Shown here piece by piece: positions 1 through 49,169 of a stretch of 49,169 nucleotides of DNA. The position numbers and the translations under genes are program-made. The stretch comes from Deltaproteobacteria bacterium (GTDB taxonomy: Bacteria; Myxococcota_A; Polyangia; HGW-17; SLPX01): the NCBI GenBank assembly GCA_021162935.1, contig JAGGXR010000105.1, forward strand, positions 1-49,169, read 5' to 3'. Every line of letters starts with the position of its first letter. Within the stretch, counting starts at the first letter, position 1. The notes under the pieces were generated by a model, which worked only from the letters and a program-made list of their open reading frames with translations, did no database searches and was not told the origin of the DNA.

Positions 1-200
1 GACCTCTCGGCGCCACCTGATTCATCGAAACCGCGACTAGACGGGCCGCAAACTTGACACGAGGGAGGTGAAAACCTCGCTTTGCACGTTGCCATCGCAA
101 GCCAAAACGGCGGAGGGCGCAGCCCAGCAGTCTCAATATCGTGAGTGTTTCAAGGGGAGAAGGCGGCGCATCGCCGCCCAGAAACAACAGCCAAGAAAAA
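1..200. other. Downstream flank of the carbamoyltransferase operon
   Basis: This is the 3' flank of the PLP-enzyme gene, which is transcribed leftward and ends at 201. I see no convincing gene, RNA or rho-independent terminator. The operon may continue to the left of the window, so the four-gene count is a minimum. Confidence 0.4.
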
Positions 201-1445
201 CTACAGTCCAGACTGAGAGAGCACCTCGGCGAGATTCGAACCATCCGCCTCAACGGAAATGGGGTGGCCTGCGCCGCGGCTCGCGCCCGCTGCGTCCTTG
301 AGACCGTTACCCGAAACCACCACGGCGACCCGATCCTGTGCCTTGACGATGCCACGTCGCTTCAATTCGATGAGTCCGGCAAGTGGCGCCGAGCCAGCCG
401 GTTCGGCGAACACACCGGCCATGCGCCCGAGCAGCCGCCCTGCCTCCAAGATGGCATCGTCACTGACGGCAGCCATGACCCCGTCGCTGCGACGCACGGC
501 CCGCAGCGCCTTGATGCCGGCCCTGGGCTTGTTCACGGAAATGGAGTCGGCCACCGTGTGGGCCGAAACCGGTTCGATCTGCTCGGTCCCAGCCTTCCAG
601 GCGTTGAACAGGGCAGCAGACCCGTCAGACTGGATGGAAGCAATGCGCGGCATCTTCGGAATCAGGCCCAATTGAAACAGGTCGTAGATTCCTTTGCCCA
701 CGCCGTCGGTGATACAGCCGTCACCGGCGGACACCACGATCCAATCCGGCGGATCGAAATTGAACTGCTCACAGATCTCCAAGGCCACGGTCTTCTTGCC
801 TTCGGCCATGTAGGGATTGTACCCAGTATTTCGACAGTACCACCCGTGTTCGTTGCAGGCATCCACGCAGAGGTCGAATGCATCGTCGTACGTGCCCTGA
901 ACTGCCAGTACCTTGGCCCCGTACACGAGGAGCTGGGCAATCTTCGCCAGCGGCGCGGCGGCTGGCACAAAGATGAGGCAAGGCTGCCCCATGCTGGCAC
1001 AGAGGCCCGCCAGGGAAGACGCCGCGTTGCCCGTGCTGGCCGTCGCCACGAGCGATGAACCGGCAGACGCCGCCCGGCAGGCCGCCACTGCCGAGGCCCG
1101 ATCCTTGAGGGACGCGGTGGGATTGCGGCCGTCGTCCTTGATGTACAGGTTGGGCATCCCAAGGTGCTCGCCCAGCAGGACGGCGTGATACAGGGGCGTC
1201 CAACCAATGGACAAGGACGGCCGCAAAGCAGCCGGATCGACCGGCAACAGGGGGAGGTACCTCCAGATGGAACGATCCTCGTTGCTGGCCAGGGCCTCTC
1301 GCGTCAGATCACGTGCGACCTGCTCATAGTCGTACTCCACGTCGAGAATCCCGTCGTTCCCGCAAGATGGACAGACGTATTCGACCTGCCCCGGATCATA
1401 CTGCGTGCCGCAGAGGGCACAACGCAGCGCGACAACGTGACTCAT
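201..1445 (-). CDS. Threonine-synthase-like fold-type II PLP enzyme
   Basis: Pyridoxal-phosphate enzyme of the threonine synthase/cysteate synthase/ammonia-lyase superfamily, 414 residues, cytoplasmic. An N-terminal Cys4 zinc-ribbon-like element is visible (C9-x2-C12 and C25-x2-C28). The PLP-lysine motif NPTASLKDR places the Schiff-base lysine near K114. STGNAASS (about 137-144) contacts the cofactor in this family, and a glycine-rich phosphate loop lies near 239-252. The ATG at 1445 has a GGGGAA Shine-Dalgarno sequence and starts directly before the zinc ribbon; in-frame sequence upstream of it looks non-coding. It is the last gene of a four-gene operon, 25 bp after carbamate kinase. In E. 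coli and gut-bacterial ygeW clusters this position is filled by a 2,3-diaminopropionate ammonia-lyase, so a diamino- or ureido-amino-acid lyase is a reasonable alternative to threonine synthesis. No hom or thrB homologue is nearby. Family is certain; substrate is inferred. Confidence 0.85.
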   Translation of the reverse strand: MSHVVALRCALCGTQYDPGQVEYVCPSCGNDGILDVEYDYEQVARDLTREALASNEDRSIWRYLPLLPVDPAALRPSLSIGWTPLYHAVLLGEHLGMPNLYIKDDGRNPTASLKDRASAVAACRAASAGSSLVATASTGNAASSLAGLCASMGQPCLIFVPAAAPLAKIAQLLVYGAKVLAVQGTYDDAFDLCVDACNEHGWYCRNTGYNPYMAEGKKTVALEICEQFNFDPPDWIVVSAGDGCITDGVGKGIYDLFQLGLIPKMPRIASIQSDGSAALFNAWKAGTEQIEPVSAHTVADSISVNKPRAGIKALRAVRRSDGVMAAVSDDAILEAGRLLGRMAGVFAEPAGSAPLAGLIELKRRGIVKAQDRVAVVVSGNGLKDAAGASRGAGHPISVEADGSNLAEVLSQSGL

Positions 1446-1470
1446 GATGTTCCCCTTTTCCGTGCGTGGA

Positions 1471-2439
1471 TCAGTCGGCGCTGATGCGCGTGCCGGCCTG
1501 ACCCGCCAAGGCGGCTTCGATCTTCTCCGGGACTGTGATGATGGCGAGCCTGCCTCCTTTTTCGAGGAACTCGATGACCGCCTCGATTTTGGGCGCCATG
1601 CTCCCAGGTGCAAAATGCCCCTCGGCCAGGTACTGCTTCGCCTCGGACAAAGTCATGTGGTCCAGGTCCTTTTGCTCGGGCGTCCCGAAGTTCAAAGAGA
1701 CCTTGTCCACCGCGGTGGAGATCATGAGCAGGTCGGCGCCAATCCGGCGGGCGAGCAGCGACGACGCGCGATCCTTGTCGATCACCGCATCGACTCCCTT
1801 GAGTTCGCCCATGTCGGCACGAACCACGGGGATCCCGCCTCCACCCACGGCAATCACCGTGTAGCCGCCGGACAAAAGCCGACGAATGGAGGCTCGCTCG
1901 ATGATCTCGCGAGGAATCGGCGAGGGAACCACGCGACGCCAACCGCGCCCGGCATCCTCGACCACGATCCAGCCCTCCTCTTTGGCACGCTTCATGGCTT
2001 CATCCTTCTCCATGAAGGAGCCAATCGGCTTGCTCGGCTTTTCAAATGCCGGATCATTGTCTTCCACGAGTACCTGGGTCACCACGGTCACCGCATGCTG
2101 GCCGAGCCCCCTCTTGCGAAACTCGTTGTCGAGGGACTGCTGGATCATGTACCCAATGCTGCCCTGGGTATCCGCACCCGCCGAATCCATGGGAACGGGG
2201 TGGAGTTCGGACAGGGACAGTTCGGCACGACGAAGGATGAATCCCACCTGAGGGCCATTTCCGTGCGTCACGACCACGCGCCATCCGCCTTCGATCATGG
2301 ACGCGATATGCTGGCACGTCTCACGCGTCACCTGGAACTGATCCGAGATCCTGGTGTGCTGCTTATCTTTGATGAGGGAGTTGCCGCCGATGGCGAGCAC
2401 CGCTACTCCCGCCTTGCCTTGCGGCTTGAGATCTTCCAT
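1471..2439 (-). CDS. arcC: Carbamate kinase
   Basis: Carbamate kinase of the amino-acid kinase fold, 322 residues, the usual length for the family. It interconverts ATP plus carbamate and ADP plus carbamoyl phosphate; in catabolic operons it runs towards ATP. Family motifs include GGNSL (18-22), THGNGPQVG (58-66) and, further on, a DKDRASSLLA segment followed by an STAVDKV segment. The ATG at 2439 has an AAGGAGG Shine-Dalgarno sequence; the longer in-frame extension to 2526 has none. It lies between two upstream carbamoyltransferase genes and a PLP enzyme on the same strand. The 91-bp gap to the upstream gene holds a GC hairpin (GCGGCC/GGCCGC, 2491-2508) with no T run, which may tune mRNA stability. 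The context points to substrate-level phosphorylation from a carbamoylated compound rather than to the arginine deiminase pathway, because no arcA is present. Confidence 0.95.
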   Translation of the reverse strand: MEDLKPQGKAGVAVLAIGGNSLIKDKQHTRISDQFQVTRETCQHIASMIEGGWRVVVTHGNGPQVGFILRRAELSLSELHPVPMDSAGADTQGSIGYMIQQSLDNEFRKRGLGQHAVTVVTQVLVEDNDPAFEKPSKPIGSFMEKDEAMKRAKEEGWIVVEDAGRGWRRVVPSPIPREIIERASIRRLLSGGYTVIAVGGGGIPVVRADMGELKGVDAVIDKDRASSLLARRIGADLLMISTAVDKVSLNFGTPEQKDLDHMTLSEAKQYLAEGHFAPGSMAPKIEAVIEFLEKGGRLAIITVPEKIEAALAGQAGTRISAD

Positions 2440-2530
2440 GCTGCCTCCTTGGGATGGGGCGAAAATTCGATGGGCTGGAAATCCGACGGCGCGGCCCGAC
2501 AAGGCCGCACCAGCCGGACTGTCCAAGCAA

Positions 2531-3544
2531 CTAGAGCTGCCCCATGGTCAGGGCCATGACGGCCTTCTGCACGTGGAGTCTGTTCTCGGCCACGTCATAA
2601 ATAATCGATCTGGGTCCGGATGCCACCTCGTCGGTGACTTCCCGACCACGGTCGATGGGCATCGGATGCGTGAACAGCGCATTTTCGGTCTTTGCCATCC
2701 GCTCGCCGTCACAGATCCAATCGGTCAGCTTGAGGGCCTTGTCGATCTCTTCCTGTTTCTGCAGGACACCGTCACGATAGGCCTTCGGGCTCATCCAGTT
2801 CCTCGAATAAACCACGTGCGCCCCATCGTACCCGGCGTGTGCGTCATGGGTCAGCTCGAATTTGGCGCCGTTCTCCTCGCAGTTCTTTTTGGTCCAATCC
2901 ATCACCTCGGGATCCAAGTCGTACCCTTCGGGATGTGCAACCGTCACGTCCATGCCATAGCGGGAACTGATGAGCATGGCCTCCTGCACGGAACACAGCG
3001 ACCGAGCCAAAGCGCCGTGTCCCCAGGTGATCAGGATCTTCTTCCGCTTGACGTTCTCACCCAGGTGTTCCTTGATGCCCATCATGTCCGCCAGACCCTG
3101 GCAGGGATGGAACCGATCGTGCGCCATGGAGACGATTGGGACCGTCGCCCACTTGGCGTACTCGCGCAACAGTTCATCACCTTCGCCATACCGGGTAACC
3201 TTGTCCTCCAGCATCCGGATCCCGATGCCGGCCGCGTAGCGGCTCATCACGCGCGCAGCGTCCTCGACGGTTTCGCCCGCCGTGGTGGCCGTTTTGAGCC
3301 GCATGGACTTGGGCTCCAGGAACTGGGCATGTCCGCCCAACTCGGTGGCCGCCGCCTCGAACGACTGCCGGGTCCTCACCGAAGGATTGTAGAAGAACAT
3401 GAAAAAGGTGCGGTAGCGAAGCACATCCGCATACCGCTCGCTGTAGCGGTGCTTCTTCATCCGCATGGCCAGTTCGAGTGCTGCATCCAGCTCTTCCAAG
3501 GACCAGTCCTGCGTGCAAATCAGGTGTTTTCCATACAAATTCAT
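2531..3544 (-). CDS. YgeW/AOTCase-like carbamoyltransferase paralogue with HPMP motif
   Basis: Aspartate/ornithine-carbamoyltransferase superfamily protein, 337 residues. The carbamoyl-phosphate loop reads SVRTR (55-59) in place of the classic STRTR. HPCQ is at 146-149, and an AHPEGYDL segment (203-210) recalls YgeW. The C-terminal ENRLHVQKA segment matches N-acetylornithine carbamoyltransferases, which have a knotted fold. The normally conserved HCLP substrate loop is HPMP (293-296), so the cysteine that faces the amino-acid substrate in ornithine carbamoyltransferases is absent. This suggests an altered substrate. The ATG at 3544 follows a TAGGAGG Shine-Dalgarno sequence. The gene sits 10 bp after a second, divergent paralogue and upstream of carbamate kinase, so the pair may act on two related substrates or as a hetero-oligomer (inference). 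Confidence 0.9.
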   Translation of the reverse strand: MNLYGKHLICTQDWSLEELDAALELAMRMKKHRYSERYADVLRYRTFFMFFYNPSVRTRQSFEAAATELGGHAQFLEPKSMRLKTATTAGETVEDAARVMSRYAAGIGIRMLEDKVTRYGEGDELLREYAKWATVPIVSMAHDRFHPCQGLADMMGIKEHLGENVKRKKILITWGHGALARSLCSVQEAMLISSRYGMDVTVAHPEGYDLDPEVMDWTKKNCEENGAKFELTHDAHAGYDGAHVVYSRNWMSPKAYRDGVLQKQEEIDKALKLTDWICDGERMAKTENALFTHPMPIDRGREVTDEVASGPRSIIYDVAENRLHVQKAVMALTMGQL

Positions 3545-3554
3545 CTCAGGCCTC

Positions 3555-4598
3555 CTAACCCATGATCAGACTCATGACCGCCTTTTGTGCATGCAGCCGA
3601 TTTTCCGCCTCGTCGAACACCACCGACTGAGGTCCGTCCATCACGTCGTCGGTCACTTCGTAACCACGGTCCGCCGGCAGACAATGCATATACACGGCAT
3701 TCTTTTCGGCCAAAGCCATCCGATCTGCGTTACAGATCCAGTCCTTGTTGGCGTCGAATATTTCCTGGGCCTTGACTGCATTCGCCTCGCCCACCGGCGC
3801 CTTGAACAGAGGCGTCGAGACCCACGCCTTCGGATAGACCACGTGGGCGCCCTTGATACTGTCCTCGAAATCATTCGTGATTCTGAAGGACCCGCCGGAC
3901 GCCTTGGCGCGCTGCTCGACACTCGCCAGGACTTCTGGGTCCAGTTCCATCCCCTTGGGGTGGGCCAGAGTCACGTTCATGCCCACGCTCGCGGCAGCGA
4001 TGATGGCGCTTTGAGGCACTGCCCTCGGCTTGTGAACCGATGGCGAATAGGCCCAGCTCATGGTGAAGTTCACGCCCTTGAACGTGTTGAACTTCTCTTC
4101 GACCGTCATGATGTCGGCCATTGCCTGACAGGGATGATACTTGTCACACTCCATATTGATGACTGGCACGTCCGCCCACTTGGCGAACTCACGAATCATC
4201 TCATGGGAACCACCGTATTCCCAGTCAACGGGATCGCCGTAACAGCGAATGGCAATGCCTTCGCCCATCCGGGATAGGGTCCTGGCCACGTCGGAAATCC
4301 GCTCGGTGGCGTAGGCGACCTCTCGGCCTTCCATGGCCGGGCTGTAGATCTTGCTCGGATCCAGGAAATGAGCATGGCCGCCAAGTTGAAACATGCCGGC
4401 CTCGAACGAATTTCTCGTCCGCAAGGACTGATTATAGAAAATCATGAACAGCGTCTTGCCTGACAAAAATGGATGGGGCTCTCCGACGGCCCTGCGTCGC
4501 TTCAGGTCGCGAGCGACCGCGAGGATCGTCTCGATCTCCTCTCGGGAATAGTCCAACAACGTCAGGTAATCACGTCCCTTGAATGTGTTCGTCTTCAT
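3555..4598 (-). CDS. ygeW: YgeW/AOTCase-like carbamoyltransferase
   Basis: Carbamoyltransferase superfamily protein, 347 residues, first gene of the operon. The carbamoyl-phosphate loop is SLRTR (58-62), HPCQ is at 155-158, and the substrate loop is an intact HCLP (305-308). SWAYSPS (181-187) and the following KPRAVPQ resemble E. coli YgeW closely, as do LAHPKG and the SGGSFR segment. The C-terminus ends in the ENRLHAQKA element of the AOTCase branch. The ATG at 4598 has an AAGGAG Shine-Dalgarno sequence 9 nt away; 52 in-frame codons further upstream look non-coding. The enzyme should transfer a carbamoyl group between phosphate and an amino or ureido compound. Given the downstream carbamate kinase it most likely works in the phosphorolytic, energy-yielding direction. 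The true substrate is unknown; ornithine, N-acetylornithine and ureidopropionate-type compounds are all possible. Confidence 0.9.
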   Translation of the reverse strand: MKTNTFKGRDYLTLLDYSREEIETILAVARDLKRRRAVGEPHPFLSGKTLFMIFYNQSLRTRNSFEAGMFQLGGHAHFLDPSKIYSPAMEGREVAYATERISDVARTLSRMGEGIAIRCYGDPVDWEYGGSHEMIREFAKWADVPVINMECDKYHPCQAMADIMTVEEKFNTFKGVNFTMSWAYSPSVHKPRAVPQSAIIAAASVGMNVTLAHPKGMELDPEVLASVEQRAKASGGSFRITNDFEDSIKGAHVVYPKAWVSTPLFKAPVGEANAVKAQEIFDANKDWICNADRMALAEKNAVYMHCLPADRGYEVTDDVMDGPQSVVFDEAENRLHAQKAVMSLIMG

Positions 4599-4916
4599 CT
4601 CGACTGGCTCCTTTTCTCCGTTCAAGACGGACGGGACCGCAGTTCCGCCCATCCCATGAAATACACGCTGGCCCCACCGGGGTCGCACAGAAACAACGTT
4701 CGTATTCGATATTCGACGGTCCCACGCCTCGGGCCGCCACGTCTGCAGGCACACTGAACAGCGGGGATCACAGTCGTACCTTCAAGTCGTCAGACAGGCA
4801 AGACAGATGCGTAGGAATCGAACGGGCGGCCTTGCCCATTTTTGAGCTTGTCTGCCGGCAAGGGTTGGTATAATAGACGCAAAGTGTGTTCTGTCAACTC
4901 TACTCACGAGGATATC
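4599..4916. other. Divergent intergenic region upstream of the carbamoyltransferase operon
   Basis: This 318-bp region separates the leftward operon from the rightward small gene at 4917 and should carry both promoters. A GC-rich inverted repeat (CCCC-ACC-GGGG) lies near 4673-4683, close to the operon start, and an AT-rich stretch with repeated TTCGA/TATTCG elements near 4698-4717 could be an operator. No regulator gene is next to it. Confidence 0.35.
4869..4874 (+). promoter_or_regulatory. Candidate sigma70 -10 box
   Basis: A perfect TATAAT lies 43 bp before the ATG of the small gene at 4917. A weak -35-like TTGTCT is at 4848-4853 with 15-bp spacing, so only the -10 element is convincing. 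Confidence 0.35.
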
Positions 4917-5174
4917 ATGCCTGACATTTTCATGGACGAGCAGTTGTTTCTTGCGGTCGCCAAGGCCCTCTACTCGACGCGGTTGCACCTGCTGACCCTG
5001 ACCGAGGTCGTCCGGAACAACATTCAGCCCGACGAAGACGGGCACCTGCTGCTGCCCGCTCAACTCGAAACGGAGATGAAGGACCTAGCCTTCGACTTCC
5101 TTCTCGCCATGTTCCCCATCGAATTTCACGGTTTGCTCGAATCGGAACGCGGTAGCTGGATGAGCCCTCAATAG
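4917..5174 (+). CDS. Small acidic helical protein of unknown function
   Basis: 85-residue hypothetical protein. The composition is leucine- and acid-rich, with heptad-like helical stretches (DEQLFLAVAKAL, EMKDLAFDFLL). There is no signal peptide, transmembrane segment or cysteine. The ATG at 4917 is preceded by a weak CGAGGA Shine-Dalgarno sequence and a TATAAT box 43 bp upstream; in-frame codons before it look non-coding. It is divergent from the carbamoyltransferase operon and ends 56 bp before the convergent lipoprotein gene. I do not recognise the family. A small regulatory or adaptor protein is possible, but nothing in the sequence proves it. Confidence 0.6.
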   Translation: MPDIFMDEQLFLAVAKALYSTRLHLLTLTEVVRNNIQPDEDGHLLLPAQLETEMKDLAFDFLLAMFPIEFHGLLESERGSWMSPQ

Positions 5175-5230
5175 CACTCGCCCCCTCGAACCCTCACCAG
5201 ATCACAAAAAACCAAGACTCCAGACGTTGC

Positions 5231-6565
5231 TCAATGGGGGCGGCTCCGCGCGGTGGAGCGCGCCGTGCGAGATCCGCTCGGACCACCTTGATTCGCTGAA
5301 CTGGCAGGCATCCCGGTCTTGCCGACCTTGGCAGGCTTCCCGGTCTTGCCGACCTTGGCAGGCTTCCCGATCTTGCCGACCTTGGCAGGCTTCCCGATCT
5401 TGCCGACCTTGGCAGACTTCCCAGGTTCGGTGGGGTTCACCACTTTGGAAGGCTTCTGAACGGGAACGAACAGATAGGCCACGAGCGGTCCGATGTCCTT
5501 GACCCGCACCCGGACGGAACGACCCTCGACGTCTATCCGAGTCGTGGACAGGACGGCCGACGCCTGCTTGACCACCGCCTCCTGACCCGGCACGATCACC
5601 TTCTTCGCCTCCAGCAGGCCACGCGCCATCCGATCGACCTGCCCCCTGAGGCTTTGGCCCAACTTGTCCGCCGCATCGTCCTGCCCCAGTTCTGCCCGAA
5701 TCACGACCTGCATGCGCCGGTCCAGCCCCACGTCGATGAGCACGTGACGCATTCCTTTCAATGCAAGGGCATCACCCCTCAAGCCGATCACGAGGAGATG
5801 CCCCTGCAGCCTCTTCATGGTGCGCGCGACCCACAACGCAAAGTTGTCCCGCTTGGCTGGACCTGCGTGCTTGCCCAGCACCAGGGTCAGAGCCGGCCTC
5901 GAACCCAGGTAGGCCCACCCCGACCGTCGCACCACGAACATTTCCTGCACCAACCGACAGGCCGACAGTCCAGCCATTTGCTCGGTCTCGTGCCGACAAT
6001 GGCCATCCCATGCCGCCTGGGGCACCACCGCCACCAAATCCAGTCCACTGAATACGGCGTGCCGATTCTCGGGCTGGACGAACAGGACGTACGCGAGATG
6101 GGCACGACTCAGATCCAATCCGTATTGAGACTTGATCCAGCCCACAAGACTCTTCTTCGGGCCTGCCAACAGCCAGGAGGCAAGCTGCGGCCAGTGTTTG
6201 ACGAGCCCTTCCAGATCCACGAACCCATAGCCGACCGCCCCCGTCGTAATCAGATCCACGTGCGGATTGAAGGCCGTCTTGGTGGCCCTGGAGGAACCGG
6301 ACTTGGACCCCGGCGCCTTCTTGTGGCGGCACGCCAGCAAGCCGGACATCGAAGATGCGGCGAACAGGCCGACCGCAACCCATGCAGCCAGGCCACCAGC
6401 CCGACACCTCCCACGCAAAGAAGGCGAGCCATCTCCCCTGTCCCGACCTCCAGTCTGTGCCTCCCATCGCGCATGTCGCAACCGCCCAGATGTCCGAGTC
6501 GTGCAATGCTCATTTCGCAACGGACACGATGCCTGCGCCCCGTCCCTTGGTCTCGTCTGGTCCAT
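5231..6565 (-). CDS. Putative lipoprotein with Lys/Gly/Pro tandem-repeat tail
   Basis: Large predicted surface protein, 444 residues from the ATG at 6565, which has a GGAGGA Shine-Dalgarno sequence at ideal spacing. A hydrophobic stretch ending in the lipobox SGLLAC lies about 79 residues in, unusually far from that start. An in-frame TTG at 6418 would instead give a typical 30-residue lipoprotein signal beginning MRGRCRAGG, so the true start is open. The middle region (roughly 100-390) has no family I recognise; it contains alternating hydrophobic segments and a YLGSRPALTL motif. The C-terminus is four to five copies of a nine-residue unit GKPAKVGKI/T, a strongly basic, probably unstructured tail that could bind DNA, nucleic-acid polymers or acidic cell-wall material. 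The gene is transcribed leftward after the DUF3592-like gene. Confidence 0.65.
   Translation of the reverse strand: MDQTRPRDGAQASCPLRNEHCTTRTSGRLRHARWEAQTGGRDRGDGSPSLRGRCRAGGLAAWVAVGLFAASSMSGLLACRHKKAPGSKSGSSRATKTAFNPHVDLITTGAVGYGFVDLEGLVKHWPQLASWLLAGPKKSLVGWIKSQYGLDLSRAHLAYVLFVQPENRHAVFSGLDLVAVVPQAAWDGHCRHETEQMAGLSACRLVQEMFVVRRSGWAYLGSRPALTLVLGKHAGPAKRDNFALWVARTMKRLQGHLLVIGLRGDALALKGMRHVLIDVGLDRRMQVVIRAELGQDDAADKLGQSLRGQVDRMARGLLEAKKVIVPGQEAVVKQASAVLSTTRIDVEGRSVRVRVKDIGPLVAYLFVPVQKPSKVVNPTEPGKSAKVGKIGKPAKVGKIGKPAKVGKTGKPAKVGKTGMPASSANQGGPSGSRTARSTARSRPH
5303..5425. repeat. 27-bp in-frame tandem repeat
   Basis: Units start at 5303, 5330, 5357, 5384 and, degenerate, 5411. Each is close to ggcaggcttcccggtcttgc followed by cgacctt. 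Encoded on the minus strand, each adds nine residues (GKPAKVGK plus I or T) to the lipoprotein tail. Near-perfect identity suggests recent expansion and probable copy-number variation. Confidence 0.9.
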
Positions 6566-6707
6566 GAACTGTCCTCCGTGCATCGACATGGAGCAAAACC
6601 GCCCACGAAAAACCATCGGCCGGGCCATGCTCCTGGTCTGATATTCCATCAAACAGTCACCCGACATAGGCGCCGTGCCCCTGGCCCCACCAGGGCCTGA
6701 CGAAACA

Positions 6708-6769
6708 CCTCACGGTCACTGTGAGAGCCTCACGGTCCTGAGAGCCTCACGGTCCTGAGAGCCTCACGG
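6708..6769. repeat. 17-bp tandem repeat with internal palindromes
   Basis: GAGAGCCTCACGGTCCT occurs at 6723 and 6740, with a partial third copy at 6757 and a diverged copy before the first. Each unit has a short dyad (TGAG/CTCA), so the minus-strand transcript could form a chain of small hairpins. It sits just after the stop of the DUF3592-like gene and runs into its last codons. A transcript-end or mRNA-stability element is possible. Confidence 0.75.
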
Positions 6770-7675
6770 CGCTGGCGGACCGCGCCTACGACGACCTGCG
6801 GATCCATAGGTACGTGCCGGCCCCTGCCCTGCCCCGGATGGACGCCTACCGATTCCTGACGCCGACGAAGAAACCGAACCGGCAGAAGCCGACCCTGTCG
6901 GCGCTTCGCCGCCGGTTCCGACACCAATGCCGCCAGGCTGCACGAGCCCCTCGTCGCCCTTCGATCGCCTGCCAATCCCAAAAAACAGAAGCCAAAACAG
7001 GCTGCCGACGAACAACAAAGCCCCCAATCGAATGGCGAGCCATCCATCGTAGTCCAAAAAGGCTGAAGCATCGCGCGGATGCTTCGGGTTGACCCACACC
7101 TTGATGGGCCAGTCGGGAACCCGCTGGTGGAGGTAGGCAACGGCATCCTTTCGGGTCTTGAAGTCTTGGGGCGCCTCATCTCCGAACCGCGTGTAGACCT
7201 TGCCCTTGAACCGATATCGATAGGAAAGCAACACGAAGTAGCGACGCTCCATGTACGTAAAAATCACGCCCTTCTTCACGACCCGCATCTCGATGAGCGG
7301 CGCCGGAACGCTCTGCTGGCCCTCGGTCGTTCGCACATCGGTCCGATCGCCAACCGCCTGAGACTCCTTGAATCGCCGGTCCGAACTGTCCGCCTGCGCT
7401 TCGATGGCAAGGCCCGACTTGTGCCCCTGCACCAGATCCGGATCCTGGGCAACGACCCCTGGTCGCAACTGCACCCTCCTGGTCGTGACCGTGATCTTCG
7501 CTCTACTCGCCGTCACCTTCTTCCAGTTGGTCCGCTTCCACAGAATCTCGTACGGCGTCAAGCCATCCTGGAACAGGAGCACGAGCCCCACCAACAAGAG
7601 CAACATCGGAGGCATCGGACTGGAGTACCATGCGCCCGACGATTCGACATCCATCGTGGGTTCGGGATCGGTCAT
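6764..7675 (-). CDS. DUF3592-like membrane protein
   Basis: 303 residues from the ATG at 7675. One hydrophobic segment near residues 20-36 and a second, stronger one near 220-241 flank an extracytoplasmic domain. That domain has the pattern typical of DUF3592: an R-A-K-ITVTTRRVQ strand after the first helix, then YRYRFKGKVYTRF, then a V-NPKHPRDA segment just before the second helix. The last 60 residues are Gly/Ser/Ala/Arg-rich and low in complexity. No strong Shine-Dalgarno sequence precedes the ATG, and an in-frame extension to 7948 exists but looks non-coding. The function of DUF3592 proteins is unknown. It is in the same orientation as the repeat-tailed lipoprotein downstream. Confidence 0.7.
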   Translation of the reverse strand: MTDPEPTMDVESSGAWYSSPMPPMLLLLVGLVLLFQDGLTPYEILWKRTNWKKVTASRAKITVTTRRVQLRPGVVAQDPDLVQGHKSGLAIEAQADSSDRRFKESQAVGDRTDVRTTEGQQSVPAPLIEMRVVKKGVIFTYMERRYFVLLSYRYRFKGKVYTRFGDEAPQDFKTRKDAVAYLHQRVPDWPIKVWVNPKHPRDASAFLDYDGWLAIRLGALLFVGSLFWLLFFGIGRRSKGDEGLVQPGGIGVGTGGEAPTGSASAGSVSSSASGIGRRPSGAGQGPARTYGSAGRRRRGPPAP

Positions 7676-8078
7676 GATGAAGTTTTGCTCGTCGCGTCGT
7701 TCAGATACGTCATGAAACCATCTCTCTGGATCATCGTTCCCAGAAAAGCGTTTGGGAACCCTTCTCCCGAATGCGTGCCATCCAGGCCGTTGCGGACCGC
7801 CGATGTCCGCACCACCGACTTCGAGCCTACATGGAACCGGGGCTCGCTGCAAGAGTGAGGACGTCTGTGACGGCCTGATCGATGAATCGTATGGGGGCAC
7901 GGGAGTTGGACGGCCAAGAGGCGGCGTCCTTTGGCGGCCACTTTTCATTTGCGTACGACCGGGGCTATGCCTTCCCTGCGGCGTCGTGCTTCAACGTGAC
8001 GAGATTCTTGCCGTCCACCGTGGCCACGCCGCGGCGAACGCCCGCCTGTGTCTCCCCGTCTTTGCGGCCGGAGTGTGA
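7676..8078. other. Intergenic region, no gene seen
   Basis: These 403 bp lie between two leftward genes. Short open frames on both strands lack start signals and family features. It presumably holds the promoter of the DUF3592-like gene and the 3' end of the phosphoesterase transcript; I could identify neither a -35/-10 pair nor a terminator. Confidence 0.4.
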
Positions 8079-9944
8079 CTAGTCTGCTGCTTCAACGGAC
8101 ACGTCGTCGAACCAGGCGCCGTCGCTGGCCCTGGCATAGAGACCGACACCGCCCCGATCGAGGCTGTCGTCTGTGATGTCGGCCCAGACCTGGCCGTCGA
8201 TGGTGATGGTGATGGACGAGCCCTCGGCAACCACGTCCATATTATAAGGGTGTCCCACCTCGTAGGCCTCGCTGTCTTCTTGGAGCACGGTAAACACCCC
8301 GTCTTTTTTCACGACGAGACGGCGATACGTGAATTGGCTGGCCATGGAGAAGCGATAGTAGTTGTCGTCGTCCTGGTAGCGGAACAAAATTCCGATGTCG
8401 TCGTTGTCGTCGTTCCCCATGGTCACGGTGAAATGCACGTCGGTCCAGGAGCGTTCCCAGGTGGCCAGGTAGGTACCCTCCAGGGCGGGTGAGCCGCTGC
8501 ACCAAAAGTTTCCGTCCTGGTGCAGGCGTCCATCGCGGACCTCCCAGTCCACTGGGGCATCGTCCTGGTAGCAGTCCGGGCCATAGGCAATCCTGGTCTC
8601 CCAGGCTTCCAGGTCCGGGCTGGAAAAGTCTTCGTGGAACGGCAGGGGTGATGCCACCGGCCGGGCACCGGTTTCAGCATCGAAGTCGAATCCTGCCAGG
8701 TGCTCGGCCCCATCCCCACGGGCCACCACGAATCCTTCGTAGTCATGCCCCTGATCACTGAGGATGTCGACCACCACGAAATGATAGAAGATGCCGTCGT
8801 GCCAGGGCTGCTCGGCCGGACTACCGGTTTCAGCTCCCCCGCCCCCGGTGATGATGTAGCGGGTTCTGCCTGCCACGTAGTTGCCGTAGATGTGGATGTG
8901 GCCGAAAAGCCCCATGGTGGTGTCGTGGCGCTCGATCATGCGCATGAATTCGGGCCCCTGCCCGAAGCCTTCGCGGCCGTCGAAGAAATGTCCGTCGTAG
9001 CCGATCGAGGAGCCGGGGCGTCCGTACTTGGGTGGGACGTGCATCATCACGAAGCGGTCCGTGACCGAATCAGTGGCCAGGAGCCGTTCGATCCAGGTCA
9101 TCTGCCTGTCGGTGAGCAGGTAATGGTTCTGTACCGAGCCGTCCGAGTTTCTCAGGATGGTGGCGTCGTTGCACCAGACGAAACGACCTTTCCCGTAGTC
9201 GAAGTGGTCGTCGAGCGGGCCGAATCGATCGATGTATTCCCATACCCCGTTGGTGTCGTAAAATTCGTGGTTGCCCACGACATGGATCATGGGAATGGGG
9301 AAATCGTCGATGGCAGCTTCGTAGGCGTCGTATTGCGCCGGTTCTCCCCTGTGTACGAAATCACCCAGGACCACCACGAAGACCGGCTTGGGATCCAGTT
9401 GGAGCATCTGGTTTCTCAGGTCTGCAAAGATCGCCTCACCAGGGGTGCGTACGTCTCCGACGAACACCACGCGATAGGGATAGTGGATCGGTGTGTTGAG
9501 GATGCGCTGGATGGCCCGATCGTTTCGAGCAAGACCGTCACATGCGTCCCCGATGCCGTCCGTGTCGCTGTCTTGCTGGTCCGGATTCGGGGCTGACAGG
9601 CAGTTGTCTTCGATGTCGAGGACACCGTCGTGGTCATCGTCGTCACAGGCATCGCCCCGGCCGTCGTTGTCCGTGTCCGTCTGGTCGGCATTGGCGACTT
9701 CGGGGCAGTTGTCCTGCTCGTCTGCGATGCCGTCGTCGTCCTGGTCATCGTCTGCAGGCGACCCGTCCACATCGGTCCCGCCGTCGCGTGACTGGTCCGC
9801 ATCAGCGGTGACGTCACTGTCCCGTATCGCTCCGTCCCAGGTCGCGTCGCTACCCGAACTCGCGCAGGACGTGGCGGCCAGCAGGAATGTCAGTGTCAGG
9901 AACACCTGGCCTCTGACATTCCTGTGATGACTGTGTCTCGTCAT
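8079..9944 (-). CDS. Calcineurin-like phosphoesterase lipoprotein with thrombospondin type 3 repeats
   Basis: Exported lipoprotein, 621 residues. A signal peptide ends in the lipobox LAATSC (C27). An Asp-rich tether follows, then calcium-binding thrombospondin type 3 repeats (about 68-137, DNC.....[10 protein letters not shown] pattern). A metallophosphoesterase domain (about 157-410) has GDVR (163-166), GDFVHRG (194-200), GNHE (224-227), H302 and GHIH (348-351). The first metal motif is D-V-R rather than D-x-H. A C-terminal beta-sandwich (about 425-620) resembles LamG or 3-keto-disaccharide-hydrolase (DUF1080) domains that bind glycans. The ATG at 9944 has an AAAGGAG Shine-Dalgarno sequence. 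The likely role is hydrolysis of a phosphomonoester or phosphodiester at the cell surface; substrate unknown. Confidence 0.88.
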
Positions 9945-10323
9945 GTATTTTGCTCCTTTCCACCGAGTCGTTCGGCCGGTGGATGCACCTATGGTTACGG
10001 CCTGGCACCCAGTGACTGGCCAATTCCGAGTGGAGCCCCCATCAAGTGCGTGAGACGAACGCCTTATCATTTCTGATTCGATCGTCTTGTCGTCTCTTTC
10101 ACACGCAACTGCGAAACGAATCGCGAAATGCTCACTTTGTCTTAGGTCTGGCTTGGCATCTTGTCAATGAGTTGGCCTGTGCCGACTTGCTTTGCGTCCC
10201 AGCCTGACGTCTGTGACCATCTGTGCGTGCTCAACGGACCTGTAAAACGATGCCCATAACCTGGTGGCAAAAGTGCATTTCAGACCTTGCCCTCTCAAGC
10301 GAGGCAGTCTAGTATTCCCTGCC
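9945..10323. other. Divergent intergenic region
   Basis: This 379-bp gap separates the leftward phosphoesterase from the rightward Cys-rich lipoprotein and must carry promoters for both. It is somewhat AT-richer around 10060-10160. I see no RNA gene, terminator or clear -35/-10 pair. Confidence 0.4.
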
Positions 10324-10959
10324 ATGAGTTGGACCACCATAAAGAAATTGCCGTTCTGCGTGGCGACGCTTTCAGCCTGCGTCGTGCTCGTGCAGGGCTG
10401 CAAGAACAAGATCGGCGACTCCTGTGCGGCCAACGTGGACTGCGCCACGGACGGAACCCGTGTCTGCGATCTCGCCTCCCCGGGCGGCTACTGCACCATT
10501 CCAGACTGCAGTGGAGGCAAATGCCCGAAAGAAGCAATCTGCGTGGCCTTCTATCCAGAAGAGTTCTTGTCGGCCTCTTGCAACCCAGACACGGAGGACA
10601 TCGTCTGTAGTCCATGCGACCCCACGTCGGACGCGAACTGCAACGGGCAATGCGACGCGAACGATCGAACCACGGCCTGCCAGCCCTGCGACCCTTCGAC
10701 GGACGAAGGCTGCAATGCATTTTGCGATCCAGGGCCAGCAACCGATGACTGTCTCCCCGACGAACGATGTCTGGGCAGCGGAGTCTGCGCCCGCGTGGAC
10801 ACGGAACGAAAGTTCTGCATGCGCAAATGTTCGAGTGACGACGACTGTCGATCCAGCTACTACTGCGCCAGGACCGGGACGGGCGGCACCGAACGCGTCC
10901 CCAAAGAAAATGAGCCCTATTCCCACGTCGAGCGGGGCTTCTGTGCCCCGAAATACTGA
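10324..10959 (+). CDS. Cysteine-rich lipoprotein
   Basis: 211-residue predicted lipoprotein. The signal peptide ends in the lipobox VQGC (C26) when the ATG at 10324 is used; an in-frame extension to 10264 would bury the signal. The mature protein contains more than twenty cysteines in loosely repeated patterns such as C-DPTSDANCNGQCD and C-DPSTDEGCNAFCD, which suggests several small disulfide-bonded or metal-binding repeats. This style is common among secreted proteins of myxobacteria-like genomes (established pattern). No catalytic domain is recognisable. It lies 156 bp upstream of an ABC permease pair on the same strand but has no visible functional link to it. Confidence 0.75.
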   Translation: MSWTTIKKLPFCVATLSACVVLVQGCKNKIGDSCAANVDCATDGTRVCDLASPGGYCTIPDCSGGKCPKEAICVAFYPEEFLSASCNPDTEDIVCSPCDPTSDANCNGQCDANDRTTACQPCDPSTDEGCNAFCDPGPATDDCLPDERCLGSGVCARVDTERKFCMRKCSSDDDCRSSYYCARTGTGGTERVPKENEPYSHVERGFCAPKY

Positions 10960-11115
10960 GACGAACTGCAGGGCCGAGTCGATCCGACTTGCGCATGGCA
11001 CAAGGCTCGGCTCATCTTGGCGGTTCCCAAAGCATGCAGGTCTCGACCTAAAATTCGACGACCACCCACACATCCACCTCCTGACTCATCATCGTACCGC
11101 TGGGAGCGAGGCGTG

Positions 11116-12066
11116 ATGCCGTCCTGGATGCGATTCACTCTCCATCGAAGCGCCAGCGGCCTTCTCGTCCTGGTGGGAGTCGCGCTCCTCGTATTTTCCA
11201 TGATCCACCTCGTGCCAGGCGATCCGGTGGATGCACTCCTTGGCGAAACCGCCCCTGCAGTAGAACGAGAGCGCATGCGCCACGCCCTGCACCTGGATGA
11301 ATCCCTGGGCGCCCAATTCCGTCGCTTCGCCCGTTCGATCGCCGACGGAACCCTGGGCCACTCCTTCCGTCAGCCAAACAGAACCGTGTCGTCCCTGATC
11401 GGCGAGGTCTTTCCCCTGACCATCGAACTGGCGCTTGCATCCATGTTGGTGGCGATCCTCCTTGCCCTTCCCCTGGGTATGGCAGCGGCCTATTGGCCGC
11501 ATGGCCCCATCGACTTCGCAGCAACCGGCGTGTCCCTGCTGGGCATCTCCATCCCGAACATGTACCTGGGGCCCATTCTGCTCATGATCTTTTACCTGAA
11601 CTTGGGGTGGCTACCCGGTCCCGCCCCGGCCGACCCATCGAGTTTGGCGGCGGTCATCCTGCCCGCCATCACGCTGGGAACCGCCATGATGGCCATGCTC
11701 ACCAGGATGACGCGCCTGTCCATGCTCGATGCCCTGTCCCAGGACTACATCCGGACCGCCCGGGCCAAAGGACTCGGCTCTTGGTCCGTGGTGGTGCGCC
11801 ACGGACTGCCGAACGCCCTGATCCCCGTCATCACCGTGGCCGGCCTCCAGTTCGGCGCCCTGCTGAGCGGGGCCATCATCACTGAAAAGGTCTTTGCCAG
11901 GCCCGGCATCGGCACCCTCCTGCTCGAAGGAATCTCCACTCGGGACTTTCCCGTGATCCAGGGCTGCGTGCTCGTGATCTCCATGTCGTACGTCCTGGTC
12001 AATGCGCTGACCGACATCGCCTACGGCCTGGCCGACCCGCGCATCAAGGAACGGGGGCGTGCGTGA
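11116..12066 (+). CDS. DppB/OppB-type ABC transporter permease
   Basis: Inner-membrane permease of the peptide/nickel (PepT) ABC family, 316 residues, about six transmembrane helices. An N-terminal helix is followed by the characteristic [12 protein letters not shown] segment. The cytoplasmic EAA-like loop [20 protein letters not shown] docks the ATPase, and the [16 protein letters not shown] motif near the C-terminus is typical of DppB. The ATG at 11116 has a GAGCGAGG Shine-Dalgarno sequence; the longer frame to 11017 is unlikely. The stop overlaps the next gene's start (TGATG), indicating translational coupling with the DppC-type permease. No solute-binding protein and no ATPase genes are adjacent, so these components must lie elsewhere. 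Substrate cannot be told from sequence; oligopeptides, nickel or sugars are all known for the family. Confidence 0.93.
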
Positions 12067-12911
12067 TGACCGACGCTGCACCCCGTTACGCCCGGTGGAA
12101 GGAACTTGCAGAGCCCCTACGCAGTCCGGCTGGACTGACAGGAGCCGTCCTCGTCGCCATCTTCCTGATCATGGCCATTGCCGGGCCGATCCTGGCCCCC
12201 CAGAATCCAGACAAGCAGGACCTGAGCCACGCACTCCAGGCGCCTACGGCAGCGCACGTCCTGGGGACGGACGAAAATGGCTGCGACGTTCTATCCGAAC
12301 TCCTCCACGGTGCCAGACTCGCCCTGTTCATCGCCGGCACCGTGGTGAGTATCAGCCTCATCATCGGCCTCGGCCTGGGCGCCGTGGCCGGCTATGCCGG
12401 TGGCTGGGTGGATGAAATCATCATGCGGATCGTGGACCTGCTGCTCGCGTTTCCCGGCATCTTGTTGAACCTGGCGGTGGTGGCCCTCGTGCCCCGTCCC
12501 ACGACCGGATACCTCATCTTCGCCCTCTGTCTGAACGGATGGGTTGGTTTCGCCCGGATGGCACGAGGACAGGTCCTTGCCGTCAAGTCGGCGGAGTTCG
12601 TTCTGGCGGCCCGAGCCGCCGGGGCGCGCCCCACCAGGATCCTGGCCCACCACATCGTGCCCCAAATCCTTCCCCCCATGGTCGTCCAGGCCTCCTTTGC
12701 CTTTGCCGGCGTGGTGCTCACCGAGGCAAGCCTGAGCTTTCTCGGTCTGGGGCCGCCGCATCATTATTCATGGGGTGCGCTCCTGGGTCAGGGCACTTCG
12801 TACCTGTGGCTGACGCAACGCCTCGCCATCGTGGCCGGCAGCGCCATCGCCGTGGTGGTCCTCGGATTCAATCTATTGGGTGATGCCCTGCAGCAGAGCC
12901 ACCGAGCCTGA
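12066..12911 (+). CDS. DppC/OppC-type ABC transporter permease
   Basis: Second permease of the pair, 281 residues. The N-terminus carries an ILAPQNPD segment and the HVLGTDENGCDVLSELLHGA motif typical of DppC proteins. About five further transmembrane helices follow. The EAA-type loop AEFVLAARAAGARPTRILA is followed by PQILPPMVV, and ASLSFLGLG is the standard DppC signature. The ATG at 12066 overlaps the stop of the DppB gene; a GTG at 12063 is an equally placed alternative. It should form the heterodimeric channel with the upstream permease. The transcript ends without a binding protein or ATPases. The next gene is convergent and encodes an FHA protein. Confidence 0.93.
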   Translation: MTDAAPRYARWKELAEPLRSPAGLTGAVLVAIFLIMAIAGPILAPQNPDKQDLSHALQAPTAAHVLGTDENGCDVLSELLHGARLALFIAGTVVSISLIIGLGLGAVAGYAGGWVDEIIMRIVDLLLAFPGILLNLAVVALVPRPTTGYLIFALCLNGWVGFARMARGQVLAVKSAEFVLAARAAGARPTRILAHHIVPQILPPMVVQASFAFAGVVLTEASLSFLGLGPPHHYSWGALLGQGTSYLWLTQRLAIVAGSAIAVVVLGFNLLGDALQQSHRA

Positions 12912-12991
12912 GGGATCGCGATACCATGCGGGAGAGGGGAACACGAGAAACGAAAAACGAGAAATAGCAAACATCTGTGCGTCCAAAGACG

Positions 12992-13558
12992 CTACGGAAT
13001 CCTTCTGAGGCGATCGTAGAGCCCGGCCCCATCGAAAAATTCACAGGAAAGCTCACCAAAACGCACCGTGTCCCCGACCCGGATGGCCATGTGTCGATCC
13101 CCGGTCACACGGATCCCCCGAACCATCGTTCCATTTGCCGACCCCGCGTCCTGGACGAAAAATTTCGGTCCGTCTTCCTGATAGATCCGTGCGTGGATCT
13201 TGGACACCGACGCATGTTTGAGCACCACGTCGTTATTGCCCGCCCTGCCCACGCTGATCCAACCCGAAAACGGATTATTCGGTTTCTTGGCCACCTCGAC
13301 GAGCACCTGCCCCGGAAGGAGTTCATCTTCGGCAGCCCCGTGCAACAAGGAATCGAGCCGGCCCGAGTCGCTAACCTTCGTGGCGAAGCTCCACTCGTCA
13401 TCGTCCTTCTTGCGTGGAATCAAAACCAAAAAGTACCAATCGGCGTACGCATGGACGAACATCTTCTGTGTCGTAGACTTCGCCTTGGACACGGCCTCCT
13501 GCATGGCCTTGGCCCTGCCAACCGCCCCCTCCATCCCTTTCGTCGTCACATCGGTCAC
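12992..13558 (-). CDS. FHA-domain protein
   Basis: 188-residue cytoplasmic protein with a C-terminal forkhead-associated domain (about 95-180), a phosphothreonine-binding module. Visible hallmarks are the GRAGNNDV strand, a K-HASVSKIHAR segment (the conserved S-x-x-H) and GSANGT. The N-terminal half is a helical, lysine-rich segment followed by an unknown alpha/beta part with an FLVLIPRKK strand. I favour the GTG at 13558, because a GAGGAG Shine-Dalgarno sequence sits six bases before it; TTG at 13597 lacks such a site. The gene follows the mannosyltransferase gene on the same strand. FHA proteins usually read Ser/Thr kinase output, and a large Ser/Thr kinase is encoded about 3 kb away on the same strand, so it may be a client (inference). 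Confidence 0.85.
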   Translation of the reverse strand: MTDVTTKGMEGAVGRAKAMQEAVSKAKSTTQKMFVHAYADWYFLVLIPRKKDDDEWSFATKVSDSGRLDSLLHGAAEDELLPGQVLVEVAKKPNNPFSGWISVGRAGNNDVVLKHASVSKIHARIYQEDGPKFFVQDAGSANGTMVRGIRVTGDRHMAIRVGDTVRFGELSCEFFDGAGLYDRLRRIP

Positions 13559-13642
13559 AACCAACTCCTCTGGGTCTGCCGCGTTGCATCGCACCAATGG
13601 TCTCGACAGCCAGCCTGTCCAAACCAGGCGCGTGCAGACGAC

Positions 13643-14347
13643 CTACAGGCCCAACTTCAAACGCCATACCCCCAAAACGGCCTCCCAGACGATGCCTCCC
13701 GACATCTTGGACTTGCCGACCCGACGATCCACAAACAAAATGGGAACCTCTTCGACCCGAAAGCCGGCCTTGAACGTCTTGTACGCCATCTCAATCTGGA
13801 AGGCGTATCCTTCGGCGCGAACCTCCGACAGGGAAATCCGTTCCAGCACTTCTCTTCGGTAACACCGGAATCCAGACGTCAGGTCCTTGATGGGGACCCC
13901 CAGGACCATCCGGGCATAGACACCCCCACCCTTGCTGAGCACCTTGCGACGCAGGCCCCAATTCTCGGTGCCGCCTCCTGGCACGTACCGAGACCCAATG
14001 GCCAGGTCCGCCCCATTGTCCATGGCGGCCAGCATATCGGGCAAATACCTGGGGTCGTGGCTGAAATCCGCATCCATCTCCCACAAAAGGTCGTAGCCCT
14101 CTGCCAGTCCCTTGCGAAACCCCTCGACGTAGGCCGTTCCCAGGCCCATCTTACCCGGACGATGCAGCACATGGATCCGTTCGTCCTTGGCAGCCAGGTC
14201 GTCGGCGACCTCACCCGTGCCGTCGGGGGAATTGTCATCCACCACCAGCAGGTGCACCTCGGGCACAACTTCATGAATCCGCGAGGCAATCGCCCTGAGG
14301 TTTTCACGTTCGTCGTACGTTGGAATAATAATCAAAGAACCGGCCAT
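13643..14347 (-). CDS. Polyprenol monophosphomannose synthase-like glycosyltransferase (GT2)
   Basis: DPM1-type GT-A glycosyltransferase, 234 residues, with no C-terminal membrane segments, so it resembles the short soluble DPM1 class. It should move a sugar, usually mannose from GDP-mannose, to polyprenyl phosphate at the inner face of the membrane. Motifs include IIIPTYDERENL (5-16), VDDNSPDGTG, the metal-binding DADFSHDP, GSRYVPGG and the IKDLTSGFRCY acceptor-site segment. The ATG at 14347 follows a GGAGAGG Shine-Dalgarno sequence by nine bases; the in-frame ATG nine bases upstream sits too close to it. It is upstream of, and likely cotranscribed with, the FHA gene. It could feed O-mannosylation or surface glycan assembly, which would fit the many exported lipoproteins here (inference). 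Confidence 0.92.
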   Translation of the reverse strand: MAGSLIIIPTYDERENLRAIASRIHEVVPEVHLLVVDDNSPDGTGEVADDLAAKDERIHVLHRPGKMGLGTAYVEGFRKGLAEGYDLLWEMDADFSHDPRYLPDMLAAMDNGADLAIGSRYVPGGGTENWGLRRKVLSKGGGVYARMVLGVPIKDLTSGFRCYRREVLERISLSEVRAEGYAFQIEMAYKTFKAGFRVEEVPILFVDRRVGKSKMSGGIVWEAVLGVWRLKLGL

Positions 14348-14578
14348 CACATCCATCCTCTCCCCAAACAGACGGTCCAACACCTCATACGAGGGCCGTC
14401 GCTGACACGCCCAAAGGGCCCTCTGTCCTCGATGCCGCCAGGCATCTTCAGACTCGACCGGAGACTACCAAAGCACGACCGAGACGCAAGCACAGACTGC
14501 ACCATCAGAGCGCAAAATCAGACGACAATGACAAAAAAACGAAATGAATGATGAACAGTCGCAGAAAGGAGCCGTGTC

Positions 14579-15072
14579 ATGAACCATCCAACAGGAACGG
14601 GCAGGTGCCGCAGCAGGAACCGAATGTTCATTTCGAAACGCATCCTCGTCGAGGCGATGATGGCGGCCGCTTGCGTCTTCGCATACTTCGGATGCAGTAA
14701 CGATGCGGACATGTTGAGCAAACAGGACCAGTGCGACGAACTGGATTGCTCCGGTCATGGCCAATGCGCCGTCCTGGCCGACCAGATCACCTGGAGACCG
14801 GCCCAGGAGCGCTGTACTGGGTCTCGGCGAACAAAAACCCGACGAAACGGACATGCACCAAACGCTGCAATGCCAGCAGTGCGTGTACGACCAGTTGCTG
14901 CTATGCGGTGTCCAACGGCAGTGACTGCAGGAGTGGATGCTGTGTGCCCATCGACGGCACCGTCGTGAATCTGTGTCTCCCAGCGGATGGCAACTGTCTC
15001 TCATCGACCGTCTTTTTCCCGCTTGCATCCAGGTACAACCCCACGAGCCTTCCCTCTCGCATCATCGCTTGA
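14579..15072 (+). pseudogene. Frameshifted Cys-rich lipoprotein with EGF-like N-terminus
   Basis: A reading frame opens at an ATG at 14579 with an AAAGGAG Shine-Dalgarno sequence. It encodes a lipoprotein signal ending FAYFGC, then an EGF-like start (CDELDCSGHGQCAVL). Around 14780-14810 the sensible coding switches by -1. From there a second frame reads GPGALYWVSANKNP, then a cysteine-rich run (CTKRCNASSACTTSCC, SGCCVP), and stops at 15072. The first frame alone runs on to 14968 with arginine-rich nonsense. Together the two halves give a plausible 164-residue secreted protein. I see no clear slippery heptamer at the junction, so a mutation or a sequencing error is more likely than programmed frameshifting. 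Confidence 0.6.
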
Positions 15073-15144
15073 CCCATGCCCCGGCCGATGTGTATTCTAA
15101 ATGAAGGCCGTAACACGAACCGTCAGAACAACGAGGAGCCCTCC

Positions 15145-16794
15145 ATGCCCTTTTCGTCCCTCCATCACTTCTCCCCACTGCACGCCACGGGACGTTCCCT
15201 TCGGTTGACAGCCCTCATCGGCTCAGTAGCCTTCTGGATGTCCATCGGAGTCGCCTGCGGTCCTTCGCCGTCCGGAAGCCATGACGCTTCGACTGAACGC
15301 GACTCGGGCGCCCTTCCTGACGCAGACGCATCGGTCGATAGTCGTTCGATTGAAGATGGTGGCCTGATTTCAGATGGTGCCGCTGCTCGGGACGGCAACA
15401 CAATCCAGGACGGGGGATCGACCGCAGACGGCCAGACCTTCTGCGACGAACTCGACGACCCGAACGAACTCATTGCCGACCGTCGTTTTCGACGGGGCTT
15501 CATTCCCCTCGACCAGGACACGCATGCCCCGTCAGGCGTCATGCCCACCGGTTTCTGCCAGGAATCTCCCATCTGGGACATCGCCCAATGGGACAGCCTG
15601 GGCGACCTGAGCCAATCCACGCGCGAGACCCTCCCCTCGGGATCGGTGCGCTGGAGCAACCAGTACGGAAGCGTGACCGTCGGGCTCCTGGACAATCTCG
15701 ACGAAACGGACATAAGCTTCGCGGTCTGGGCCTACCAGGAATATGGCGGCCAGTACCACACCCCGACCCCGGACCGGGTCTGGGTCCATCTATTGGCAGA
15801 ACAACGCATCAGCCCACCTGGAGTCCAGCGCCAAGGATGCCCACCCCTGTCCGCCCTGGCATCCCTTCACTTTTCCATGTACGCGCAGTTGCTCAAGGAC
15901 GAACCGCATCACCAATCCGGCTATGACCCAAACAAACATGCGGCCCAGTTTCTTTTGTACTTCACGGTCCAGAACCTCAACCCCAACAGCAACGGGTTCC
16001 CGGACTACCTCTGGTTCGGAATCACGCCCTACGACGACCGCTACGACATCGTCCCGCCGTACATCCAGGGCGATCTGAGCGGAGCCATGGGCACGGGGAA
16101 GCTCATCTATAACCTTGGCGGCGAGCCATTTATCACCGTTGGCCTGACTCCGCAAGGACCGGAACAGTTGTTCGCCAAGGACATCTTGCCCGACATCCGC
16201 CAGGCCCTCCTCGAAGCCTGGAGCCGCGGATACCTGCCGGACTCCAAGGTCCTATCCGACTACCGCATCGGCGGCATGAACATCGGCTGGGAGGTGCCCG
16301 GGCTCAACGACGTGGAAATGCGCGTGCGCGACCTGTCGCTCAGATACGAGCGTCGGCCCGTGACCCCAGTTGCGTTCGAATTCAACCATGACGGCGACCG
16401 TGAGGGCTGGACCGCCGTCAACATGACCGACAGCAATTCGGGGCCAACCAACGGACGATGGATCCTGCTCGTTCCAGGGACGGATCCACACCTGATCAGT
16501 CCCACGCTCAACCTCCAAGCAGCCACCCATCCCACCCTGCACGTCATCGTGGCCAACGACCACAACCCAAGCGCATCTTCTGTCTTCCAGGTCTACTGGG
16601 AACGATTCGGCGAACCTGGCTTTCGAGAAGCCTGGAGCGTTTCGACTCCCATCAGCAACGGCGGCAACTGGCAGACCCTCGACATCGATCTGAGCGCCAA
16701 TCCAGAATGGCGAGGCGAGATCACACGCATCCGCATCGACCCGGTGCAAAGCGGCGACAACCACTCCATCGGCATCGACCGAATCGCCTTGTAA
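15145..16794 (+). CDS. Lipoprotein with C-terminal carbohydrate-binding-like sandwich
   Basis: 549-residue exported lipoprotein. The signal peptide ends at C38 (SIGVACGP), followed by an Asp/Gly-rich tether of about 70 residues (DGGLISDG, DGNTIQDGG). The central domain (about 110-410) has many aromatic residues, including WSNQYGSV and NSNGFPDYLWFGITPYDDR, and may be a beta-rich sugar-active or sugar-binding fold; I do not recognise a catalytic signature. The C-terminal 130 residues begin FEFNHDGDREGWTA and end DRIAL, resembling sandwich modules attached to polysaccharide-active enzymes. The ATG at 15145 has a GAGGAG Shine-Dalgarno sequence. The gene ends 10 bp before the convergent kinase gene. 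A role in extracellular polysaccharide binding or cleavage is an inference from architecture only. Confidence 0.75.
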   Translation: MPFSSLHHFSPLHATGRSLRLTALIGSVAFWMSIGVACGPSPSGSHDASTERDSGALPDADASVDSRSIEDGGLISDGAAARDGNTIQDGGSTADGQTFCDELDDPNELIADRRFRRGFIPLDQDTHAPSGVMPTGFCQESPIWDIAQWDSLGDLSQSTRETLPSGSVRWSNQYGSVTVGLLDNLDETDISFAVWAYQEYGGQYHTPTPDRVWVHLLAEQRISPPGVQRQGCPPLSALASLHFSMYAQLLKDEPHHQSGYDPNKHAAQFLLYFTVQNLNPNSNGFPDYLWFGITPYDDRYDIVPPYIQGDLSGAMGTGKLIYNLGGEPFITVGLTPQGPEQLFAKDILPDIRQALLEAWSRGYLPDSKVLSDYRIGGMNIGWEVPGLNDVEMRVRDLSLRYERRPVTPVAFEFNHDGDREGWTAVNMTDSNSGPTNGRWILLVPGTDPHLISPTLNLQAATHPTLHVIVANDHNPSASSVFQVYWERFGEPGFREAWSVSTPISNGGNWQTLDIDLSANPEWRGEITRIRIDPVQSGDNHSIGIDRIAL

Positions 16795-16804
16795 CTCTAT
16801 CGTT

Positions 16805-19800
16805 CTATCTCAATCCTGCATCCTCTTCGAGCAGACGGCGGTGTGAGCCGGCCGCTTCGATGTGCTGCACCGCCTTGGCCAACAACTCGTCACCCTCGGC
16901 ACCTCCCAACCGCAAACCGAGTTGGTGCTCACAGATGGCCAGATCGATGGGTTGATCGCGATCATGGGACACCTTCCGGGCACGACGCAGCCAGTCCACA
17001 GCCTCACTGTGCCGTCCCACGGCGTCCAGGGCATAGGCCATGGCGCGCAGGTTGAATGCCGGTCTGAGGGGAGGAGCATCCACCACGGATCGCACCAGGG
17101 AACGCACCCTGAAAAACCGGGCGCCCGGATGCCCTGTCCGCAGAGCATTCGCTTCCACCATGGCCGCGACACCCGTGTTGATTTCCGTATACATGGGTCC
17201 CATCTTGCTGAGCATCCTTGGATGCGTTGCAAAAAAGTCACGCGCCTCGTGACAGTCGTTCATGGAGATATCCGGGGTCACACTGGTAAACCGAAGCGAC
17301 CTGACCTGGAGGTTGTCCAGGTCCTTGGGATAGGCACGAACGGCATCCACCATGAGTTGCTTGGCTTCCTCCAGCCGTCCCTGAAAGATCAACAGGTACA
17401 TCTTGATGGTCGAAAAATTCCCGTGCGTCGCCATCGTGCGCGAATCACCGGACACGGCCGCCCATCGATTGAGCCACTTCTCGATGTCAGCCACGTTCTG
17501 TTTGGTAATGGCCATGAGGGTACGATGGTACAGGATGCGGGCATGCTCATACGTCCCCACCAACCCTCGGCCACTGTAGTCCTCGTGAACCTTTTCGAAC
17601 TTGGCGATCGCCTCGTCCCAGTCACCTCGGTGCTGCGCCAGGACGCCTGCCAGAAAATCAGGCATCACGGCGGCCACCGGATCGGCTGGAACCATGTCAC
17701 CGAGGGTTCGACGCGCTGCATCCATGTATCGATGAGCCAAGCTGTTCCGTCCTGCACGTCGCTGTGCAAACATGGCGTAGAATGCAAACACGTAGTCGCA
17801 AGCGGCTGCATGCTCGAAGAGTCCATCCTGGAGCATCTTCTTCTGGGCTCGCTGCATGAGCCGCAAGCCACTGACTGGGTCGAAGTGGAGGACCACCGTC
17901 GCCATGCGCACGGATCGCTCGGCTTTCGCCGCATCCGTCACGGCGCCCGCCCCGACGGTCGAAACGGAACGCCCGCGAACCTCCTGCCTGCGCCTCGCCA
18001 TCTGCGGCCCGAGCAAGAAACCGGCAAACGTGGACAGCCGGTCCATCCAACTCGATTTGAGCGGCTGGCCGGTAAGAGCCAAAACCTCGTCGAGCTTTCT
18101 TCTCCCTTCGATGAGGTCGTTGGCCGACAGCAGGGCCTGTACCTCGCCCAAACGTGCATCCAAGACAGCATCCTTACGACCGTCGTGCGCCTGCTCGAAC
18201 GACGCCACTGCCGCCCATGTCTGCGCCGCCTCCACGTAACGACCCGACCGTTGCAGACAGGAGGCCATGGACCGCTGCAACGACACGTCACTCGGAGTGT
18301 CCTTCGCAGCGGAGATGGCCTTTGCATACATATCTGCGGCCAAACCGTAGGCTCGCATCTCCTCTGCCTGTCGCGCCGCCTTCTCGGCCCAGTCCGCAAC
18401 CTCACCGAGTCTCCCGGCAGCCAAGAGATGGCGAACCACCCGCTCGGGCCGAGGACGAGATCGACGCAGAAGCAGGTCCGCCATACGACTGTGCGCCTCG
18501 ACGATCATGGAGTTCGGCAGAATCCGCTCCAGCTCCGATCGCAGCGAATCATGATAGATGTCCACCCGGGCGTTGGGGCCCAAACCGCCTTTGGTTCGCA
18601 CCAACGCATCCGCCCGGGCCACATGCAGCGCCTCGTCCACGTCCGGGTATGACTCGCCCATCAGGGCCACCAGGTCCCCAACCACCGTCCATTCGTCTGA
18701 GGCGATCAAAGCGGCCAACAATCGCTTCGTCCGGTCTCCCTCCCGCGACACGAGCGCCTCGACCACCCTGGAGAGTGAAAAATCCGTGAGGTCGTCCAAG
18801 GCATCCAACGCAAGATTGCGACCAGCCACTTCCGCGAGCATGGGACGCCCCTGGCACAACGCTTCGATGCGATCGAGTCGTGCCTCGGTCAGGTTCCTAC
18901 CCTGCTGAGCCGCGGCTCGCTCCACGATGGCTCGTATGGCATGGGGATCCAGGCGGCCAACTTCGATGAATCGAGCACGATCCACGGACCGCACCCACCG
19001 GACCGAGACGGTCTCCTCGACATCGTTGCGCAGCGTGGCCAATACGGCCACCCGATTGCTACCTGCCGCAACCAAGTGGTCGAGCAACGCCACGGAATCC
19101 TGGTCCGCCCAATGGAGGTCATCGACGAAAAGAAGGACCCCATCAAAGCGTCGAGCCACGATCTGCAGCAGTTCGTTGAGGGCCGCAAAGGCCGCCTGTC
19201 TCGTCACTCGGTCCCCGTCGGGAATCGGCATTGTCGCACCCACATCGTCAGGCGTGACGAGGACACCATCCAAGGACGCAACCATACGGCCATTTAAGGA
19301 ATCGTCTGCAGACTGCAGGAGGCGCGTTGCTTTCTGGACCCGACCGCCAGGGACCAGCACGGGAAAGGCTGCGCCAGCGCGCCTCATGATCGCATCCAAA
19401 TCCGTGACGCCTCGGCGCTGCTCGAGCTGCCCCAGACTAACCGCCAGGTCATCGACGACTCCGTCGAGTGCATTGTAGGCCACCCGTTCGTTGCCCCGCC
19501 CGCGTCCCCGGAGCACCAGGCGGCCAAGCCGGTCGACGCGAGACGCCAACCATTTCGCCAGGGCGGATTTCCCGGCGCCTGCCGGTCCTTCCAGAACCAC
19601 GAAGGAAAACCGTTGGTCCCACTTCTTCCCAAGCAAAGAACACAGGGTCTTTTTCAGGTCGGACACGCCGATCAACGAGGACGCAGCCCGCCTTCCAGGC
19701 CTAGATGCACGTTTCGACTCAGGCCTGGTAAGCAGAGCGCCCAGGTCGGAAAGGGCTGGTCTCGACTCCGGATCCTTGGACAAAAGCTGGTTGACCGCCT

Positions 19801-20896
19801 GGCAAAGATCGGGTGGCGCCCAGGGAGCCAGCGAGGCCAATCTGGGAGCAGGATCTTGAAAATGGGCCATCATCATGGCCACGTTCGACCCTTCGAACAC
19901 GGGCCGGCCGGCCACCATCTCGAACAGGATGGCGCCCAACGCATAGAGATCCATGGTCGGATGCGGCGAATCGCCGCGAAGCTGCTCGGGCGACATGTAT
20001 CCCACCGTCCCGAGGGACACATTATCTGACCAACGCCTTGCCTGCCAATCCAGAGAAGCGAGTAAACCAAAATCCAACACCTTGACCCGCCCTGCCCGAC
20101 TCACCATGATGTTGGCTGGCTTCAGATCACGATGCACGATGCCATGATCGTGCAGGAACGCCAACGCATCGAGCATCTGTGGCAGAACAACGGAAATTCG
20201 CTCCAGAACCTGAAATCTCCGATCCGCCTCGACCGGCGTCAGGGGCTGTCCGACATCCGTTGCAGGCAGGCCGTCCCCTCCATCGCTCTGCTGGGGAGCC
20301 GTCCCATCCTCGAGCCCACCCGAGGCTGGGGACCAGGGACCACCCAGCTTCGTGACCGACGACCTCGTGGCCGACAACATCGTGGCCGACGGCCCCTCAT
20401 CATCGGATGACCCTGGTGTCCCGTCATCCGGATCCTGGTCGGCTGCCCCATTGGGCGCCACCAGCAAAGCTCCCGGCTCCGGGCCTGTCCAGCTCGCACC
20501 CCTGCCATCGTCGCGTTGCGCTCGTTCGACGCGTCCCGCGTCACGGCGCGAAGCAGTCCACAACTTCGATCGGTCCACCGCCCTCGTCTCACTGTCTGAT
20601 TCCGGCGGCGACAGCCCGGCAACGACGAAGACATCGAGGGGCTCCCCATCGACCGCCTCCATGGTGAAGAACAGTCCCTCGTCGTCCTGGCCCAGTTCGA
20701 TGAGGCGCACGAGATTCGGATGGCGCAAGGACTCGACGGACCGAAATTCTCGCTTGAACCGCAGCATGGCCGCAGCAGTGGACTCGTTGATCCGCTTGAG
20801 CGCCACGGTCTCACCACGCACCCGGTCTTCTGCCAGGAACACGCTCCCCATGCCTCCCTGGCCGAGCTTCCTGATGACTCGATATCGGTCATTCAT
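16805..20896 (-). CDS. Ser/Thr protein kinase fused to AAA-type ATPase and helical repeats
   Basis: Giant signalling protein, 1363 residues. The N-terminal Hanks-type kinase has the glycine loop GQGGMGSV (13-20), the lysine of VALKRI (K34), HRDLKPANI (255-263), DFG (275-277) and SPEQL (302-306). Between the hinge and helix E it carries an insertion of about 130 low-complexity residues (roughly 92-225), rich in Asp, Ser and Gly. Next comes an NTPase with Walker A GPAGAGKS (437-444) and a Walker B-like LLFVDDLHWAD, the layout of PknK/STAND-type AAA_16 ATPases. The C-terminal 600 residues are alpha-helical with TPR-like repeats. The ATG at 20896 follows a weak GGGAG. It is divergent from a DNA methyltransferase gene. 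It most likely integrates a ligand or protein signal into phosphorylation; targets are unknown, though an FHA protein is encoded nearby. Confidence 0.93.
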   Translation of the reverse strand: MNDRYRVIRKLGQGGMGSVFLAEDRVRGETVALKRINESTAAAMLRFKREFRSVESLRHPNLVRLIELGQDDEGLFFTMEAVDGEPLDVFVVAGLSPPESDSETRAVDRSKLWTASRRDAGRVERAQRDDGRGASWTGPEPGALLVAPNGAADQDPDDGTPGSSDDEGPSATMLSATRSSVTKLGGPWSPASGGLEDGTAPQQSDGGDGLPATDVGQPLTPVEADRRFQVLERISVVLPQMLDALAFLHDHGIVHRDLKPANIMVSRAGRVKVLDFGLLASLDWQARRWSDNVSLGTVGYMSPEQLRGDSPHPTMDLYALGAILFEMVAGRPVFEGSNVAMMMAHFQDPAPRLASLAPWAPPDLCQAVNQLLSKDPESRPALSDLGALLTRPESKRASRPGRRAASSLIGVSDLKKTLCSLLGKKWDQRFSFVVLEGPAGAGKSALAKWLASRVDRLGRLVLRGRGRGNERVAYNALDGVVDDLAVSLGQLEQRRGVTDLDAIMRRAGAAFPVLVPGGRVQKATRLLQSADDSLNGRMVASLDGVLVTPDDVGATMPIPDGDRVTRQAAFAALNELLQIVARRFDGVLLFVDDLHWADQDSVALLDHLVAAGSNRVAVLATLRNDVEETVSVRWVRSVDRARFIEVGRLDPHAIRAIVERAAAQQGRNLTEARLDRIEALCQGRPMLAEVAGRNLALDALDDLTDFSLSRVVEALVSREGDRTKRLLAALIASDEWTVVGDLVALMGESYPDVDEALHVARADALVRTKGGLGPNARVDIYHDSLRSELERILPNSMIVEAHSRMADLLLRRSRPRPERVVRHLLAAGRLGEVADWAEKAARQAEEMRAYGLAADMYAKAISAAKDTPSDVSLQRSMASCLQRSGRYVEAAQTWAAVASFEQAHDGRKDAVLDARLGEVQALLSANDLIEGRRKLDEVLALTGQPLKSSWMDRLSTFAGFLLGPQMARRRQEVRGRSVSTVGAGAVTDAAKAERSVRMATVVLHFDPVSGLRLMQRAQKKMLQDGLFEHAAACDYVFAFYAMFAQRRAGRNSLAHRYMDAARRTLGDMVPADPVAAVMPDFLAGVLAQHRGDWDEAIAKFEKVHEDYSGRGLVGTYEHARILYHRTLMAITKQNVADIEKWLNRWAAVSGDSRTMATHGNFSTIKMYLLIFQGRLEEAKQLMVDAVRAYPKDLDNLQVRSLRFTSVTPDISMNDCHEARDFFATHPRMLSKMGPMYTEINTGVAAMVEANALRTGHPGARFFRVRSLVRSVVDAPPLRPAFNLRAMAYALDAVGRHSEAVDWLRRARKVSHDRDQPIDLAICEHQLGLRLGGAEGDELLAKAVQHIEAAGSHRRLLEEDAGLR

Positions 20897-20953
20897 ACTC
20901 CCAGTGTGCCGCAGACACGAAGAAGAGTAAATATCGTGGACCCAACGAAATCC

Positions 20954-20982
20954 TTGATATATAGGCCACAGAAATCATAAAT
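20954..20982 (+). promoter_or_regulatory. Candidate promoter of the methyltransferase transcript
   Basis: TTGATA (20954-20959), a 17-bp spacer and ATAAAT (20977-20982) give a plausible sigma70-type promoter. Transcription would begin about 10 bp before the leader-peptide ribosome binding site. This AT-rich island is also shared with the divergent kinase gene. Confidence 0.3.
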
Positions 20983-21000
20983 GGGCGCACGGGAGGAAAT

Positions 21001-21039
21001 ATGATGATTCTGCCTGTGGATGGCTTTTTGTCCTCATGA
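21001..21039 (+). CDS. Twelve-codon leader peptide coupled to the methyltransferase
   Basis: A short reading frame, MMILPVDGFLSS, starts with two consecutive ATG codons just after a strong GGGAGGAAAT ribosome binding site. Its TGA stop (21037-21039) overlaps the ATG of the large methyltransferase gene (21036-21038) in the arrangement ATGA. The methyltransferase start has no good Shine-Dalgarno sequence of its own. Ribosomes terminating on the leader would therefore be positioned to reinitiate on the enzyme gene. This is direct from sequence; the regulatory role is inference. Confidence 0.45.
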   Translation: MMILPVDGFLSS

Positions 21040-24000
21040 GTCGCTCGGTTGAACAGGATGGAATCCACGCCGCGGTCGAGGCTCTCGTCGAAGGGTCGAG
21101 CGACGCCCTGAAGGCTCTCTTCGAAGCCCACCGCGACATGACCCTCGACGATGCGTATGCAGCGATCCTGCGGATCGTCTTGCGCTCCATGACCAGGCTC
21201 GTCGCCGAAGCACGAGGGATGACTCCAGCCCACGATGGTCGCAACAAACAACGCAGGCCACTCCATGATCTCCTCGAACACCTCGATGCGAAGGCCCGAT
21301 CCGAGGCGGGCATCCACGAACTCCAGGCTGGACGCGAGGCCTGGAGGATCTGGATGGCGATCTTCAAGACGGACCGTTCCAATCGAACGGTCGCGAACGC
21401 TTCGGTAAGGGCACGAGAGCAGGTCCTGTTCCAACCAGGCGACGAACGGTCGCAAGAACCGAAACTGCGTGCTCTTGCCGCCCTGGAACGCCAGCGAAAC
21501 GGACCGAACGACGCCCAGGTACTCGGCCTGCTCAAGCTCCTGGCCGAGATGGCCGCAGGCAACCAGGGCCGGCCGAACAGGACCACCGCCACCAGCGACG
21601 CAGCCCAGGGCGACCAACTGAGCAGGAACCGTTCCCCGACGACCCCGGAAATCATCGGCGGCCTCTACGAGACGCTTCTCGACGTCCAACTCCGCCGCAT
21701 ATCTCCCGATGCTCATGGGCCCGACCAACAACGGCCAAGCGCGTTCTTTCTGGCCAGATGGTCTGGCACCAGGAAAGGCGGCGGCGCTTTCTATACCCAT
21801 CCGGGACTCGCTGGGCCCACCGTTGCACGAACCCTGAGGCCGCTGGCCTACGCCCCGGTCGACGAGGTCACCAACGAACGAACCGGGCGGACCAGGGTGA
21901 CGGCCTGGCGGCCCAAAATACCCGAGGACATCCTGGCCCTTCGGATCTGCGACCCTGCCATGGGGGCCGGCAGCTTCCTCGTGTCCGCCCTTCGATTCCT
22001 CGTGGACGCGTTGGCCGAAAGCCTCGAAACGTACGACCGATTCAAAGAAACGCCCCAAGGGACCATCTGCACCTTGAGGCTACCGGACGCAGCGGGCCCA
22101 TGGGGACAAGAGGTCTGCGACATGGCCAAGGACCATCCGCAGTTCCAACGCACACTCCGACGACGTCTTGGCCGTCGTGTGATCGAAACCTGCCTGTTCG
22201 GCGTGGACCTCGACCCCATGGCCGTTGCCCTCGGCAGTGCCGTCCTGTGGCTGGAACTGGGCGACCCGGATCTTGCCCACGATGAACTGGCCCATAACCT
22301 GAAGATCGGCAACAGCCTCGTGGGAAGCTGGCTGGACCTGTACGGGGTCGAACGAGCGAGCATTGCAACGCTCGAACCCGACGAACGTGACCATCTCAAG
22401 AAGACGCTCGACGCGGACTGCGCAGTCTGGTTTCAGCCACAGAAGAAGGGCCGCCATGCTCGGACCCATGCAATTTTCGACCTGTCGTCGGACGAGACAG
22501 GGACCACGGCCCAACATCTCGCGGACAGGCATCGCTTCTTCCACTGGGAACTCGAATTCCCTGATGTGTTCGCACGAGACAATCCTGGATTCGATGCCGT
22601 GCTGGGCAATCCGCCATGGGAAACCGTCCAGCCAGATTCCAAAGAGTTCTTTTCGAAAATCGATCCACTCTATCGCACCTACGGAAAACAGCGAGCGCTG
22701 CAACGCCAAATCGAACTCTTTGCCGAGGATCCGAGCGTGCAGCAGGCCTGGATGCGTCACAGCGCAGATATCGAGGCGATGGCGCGGTGGGCCAAACGAT
22801 CAGGAGCATCACAGACTCGCGCTCGACGACATTTAGCACCACGAGTCCCATCGAATGAAAATCATCCATTCTGCCATCAGGGATCGGGCAAGCCGTACAC
22901 GTACAAGATGTTCCTGGAACAGGCGCACGCAATCGTCCGAAACACAGGACGCATCGGGGTGATCGTGCCCTCGGGTCTCTACACGGACCGGGGCAGTGCG
23001 CCGCTGCGTCGTCTGTTCCTCGAAACCTGTCGTTGGGAATGGCTCTTCGGCTTCGAAAACCGCAGCAGGATCTTCGACATCCATCGTTCCTTCAAATTCT
23101 GCCCAATCGTCGTGGAGAAGGGCGACCACACGGCTGCCATCCAGGCGACCTTCATGCGTCGAGACCCGGACGACTGGCGCAATGCCGAAACGCTTGCCGT
23201 GCCCTACCCGACCCAACGCATCGAGCAATTCAGCCCGCGCACGAAGTCCATCGTGGAGGTTAGCGACCCACGCGACCTCGAAGTCCTCGACAGGATCTAC
23301 CGGGGTGGCGTCCTGCTGGGAGACGCTTCTTCGAATGGGTGGGGGCTCACGTACCGACAGGGCGACTTCAACATGACGAGCGACTCCAGGCTCTTTCCCC
23401 CGAGGCCGGCCTGGGAGCAACGCGGCTTCCTCCCGGACGAGTACGGCCATTGGCTCAAGGGGCCCTGGCGTCCGATCCATGAATCGGGTTTCGTGCTTGG
23501 TGCCAAAGATTTTCTGATCAGTTCCAACGGTGTCGATGGACGGAATGCTCACGGACAACTTGGCCATTGGACCATCCAGAATCGGCCGGACGGCCTGGTC
23601 CTGAGTCGCGACGGATCCATGGGCCTTCTGGCAGAAGACATCGAAGACCTGGCCCTACCCCTCTATGAAGGCAGGATGCTCGGCCAGTTCGATTCGAGCG
23701 CCAAGGCATGGATGAGGGGCAAGGGCAGGCGCGCCGTCTGGACAGACAAACCGTTCGAGGACCGATCCCTGGATCCCCAATATCTCATGGCCCGATCGAC
23801 CTATGAGGCCCATCGTAACGGCGGAGCTGCGCGCGGCCTGAAAGTTGGTTTTCTCGCTGTTGGGTCGGCGACGAACCAGCGGAGCATGATCGCGGCGACG
23901 ACCTATGATGCGCCCCACGGAAATTCGGTCCCAGTCATTCAGACAACAGGGGAAGTTGCCGACAGCCTCGCACTCACGGCCATCTTGAACAGCTTTGCCT

Positions 24001-24734
24001 ATGATTTCACGTTGCGATCTCGACTGGGCGGCACGAACCTCAACTACCACATCATCGAAGAGACGCCCATCCTGTCCGCCCTGTCAGCGACGGTCCGGGA
24101 GGTCATCCCGACCATTGCTGCATTGGCGGCGCGTCTGTCCTGGCCCTCCCCATCCTTTGCACCGGCCTGGCTCGCGCTGCCGGGCCGCCGCGGCCAGCCC
24201 TGGCGTTCCCTGTGGGCCATCACGAACCACGAACGGATCCGAATCCGCGCCATGCTGGACGCCCTCGTCGCCCACCTCTATGGTCTGGATTTCGAAGACT
24301 TGGCCTGGATCCTGCGCGACTGCGACCTGCCCATGGCTACGAGCATGGACCACACGATGACGCGGACACTCGCGCCCAAAGGCTTCTGGCGCCTGGACAA
24401 GACTCGGCCGCCTCACCTCCGCCATACGATTCTGTCGCTCGTCGCCTTGTGCGACCTGAACCAGATGGGGCTCTGGGCGTTCCTATCTGCAAACCACGGC
24501 GAGGGGTGGATGTTGCCCGAAACGATCCGCATGGCCGACTACGGCCTCGGACGAGACGCTGCGGCCAGATCCCACCTGCCGGTCGCCGCGGCCCTTGGGC
24601 CGCGCCTGACCCCCTGGCAAACCGCGCAAGACACCGACGAATCCTGGCAGGAATGCGCCCGGCACGCCCAGACGATCGCGCAGATCCTGCCCCTGCCAGA
24701 CATCGGGATGGACGGAAAACGGACATCCACATGA
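21036..24734 (+). CDS. Eco57I-class DNA adenine methyltransferase / putative type IIG restriction-modification protein
   Basis: 1232-residue N6-adenine DNA methyltransferase of the Eco57I/PglX-like class. After about 245 residues with no nuclease motif I recognise come RKGGGAFYTHPGLAGPTVAR (246-265) and S-adenosylmethionine motif I DPAMGAGSF (306-314). The catalytic motif IV is NPPW (525-528). A long C-terminal part includes a GTNLNYHII segment seen in target-recognition regions of this group. The length suggests a single-chain restriction-modification or BREX/DISARM-type methylase, but no PD-(D/E)xK site was identified and no helicase, PglZ, DrmA or DrmB gene is adjacent. Start 21036 overlaps the leader-peptide stop, implying translational coupling. 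The gene is divergent from the kinase-ATPase. Likely roles are phage defence or epigenetic marking. Confidence 0.88.
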   Translation: MSRSVEQDGIHAAVEALVEGSSDALKALFEAHRDMTLDDAYAAILRIVLRSMTRLVAEARGMTPAHDGRNKQRRPLHDLLEHLDAKARSEAGIHELQAGREAWRIWMAIFKTDRSNRTVANASVRAREQVLFQPGDERSQEPKLRALAALERQRNGPNDAQVLGLLKLLAEMAAGNQGRPNRTTATSDAAQGDQLSRNRSPTTPEIIGGLYETLLDVQLRRISPDAHGPDQQRPSAFFLARWSGTRKGGGAFYTHPGLAGPTVARTLRPLAYAPVDEVTNERTGRTRVTAWRPKIPEDILALRICDPAMGAGSFLVSALRFLVDALAESLETYDRFKETPQGTICTLRLPDAAGPWGQEVCDMAKDHPQFQRTLRRRLGRRVIETCLFGVDLDPMAVALGSAVLWLELGDPDLAHDELAHNLKIGNSLVGSWLDLYGVERASIATLEPDERDHLKKTLDADCAVWFQPQKKGRHARTHAIFDLSSDETGTTAQHLADRHRFFHWELEFPDVFARDNPGFDAVLGNPPWETVQPDSKEFFSKIDPLYRTYGKQRALQRQIELFAEDPSVQQAWMRHSADIEAMARWAKRSGASQTRARRHLAPRVPSNENHPFCHQGSGKPYTYKMFLEQAHAIVRNTGRIGVIVPSGLYTDRGSAPLRRLFLETCRWEWLFGFENRSRIFDIHRSFKFCPIVVEKGDHTAAIQATFMRRDPDDWRNAETLAVPYPTQRIEQFSPRTKSIVEVSDPRDLEVLDRIYRGGVLLGDASSNGWGLTYRQGDFNMTSDSRLFPPRPAWEQRGFLPDEYGHWLKGPWRPIHESGFVLGAKDFLISSNGVDGRNAHGQLGHWTIQNRPDGLVLSRDGSMGLLAEDIEDLALPLYEGRMLGQFDSSAKAWMRGKGRRAVWTDKPFEDRSLDPQYLMARSTYEAHRNGGAARGLKVGFLAVGSATNQRSMIAATTYDAPHGNSVPVIQTTGEVADSLALTAILNSFAYDFTLRSRLGGTNLNYHIIEETPILSALSATVREVIPTIAALAARLSWPSPSFAPAWLALPGRRGQPWRSLWAITNHERIRIRAMLDALVAHLYGLDFEDLAWILRDCDLPMATSMDHTMTRTLAPKGFWRLDKTRPPHLRHTILSLVALCDLNQMGLWAFLSANHGEGWMLPETIRMADYGLGRDAAARSHLPVAAALGPRLTPWQTAQDTDESWQECARHAQTIAQILPLPDIGMDGKRTST

Positions 24735-24850
24735 CGAAGGCGCCACCCCGACAGCGCCTCACCCGTCCTTTCCGCACGGACGTACCGACATTTGATGCAG
24801 AAACGACAATGGACCATGCTATGCATCATCTATCCGTGATACGAGAATGA

Positions 24851-25000
24851 ATGGATGTTCGGGACACGAATCTGAAAAGCAAGGACCGCAATGAGTACAC
24901 GAGCAGTTCCATGTTGAACCTGTTCCTCACCCCCACCGTGGATCGCGACTTTATCGAATACATCAAAAAAAATAAGATTGCGAAAAAACATACGGGATAA
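24851..25000 (+). CDS. Possible 49-residue small protein
   Basis: A short reading frame begins ATG GAT GTT at 24851 and ends TAA at 24998-25000. Its second half, MLNLFLTPTVDRDFIEYI followed by a lysine-rich tail, looks like an amphipathic helix. It is distinctly richer in A and T than its neighbours (an AAAAAAAAT run near 24964). The ribosome binding site is weak. It could be a real small gene after the methyltransferase, a remnant of a longer gene, or chance. The rest of the 319-bp gap between 24735 and 25053 shows nothing else. Confidence 0.3.
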   Translation: MDVRDTNLKSKDRNEYTSSSMLNLFLTPTVDRDFIEYIKKNKIAKKHTG

Positions 25001-25053
25001 TCCATATCGCCCGATCCAGTCGAGCCTGGACAAGGCGTTTCCCTCGCAGGCTC

Positions 25054-27219
25054 TCAATCAGCGTCGTGGTCACCGGACTGGCCGAGGCTGTCGGACTGAC
25101 CGAGGTCACCTGACTGACCGAGGCTGACGCGCAGGCCTTCGCCTTCGGGTCGGACGCTCGTGGAGATTCCTTTGCGCCGGGCCCACAACTCGATGTTGCG
25201 TGCCTCGAAATCTCGCTCCACGTACACGTGCAACGGCAGGCCTCGAAGCATGACGCCACGCTTGGTCAGATGATAGGCATCAGGAATCTTGAGCCCACGG
25301 AACGGGTCGGTGGGAATGCCCGTGGTGTCGAGCATGTCGCCTCGGAAACGAAGCTCGACTCGATACTCGCGGCTGAGTCGGGCCTCGGCTTCTGTGAATC
25401 CTTCGTCGGTCAGGTCACCGCGGCCGAACAGAACGCAATGGCAGGTTCCCTTCGAGGCGATATCCTTGTCCATATAGCGGCACGGACAGACGAGCGTTCG
25501 ATTCAGTTCGTCGTCGTCGGACGGCTCGAAGCAGGGACAGTAACGCTTGCCAAAGGTCTCCTCGGACTCCACGAGCCACAACCGAAGATTCGTGTTCATC
25601 ATCCAATGAGGGTTGACCCGGTAGCCGTTTCGGTCCGCAAAGCGATGGATCCACTCGGCATGCTTGCGGATCTCACGTCGGTACCGCACCAGATCCGTGC
25701 CAAAGGCCTTCATCATCTTCCAGGTTTCGCGAGGATTCGCCACCGATGGCCTCGGAGGGGCACATTCGGCGTTGAAGGTTGGGACATGCACGTGGCCAGT
25801 GGTCTGAATCCGACCCGGGGCCTGACTCCAACCAGTCGTCTGAATTCGGCCCGACGCCTCGACGAATCCGCTGTCATCGCCCCGTCGGCTCACGCCACCG
25901 ATCTCATGGTCCGCGACTGACTCCGTTGCGTCTCCGGTGTCCGAATCCGCCTCGCCGTCTCTCCTTGTGTTTGTCCCGGCCGAGCCCCTGCCGCCGCCCT
26001 CTGCGGCGATCCGATTCCGTTCGTTGTGTGCCGCCGCGTCGAGCCCGAACAGGCTCCTCGATTCCGGCACGTCCTCGTGGCCGTGGACCCGAATGACCAG
26101 TCGCCCCTCGGTCCCGACCTCCAGGCGTGCAATGGGCTCGGTGTGCTCATCCAACCCACGGTCACGAAGAAGCGACGCAACCTGGTCCCTGCCCTCGTCC
26201 GAGACCGCCACGAGCAGGCCGCCTCCGGTCTGAGGATCGCAGAGAATCGAACGGACCGGCTCGACGAGAGGAGTCACCTTACCCGAGTAGCTCCTCCAGT
26301 TGTTCTTCAGGCCCTTGGCGAGTGCGCCCGATGCCACGTAATGGGTCAGGTCCGTGGGAAGACGCACGGCGCCGTAGTCCAACTCCGCCGCCAGGCCAGA
26401 TGCCTCGCACAACTCGATGAGGTGACCGAGTAAACCGAAGCCGGTCACGTCCGTCATGGCGTGGACCGCGTCGATCGCGGCCAGGTCGTAGCCGATGCTG
26501 TTGAGCTGCCCCATGATACGAGCGGCAATCCCCGCATCGCCCGGCCGCAGGATGCCGTACTTTTCCGCGGTGGAAAGGAGCCCGGTTCCGATCGGCTTGG
26601 TCAAAAACACCCAATCGCCGTCCTGAGCGCCGGCATTCGTCCGCAGACGATCACGATGCACGAGGCCGTTGACCGCCAGCCCGAAGAACGGCTCGATGCT
26701 GTCGATGCTGTGCCCCCCTGCCAGGGGAATCCCTACCTCGTCGCAGACTGCCTTGCCACCGGCCAGGATGGGCCGCGCCATGGCTGGGTCGAGCTGCTCC
26801 ACCGGCCAGCCGAGCACGGCGAGCGCCAACAGAGGCCGGCCTCCCATGGCATAGATATCCGACAGGGCATTGGCCGCGGCGACCCGACCGTACTGATAGG
26901 CATCGTCGAGCACCGGAGTGAAGAAGTCCGTGGTCGCCACCAACAGATCGTCGCAACCGATGTCGTATACGGCAGCGTCGTCCTTGGTGTCGTTCCCGAT
27001 CACGAGTCCGGCAAACGATCCTGCTTTGGCGTCCTTTGGAAACGCCTCGGCCAGAACGGATTCGAGCTCAGTGGGAGACAACTTACATCCGCAGCCGGAT
27101 CCATGGCTCAAGGTCGTGAGACGAACCGGAGACTTTTCCTGCCCGGCGCCCATGGTTCCACGACCCAAAGCCTTGCTGCCAACCAGGTACTGCTTCAGCG
27201 ACATCTTGGCAAACTCCAT
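25054..27219 (-). CDS. selD: Selenophosphate synthetase fused to ferredoxin-thioredoxin reductase catalytic domain
   Basis: 721-residue fusion. Residues 1-385 are SelD, which makes selenophosphate from selenide and ATP. The catalytic SHGSGCGCK (38-46) has Cys43, encoded by TGC, where some SelD proteins have selenocysteine. ATP/metal residues lie in GNDTKDDAA (75-83), with DVTGFGLLGH (257-266) and DPQTGGGLL (328-336) further on. A low-complexity linker (about 390-480) joins an FTR-catalytic-like domain with CPC (561-563), CPC (578-580) and CHC (593-595). These are the six cysteines that in FTR bind a 4Fe-4S cluster beside a redox disulfide. A further 120 C-terminal residues are unassigned and end in GQSGD-type repeats. 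I chose the ATG at 27219 (GGGAG Shine-Dalgarno); in-frame starts reach 27351. It follows the histidine kinase gene on the same strand. The FTR part might supply electrons for selenide formation (inference). Confidence 0.92.
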   Translation of the reverse strand: MEFAKMSLKQYLVGSKALGRGTMGAGQEKSPVRLTTLSHGSGCGCKLSPTELESVLAEAFPKDAKAGSFAGLVIGNDTKDDAAVYDIGCDDLLVATTDFFTPVLDDAYQYGRVAAANALSDIYAMGGRPLLALAVLGWPVEQLDPAMARPILAGGKAVCDEVGIPLAGGHSIDSIEPFFGLAVNGLVHRDRLRTNAGAQDGDWVFLTKPIGTGLLSTAEKYGILRPGDAGIAARIMGQLNSIGYDLAAIDAVHAMTDVTGFGLLGHLIELCEASGLAAELDYGAVRLPTDLTHYVASGALAKGLKNNWRSYSGKVTPLVEPVRSILCDPQTGGGLLVAVSDEGRDQVASLLRDRGLDEHTEPIARLEVGTEGRLVIRVHGHEDVPESRSLFGLDAAAHNERNRIAAEGGGRGSAGTNTRRDGEADSDTGDATESVADHEIGGVSRRGDDSGFVEASGRIQTTGWSQAPGRIQTTGHVHVPTFNAECAPPRPSVANPRETWKMMKAFGTDLVRYRREIRKHAEWIHRFADRNGYRVNPHWMMNTNLRLWLVESEETFGKRYCPCFEPSDDDELNRTLVCPCRYMDKDIASKGTCHCVLFGRGDLTDEGFTEAEARLSREYRVELRFRGDMLDTTGIPTDPFRGLKIPDAYHLTKRGVMLRGLPLHVYVERDFEARNIELWARRKGISTSVRPEGEGLRVSLGQSGDLGQSDSLGQSGDHDAD

Positions 27220-27220
27220 T

Positions 27221-27250
27221 CTCTTCGCTCCCAACCTCTTCGCTCCCAAC
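27221..27250. repeat. 15-bp perfect tandem duplication at the selD start
   Basis: CTCTTCGCTCCCAAC is repeated exactly at 27221-27235 and 27236-27250. On the coding strand it reads GTTGGGAGCGAAGAG and provides the GGGAG ribosome binding site just before the ATG at 27219. Duplication creates two possible Shine-Dalgarno sites and two in-frame TTG codons. Confidence 0.85.
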
Positions 27251-27363
27251 CGTGCCACGCCCACTTCCGTACGGATATCTCCCCCTCGATCCGGCATCAA
27301 GAAAATACGTGGCCCAGGGTCGAATGGAATCAGACAAAAAGCCCGAAACACCGTAAACAGAAC

Positions 27364-30174
27364 TCAGTCGGAATCCTTCCCAACAGGGCCAGTGGGAAGA
27401 GACTCTTCGAGCACCTGCCGCACCTTGACCAACAGGTCGTTCGTGGAAAATGGTTTCTGCAAAACAGGGATGCCCGAATCCACAATGCCGTGATGGATCA
27501 TCGCCTCGCCGGTGTATCCGGACATGAACAGCACCCTGATATCAGGCCACCTTTCCATGATCGCCTCGGCCACGTGTTTACCGCTCCCCCCGGGCATCAC
27601 CACGTCGGAGAGCACCAACGAGATGGAGGGCACGCGTGAGAGTTGCTCCACGGCCTCTTTGCGACCGTTCGCCTGGAGCACATGATAGCCTGCACGTTCG
27701 AGCACCCGGGCCACCACGTTGCGCACCCCATCGTCGTCTTCGACGACCAGCAGCGTCTCGTGCCCACGGGGCCCAGTGGCAGCGCTCGGTCGCATCGTAT
27801 CTTCGACCTCACCCGACTTGCAGAGCGGAAGATACACTTTGAAGGTGGTCCCTTTGCCTGGTTCCGAGTAGACCCAGACGAAACCGTTGTGCTGCTTGAC
27901 GATCCCATGAACCGTGGACAGCCCCAATCCGGTTCCCTTGCTCTGAGCCTTGGTCGTAAAGAACGGATCGAAGATTCTGGCCACCGTTTCCTCGTCCATG
28001 CCACTGCCCGTATCGCTCACTGCCAGCAGCGCATAGTCTCCCACAGAACCATCCACGTGCCCCCGCAGATACGCGTCATCGAGACGAACCACGTCCGTTT
28101 CAATGGTCAGACAACCGCCCTCATCCATGGCATCGCGCGCGTTGCTCGCCAGGTTCACGATAATCTGTTCGATCTGTCCTGGATCGGCGTGAATCGTGAC
28201 ATCCTGCTCCGCCAACTGCAATGAAAGCACGATATCTTCCCCCAGCAGACGACCGAGCATCCTGTCCAGGTCCGTCACCAACCCGTTGAGGTCGATCATC
28301 CGAAATTCGACAATCTGATTCCGACTGAAGGCGAGCAGTTGCCTCGTCAGCTTAGCCGCACGGTCCACGCCCTCCATGATCATCCGCACATCGTCCAGCA
28401 ACGGATCATGTTCACGTAAGCCATCCTGGATGAACGTCGCTCCCGCGCCGACCACGGTGAGCATGTTGTTGAAATCGTGGGCCAAACCTCCAGCCAACCG
28501 GCCCACCGCTTCGAGTCGTTGCGCCTGGGCCAATTGGCGCCGAAAGTGCTCCCGCTCCGTCTCGGCCTGCCTGGCCACGAACGCAGATCCCACATCCTCG
28601 GACAACAGACCGAACGCGGCGAGGTACCGTTCATCGGCCAGAACATCCTCCGCTGCCATCGCTCCGAGAACCCCAACCAACTCGCCCTGACGTTCGACCC
28701 GTGCAATCATGCAGGTCTCCCCAGATTCCGGATGCATGGGACAATCGGCACATGCTCGACCGCCCTTTGGAACGAACGCACCCACCTTCTGTCGCGCCAG
28801 GGCGAAACAGCCCCGCCATTTTTCATTCTGGATAAAATGCTGCGTTGCATCGGCCGCGCCAGCTTCGCCCCGAATCAGGAACGAAGGCGCCTCAGTCCGA
28901 CCGTCGATCAGCCAAACCCGGTCCAATCCGAACGACTCGGACACCTCGTCCAGGGTGACCTCCAGCCAGTCATCGCCTGACCTTCGAAGCAGCCTCGAAC
29001 AACGGTGCAACCCCGTCAGCGCCCGGGTAAGCCGGGCGTCTCGCTGCCGGGCCATCACTTCATCCGTCACGTCCTGCATGATGTGGACGGCTCCGGTCAA
29101 CTCACCTGCATCGTTCACAATCGGATCCACGGTGACCCGAAGCGTTCGATCGCCGAAGGGCAGGTCCATGGATTCGCGCTGTCCTGTGCCCACCGACCGC
29201 ACGAATGGACACCCTTCGATGGGCTCGGTGGTCTTGTGCACCATCTCCCAGCACTGGCGGCCAACCAAAGCCTCGGCCGGCTCCCCCAAGAGTTCTCCCG
29301 ATGCTCGATTCGCACGGACCACGTGCTGACTTCGGTCCAGGATCCAAAAAGCATCCTTGGATGCATCAAAAGTCGCCTGCCACTGCGCTGCGGCAGCATT
29401 CGCTTCTTCCTCGAACCGCCTTCGATCCGTGATGTCCCTCACATTCAACACCATGGACACAATCCGGCCATCCTCGATCAGGGGAGTCGACGATGCCTCT
29501 ATGGGAATCTCCCGCCCATGTGCGTCCCGAAACACGGTTTCGTAAATGAGCGTGGACCAATCGCCTTCCTGCCGTGATGACCGATTCTGGTCGATCACGG
29601 GCTGGCCGCCCGGGCCCACGAGGTCGGCGACATTCGCGCTCAGGATATCTTCGGGACTGTACCCGAAACGCTCGAGCCCGGCCCTGTTCGCATAGGTAAT
29701 GCGGCCCTCGGTGTCATGCATGAAGATAAAATCCCCCGCAGTTTCAGCCAAAATCCGATACTTCTCCTCGCTGCGCTGCAAAGCGCTATTGTGTCGTTCG
29801 GTCAATGCTTGCGACTGGTGTCGAAGCATCAAGAATGCCCCGGTCCTCACCCTGAGCATCGCCTTCGTGGTCGGCATGAAGAGGCAGTCGTCGAAGCCGG
29901 ACTCCAGCCATACGCTGGCGTCGTCATGCAGGTCGATCGCCACCAAGGCCGGCAGAAACACCTCGCTGGCAGTCTTGCGGGCCATGATTTCTGGACCCAA
30001 GAGGCGCGCCCATATAGCATCGAGCAAGAACAGATCCACCGAGGCCTCGCCGCCGTTCCAGTCCAACAGCACCTCATGACCGAACGCCCGCAGGTGCTCC
30101 ACCATGAACCGTTCCTCTTCAGGCCGCTTGAACCGGACGACCATGACGCTTGCATTGCCCATCACACCACCCAT
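27364..30174 (-). CDS. Hybrid sensor histidine kinase (receiver-like, PAS, PAS, GAF, HisKA, HATPase, REC)
   Basis: 936-residue cytoplasmic sensor without transmembrane segments. The N-terminus (about 8-120) looks like a degenerate receiver. PAS domains lie at about 135-255 and 262-375. A GAF-like domain (about 395-540) carries an unusual cysteine group, C456, C475, C478 and C488, that could bind metal or an iron-sulfur cluster. The dimerisation helix has the phospho-acceptor H566 in LAHDFNN, followed by N-box NLASNARDAM, DTGSGM, FFTTK and GTGLGLS of the ATPase. The C-terminal receiver has VVEDDD and the phospho-acceptor D857 in LSDVVMPGG. The start may be 30174 or the ATG at 30162, which has a slightly better ribosome binding site. 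It is immediately upstream of selD-FTR on the same strand, which suggests a redox or respiratory signal. Phosphorelay to an unlinked regulator is likely. Confidence 0.93.
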   Translation of the reverse strand: MGGVMGNASVMVVRFKRPEEERFMVEHLRAFGHEVLLDWNGGEASVDLFLLDAIWARLLGPEIMARKTASEVFLPALVAIDLHDDASVWLESGFDDCLFMPTTKAMLRVRTGAFLMLRHQSQALTERHNSALQRSEEKYRILAETAGDFIFMHDTEGRITYANRAGLERFGYSPEDILSANVADLVGPGGQPVIDQNRSSRQEGDWSTLIYETVFRDAHGREIPIEASSTPLIEDGRIVSMVLNVRDITDRRRFEEEANAAAAQWQATFDASKDAFWILDRSQHVVRANRASGELLGEPAEALVGRQCWEMVHKTTEPIEGCPFVRSVGTGQRESMDLPFGDRTLRVTVDPIVNDAGELTGAVHIMQDVTDEVMARQRDARLTRALTGLHRCSRLLRRSGDDWLEVTLDEVSESFGLDRVWLIDGRTEAPSFLIRGEAGAADATQHFIQNEKWRGCFALARQKVGAFVPKGGRACADCPMHPESGETCMIARVERQGELVGVLGAMAAEDVLADERYLAAFGLLSEDVGSAFVARQAETEREHFRRQLAQAQRLEAVGRLAGGLAHDFNNMLTVVGAGATFIQDGLREHDPLLDDVRMIMEGVDRAAKLTRQLLAFSRNQIVEFRMIDLNGLVTDLDRMLGRLLGEDIVLSLQLAEQDVTIHADPGQIEQIIVNLASNARDAMDEGGCLTIETDVVRLDDAYLRGHVDGSVGDYALLAVSDTGSGMDEETVARIFDPFFTTKAQSKGTGLGLSTVHGIVKQHNGFVWVYSEPGKGTTFKVYLPLCKSGEVEDTMRPSAATGPRGHETLLVVEDDDGVRNVVARVLERAGYHVLQANGRKEAVEQLSRVPSISLVLSDVVMPGGSGKHVAEAIMERWPDIRVLFMSGYTGEAMIHHGIVDSGIPVLQKPFSTNDLLVKVRQVLEESLPTGPVGKDSD

Positions 30175-30227
30175 TGGCCGATAGTCTTCCCTTGCACGAA
30201 TTTTTGCATTCCCTTCACAGCCTTCTT

Positions 30228-30243
30228 TGTGATTGGTATCACG
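30228..30243. promoter_or_regulatory. Candidate CRP/FNR-family operator
   Basis: TGTGATTGGTATCACG matches the TGTGA-N6-TCACA consensus in nine of ten half-site positions. It lies in the divergent region between the histidine kinase gene and the first polysaccharide lyase gene, about 177 bp before the latter start. No CRP/FNR regulator is encoded in the window. A single short match could be chance. Confidence 0.3.
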
Positions 30244-30419
30244 TCACGCAGATGGTCTGCAACTCATTTGGATTTCGCCTGAGGGAGCGGTTTCTCACCC
30301 AAGGCATTTCGTGATAGCATGAAATCATTACAGGCCATGGAGAGTAGGCGGTTCATGCTCGAAACGTTGAAGGCAAAGCGGCCGTGATGCGATCCATGAT
30401 CACCACGTACAGAAGGGCC

Positions 30420-32963
30420 ATGACCATGCAGATACGCCAGACATTAGCCTTGCTCGCCATGGGACTGCTCATCGGCGCATGTGGCTCGAAAAGTTCTCAT
30501 ACGAACAGCACAAATGACGGCGGGCTGGACGCTGCAATGGACGCGGCCACAGATGACGCCAACGCCGGCTCCGACGCGGACGCGGGTCCAAGCGACGGCG
30601 ACGTCACTGACGACGGAAACATCAACCCGGACGGCGGAGTCCCGACCTGCACGCCGCTCACGGATCAGCAACTCGAAAACTTCGGTTACGAACCAGTGCG
30701 CGCCCACGGAGCGGTGGGTGACGGTGTCCACGATGACACGGCCGCGCTCCAGGAAGCCATCGATGCAGCCAATGAGAATCGTCGCGTCGTATACCTCCAT
30801 CCCGGCACCTACTTGGTGAGCGACACCCTCGAGTTCAAGCAGGACGTGTTCAACACCCACAGCAACACTGGGGATGCACGATTCGGACAGGTGCTCCTCG
30901 GTTCCTACTGTGGCCAGGAAAAGCCGACGATCCGCCTGGCGGACGGAACGGCGACCGAAACGAATGAACAGACCATCGCCGCCGAACCCTTTCCGGTGGT
31001 GTTGCTCTGGCGCCTCACTACGGACTCATCACCAGGCCCCGATGACACGAACGGCGGCCGGGACTGGAACCAGGTCGTGCGCCATGTACGCATCGTCCTG
31101 GGCAACAATCCAGGAGCAGTGGCCATCCGCCATGCAGGTGCCGAAGGCTGCTCCGCCCAAGAGGTCACCATCGACGCCAGGGGAGGATTCGCCGGCCTCT
31201 ATAATCTGAACAGCTCAGGCGGCTACACGTATAATGTTGAAGTCATCGGCGGAAAGTACGGCATCTATCAGGAAGAAGGCCGGGGCGGCTCGACCCTGGT
31301 CGTGGGACTCAAGCTCTCCGGTCAACAAGAGACGCCCATCGCCCTGGGCAGCTATACCCCGTTCGGTCTGGTTGGTTTCGATATCGTCGCGGACCACGGC
31401 AGGATTGTCTCGACGATTTCAGGATCGGAAACGAATCACACGGTTCAGGGCAAGTTAAGGAGCACAGGGCACGACTGCAGCGGACACCTGTTCCTCGTGG
31501 ACGGCCGCATCGAAATCACCGGCAGCGGAGACCACGAAATCCTGGCGAATACGAACCGGTCGGTGTACCTGAAAAATATCTACGTCAAGGGACGAACGAA
31601 CGTGCTCGTCAACGACGCCACGAGCGGCGCGCTCAAGGTTTCCAATTCTGGCGCATGGACCCACGTTTCGGAATTTTCCTATTCCGGTCCCTACCAGAAT
31701 CTCTACGGAGAGCCGGGAAACCTGATTGCCAGCCACAGATCGGACGACACCTATTACAACGGCACGACACAGTCGCCCAACGAGGACATCGCCGTCACCG
31801 ACCAACAAAATCCTCCGGCAGACCTCATGAGTCGACACCTTTATCAGGTTGGGCTCTGCAACGTCGAGGCATCGGACAACGTGTTTGTCACCGACTACGG
31901 CGCGGATCCCAATGACGACAGCGACGATACCGTCGCCATCCAGGCAGCCATCGACGCGGCTGCAGCCAGCAGTAACTCGGTATTCTTGCCGGCCAGTCAT
32001 GCCAACCCAAACACAGGATCCCTGCCGCACCGATACATCATCAGCGGCACCCTGCATCTTGGCAGTCACACCAAATTGTGCGGAGTCACCCGCTACTCGT
32101 CCATCCTCGACGCGTCCGCATGGCAACCGAGCACAGATAGCCCAGTCGTGGACACGCCTGACGATGCCAATGCATCGGTCCGCATCGCAGACTTCCGCAT
32201 CCTCATCCCAACGGCTCGCGGGTACCAAGCCAACGGCGACGACCCCATCTACGCCCCGCACGTTTTTGCCCTGCTGTGGCGATCCGGTCGCCATTCGATC
32301 TATCGAGATGTGTACGTACAGCGTAAATGGGGCGATCCGGGCCGCATCCGCTGCACGCTGATCACGGGCAACGGCGGTGGCAAGTGGTACGGGGTCACGC
32401 AACATGGCGGCTACCTGCCGCGGGACATGGACCCGGGTCCGAACGAAAACCGCCCCTACGAGGACAACAACGGCAACCTCAAGATGAGCCCCAGAGCCAG
32501 ACAAATGCTGATTCTGGGCACCCATGAGCCGCTGAGCTTCTACCCCTTCCACTGCCAACACATGACCCAGCCCAAGGGGGCCCTGTGCGAAATCCGCAAC
32601 GCCTCGAACGTCAGCATCTACGGAATCAAGTCCGAGATGGGCTCCATCCCGGAACACATGAGCGTCATCGTGCAGAGCAACCCGGCGGACCTGGATCCGG
32701 TCTGGATGTTCATCAAGAACTCGCATGATATCACACTCATCGGCCACGAAGGGATGGGGCAAACCGGCGCGGGCCGCGGGCTCATCGAAATCACGAACAG
32801 CACCGCTGTCACCATTGCCGCCATGGGCAGGCGCGGCAACGGTGTGACGGTCGGCTCCGCCGCACTGCCCCAAGATCAGTGGTTCTTCGTCAAGGACGAT
32901 GGCCAGACTGGCGACCAGTCGCTCACGGCTCAGGGATTCCTCGCCCTGTACAAAAACCGATGA
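30420..32963 (+). CDS. Pectate-lyase-like double beta-helix lipoprotein
   Basis: 847-residue exported lipoprotein. Signal peptide with lipobox LIGACG (C21), then a tether of about 55 residues rich in Asp, Ala and Gly. Two tandem right-handed beta-helix domains each start with a pectate-lyase-3-type signature: VRAHGAVGDGVHDDTAALQ and, near the middle, VTDYGADPNDDSDDTVAIQ. This two-helix layout resembles GH55 beta-1,3-glucanases and phage-tail-type polysaccharide enzymes. The ATG at 30420 with AGAAGGG just upstream gives a perfect signal; an ATG at 30426 or a GTG at 30384 are alternatives. It is the first of four exported proteins on the same strand, and a polysaccharide lyase follows 26 bp later. 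Likely role is cleavage or binding of an extracellular polysaccharide; the exact glycan is unknown. Confidence 0.87.
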   Translation: MTMQIRQTLALLAMGLLIGACGSKSSHTNSTNDGGLDAAMDAATDDANAGSDADAGPSDGDVTDDGNINPDGGVPTCTPLTDQQLENFGYEPVRAHGAVGDGVHDDTAALQEAIDAANENRRVVYLHPGTYLVSDTLEFKQDVFNTHSNTGDARFGQVLLGSYCGQEKPTIRLADGTATETNEQTIAAEPFPVVLLWRLTTDSSPGPDDTNGGRDWNQVVRHVRIVLGNNPGAVAIRHAGAEGCSAQEVTIDARGGFAGLYNLNSSGGYTYNVEVIGGKYGIYQEEGRGGSTLVVGLKLSGQQETPIALGSYTPFGLVGFDIVADHGRIVSTISGSETNHTVQGKLRSTGHDCSGHLFLVDGRIEITGSGDHEILANTNRSVYLKNIYVKGRTNVLVNDATSGALKVSNSGAWTHVSEFSYSGPYQNLYGEPGNLIASHRSDDTYYNGTTQSPNEDIAVTDQQNPPADLMSRHLYQVGLCNVEASDNVFVTDYGADPNDDSDDTVAIQAAIDAAAASSNSVFLPASHANPNTGSLPHRYIISGTLHLGSHTKLCGVTRYSSILDASAWQPSTDSPVVDTPDDANASVRIADFRILIPTARGYQANGDDPIYAPHVFALLWRSGRHSIYRDVYVQRKWGDPGRIRCTLITGNGGGKWYGVTQHGGYLPRDMDPGPNENRPYEDNNGNLKMSPRARQMLILGTHEPLSFYPFHCQHMTQPKGALCEIRNASNVSIYGIKSEMGSIPEHMSVIVQSNPADLDPVWMFIKNSHDITLIGHEGMGQTGAGRGLIEITNSTAVTIAAMGRRGNGVTVGSAALPQDQWFFVKDDGQTGDQSLTAQGFLALYKNR

Positions 32964-32989
32964 CGTGAGGAAAATCTCGGAGGCATACC

Positions 32990-33973
32990 ATGCATCACGC
33001 AACGTTTCACCGATTCATACGTCTCGCCTTGATCTCGGGACTGCTGCTCGCCCAGGGTTCCTGCAAGGACAGCAGGTCACGGAGCGTAACGGATTCGGGA
33101 GCTGCCGACGATGCGGCTCATTCGGATGCCGGAGGGGACGGCACGGTCTACCACGACAGTGGACAGAACACGTCCGACAGTGGACCGGACAGCAGCCTCG
33201 ACACCGATGGAGGCACCCAGAACCCTTGCGCAGGATGGACCAGATCGAACCTCAAATTCGTCGGTGACTTCGAAACCGGTGACATCTCCGACTTCACCGT
33301 GAGCGGGAATCCTTCCACGATCACCGACTCGCCGGTGCGCGTGGGCGCCTATGCGCTGGAATCATCACTCGATCGATTCAACGATCCTGTTTCCTATCGC
33401 ACGGAAGTGGTTCCCCATGAGCACCCCGATGCCATGGTCGGAGACGACATGTGGTATGGGTTCAGCATCTTCTTACCCGACTCCTACGTCCCTGACTCGG
33501 TCTGGGAAGTCGTGGCGCAATGGCACGGACGCCCGGACTTCGATATCGGCGAAGATTGGCGCAATCCTCCCCTCGCCCTCTGGTCGAACGATGGAATCTG
33601 GGCGGTCTCAAACATCTGGGACTCCAAGGCAAACACCTTCGAAAGCGGCGAACGGGTGTACGACGGCTCACGACATTTCGATCTCGGAGCCTATGTCACT
33701 GGCCGCTGGACGGACTGGGTCTTCCACGTAAAGTGGTCCTACGAAAGCAACGGAATCCTGCAGATCTGGCAAGATGGCGTGTTGGTCGTGGATGAACCGG
33801 GTCCCAACACGTTCAACGATGCACGGGGCCCCGCCTTCAAGATGGGCATCTACAAAGGTTGGAAGCACCCCGAAGCCCAGGGCAACGTGGACAAACGCGT
33901 CCTGTTTCACGACGAACTGCGCATCGGAAACGCCAGCGCCACGTACTGCGACGTGGCACCGGGCGCCTGGTAG
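32990..33973 (+). CDS. Heparin-lyase-I-like polysaccharide lyase lipoprotein
   Basis: 327-residue exported lipoprotein with lipobox AQGSC (C25) and an Asp/Ser/Gly-rich tether to about residue 75. The rest is a jelly-roll polysaccharide lyase domain of the heparin lyase I / glucuronan lyase type. Conserved features are SYRTEVV, DDMWYGFSIFLPDSY, VVAQWHGRPD, the GRWTDWVFHVKWSY strand, the GPAFKMGIYKGW segment and a terminal VLFHDELRIG strand. Such enzymes cleave acidic glycans by beta-elimination using His and Tyr residues. The ATG at 32990 has a GGAGG Shine-Dalgarno sequence at six bases. It is 26 bp downstream of the beta-helix protein and probably cotranscribed. Substrate is probably a uronate-containing polysaccharide, by family analogy. 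Confidence 0.88.
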   Translation: MHHATFHRFIRLALISGLLLAQGSCKDSRSRSVTDSGAADDAAHSDAGGDGTVYHDSGQNTSDSGPDSSLDTDGGTQNPCAGWTRSNLKFVGDFETGDISDFTVSGNPSTITDSPVRVGAYALESSLDRFNDPVSYRTEVVPHEHPDAMVGDDMWYGFSIFLPDSYVPDSVWEVVAQWHGRPDFDIGEDWRNPPLALWSNDGIWAVSNIWDSKANTFESGERVYDGSRHFDLGAYVTGRWTDWVFHVKWSYESNGILQIWQDGVLVVDEPGPNTFNDARGPAFKMGIYKGWKHPEAQGNVDKRVLFHDELRIGNASATYCDVAPGAW

Positions 33974-34199
33974 CCTCGGCACATCGCGATTCATCCTCTT
34001 CGCGCTTCTCCCATCTTTTTTTGTCCCGGCTTCCCCATGTTTCATCCTCGTCCTGCGGAGGTTCAACCGAATCCGAGTCCATTTTGGCTCGGGGTCCACG
34101 CAATCGATTCACCCAAAACGCAGCCTTGTTGCACAAATAGAGTAAGCAGGGAAAATATGGGCGCTGTGGTGCCGCATCGAGCATCAAGGAGGTGTCGAC

Positions 34200-35582
34200 A
34201 TGGAAAGAACCGCTACGACCTGTGAGGCTCAGGCTACAAAGTCTGCGTCCTCGAGGGAATTCTTCGCACGGCTCACCTGGGTCTTGCTGTTGGTGCCTGC
34301 CCTTGCGCTTGCCCTTGCGCCTGAAATCGGGTGCCACGACACCCAGGTCGTTGCCGAAGGCGATGGCGGCGGACTCGCCTGCGGCCCCGGCACGCACGAG
34401 CAAGGTGGCCAATGCATGCCCGACTCGGTGACCGGTGATGGAGGCACAAGCCTATCGTGCGGCCCAGGCACCCATGAGGAAAACGGCGCCTGTGTGCCCG
34501 ACAGGGCTCGACCGAATGACTGCGACAACGTGGACTGCGGTGCGCATGGCACATGCAAGCTGTCTGACTTCGGCAAAGCCTATTGTGACTGCGACGACGG
34601 CTATCATTCCGAAAACATGACCTGCGTGGCCACCTGCGCTGTCCAACTGGACGAACTGTCTCTGACCGACATCGGTCCCCACGGCCCCCTGCAGCAGGGC
34701 GCCCTCATCGTGGATCAGGACGTCGCGTACCTCTTGGGAGCCCATGTCTGGTTCATGGACATCTCGGATCCGAGCCATCCCTCGGCACTCTACCAGGCTG
34801 ACTCGGACTGGCACGGAGGACCGGGCGACGCGATCCTGAAAGACAATTACCTGTTCATGATGGGCTCCCATTGGCTCGATGGCGACCCCGATGGACTCGT
34901 GGTCTACGACGTGTCCGACCCGTCTTCGCCCAGAAAAGTGGGTGACTTCGGCACCTACATGGGCTGGGACATGGCCATCAAAGGAAACCTGCTCCTCCTG
35001 GCGCTGACAGGATCCGTCGTCATCATGGACATCGCCGACCCAGAAAATCCAACGGAAATCTCCCGCGTAAAATCCACCCCCCTGGGGGCGACCATCGAGG
35101 TCGTCGGCAACTATCTGTGGATCACGTCCGCCGCCAATCCACCGCAGGGCTGGGCCATCGTGGACATCTCGGATCCCCACAACCCGGCAGTCGTCAATCA
35201 CCTGGGGCCACCACCAAACTACCAAGCTCTGGGTGTATCCAGCGGCACGGGATACGCGGCATATATGAACAGCGTGATGACGCTGGACCTCGCCGATCCG
35301 GTCCATCCCGTGATCCTCGGATCGGTCGCGTTCAACGACCCCGACCAGAACGGAGGCGTGAGCCCCGACGCCATCGCCTTCCTGGACGACCTCGCCGTGA
35401 TCTCGATCACGGGCATCCACGTCGCAGACGTCTCGGACCCGGTCCATCCGATGGAAGTCGCGTCCTACAACAGCCCCGGCCAATCCCGCATCGAAGGGGC
35501 CCTCGCCGTCCGACAGGACGGACTCATCGTCTCGTACTACCAGAGCGGCGGCCTCTCCATCGTCCAGATGACCTGCAAGTAG
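34200..35582 (+). CDS. EGF-like and LVIVD-repeat beta-propeller lipoprotein
   Basis: 460-residue exported protein. After a signal peptide ending PEIGC (C45) come two copies of a GPGTHE..G.C.PD unit (about 61-75 and 88-101). An EGF-like module follows (about 107-142, six cysteines, CDNVDCGAHGTCK). The rest, about 150-460, is a propeller with at least six LVIVD repeats. Each repeat ends in a D-x-x-DP-x-P turn: MDISDPSHP, VYDVSDPSSP, IMDIADPENP, IVDISDPHNP, LDLADPVHP and VADVSDPVHP. Such propellers are usually surface scaffolds or binding proteins rather than enzymes. A strong AAGGAGGTG Shine-Dalgarno sequence precedes the ATG at 34200. It lies between polysaccharide-active proteins, so carbohydrate or partner binding is plausible. 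Confidence 0.88.
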   Translation: MERTATTCEAQATKSASSREFFARLTWVLLLVPALALALAPEIGCHDTQVVAEGDGGGLACGPGTHEQGGQCMPDSVTGDGGTSLSCGPGTHEENGACVPDRARPNDCDNVDCGAHGTCKLSDFGKAYCDCDDGYHSENMTCVATCAVQLDELSLTDIGPHGPLQQGALIVDQDVAYLLGAHVWFMDISDPSHPSALYQADSDWHGGPGDAILKDNYLFMMGSHWLDGDPDGLVVYDVSDPSSPRKVGDFGTYMGWDMAIKGNLLLLALTGSVVIMDIADPENPTEISRVKSTPLGATIEVVGNYLWITSAANPPQGWAIVDISDPHNPAVVNHLGPPPNYQALGVSSGTGYAAYMNSVMTLDLADPVHPVILGSVAFNDPDQNGGVSPDAIAFLDDLAVISITGIHVADVSDPVHPMEVASYNSPGQSRIEGALAVRQDGLIVSYYQSGGLSIVQMTCK

Positions 35583-35908
35583 CACCTGGGCGTCCGCCCA
35601 TCGCCCGCATGGTTGACTTCATCTTGACCACCCCAAATCGTACGTGAGCGGAATCACGCTCCTTCGTATCGTGCTGTCGATACAATTCACCCTCGCTGCC
35701 TCGCTGAGGCAGGAGTCCAGAGACGCTACGCGCTGATCGGCGAACATCTGCAGGTTGAAGGTGATCAAGATGGGGTTGACTCTGGTTCCCCACCCCCGAT
35801 ACTTGATGTGATTCACGACCAGAACATCGTTGCCCCCCAGGCACGCTGACGGATCGAGTCGACGGCTATCTGGTCGCCACTCGACACGAAACAAGGAGGA
35901 GCCTTACA
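35583..35908. other. Intergenic region with a possible gene remnant on the minus strand
   Basis: This 326-bp gap contains an open frame on the minus strand (35894 to 35619) whose middle, VVNHIKYRGWGTRVNP then ILITFNLQMFADQR, reads more like protein than the usual antisense frames here. It has no good start or ribosome binding site and no family I recognise, so a decayed insertion or gene fragment is possible. The right end holds the strong AAGGAGGAG site of the next gene. Confidence 0.3.
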
Positions 35909-38146
35909 ATGGCCAGAACACCGACCATTCCCAGCTACCGCGAATTCGATCCCACGCTGTGCCGACCCCGGCCCAGCAAAGGAAAGGAACGATATGGCCG
36001 ACGGAAGTTGGTCCCTCCTTCGACGCTCATCGCGACCTTGAGCTTGTGGGTCATCGTGCTTTCCGTTTGGTCCGCCACCGGCTGCAACCACCAAAGCACG
36101 AAGAACCCAGACGCAGGCGTATCAGACGCAGGCGTATCGGATAGCTCGATTTTGGATGGCGCCAACCTCGACGCCGCCCTGCCAGGTACCCCGGTCGTGC
36201 AGGAACGCATCGACAACCTGACCGATCAGGAGCAGACGAACCTGCCCGTCACCCTGTCCGAAGTTTTTGCGAAAGGCGAGGTCACACAATCCGTGGTCGT
36301 GACCCTGGACAACGGAGCCCATCCTCTCGTCACTCAGGTGGACGTAAAACGCCGATGGGACGACGGTTCTATCAAGCAGGCGCTCCTGTCCACGGTGCTA
36401 CCCGAACTCCCGGCGTCCGGCTCGATGGCGTTCACCATCGCCAGGGCCGAATCGGCCCCGGACAACGTTGGCCAGGACGCATCCATGCTCGCAGACATCG
36501 ACGGATTTTCTCCCGAAGTGACCTTCACGACGAGCGACGGTGTCTATACCGCGTCACTAAAGGATTTTCTGAATCGCAACCTGCTGGCCAGGACCTGGCT
36601 GGCCGGCCCGGTGGTAGACGAATGGCACATCGAAGGCGCGCCAAAAAATGAAACCGACCAGGAACACCAGCAGCTTCGGGTTTCGTTCCGAATCCGTCGC
36701 TACGCCGCCATGCCGAACTCGTTACGCGTGGAGGTCGTGGTGGACAACGTCTGGACGGACGCCAGGGGCGACGTGGACTACGACCTGTCGGTGACCATCG
36801 ACGGCGCCGACCCAATCGATGAAAAGACCGGGGTGAAGCATTATCACAATGCGAGATGGCGCAAAGTCTGGTGGTGGGGCCCAGCTCCGGCCGACATCAA
36901 CCACGTCTACGACCGGGACCACCTCGTCTCGACGGACCTCATTCCACGATACGACACGTCCATCGTCGTGGACCAGACCGTCATCGACAAGCAATACGAC
37001 GACCTCCAGTCCTCACCGCACGACATCCTTGAGAATGGCATCATCACGGCCTACTTCCCCACCACTGGAGGCCGCGACGACATTGGCCCCTACCCTGCCT
37101 GGGCGGCCAGGTACCTTATCAGCATGGATCCCAAGGCCAGGGACATCACCCTGACTCTCGGCGACCTCGCTGGCAGCTTCTCCATCCATCTGCTCGAGCG
37201 CCACACGGGGCGCATCGTGTCCATCGACGACCGGCCCCAATGCAACCCGTGGGGCGATCAACGCTATGCAGACAAGGACTCGGTCCTGCCCGACCCGGTG
37301 GGTGAAACCACGAGCCCCTACCATCCGGACAACGCGCACCAACCGTCTCTAGCCTATGTCCCGTATCTGGTCACAGGCGAATACTACTACCTCGAAGAGA
37401 TCTACTACTGGGCCTCGTACGTTCTGTTGGCCTCATGGTATGTACCCAGGCAGGACGATCTTGGATTGCTCGTGGGCAATCAGGTACGCGGTCAGGCATG
37501 GGCGCTGCGCGAACTGGCCGACGCTGCGGCCATTGGACCAGAGGATCGGCCCGAAACCGCGTACTTCAAATCCAAGGTCATCAACAACACTCAATACTAT
37601 GCCGACACCATGCAGGGACCACCAGCCGCAAACCCGATGGGGTGGTGGGGCAGGCAAAGCAACTGGGGCCAGGACGGCGGACGACCCGACTCCAACATGG
37701 CCGATGACGTTCGCTATTATACATCGCCCTGGATGAGCGACTTTCTCATCTGGAGCTTCGACCATGCCGCGCTGCTCGGATTCGACCAGGCCGCGACCTG
37801 CCGGGACTGGCTCCTGGCGTACACCATTGGTCGGTTCACGAACGGACCGGACTTCAACCCGTACGACGGCGCGGCGTACCATCTTGCCGTGGAAACAACC
37901 GAAGAGGTTCAGTTTGCCGACTGGGCCACGGTCTGGCAGGAAAGCTTCGCAGGCCGACAGGACCCGCCTCCCACCGAACTCCCATACAAGAGCTGCGCCC
38001 TGTGCTACCCCTTCATCGCCAGAGCGGTGCTCACTGCAGGTGTGCGAAACAACGACGCGAAGGCTCAACAAGCCTTCGATTTCCTCAATTCGAATCTGGA
38101 TCTCACCGCCCTTGCGGGCGACCCGAAGTGGGCGCTCGTGCCGTGA
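35909..38146 (+). CDS. YetA/exo-rhamnogalacturonan-lyase-like lipoprotein
   Basis: 745-residue exported lipoprotein. The first 36 residues are hydrophilic and basic, then a hydrophobic stretch ends in ATGC (C59), an unusually long N-region. A short tether with DAGVSDAGVSDS follows. Residues about 95-200 match the N-terminal RIFT-barrel of YetA/PcRGLX proteins: T-NLPVTLSEVFAKGEV and VDVKRRWDDGSIKQALLS. The central and C-terminal parts are rich in aromatic residues (WRKVWWWGPAP, EEIYYWASYVLLASWYV) and probably form an alpha/alpha toroid as in polysaccharide lyases. The ATG at 35909 has AAGGAGGAG upstream. It closes the four-gene polysaccharide region. Lyase or hydrolase activity on a pectin-like glycan is inferred from architecture. 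Confidence 0.78.
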   Translation: MARTPTIPSYREFDPTLCRPRPSKGKERYGRRKLVPPSTLIATLSLWVIVLSVWSATGCNHQSTKNPDAGVSDAGVSDSSILDGANLDAALPGTPVVQERIDNLTDQEQTNLPVTLSEVFAKGEVTQSVVVTLDNGAHPLVTQVDVKRRWDDGSIKQALLSTVLPELPASGSMAFTIARAESAPDNVGQDASMLADIDGFSPEVTFTTSDGVYTASLKDFLNRNLLARTWLAGPVVDEWHIEGAPKNETDQEHQQLRVSFRIRRYAAMPNSLRVEVVVDNVWTDARGDVDYDLSVTIDGADPIDEKTGVKHYHNARWRKVWWWGPAPADINHVYDRDHLVSTDLIPRYDTSIVVDQTVIDKQYDDLQSSPHDILENGIITAYFPTTGGRDDIGPYPAWAARYLISMDPKARDITLTLGDLAGSFSIHLLERHTGRIVSIDDRPQCNPWGDQRYADKDSVLPDPVGETTSPYHPDNAHQPSLAYVPYLVTGEYYYLEEIYYWASYVLLASWYVPRQDDLGLLVGNQVRGQAWALRELADAAAIGPEDRPETAYFKSKVINNTQYYADTMQGPPAANPMGWWGRQSNWGQDGGRPDSNMADDVRYYTSPWMSDFLIWSFDHAALLGFDQAATCRDWLLAYTIGRFTNGPDFNPYDGAAYHLAVETTEEVQFADWATVWQESFAGRQDPPPTELPYKSCALCYPFIARAVLTAGVRNNDAKAQQAFDFLNSNLDLTALAGDPKWALVP

Positions 38147-38188
38147 TCGTGACGGCCACGACGCTCTGTCTTCATCAGTAATCCCGAC

Positions 38189-40030
38189 CTACCGTCTGGG
38201 TGACCGAGGCCAACGCCCCTCTCGCAGGGCTCCGATGGCCGCATCGACCAGGATCCGATCGTAGCGTTTCCGGTTGGCGAATGTCCGATTGATCCGCTTC
38301 GTAAGGTGCAGCGGCACTGCCTCCACCGGCCGGCCCGTGCGTCCCGAATATCCGAAGGAAGCGCAAAGTCGCAGGGCTCCCAGCGGCCGTTTCGGTCCCA
38401 GGGACAGGTTGACCTGATGACGCATCATCGTAAAACCAGCGGCCGTCGGTTCTCCCACCAAGGGACCAAACCCATAGTCGGCAAACACCTGGGCAACGTG
38501 ATCACAGGAACTCACGCATCCAGGCCCCACGAGCAGGGCAACCGGCGCCCGAGTGAGCCGATGCTTGGGCACGTAGCGATTCGACCAGTTGCACCCATCC
38601 GACTTGCAGGCGAACGGCATCTTGGCGCTCATGGCTGGTCCTGATCCTTTCGGCAGCTTGGCAAACGAATCGAGATACGCCCTGGCCACGGCCAACTGAG
38701 TACGATTCTTGCTGTACTTGAGCACAAGGCTCATCTTGGCCGCAATCTTGGGATGGAGGCGCAGGGACACGAACTGATCCCGGTATGCGCGGGGGGCCCA
38801 CCAGTCCAGGAACCAATTCGGGTTGTTCCCCCCATGGTTGCCCCGCAGGTCGAGCAGCACCCCACGAACCGGCCCAATCGTCCGAAAGATCCGAGCCAGA
38901 TGATCGTAATCCGCCGCCACGAACCGACGCACTGCGCGCCAGGCACCAGGCGCCCAGGACGCCCGATAGTCGTAGTAGAAGACGTGCTGGCGAACGATGG
39001 GATAGAAGCGTTCGGGGCGCCTGTTCGAAGTGTAGAGACAGAAGTTGACCCCGACGGCGGTCAGGCGATACGGGCCATAGTGACGAGGACCGCCGGGACA
39101 CTTCAAATGATCGTAGTCGATGGCCACCTCGGACCAATAGTCGTCGGAACGAACCGCAGGCTCCTTCCAGGGCTGCACGAGCCGAATCAACTTTCCGCCC
39201 TGCCGACGCCGGAACACCCATGTGCTCGGTGCTGGAGCAGCGCCCACAACCGGCCGATTCGAAAACGTTCGGGCCAGGTCACGCGAAATGCCGAACCAGT
39301 TGTTCCGATTCGACCATAGAGCATAATGCCTGAGCAGGTCCGCAGCCTTCGCGCCATCCAGGCTTACCAAAATGTCTCCGCCATGCAGTTGCGTCTTGAG
39401 TCGGTCATCTGTCACCCGGTCCACGTAGAACTGTGCACGCCCACCTGTCCACTCCACATCGAGGGAAAATCCTGGACTCAAGCGTTTGACCCGGCCCGTA
39501 GGCTCGTACGTGCAGTGCGGGTTGTGCAAACTGTTGGCAAACATCCAGAGCGCCTCGATGAAACGCTGCCTGCTATCGGCTGACGCGAAAAGACGCCGCA
39601 GCCTGGGAAGGTCCGCATCCCAGTCATGCCCAAGATTCTTTGCGGTCTGGCGACTGAACACGTGGATGGCTCGCACCTGCCCCACCAGCGCATTGAAGAT
39701 GTCAAGGCGTTCCGCCTTCGTCGAAAAGGATGGACCATGGCCAGTGCGGCCCGGTCTGGCGATGGATCGGGCGGTGGACCCAACGACTGTTCGGGCCTCA
39801 CTTCGGCCCTGCTTGGGCAGAACGTCGTTCTTGTCTCTCGTCGCAGACACAGGACGGCCGATCGCCTGCACCGGCGCACGCTCAGACTCCACCTGAGTCG
39901 CGTGTGGTGCAGCAGGCTCCCGACTCTGTGGCGCGCAGGCCTGCAACAAAACGACGAGAAGACCCACGAGGAAACCGCTCTTTCTCGTTTCCGTCGTATC
40001 GACACCTCTCGTGCGGATCACTCGATTCAT
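38189..40030 (-). CDS. S41-family (C-terminal-processing-like) peptidase lipoprotein
   Basis: 613-residue exported protein with lipobox LLQAC (C32), then a low-complexity tether to about residue 100. A helical region precedes a PDZ-like segment (about 200-240, including GGDILVSLDGAKA). The S41 core follows: LLDLRGNHGGN binds substrate, and VALLVGPGCVSSCDHVAQ carries the likely nucleophile serine before the cysteine, then GPLVGEPTAAG. This resembles tail-specific protease relatives, although the catalytic Ser-Lys pair is not certain from sequence. The ATG at 40030 has AAAGGAG upstream. It is convergent with the YetA-like gene, only 42 bp apart. It may process or degrade exported proteins. Confidence 0.85.
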   Translation of the reverse strand: MNRVIRTRGVDTTETRKSGFLVGLLVVLLQACAPQSREPAAPHATQVESERAPVQAIGRPVSATRDKNDVLPKQGRSEARTVVGSTARSIARPGRTGHGPSFSTKAERLDIFNALVGQVRAIHVFSRQTAKNLGHDWDADLPRLRRLFASADSRQRFIEALWMFANSLHNPHCTYEPTGRVKRLSPGFSLDVEWTGGRAQFYVDRVTDDRLKTQLHGGDILVSLDGAKAADLLRHYALWSNRNNWFGISRDLARTFSNRPVVGAAPAPSTWVFRRRQGGKLIRLVQPWKEPAVRSDDYWSEVAIDYDHLKCPGGPRHYGPYRLTAVGVNFCLYTSNRRPERFYPIVRQHVFYYDYRASWAPGAWRAVRRFVAADYDHLARIFRTIGPVRGVLLDLRGNHGGNNPNWFLDWWAPRAYRDQFVSLRLHPKIAAKMSLVLKYSKNRTQLAVARAYLDSFAKLPKGSGPAMSAKMPFACKSDGCNWSNRYVPKHRLTRAPVALLVGPGCVSSCDHVAQVFADYGFGPLVGEPTAAGFTMMRHQVNLSLGPKRPLGALRLCASFGYSGRTGRPVEAVPLHLTKRINRTFANRKRYDRILVDAAIGALREGRWPRSPRR

Positions 40031-40467
40031 GGATTCCCGACTCCTTTCGAAACTTTTCCAGGCGTTTTCTACCCGAACAGATCATGACCATCGATCGTTC
40101 CAGGTGTTGCGATCATCGCCATCAAGTCGATGGAAGCAAGACAGACGGCATACTTCTTCATGGTCGTCATTGTCTTCATCGTCCTCTTCACTCCTCTTCT
40201 CCTTTGTCCGATGTCAGGAAATCCACCTGTGAAATGCAGTTCAAACCAACGAAACTCCGAACATCCGGTCGTGCGGGAATGCGGATGGTAGCGAAGCGGA
40301 ACCCGCAACGCAAGCAACGAAAAACACCCTAGACCGTTTGGTGAGCCCAATCGAATCGACGGCTTACGGCAAGCGGTATATGTCATATCATCCAAGTGTC
40401 ATCCACGGTTGACATCAGTCTTGACACGATTTTCGACAGTCCGAAAATTGGTCATGGAGGACGGATC
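40031..40467. other. Divergent intergenic region, no gene seen
   Basis: This 437-bp region between the S41 gene (leftward) and the DUF1848 gene (rightward) is AT-richer than its surroundings. A CT-rich tract lies near 40155-40205 and an ATATG-TCATAT-type dyad near 40378-40388. No RNA gene or terminator was seen. Confidence 0.4.
40409..40448 (+). promoter_or_regulatory. Tandem TTGACA boxes before the DUF1848 gene
   Basis: Two exact TTGACA hexamers occur at 40409-40414 and 40421-40426. The second is followed 16 bp later by GAAAAT (40443-40448), a weak -10-like element located 20 bp before the GTG start at 40468. It could be a pair of overlapping promoters or a repeat bound by a regulator. Confidence 0.3.
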
Positions 40468-41349
40468 GTGATCATCTCGGCGAGCAGGCGCACGGATATT
40501 GCCGCATTCTATTCGGACTGGTTCATGAACCGAGTCCGACAAGGCTTCTGTCTCGTGCCCAATCCATTCAACGCCAAACAGATCTCTAAGGTCTCCCTCC
40601 GCCCCGAAGACGTGGACGCCATCGTCTTCTGGTCCAAAAACCCAAAGCCCATGCTTGGCCACCTTCGCAAACTGAATACCGATGGGTTCATGTACTTCTT
40701 TCAGTTCACCCTGAACGACTACCCTTCCGAGTTCGAGCCGCACGTCCCTTCCCTACAGCAACGTATCGACACGTTTGCGCGCCTGGCGGACGCCATTGGT
40801 CCCGATCGCGTCATCTGGCGCTACGACCCAATCATCGTCTCGTCCCTGACCCCATACGCCTTCCACGTCGAACGGTTCGGCCGTCTGGCAGACGAACTGG
40901 CCGCCTCCACGCGACGCGTCGTGATCAGTATCGTAGACTACTACCACAAAACGAATCGGCGCTTCGCCCCTCTCGAAAAACAGGGCGTTCTCTTCGACCG
41001 AAAGGCTGCCACGAGTGACCAGATACGCCGCCTCCTTGCCACCATGAGCGACTGTGCTCGATCCCATGGTCTGGAGATTCAGTCCTGCGCCGAAGAAGAA
41101 GACTTCACGTCCGTAGGCGTACCTCCTGGCAGTTGCGTCGACGGCGCGCTCCTGGGACGACTCGGTAGGCCGGTTCCCATGACCAAGGATCCAGGCCAAC
41201 GATCAAGCTGCCGCTGCGTGGCCAGCCGTGACATCGGCGTAACGGACACCTGCCTACACGGATGCCGCTACTGCTACGCCACGAGGAGCACCGAGTTCGC
41301 ACGGAAGCGCCACGGCGACCATGATCCCCTGTCACCCATGCTGATCTGA
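40468..41349 (+). CDS. DUF1848-family iron-sulfur-type protein
   Basis: 293-residue cytoplasmic protein. The N-terminus [20 protein letters not shown] and the following [15 protein letters not shown] and FQFTLNDY segments are hallmarks of DUF1848. The C-terminus has cysteines C248, C250, C262, C266 and C269 in the order CRC...[10 protein letters not shown], resembling the CxxxCxxC cluster site of radical SAM enzymes but at the wrong end of the protein. I choose the GTG at 40468 because GGAGGA lies six bases upstream and the family begins exactly there; the longer GTG start at 40396 has no ribosome binding site. It lies just upstream of an arsenic-related gene. Function of the family is unknown; a metal-cluster or repair role has been suggested only by similarity. 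Confidence 0.9.
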
Positions 41350-41494
41350 AAGAAAAGGAAAAATCTGGTACGAAACAACATTCATCCCGGCAATCAGTCC
41401 AATCACCCTGATTGCCCTGCTCTTCACCATCGTGGTGATCGCCAGTTCACCGAACAACGAGTCGACACATGACGCAACCAAACATCGCCATTGA
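41348..41494 (+). pseudogene. Probable remnant of an ACR3 arsenite permease gene
   Basis: In the frame starting at 41348 the DNA encodes [17 protein letters not shown] and then [13 protein letters not shown], which resembles the ACR3 segment just after a cytoplasmic loop, of the type [19 protein letters not shown]. An in-frame TGA lies at 41342-41344 and the frame ends at 41492-41494. Only about 30 codons of the roughly 350-codon permease remain. It is followed at once by the ArsC fusion gene, so an arsenic operon has probably lost its transporter. The match is from memory of the family, not from a search. Confidence 0.5.
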
Positions 41495-42179
41495 ACTCCT
41501 TGCCTTTGATGGCTGCCCCCATGCCGACGAGGCACTGCGCCTTGTACAGGTCATCGCAGCGACGTTGGTCCCAGGCGTCCAGGTGGTCCGCAAGGATGTT
41601 GCCAGCGACGAAGAGGCCAAGACCATCGGATTCTTGGGCTCCCCGTCAATCCGCATCAACGGCCGCGACGCGGAAGGACGCAGCACAACCGAAGGTGCGC
41701 TCGCCTGCCGCATCTACGAAGGCGGCGTCGGCCGACCACCCTCCTGGATGATCGAGGCGACGATCCTACGTGCGCTCGAACCGCGCGGATTTCTGTTTCT
41801 TTGCGTGGCAAACTCGGCCCGCAGCCAAATGGCCGAAGGCATCGCCCGATCCATGGCGTCCGACGATGTCAGAGTCCAATCGGCAGGGTCGAAACCAACC
41901 AGCGTGCGACCGGATGCCATCGAAGTCCTCGCTGAAATCGGCATCGACATCTCGCGCCACCAATCGAAAGACGTGTCGCAGATCCCTCCTTCGGACGTGG
42001 ACACGGTGATCACCCTCTGTGGCGAAAAGGAATGCCCGCTGTTCCTCGGCAAGGCCACTCGCGTCCATTGGGCACTTCCCGATCCCACGTCCGTCCATAC
42101 TGATCGGAAGGCCAGGCTCGAAGCATTCCGAAGGACGCGCGATGAACTTCGTCGCCGACTGGTCCTCGTCCTGGGCTGA
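41469..42179 (+). CDS. arsC: Fusion of thioredoxin-fold domain and ArsC-type arsenate reductase
   Basis: 236 residues, two domains. The C-terminal half (about 106-236) is a low-molecular-weight-phosphatase-type arsenate reductase. It has nucleophile C112 in CVANSAR (112-118), the redox cysteines C184 and C189, and the general-acid D205 in PDP. The usual spacing between the two redox cysteines in the thioredoxin-coupled class is about seven residues, here five. The N-terminal half (about 5-100) reads [11 protein letters not shown] then [14 protein letters not shown], a thioredoxin-like fold with one cysteine (C16) and a cis-proline position. This may be a built-in reductant or metalloid-binding module. 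The ATG at 41469 has only a weak ribosome binding site and lies inside the ACR3 remnant, hinting at an earlier larger fusion or operon. Arsenate to arsenite reduction is expected, with no arsenite exporter adjacent. Confidence 0.87.
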
Positions 42180-42338
42180 GCCTTCCACAACGAGACGACC
42201 AGTTCTCCGGATGATATCCATCTTGGCGCCCACCGAAGCCTTACGCGGACCGACATAGACCGCGGTCAACTCATGACTCGTGGACCAAATCCGTATCTTC
42301 TTCAGGGTGAACCCCTGTAAAAAGGGGGGCATGTGGAC

Positions 42339-43613
42339 TCATGTCCCGGAGGTGCCCTCGCGCCCAACGGACGGCAGCCATTGTGTCAACAAAGCCCCTG
42401 CTCCGACGAAGCAGGACACCATCCCGAATAGGGCCGCATAGGACCAGTGTTGCAGCAGGATCCCCCCCACGAGCGACAGGAAGGCCACAGGAAGAATCAA
42501 CATGGCATCGAGCGCCGAATAGGTAGGCCGCTGCGCGGCCGGCGCCAATTCGAGCAGCGCGCTATTGAATCCGACGCTTCGACCGGCAATGATAGCCCCC
42601 ACCAAAAAGAGCACGGGCAGCATCCCCTGCCATCCAAACCGGCTCAAACCGATTGCCAGAAGTGGCGTCAGCGTTGAAATCGCGGCACAAACCATCACCA
42701 TGCGTTTGCTGCCGTATCGATCCACGAGCCGCGCCCAAACCAAATTCGCGAGCACGCCGCCCAACACCTGCATCAGAATGAACCAACCAAGCGCTTCGGC
42801 GGGCGCCCCCAGGTCGTGCCTCGCATAGACGATATAGAACGGAAACGCCATGAGGCTGAACCCGGTCAGAACCTGCACAGCCACCAACTGTTTCAAATCC
42901 CCGACCGCGCCCTTGAGCATTCCCGCATAGCGACGCCATGCAATGGCCTGCCGTTTCGCCTCCACATGAGGCGGCTCGCGAATGATCCACAGTCCGAACG
43001 ATGCCACGAACAACCCAACCGCCGCGACGCCGAACAGCAAAGCGTAGTTTGTGGGATACACGACCGTGGCCAACACCCTTCGAGCCAAGAGCGCCGCCCC
43101 AACGGCCAAGGGGCCTGCAAGCGCCTGACGGCCTCCAAAAAAGGCGCCGCGCCGACCCGGAGGAATGATCTTGCCGATGATGTCCGTGTAGGGCACCCCG
43201 CCCAGGCCCCCACATGCATAGAACACAGCGAGCACGCCCACCAACGCCCAAGCCAGGAGCTGCGGCCGATCAGGCCCCAGGACGAAAATCAACCAGGCCA
43301 AAAGGGCCCAGCTCGCCACACGCAGGTAGATCGCCAGCAGCAGGATCGGCATCTTGTACCTGCGTGGCTCGATCCATCGGGCGACAAAGATCTGCGGTAG
43401 GGCGCCGGCGACCGTCAGGACCGTCACCAGGCCGCCCACCCAAATCGTGGACCCGGTCAGCTCCGCCACGAACGCAGCGATGACCGTGGTGGGCTGGGTC
43501 AGGGCCGTGCCCACTGCCAAAAAAGCGCCATGCCACAGCGCCCCGACAAAATTCCGCCTCAGGTTCGCCTGAGCCATTGCCGCGTTCCGGTTTTCCAAAT
43601 GCCCGTCTCTCAT
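42339..43613 (-). CDS. MFS transporter
   Basis: 424-residue integral membrane protein with about 12 hydrophobic helices. A cytoplasmic loop between helices 2 and 3 contains ARWIEPRRYKMP. A GKIIPPGRRGAFFGGRQ segment and, in the second half, LVWARLVDRYGSKRMVMV represent the MFS A-motif-like repeat. The start at 43613 has GGAAGG directly in front of it, too close to be ideal; an in-frame ATG at 43577 is an alternative. It is convergent with the arsC fusion, 160 bp away, so it could in principle compensate for the missing ACR3, but the sequence gives no proof. Substrate unknown. Confidence 0.85.
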   Translation of the reverse strand: MRDGHLENRNAAMAQANLRRNFVGALWHGAFLAVGTALTQPTTVIAAFVAELTGSTIWVGGLVTVLTVAGALPQIFVARWIEPRRYKMPILLLAIYLRVASWALLAWLIFVLGPDRPQLLAWALVGVLAVFYACGGLGGVPYTDIIGKIIPPGRRGAFFGGRQALAGPLAVGAALLARRVLATVVYPTNYALLFGVAAVGLFVASFGLWIIREPPHVEAKRQAIAWRRYAGMLKGAVGDLKQLVAVQVLTGFSLMAFPFYIVYARHDLGAPAEALGWFILMQVLGGVLANLVWARLVDRYGSKRMVMVCAAISTLTPLLAIGLSRFGWQGMLPVLFLVGAIIAGRSVGFNSALLELAPAAQRPTYSALDAMLILPVAFLSLVGGILLQHWSYAALFGMVSCFVGAGALLTQWLPSVGREGTSGT

Positions 43614-43864
43614 CCTTCCGCTCGCGCGTCATCCTTCATCCCTGTGTCACCCCTCTGACACGGAACTGCCGTTACCACTTCCACATCGTCCACGCAACGA
43701 CAGCGAACGTGACTGTGATAGCTCAGGAAACGTGACGCCACGCGATGTCATGATGTCGCCTCATCATTGTTCTCACCGTGGTGCACGGAATTGAAATGGC
43801 TGAAAAAATCGACCACCTGCATCTGTTGAGCGCCAACCAGAATTTCCCAAATCAGCTCAAAACT

Positions 43865-46800
43865 TCAGGCCATGCCACGTCCGGTCTGGGTTGGAGCCGG
43901 CAGTTCATGGATAAAGATGCCGGCGTCGTTGTGGACATCTCCCGCCAATTCCACAACCCGCAAGTGGTGCGTGAAAAGCAGGACCTGGGTCCTGGATGCC
44001 AGGTCGGCAAGCACCTCCAGGCAAACCTTGGTGCGATGATCGTCGAAACCGATCAAGATATCATCCACGACAAAGGGCATGGGCTCCGTCCTGCCGAGAT
44101 GCTGATCCAGGGTTGCGAGGCGCAGCGCCAGATAAAGCTGATCCCTTGACCCATCGCTCATGCCGTCCACGGCCACCTCCATTTCGTTGGGACGAACACC
44201 GAGCAAGATGGGGCGACCTCCTTCATCCACCTCATCACGCAGTTTCACATAGGACCCCAAGGTCAACCGAGCGAACAGCTCCCCTGCCCTCGCCAAAACA
44301 GGAGCCTGATGCTGCTTTCGATACGCCTCTATCCGCTGCCCCAGGACCAACGCGGCAATCCGCAGACGCAGGTACTGCTCGGCTCCGGACACGATGGTCG
44401 CAAGAAGCTCCTCGCCCTCCTGGGACGCCTCAGCCGCCAAGGAACTGCCGTCTTTGGCGTCTATCTGATCGAGAATCGCCTGACGCCGATCTCGAAGTAC
44501 GTCTCGACGATTCTGGAGTTCCTGCAACTCGGACGAAACCCGAACGAGTTCACCTTCGACCGCATCCATGTCGGACTCGGCCGCCTCCTGCTCCAGTTCT
44601 TCGATGCTCAAGGCGTCTCCACTACGGACGAGCTCCCGCTCGAGCACGAGGAGACGCTTTTCTTCCTCACGCTTTTTCTTTGAGCGGTCACATGCCAGCT
44701 CCAAATCCTTCTCCGTGGAAACGCGGGCCTGGATCATCAGGTCGGCGAGTTCTTTCTGTGCGGTCCTGATGGTGATGTCGGCGTTTTCGATCTCCGCGAT
44801 GACGTCCTCTCTGTGTTTCTCTATCTTTTGAAGACTCGCTCGATCTTCTCGCGTCCTACTCACATCTCGATAGAGCCGGCCAACGATCGCACTCGCTTTG
44901 AGGCCATCCGTATGGAACCCGATGCGTTCAGCGAACTCCAGCACCCTCCTGTCGAAAACGTCCTCGACCTGCTGCATGTCCTCGATGCGCTTTTTGAGTT
45001 CCTCAGACCTGTCGAATTTTTCAAAAAACTGAGCAAGCCTGTCGAACGTCTCGACGGCATGTTCGGGATGAACCGTGGGACCAAGCCCCAAACCATCGAT
45101 TGCCTGTGCCCATTCCTGCTGCCACCCAGCTTGCTCCGCCTCGATAGCTCGAAGTTCCTCACGCGTCCGGTTCAGCCGCTTCTCCGCATCGGCTAGAGTG
45201 TGTTCCGATTCTCGTCTGTGTATGCGCGCTGCTTCCTCCTCCTCCACTCGTTCTTCGCACAGGCTTATCATGGCATCCAAGGTCATCGAACTTGTATCGA
45301 TGGCCTCGTCGAATCCCATGATTCGGCGCAACATCGAGGCCCGATTCGTCTCATATTCCTCGGCGACCCGCTGCGCTTCAGCCACAGTCTCCTGCACAAC
45401 GCCGAAGTGCTCAATGATGCCTTCGGCCTTCACCATCCATTGCTTCATCTCTCGCGGAGTGCCCGGCTCGATGCCCAAAGGCGTCCAAACTGCATTCCAT
45501 TCCTTCTCGATGGCGTGGCGATCTTCGTCTGCCTTCCGAATCGCCTCTTCCTGGTCGCGGCCGCGGGACGTCGCCCTTTGGATGCTCACCTCGAAATCCG
45601 CGCGTTTGACCACCTTATCAGCCTCCGTGCGGATCAGGTCCGACACACGGTCTGCGGCTGCCACTTGCCGCTCATAGAACAATGGCAAATCGGCATTGGC
45701 CGCAAACTCCGCCATCGTCCCATCCATCTCGCGATGTTCGATGAATTTGCCTCTGATCGCCATCCATGCTCGATCTCGCAGCGCCCTCACTTCTTTCAAC
45801 TGCGACACGGTGGGCACATCACTCTTGCGAAGCAGCGCCTCCAAATCCTGCGACGACGCTTCCCGCTCTTCGTCGAGTTCCCCGAGCTTCCGTCTGCAAT
45901 CTCGAATCCGCTCTTCGATCTCGCCGAACTGCTTCTCGAACAGATCCAATGTTTCGCTCACGGGCAGGGCGACCTTCGAAAGCGCCTCGACCGATTCCGA
46001 AAATCTCCCGAGTCGAGTAAACCGACTTTCACAGCCAGCCTGTTCCTCGCGCGCGCGCCTCTTCGCCTCAGCCAATCTTCCATCGAGATCGCCAGACTTG
46101 CGCGCCGCTGCAACTGCTGCCTTCAGGTCCTTGAGGTCCAGATTCCGCGGCGTCCCTTGTCCGAGGTCCTTCTTTGCGGCTGCCCTGGCATCTTCGAGTT
46201 CTGTCAGGGTAACTTCCGCCTTCTCCTTCTTCTGATTCAGCCCGGCGTGCGCCCGCGCCAGCCCGGCGATCCATTTCTTGTTGTTCAGAATCCGTCGAAG
46301 ACCGTTCACGTCCTCCATGGCTACATCGGGACGTATCCCCTTCAGGATGGTTTCAGCCTCACTGCGCAGCATGCGCCGCTTTCCCTCCTGTTGTGGTCGA
46401 TCCCTGCGCGACTTCTCAACAGCGCCCAACTCCTTGTGTAGGGACAAAATGTCTGCTTCGTTGTCGAGTAGTTCCTTGCGAACGTCGAGGGTCCGAGCTT
46501 CCTCCTCGATGCGCATACGTTTCGCCTCGGCCCGCTCCTTCTCGACCCTGGCCCGTTTCAGGTCTCCGGAAACGATCCGACGTCTCTCGTCGAAGTCCTC
46601 GGGAAGGACCAACACGTCTCCCATCTCCTTGAGTCGTTCCACCACGGATCGACGCTCCGCAAGCGCGCTCTTGACACGACTGAGACGAGCCAGCCGGACA
46701 TGCTCTCTGGTCATCTTACGACTTTCGCCATCAACCTGATCAATTTGGGCCACCGCCTCATCCAGTTCCTGCCGAAGGGCCTTCCACTCCTTCACCGAAA

Positions 46801-47407
46801 GGCTCGCGGCCTTGACCCGCTTACGCGCATCCTTGAACGCTGTGTTCGCCTTGTTCACCACCCTCGTGGAGGCTCTAGGTGCAAACAATGCATCCGCCTC
46901 CTCCTGCAGATCCGACAATATCTTGCGAAGCCCCGCCGTCCCGACGGCTGCACTGAACAGAGCCTGCCCCATGTCCCCTGATTCGCTCAGCAGTTCCTGC
47001 CCGCCAGCGACCAATCGATCGTGGTCGATTCCATAAAGCTTCGTGAACAGGTCCGCATCGATGCCCACGGGCAGAAACGGTTCCAGAACCGAATCGTCCA
47101 ACGCATCAGACCCATCGACCCCGAGCAGCGTGCCTTTGTTTCCCTTTCTCCGCACGAATTCGATCCACCGACCATCCGACAGGCTGAGCCTGCCCCCGAT
47201 ACGCAGTTGCTTGTTGTCGTGTAGAAAGTTGTCACTGGTCCGAGTAGGAATTCCGAACAGCCATGCAATGAGCGCGCGAAGGGACGTACTCTTGCCCGCC
47301 TCATTGTCTCCGTAGATGAGGTGGAGGCCGGACGATCCTCGTGAAAGGTCCACAGATGTGTCGGTGAACGGCCCATAGGCAATCAAGTCGAGACGGTCAA
47401 TTCTCAT
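43865..47407 (-). CDS. YhaN/SbcC-like AAA ATPase with long coiled coil
   Basis: 1180-residue SMC/Rad50-type ATPase. The N-terminal Walker A GDNEAGKST (33-41) and the C-terminal PFVVDDILIGFDD Walker B-like segment frame roughly 800 residues of charged heptad coiled coil. YGPFTD near the start, the GIDADLFTKLYGIDHDRL segment and the DGMSDGSRDQLYLALRLA signature are typical of the YhaN branch rather than SbcC. No zinc-hook CxxC is visible in the coiled coil. The ATG at 47407 overlaps the stop of the upstream nuclease gene (ATGA), so the two are translationally coupled and probably form a complex. The likely function is ATP-driven DNA end processing or repair, as for YhaO/YhaN and SbcCD. Confidence 0.92.
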   Translation of the reverse strand: MRIDRLDLIAYGPFTDTSVDLSRGSSGLHLIYGDNEAGKSTSLRALIAWLFGIPTRTSDNFLHDNKQLRIGGRLSLSDGRWIEFVRRKGNKGTLLGVDGSDALDDSVLEPFLPVGIDADLFTKLYGIDHDRLVAGGQELLSESGDMGQALFSAAVGTAGLRKILSDLQEEADALFAPRASTRVVNKANTAFKDARKRVKAASLSVKEWKALRQELDEAVAQIDQVDGESRKMTREHVRLARLSRVKSALAERRSVVERLKEMGDVLVLPEDFDERRRIVSGDLKRARVEKERAEAKRMRIEEEARTLDVRKELLDNEADILSLHKELGAVEKSRRDRPQQEGKRRMLRSEAETILKGIRPDVAMEDVNGLRRILNNKKWIAGLARAHAGLNQKKEKAEVTLTELEDARAAAKKDLGQGTPRNLDLKDLKAAVAAARKSGDLDGRLAEAKRRAREEQAGCESRFTRLGRFSESVEALSKVALPVSETLDLFEKQFGEIEERIRDCRRKLGELDEEREASSQDLEALLRKSDVPTVSQLKEVRALRDRAWMAIRGKFIEHREMDGTMAEFAANADLPLFYERQVAAADRVSDLIRTEADKVVKRADFEVSIQRATSRGRDQEEAIRKADEDRHAIEKEWNAVWTPLGIEPGTPREMKQWMVKAEGIIEHFGVVQETVAEAQRVAEEYETNRASMLRRIMGFDEAIDTSSMTLDAMISLCEERVEEEEAARIHRRESEHTLADAEKRLNRTREELRAIEAEQAGWQQEWAQAIDGLGLGPTVHPEHAVETFDRLAQFFEKFDRSEELKKRIEDMQQVEDVFDRRVLEFAERIGFHTDGLKASAIVGRLYRDVSRTREDRASLQKIEKHREDVIAEIENADITIRTAQKELADLMIQARVSTEKDLELACDRSKKKREEEKRLLVLERELVRSGDALSIEELEQEAAESDMDAVEGELVRVSSELQELQNRRDVLRDRRQAILDQIDAKDGSSLAAEASQEGEELLATIVSGAEQYLRLRIAALVLGQRIEAYRKQHQAPVLARAGELFARLTLGSYVKLRDEVDEGGRPILLGVRPNEMEVAVDGMSDGSRDQLYLALRLATLDQHLGRTEPMPFVVDDILIGFDDHRTKVCLEVLADLASRTQVLLFTHHLRVVELAGDVHNDAGIFIHELPAPTQTGRGMA

Positions 47408-48669
47408 CGGGCACCTCCCGCCCCAAGCAGCCTCCCCACCAGCAGGTGCTTGGCCTCCTCCACCAGACCATGGATAAATTCTGCATCGTCGAGGCTCAAC
47501 GGAGACGCACCACGAAGCGCCTCTGGTGGAACCTTCCTTCGCAGATCATCGATGACCTGCTCGAGACCACCGATGGCTTCTGGGCCTCCCGGAGTCGCCA
47601 AAATCTCGTTGAGCAGCTCTCCAAACACCGTATCGTCGGACAAAATTGAATCCAGATCCATCCTGTTCGTTGCAGCATTCTCCACGCGTTCGACCCACAG
47701 GTCCTCCCCCGCAATCTCCGCCCCCAACGCACGAACCTCCTGTTCGAGGCGTTCGGGATAGGCTGCAAGCTCATCGCAGAGCCCAGTCGTCCCTTCGAGA
47801 CGGATGCGCATGGCGATGGGACGACCGTCTGCCACGTCCCGCTCTGCTTCCATGTGCCTACGCACACGATTCAAGACATCACGCACATCTGCAACGTCTG
47901 TGACATCCACCCTGCAAAAGGCCCAACGTAAGACGTCCAAAGGAATGTTCTCGACCTCCTTCACAGCGCCTCCGTCGACCGTAACGAGCACGCAACCCTT
48001 GGGCCCGGTTTCTTTGATGTGTCGGCCCTGGATGCAGCCAGGAAACACGATCCACGGGTCACGCGACACCACTTCGTACTTGTGGACATGGCCGAGCGCC
48101 CAATATTGGTAGCCCTTGGATCGTAGGTCGTCCACCGTGCAGGGGGCATATGGCGCATGCCCTTCCCGACCATCGAGGCTCGTGTGCAGCAGCCCGATGT
48201 TGAACAGGCCATCTTTGGCCGCCGGAAAATGAGCCGCCAGGTTGTCGCTCACCTGCCCCTGACCGAAACTGCGGCCATGGATCGCCACCGACAGGTCGTC
48301 TGCCAAAATCGTCTCCACCCTGCGTGACGAAAGAATCGTCATGTTGGCAGGAGGTTCCAAGGTCTTGGTCATCTTATTTGCTGCATCGTGGTTTCCCAAA
48401 ACAGCAAACACCCGGATGCCGTGTTGGCCCAGCCGCCCCACCTGGAGCTTCAAGAAAATACCGGTGCTGTAGTCCTTCCAGTCGCCGTCATAGAGGTCGC
48501 CTGCCAACAGGACGAAGGCCACCTGCTCCTCGATGGCCCGATCCACCAGGTTTTCGAACGCTCTTCGACAGGCATTGCGAATGGACTCGGCCGGTGCGGA
48601 TTCGTAGCGCGACAGGCCGCGCAGCGGACTATCCAGGTGAATGTCTGCCGCATGGATGAACGTAAACAT
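47404..48669 (-). CDS. YhaO/SbcD-like metallophosphoesterase (DNA nuclease subunit)
   Basis: 421-residue calcineurin-fold nuclease. Metal motifs are D9-x-H11 in IHAADIHLDSPL, G57-D58, GNHD (92-95), H162 in LLHTSLDG and GHVH (193-196). The C-terminal part includes an ATPase-capping region rich in charged helices. The ATG at 48669 follows AAGGAG by seven bases; an in-frame extension of 16 codons is unlikely. It is the first gene of a two-gene operon and its stop overlaps the YhaN-like ATPase start. The pair should act as a Mre11/Rad50-type nuclease on double-strand ends. Confidence 0.94.
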   Translation of the reverse strand: MFTFIHAADIHLDSPLRGLSRYESAPAESIRNACRRAFENLVDRAIEEQVAFVLLAGDLYDGDWKDYSTGIFLKLQVGRLGQHGIRVFAVLGNHDAANKMTKTLEPPANMTILSSRRVETILADDLSVAIHGRSFGQGQVSDNLAAHFPAAKDGLFNIGLLHTSLDGREGHAPYAPCTVDDLRSKGYQYWALGHVHKYEVVSRDPWIVFPGCIQGRHIKETGPKGCVLVTVDGGAVKEVENIPLDVLRWAFCRVDVTDVADVRDVLNRVRRHMEAERDVADGRPIAMRIRLEGTTGLCDELAAYPERLEQEVRALGAEIAGEDLWVERVENAATNRMDLDSILSDDTVFGELLNEILATPGGPEAIGGLEQVIDDLRRKVPPEALRGASPLSLDDAEFIHGLVEEAKHLLVGRLLGAGGAR

Positions 48670-49032
48670 GGCAATCTCCTTGGTTATCGAGTCCCATATA
48701 AACTCCTGTGACGACAATTGTCACGCGAGTCTGACAGCCCGAGAGCCAATCGGCTCTGCCCAGCGCTCTGCCCGACTCCCGAATGTTCGACTCGGATTCT
48801 CCCTGATCACGCGTATCACCATCGACAAGGAGAGTTCCATGTTCGTTACGTGATCACCGGCCCAGCCAACCAGACCGGGGGCAAACTGCAGGTCTGTATC
48901 TGGACCATGGGCAACGAAAACGGCGACTACAGATTTCTTTCTTCAAGATGGAATATGGGGCTCGACCGCAGCTTCTTTGCTTGCGGGCACGCGCGAAATG
49001 GGGCCCAGCGCATCCGCCTGTCTGTGATAAGG
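48670..49032. other. Promoter-side flank of the yhaON operon, no gene seen
   Basis: About 360 bp between the nuclease start and the repeat array. A plus-strand frame through 48850-49020 reads partly protein-like (VITGPANQTGGKLQ), but it has no start signal and runs into the repeats, so I do not call it. No RNA gene was recognised. Confidence 0.4.
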
Positions 49033-49169
49033 TTTCGATGTCCGTGGCATGTTTCGCATGTCCGTGGCATAATTCGCATGTCCGTGGCCTGATTCGCATG
49101 TCCGTGGCCTGATTCGCATGTCCGTGGCCTGATTCGCATGTCCGTGGCCTGATTCGCATGTCCGTGGCC
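49033..49169. repeat. 20-bp tandem repeat array, cut by the window edge
   Basis: The unit attcgcatgtccgtggcctg repeats with a 20-bp period. The core GTCCGTGGC occurs seven times, at 49040, 49060, 49080, 49100, 49120, 49140 and 49160. The first copies are diverged and the last four are identical, and the array continues beyond the window. The period is not a multiple of three, so it is probably not a protein repeat. Confidence 0.92.

Follow-up and report, generated by a model that had tools for sequence, protein, structure and literature searches.

The window, by which we mean the whole 49,169-nucleotide stretch of DNA that was analysed, encodes on its minus strand a fusion protein whose domain order is SelD, a linker, a ferredoxin-thioredoxin reductase (FTR) catalytic domain and a cysteine-less TusA/SirA-like domain (hereafter the TusA-like domain). 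The features of the locus, all on the minus strand, are given below, with residues numbered in the full open frame.

25054-27351, minus strand: fusion gene, full open frame of 765 aa from GTG 27351
26032-27153, minus strand: SelD domain, Cys type
27096-27082, minus strand: SelD loop GCGCK, with Cys87, Cys89 and Lys90
25705-26031, minus strand: low-complexity linker, with GRIQTTG occurring twice
25747-25782, minus strand: linker motif PTFNAECAPPRP, of the form F-N-A-x-C-x-P-P, its cysteine being Cys530 (codon 25764-25762)
25399-25704, minus strand: FTR catalytic domain, with CPC at 25539-25531, CPC at 25488-25480 and CHC at 25443-25435
25117-25341, minus strand: TusA-like domain without cysteine, an LPxP-type loop replacing CPxP
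27364-30174, minus strand: upstream gene, a PAS/PAS hybrid sensor histidine kinase with a receiver domain

The frame is open throughout, as the first-pass annotation of this DNA had stated in describing one uninterrupted frame with SelD and an FTR catalytic domain, and the two signatures that it pointed out, SHGSGCGCK and CPC-x14-CPC-x12-CHC, could both be located (GCGCK at residues 86-90 and the cysteine pattern at residues 605-639). Its list of domains stands for SelD, the linker and the FTR domain, and had overlooked the C-terminal TusA-like domain and the FNAxCxPPxP motif of the linker. The likely start of the gene is ATG 27219, which gives a protein of 721 aa and is preceded by GGGAG about 8 bases upstream; alignment with the spirochaete homologues suggests a start close to this codon, making the start proposed in the first-pass annotation plausible. 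We note a perfect direct repeat, GTTGGGAGCGAAGAG, in two tandem copies just 5' of the likely start (27221-27250, minus strand). A chance frame or a misassembly was considered as the origin of the fusion and ruled out, because the identical domain order in one frame recurs in Spirochaetota, in one complete gene (L025) and one split gene (L124/L024).

The upstream histidine kinase gene has no known selenium link, and selenium genes do not adjoin the fusion among its neighbours in the window or among those of the L025 gene; a tRNA or Rfam match was likewise not found in the window. Elsewhere, the window encodes a type IIG restriction enzyme-methyltransferase (21036-24734, plus strand; PADLOC, 871 bits), a large Ser/Thr protein kinase of 1363 aa with an AAA ATPase and TPR repeats (16805-20896, minus strand), and an SMC/RecN-like AAA_27 ATPase (43865-47407, minus strand) followed by a 437-aa frame (47404-48717), the last two possibly forming a repair nuclease pair.

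Residues 73-422 match SelD over the full length of the family (NF002098, 435.2 bits against a cut-off of 299, E-value 1.4e-130; TIGR00476, 378.1 bits against a cut-off of 125; both NCBIfam), and the best match among solved structures is the selenide, water dikinase 3u0o (1.2e-102). The catalytic Cys87 and Lys90 are present in the N-terminal loop. The domain is predicted to make selenophosphate, the indirect evidence being that the fusion is the sole SelD of two genomes with a selenium-molybdenum cofactor system. In the SelD tree, the SelD domains of the window and L025 fusions form one clade (support 100/100), which has the Cys-type SelDs of Campylobacterota as its sister group and lies far from the second, Sec-type SelD of the window's own genome.

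Residues 563-651 were identified as FeThRed_B (PF02943 of Pfam, 61.5 bits, gathering score 22, E-value 8.7e-17). The first-pass annotation had made conservation of the cysteines in relatives a test of its reading, and all six cysteines of the CPC, CPC and CHC motifs are invariant among the 35 aligned members. We take the 4Fe-4S ligands to be the first cysteine of the first CPC, both cysteines of the second CPC and the first cysteine of CHC, and the active disulfide, following the usual FTR scheme, is presumably formed by Cys607 and Cys639. The domain thereby holds the full predicted set of cluster ligands together with the predicted active-site cysteine pair. An AlphaFold model of the FTR and TusA-like domains has a mean pLDDT of 91.5 and matches the FTR structures 7pwe, 4tpu, 2pu9 and 1dj7 (for 7pwe_B, E-value 3.8e-5, probability 1.00).

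The TusA-like domain is a stretch of about 75-90 residues C-terminal of the FTR domain that is kept throughout the FTR-TusA-like family, with the cysteine-free consensus LDTRGMPLDPRRGLPIPDxMHQVKSxLN... in the family alignment. A match to PF01206 was obtained for 10 of 26 family members (best 1.4e-6), the window domain itself not being among them, and the profile of the domain found a single match in the PDB, the SirA-like/UPF0033 protein 3hz7 (E-value 0.015). The AlphaFold model of this domain alone has its elements in the order beta-alpha-beta-alpha-beta-beta. Foldseek searches initiated with this model returned the SirA-like 3hz7 as the top match (probability 1.00, TM-score of 0.70 on the target, with a weak E-value of 0.036) and, in fourth place, TusA from the IscS-TusA complex (3lvj_C; probability 0.94, with a weak E-value of 0.15). 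The catalytic cysteine of CPxP is absent, an LPxP-like sequence being found throughout the family, and because of this replacement we keep the domain out of the TusA sulfurtransferase class. As modelled, it is a TusA fold that would not carry out the known chemistry of TusA.

The linker is longer in the window protein than in L025. The FNAxCxPPxP motif and its cysteine are kept in all three fusions (window, L025 and L024) within an otherwise variable linker, and were not seen in the alignment of free-standing FTR-TusA-like proteins. This conserved cysteine could shuttle selenium from module to module.

Scanning 84,980 species genomes for the FTR-TusA-like part yielded 39 loci, two of which encode the SelD-FTR-TusA-like fusion, both in Spirochaetota MAGs. 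The architecture, whose recurrence the first-pass annotation had proposed to look for, is thus found in two further genomes. The L025 fusion is complete (648 aa; SelD 67% and FTR-TusA-like part 66% identical to the window), and the L024 fusion is split at a contig end, its N-terminal part being the end of L124; the FTR parts of the two are 66% and 64% identical to that of the window. At the other 37 loci, in Campylobacterota, Bacillota, Chloroflexota and others, the FTR-TusA-like part is a separate protein about 210 residues long, and another free copy is present in the Spirochaetota genome G717. A second fusion was not found in the class of the window (318 genomes) or in a sample of its phylum (379 genomes), where only remote FTRs were seen, nor was a further one found among 286 Spirochaetota beyond the genome of L025; the fusion is therefore rare. 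No plasmid match for it was found. Its occurrence in two distant lineages suggests transfer.

The free gene of G717 (L131; G717:C140:101-649) has an in-frame TGA after GTCH, at the position of the second active-site cysteine (CHC becoming CH-TGA), which possibly encodes selenocysteine. The hairpin following this TGA is not clearly better than shuffled sequences (z = -1.11), and SelB was not found above cut-off in the bin, so we treat a selenocysteine form as only a lead. An in-frame TGA in L005 sits outside the FTR cysteines.

SelD was detected above cut-off in 31 of 32 carrier genomes and also in G717, G968 and G1098, that is, in 34 of 35. Only G597 departs from this; since selA, selB and tRNA-Sec are adjacent on one of its contigs, its SelD is probably missing from the bin. 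The selenium uses of the carriers differ: mnmH without selA is found in 22 carriers, nearly all Campylobacterota, and selA together with mnmH in four (G594, G595, G609 and G620). The window genome has selA (C75), selB (C51) and a Sec-type SelD; the latter, a second SelD with an in-frame TGA, lies on another contig (L121; G000 contig C124:218-1135). A role of the window fusion in selenouridine or in the selenium-molybdenum (Se-Mo) cofactor was considered, and neither mnmH nor YqeB was found in a family-by-family search of this genome.

In G592 and G593, the spirochaetes that encode the fusion, no other SelD was detected. Neither genome has selA, selB or mnmH above cut-off; both carry a YqeB with a fused XdhC domain next to YqeC, a system that is the sole selenium use detected in them. 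They accordingly belong to the orphan-SelD genomes of Se-Mo cofactor type (PMC2432076, PMC2276186). In G593 there are, in addition, adenine deaminase, YgeW and a selenium-type Mo hydroxylase (TIGR03313-type). The XdhC-YqeB fusions are located at L122:9721-11352 (minus strand) and L123:2720-4333 (plus strand), and near each of them lies a protein of about 550 aa without an NCBIfam match (L122:12190-13824 and L123:269-1936).

Among the free genes, that of L026 lies directly 3' of a gene that scores above the TIGR03527 cut-off:

L026:6363-6710, plus strand: stand-alone DsrE half of YedF, covering 110 of 194 profile positions

A TusA half was not seen upstream of this DsrE gene; we note that the DsrE gene and the FTR-TusA-like gene together would restore the combination of TusA and DsrE. 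At L028, the free gene is flanked, within about 8 kb, by YqeB and by a gene for a YedE-like transporter, and a thioredoxin-like gene is also near. Across the 39 loci only lineage-specific synteny is seen, and in Campylobacterota the neighbourhoods of the free genes are variable and mostly without a selenium link. In a sample of 200 genomes of this phylum, FTR-TusA-like carriers number three, all with SelD, and co-occurrence with SelD is weak evidence there because SelD is common anyway (155 of 200).

A link of the FTR-TusA-like module to selenium, the central idea of the first-pass annotation, is strongly supported because the carriers have SelD, the fusion is the sole SelD in the two Se-Mo genomes and half of YedF is a neighbour of a free gene. 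The same annotation had spoken of a self-contained enzyme, which is too strong: an FTR catalytic domain depends on electrons from outside, as from ferredoxin or a similar donor, and a partner protein is suggested by the TusA-like domain. The module probably serves SelD or the supply of selenium in some way. For selA (Sec), mnmH (selenouridine) and yqeB (Se-Mo cofactor) alike there are carriers without the gene; because no selenium use is common to all carriers, selenophosphate is the common factor, and the simplest place for the module is upstream, at supply. That it provides SelD there with reduced selenium in a ferredoxin-linked step has, in our judgement, an even chance of being correct, and the evidence leaves us evenly divided over whether its FTR pair reduces oxidised or protein-bound selenium with ferredoxin electrons, selenide being released close to SelD. 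More tentatively, and with the odds leaning slightly against it, FTR-TusA-like, free or fused, may be a dedicated and previously unrecognised ferredoxin-dependent selenium reductase that feeds SelD.

Under the supply model, ferredoxin would donate electrons by way of the 4Fe-4S cluster to the Cys607-Cys639 pair. This pair would take up selenium as selenotrisulfide, perselenide or Se(0) and reduce it, and the selenide freed close to SelD would be made into selenophosphate. The TusA-like domain could act as a docking platform for a sulfur or selenium carrier, for instance a cysteine desulfurase or a DsrE protein resembling YedF, and a separate FTR-TusA-like gene product would perform the same step in trans. 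The presence of the fusion in three genomes of two distant lineages, and of FTR-TusA-like as a free-standing protein elsewhere, favours the model. Against it stand the neighbourhoods of the free genes in Campylobacterota, mostly unconnected with selenium, and those of the window and L025 fusions; moreover, SelA, SelB and a Sec-type SelD are all present in the window genome besides the fusion, and FTR domains usually reduce thioredoxin-like proteins.

The main rival to the supply model is reduction of SelD's own CxC pair: the FTR domain would repair or control SelD by reducing its oxidised active site (a Cys87-Cys89 disulfide or a selenenylsulfide), so that SelD is on when reduced ferredoxin is available. 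The CxC motif GCGCK, served by a fused reductase of its own from a disulfide reductase family, would fit this arrangement, and chloroplast FTR, in parallel, switches its targets through thioredoxin. The rival is weakened, however, by five carriers of the free gene whose SelDs lack the second cysteine, with GUGAK (G596), GUASK (G601), GCAAK (G602), GUAAK (G620) and GCGSK (G717), and it leaves the TusA-like domain no place; we regard it as unlikely.

It is also improbable, in our estimate, that FTR-TusA-like is a general ferredoxin-dependent reductase of disulfides in thioredoxins, glutaredoxins or sulfur carriers, with the fusion a chance union and the link to SelD an indirect one, both being found in sulfur-active anaerobes. 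Solved relatives of the FTR domain that carry rubredoxin or glutaredoxin domains (4tpu, 7pwe), the varied neighbours of the free genes, the thioredoxin-like gene at L028 and, for the free family, the frequency of SelD in Campylobacterota given above would agree with such a role. It is countered by the near-constant presence of SelD in carriers and the Sec machinery of the remaining one, by the maintenance of the fusion, with a linker motif of its own, in two lineages, and by YedF and YqeB as neighbours. Sequestration or detoxification, in which SelD would drain the selenide that the module forms by binding and reducing surplus selenite or Se(0), is very unlikely: drainage by a single chain of SelD and reductase would fit, as would the separate Sec-type SelD of the window genome's Sec pathway, but the sole SelD of G592 and G593 must serve the Se-Mo cofactor, if this is made from selenophosphate.

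If the supply model holds, FTR-TusA-like would fill a missing step in which selenide is made and delivered without release, and in the spirochaetes it would feed the Se-Mo cofactor pathway. It has been called unknown whether selenophosphate is the source of the labile selenium in Se-Mo hydroxylases (PMC11448449). The two spirochaetes, in which the fusion is the sole SelD and no other selenium trait was detected, provide comparative evidence in favour of this source, and their fusions also suggest where the electrons for this supply come from. With SelD and a specific reductase in a single chain, selenium delivery without release of toxic selenide becomes testable on one protein, and the free-standing FTR-TusA-like family adds a new candidate to the selenium genes of Campylobacterota and other groups.

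The fusion shares its fold and six cysteines in the FTR domain with the catalytic chains of plant and Synechocystis FTR, Methanosarcina 4tpu and the Desulfotalea Grx-FDR 7pwe, with an identity of about 25-28% to 7pwe and 4tpu; for the plant and cyanobacterial enzymes it is about 20%. The partner domains differ, being SelD and the TusA-like domain here and rubredoxin or glutaredoxin in 4tpu and 7pwe. FTR selenoproteins, such as the double-selenoprotein FtrB of NF041072 and those of the GOS data, similarly tie an FTR domain to selenium, and are known without SelD (PMC2398784, NF041072); for NF041072 the window protein obtains 43.9 bits, the cut-off being 160, and it has Cys rather than Sec at both active positions, and a SelD fusion is not described for that family. 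YedF (TIGR03527), a TusA and DsrE protein linked to SelD, has a TusA-like domain in common with the fusion. It carries the CPxP cysteine and a DsrE domain (PMC5322559), whereas the domain of the fusion lacks the cysteine and is joined to FTR, not DsrE.

Fusions of SelD itself are known, and those found in prokaryotes by Mariotti et al. 2015 are all N-terminal (PMC4561486). An N-terminal NADH dehydrogenase or NifS domain was not found in the window protein with Pfam and NCBIfam. According to the first-pass annotation, the SelD-FTR architecture is not known to have been described; our literature search, mostly of journals outside subscription, likewise gave no such fusion, nor, with few subscription journals included, a combination of FTR with TusA. 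The FTR module, its C-terminal position and the TusA-like domain appear to be new. The NifS-SelD fusions of Geobacter sp. FRC-32 and others join SelD to a selenium-delivery enzyme, as proposed here, which is a PLP desulfurase in their case and an iron-sulfur reductase in the window fusion. The NADH dehydrogenase (COG1252)-SelD fusion likewise combines a Cys-type SelD with a redox module, with an N-terminal flavoprotein and CxxC in SelD as against a C-terminal 4Fe-4S FTR with the TusA-like domain and CxC in SelD. Its redox module was proposed to reduce a selenium compound for SelD (PMC2432076, PMC2398784), so that the NADH dehydrogenase-SelD fusion is a precedent for the idea of a reductase serving SelD.
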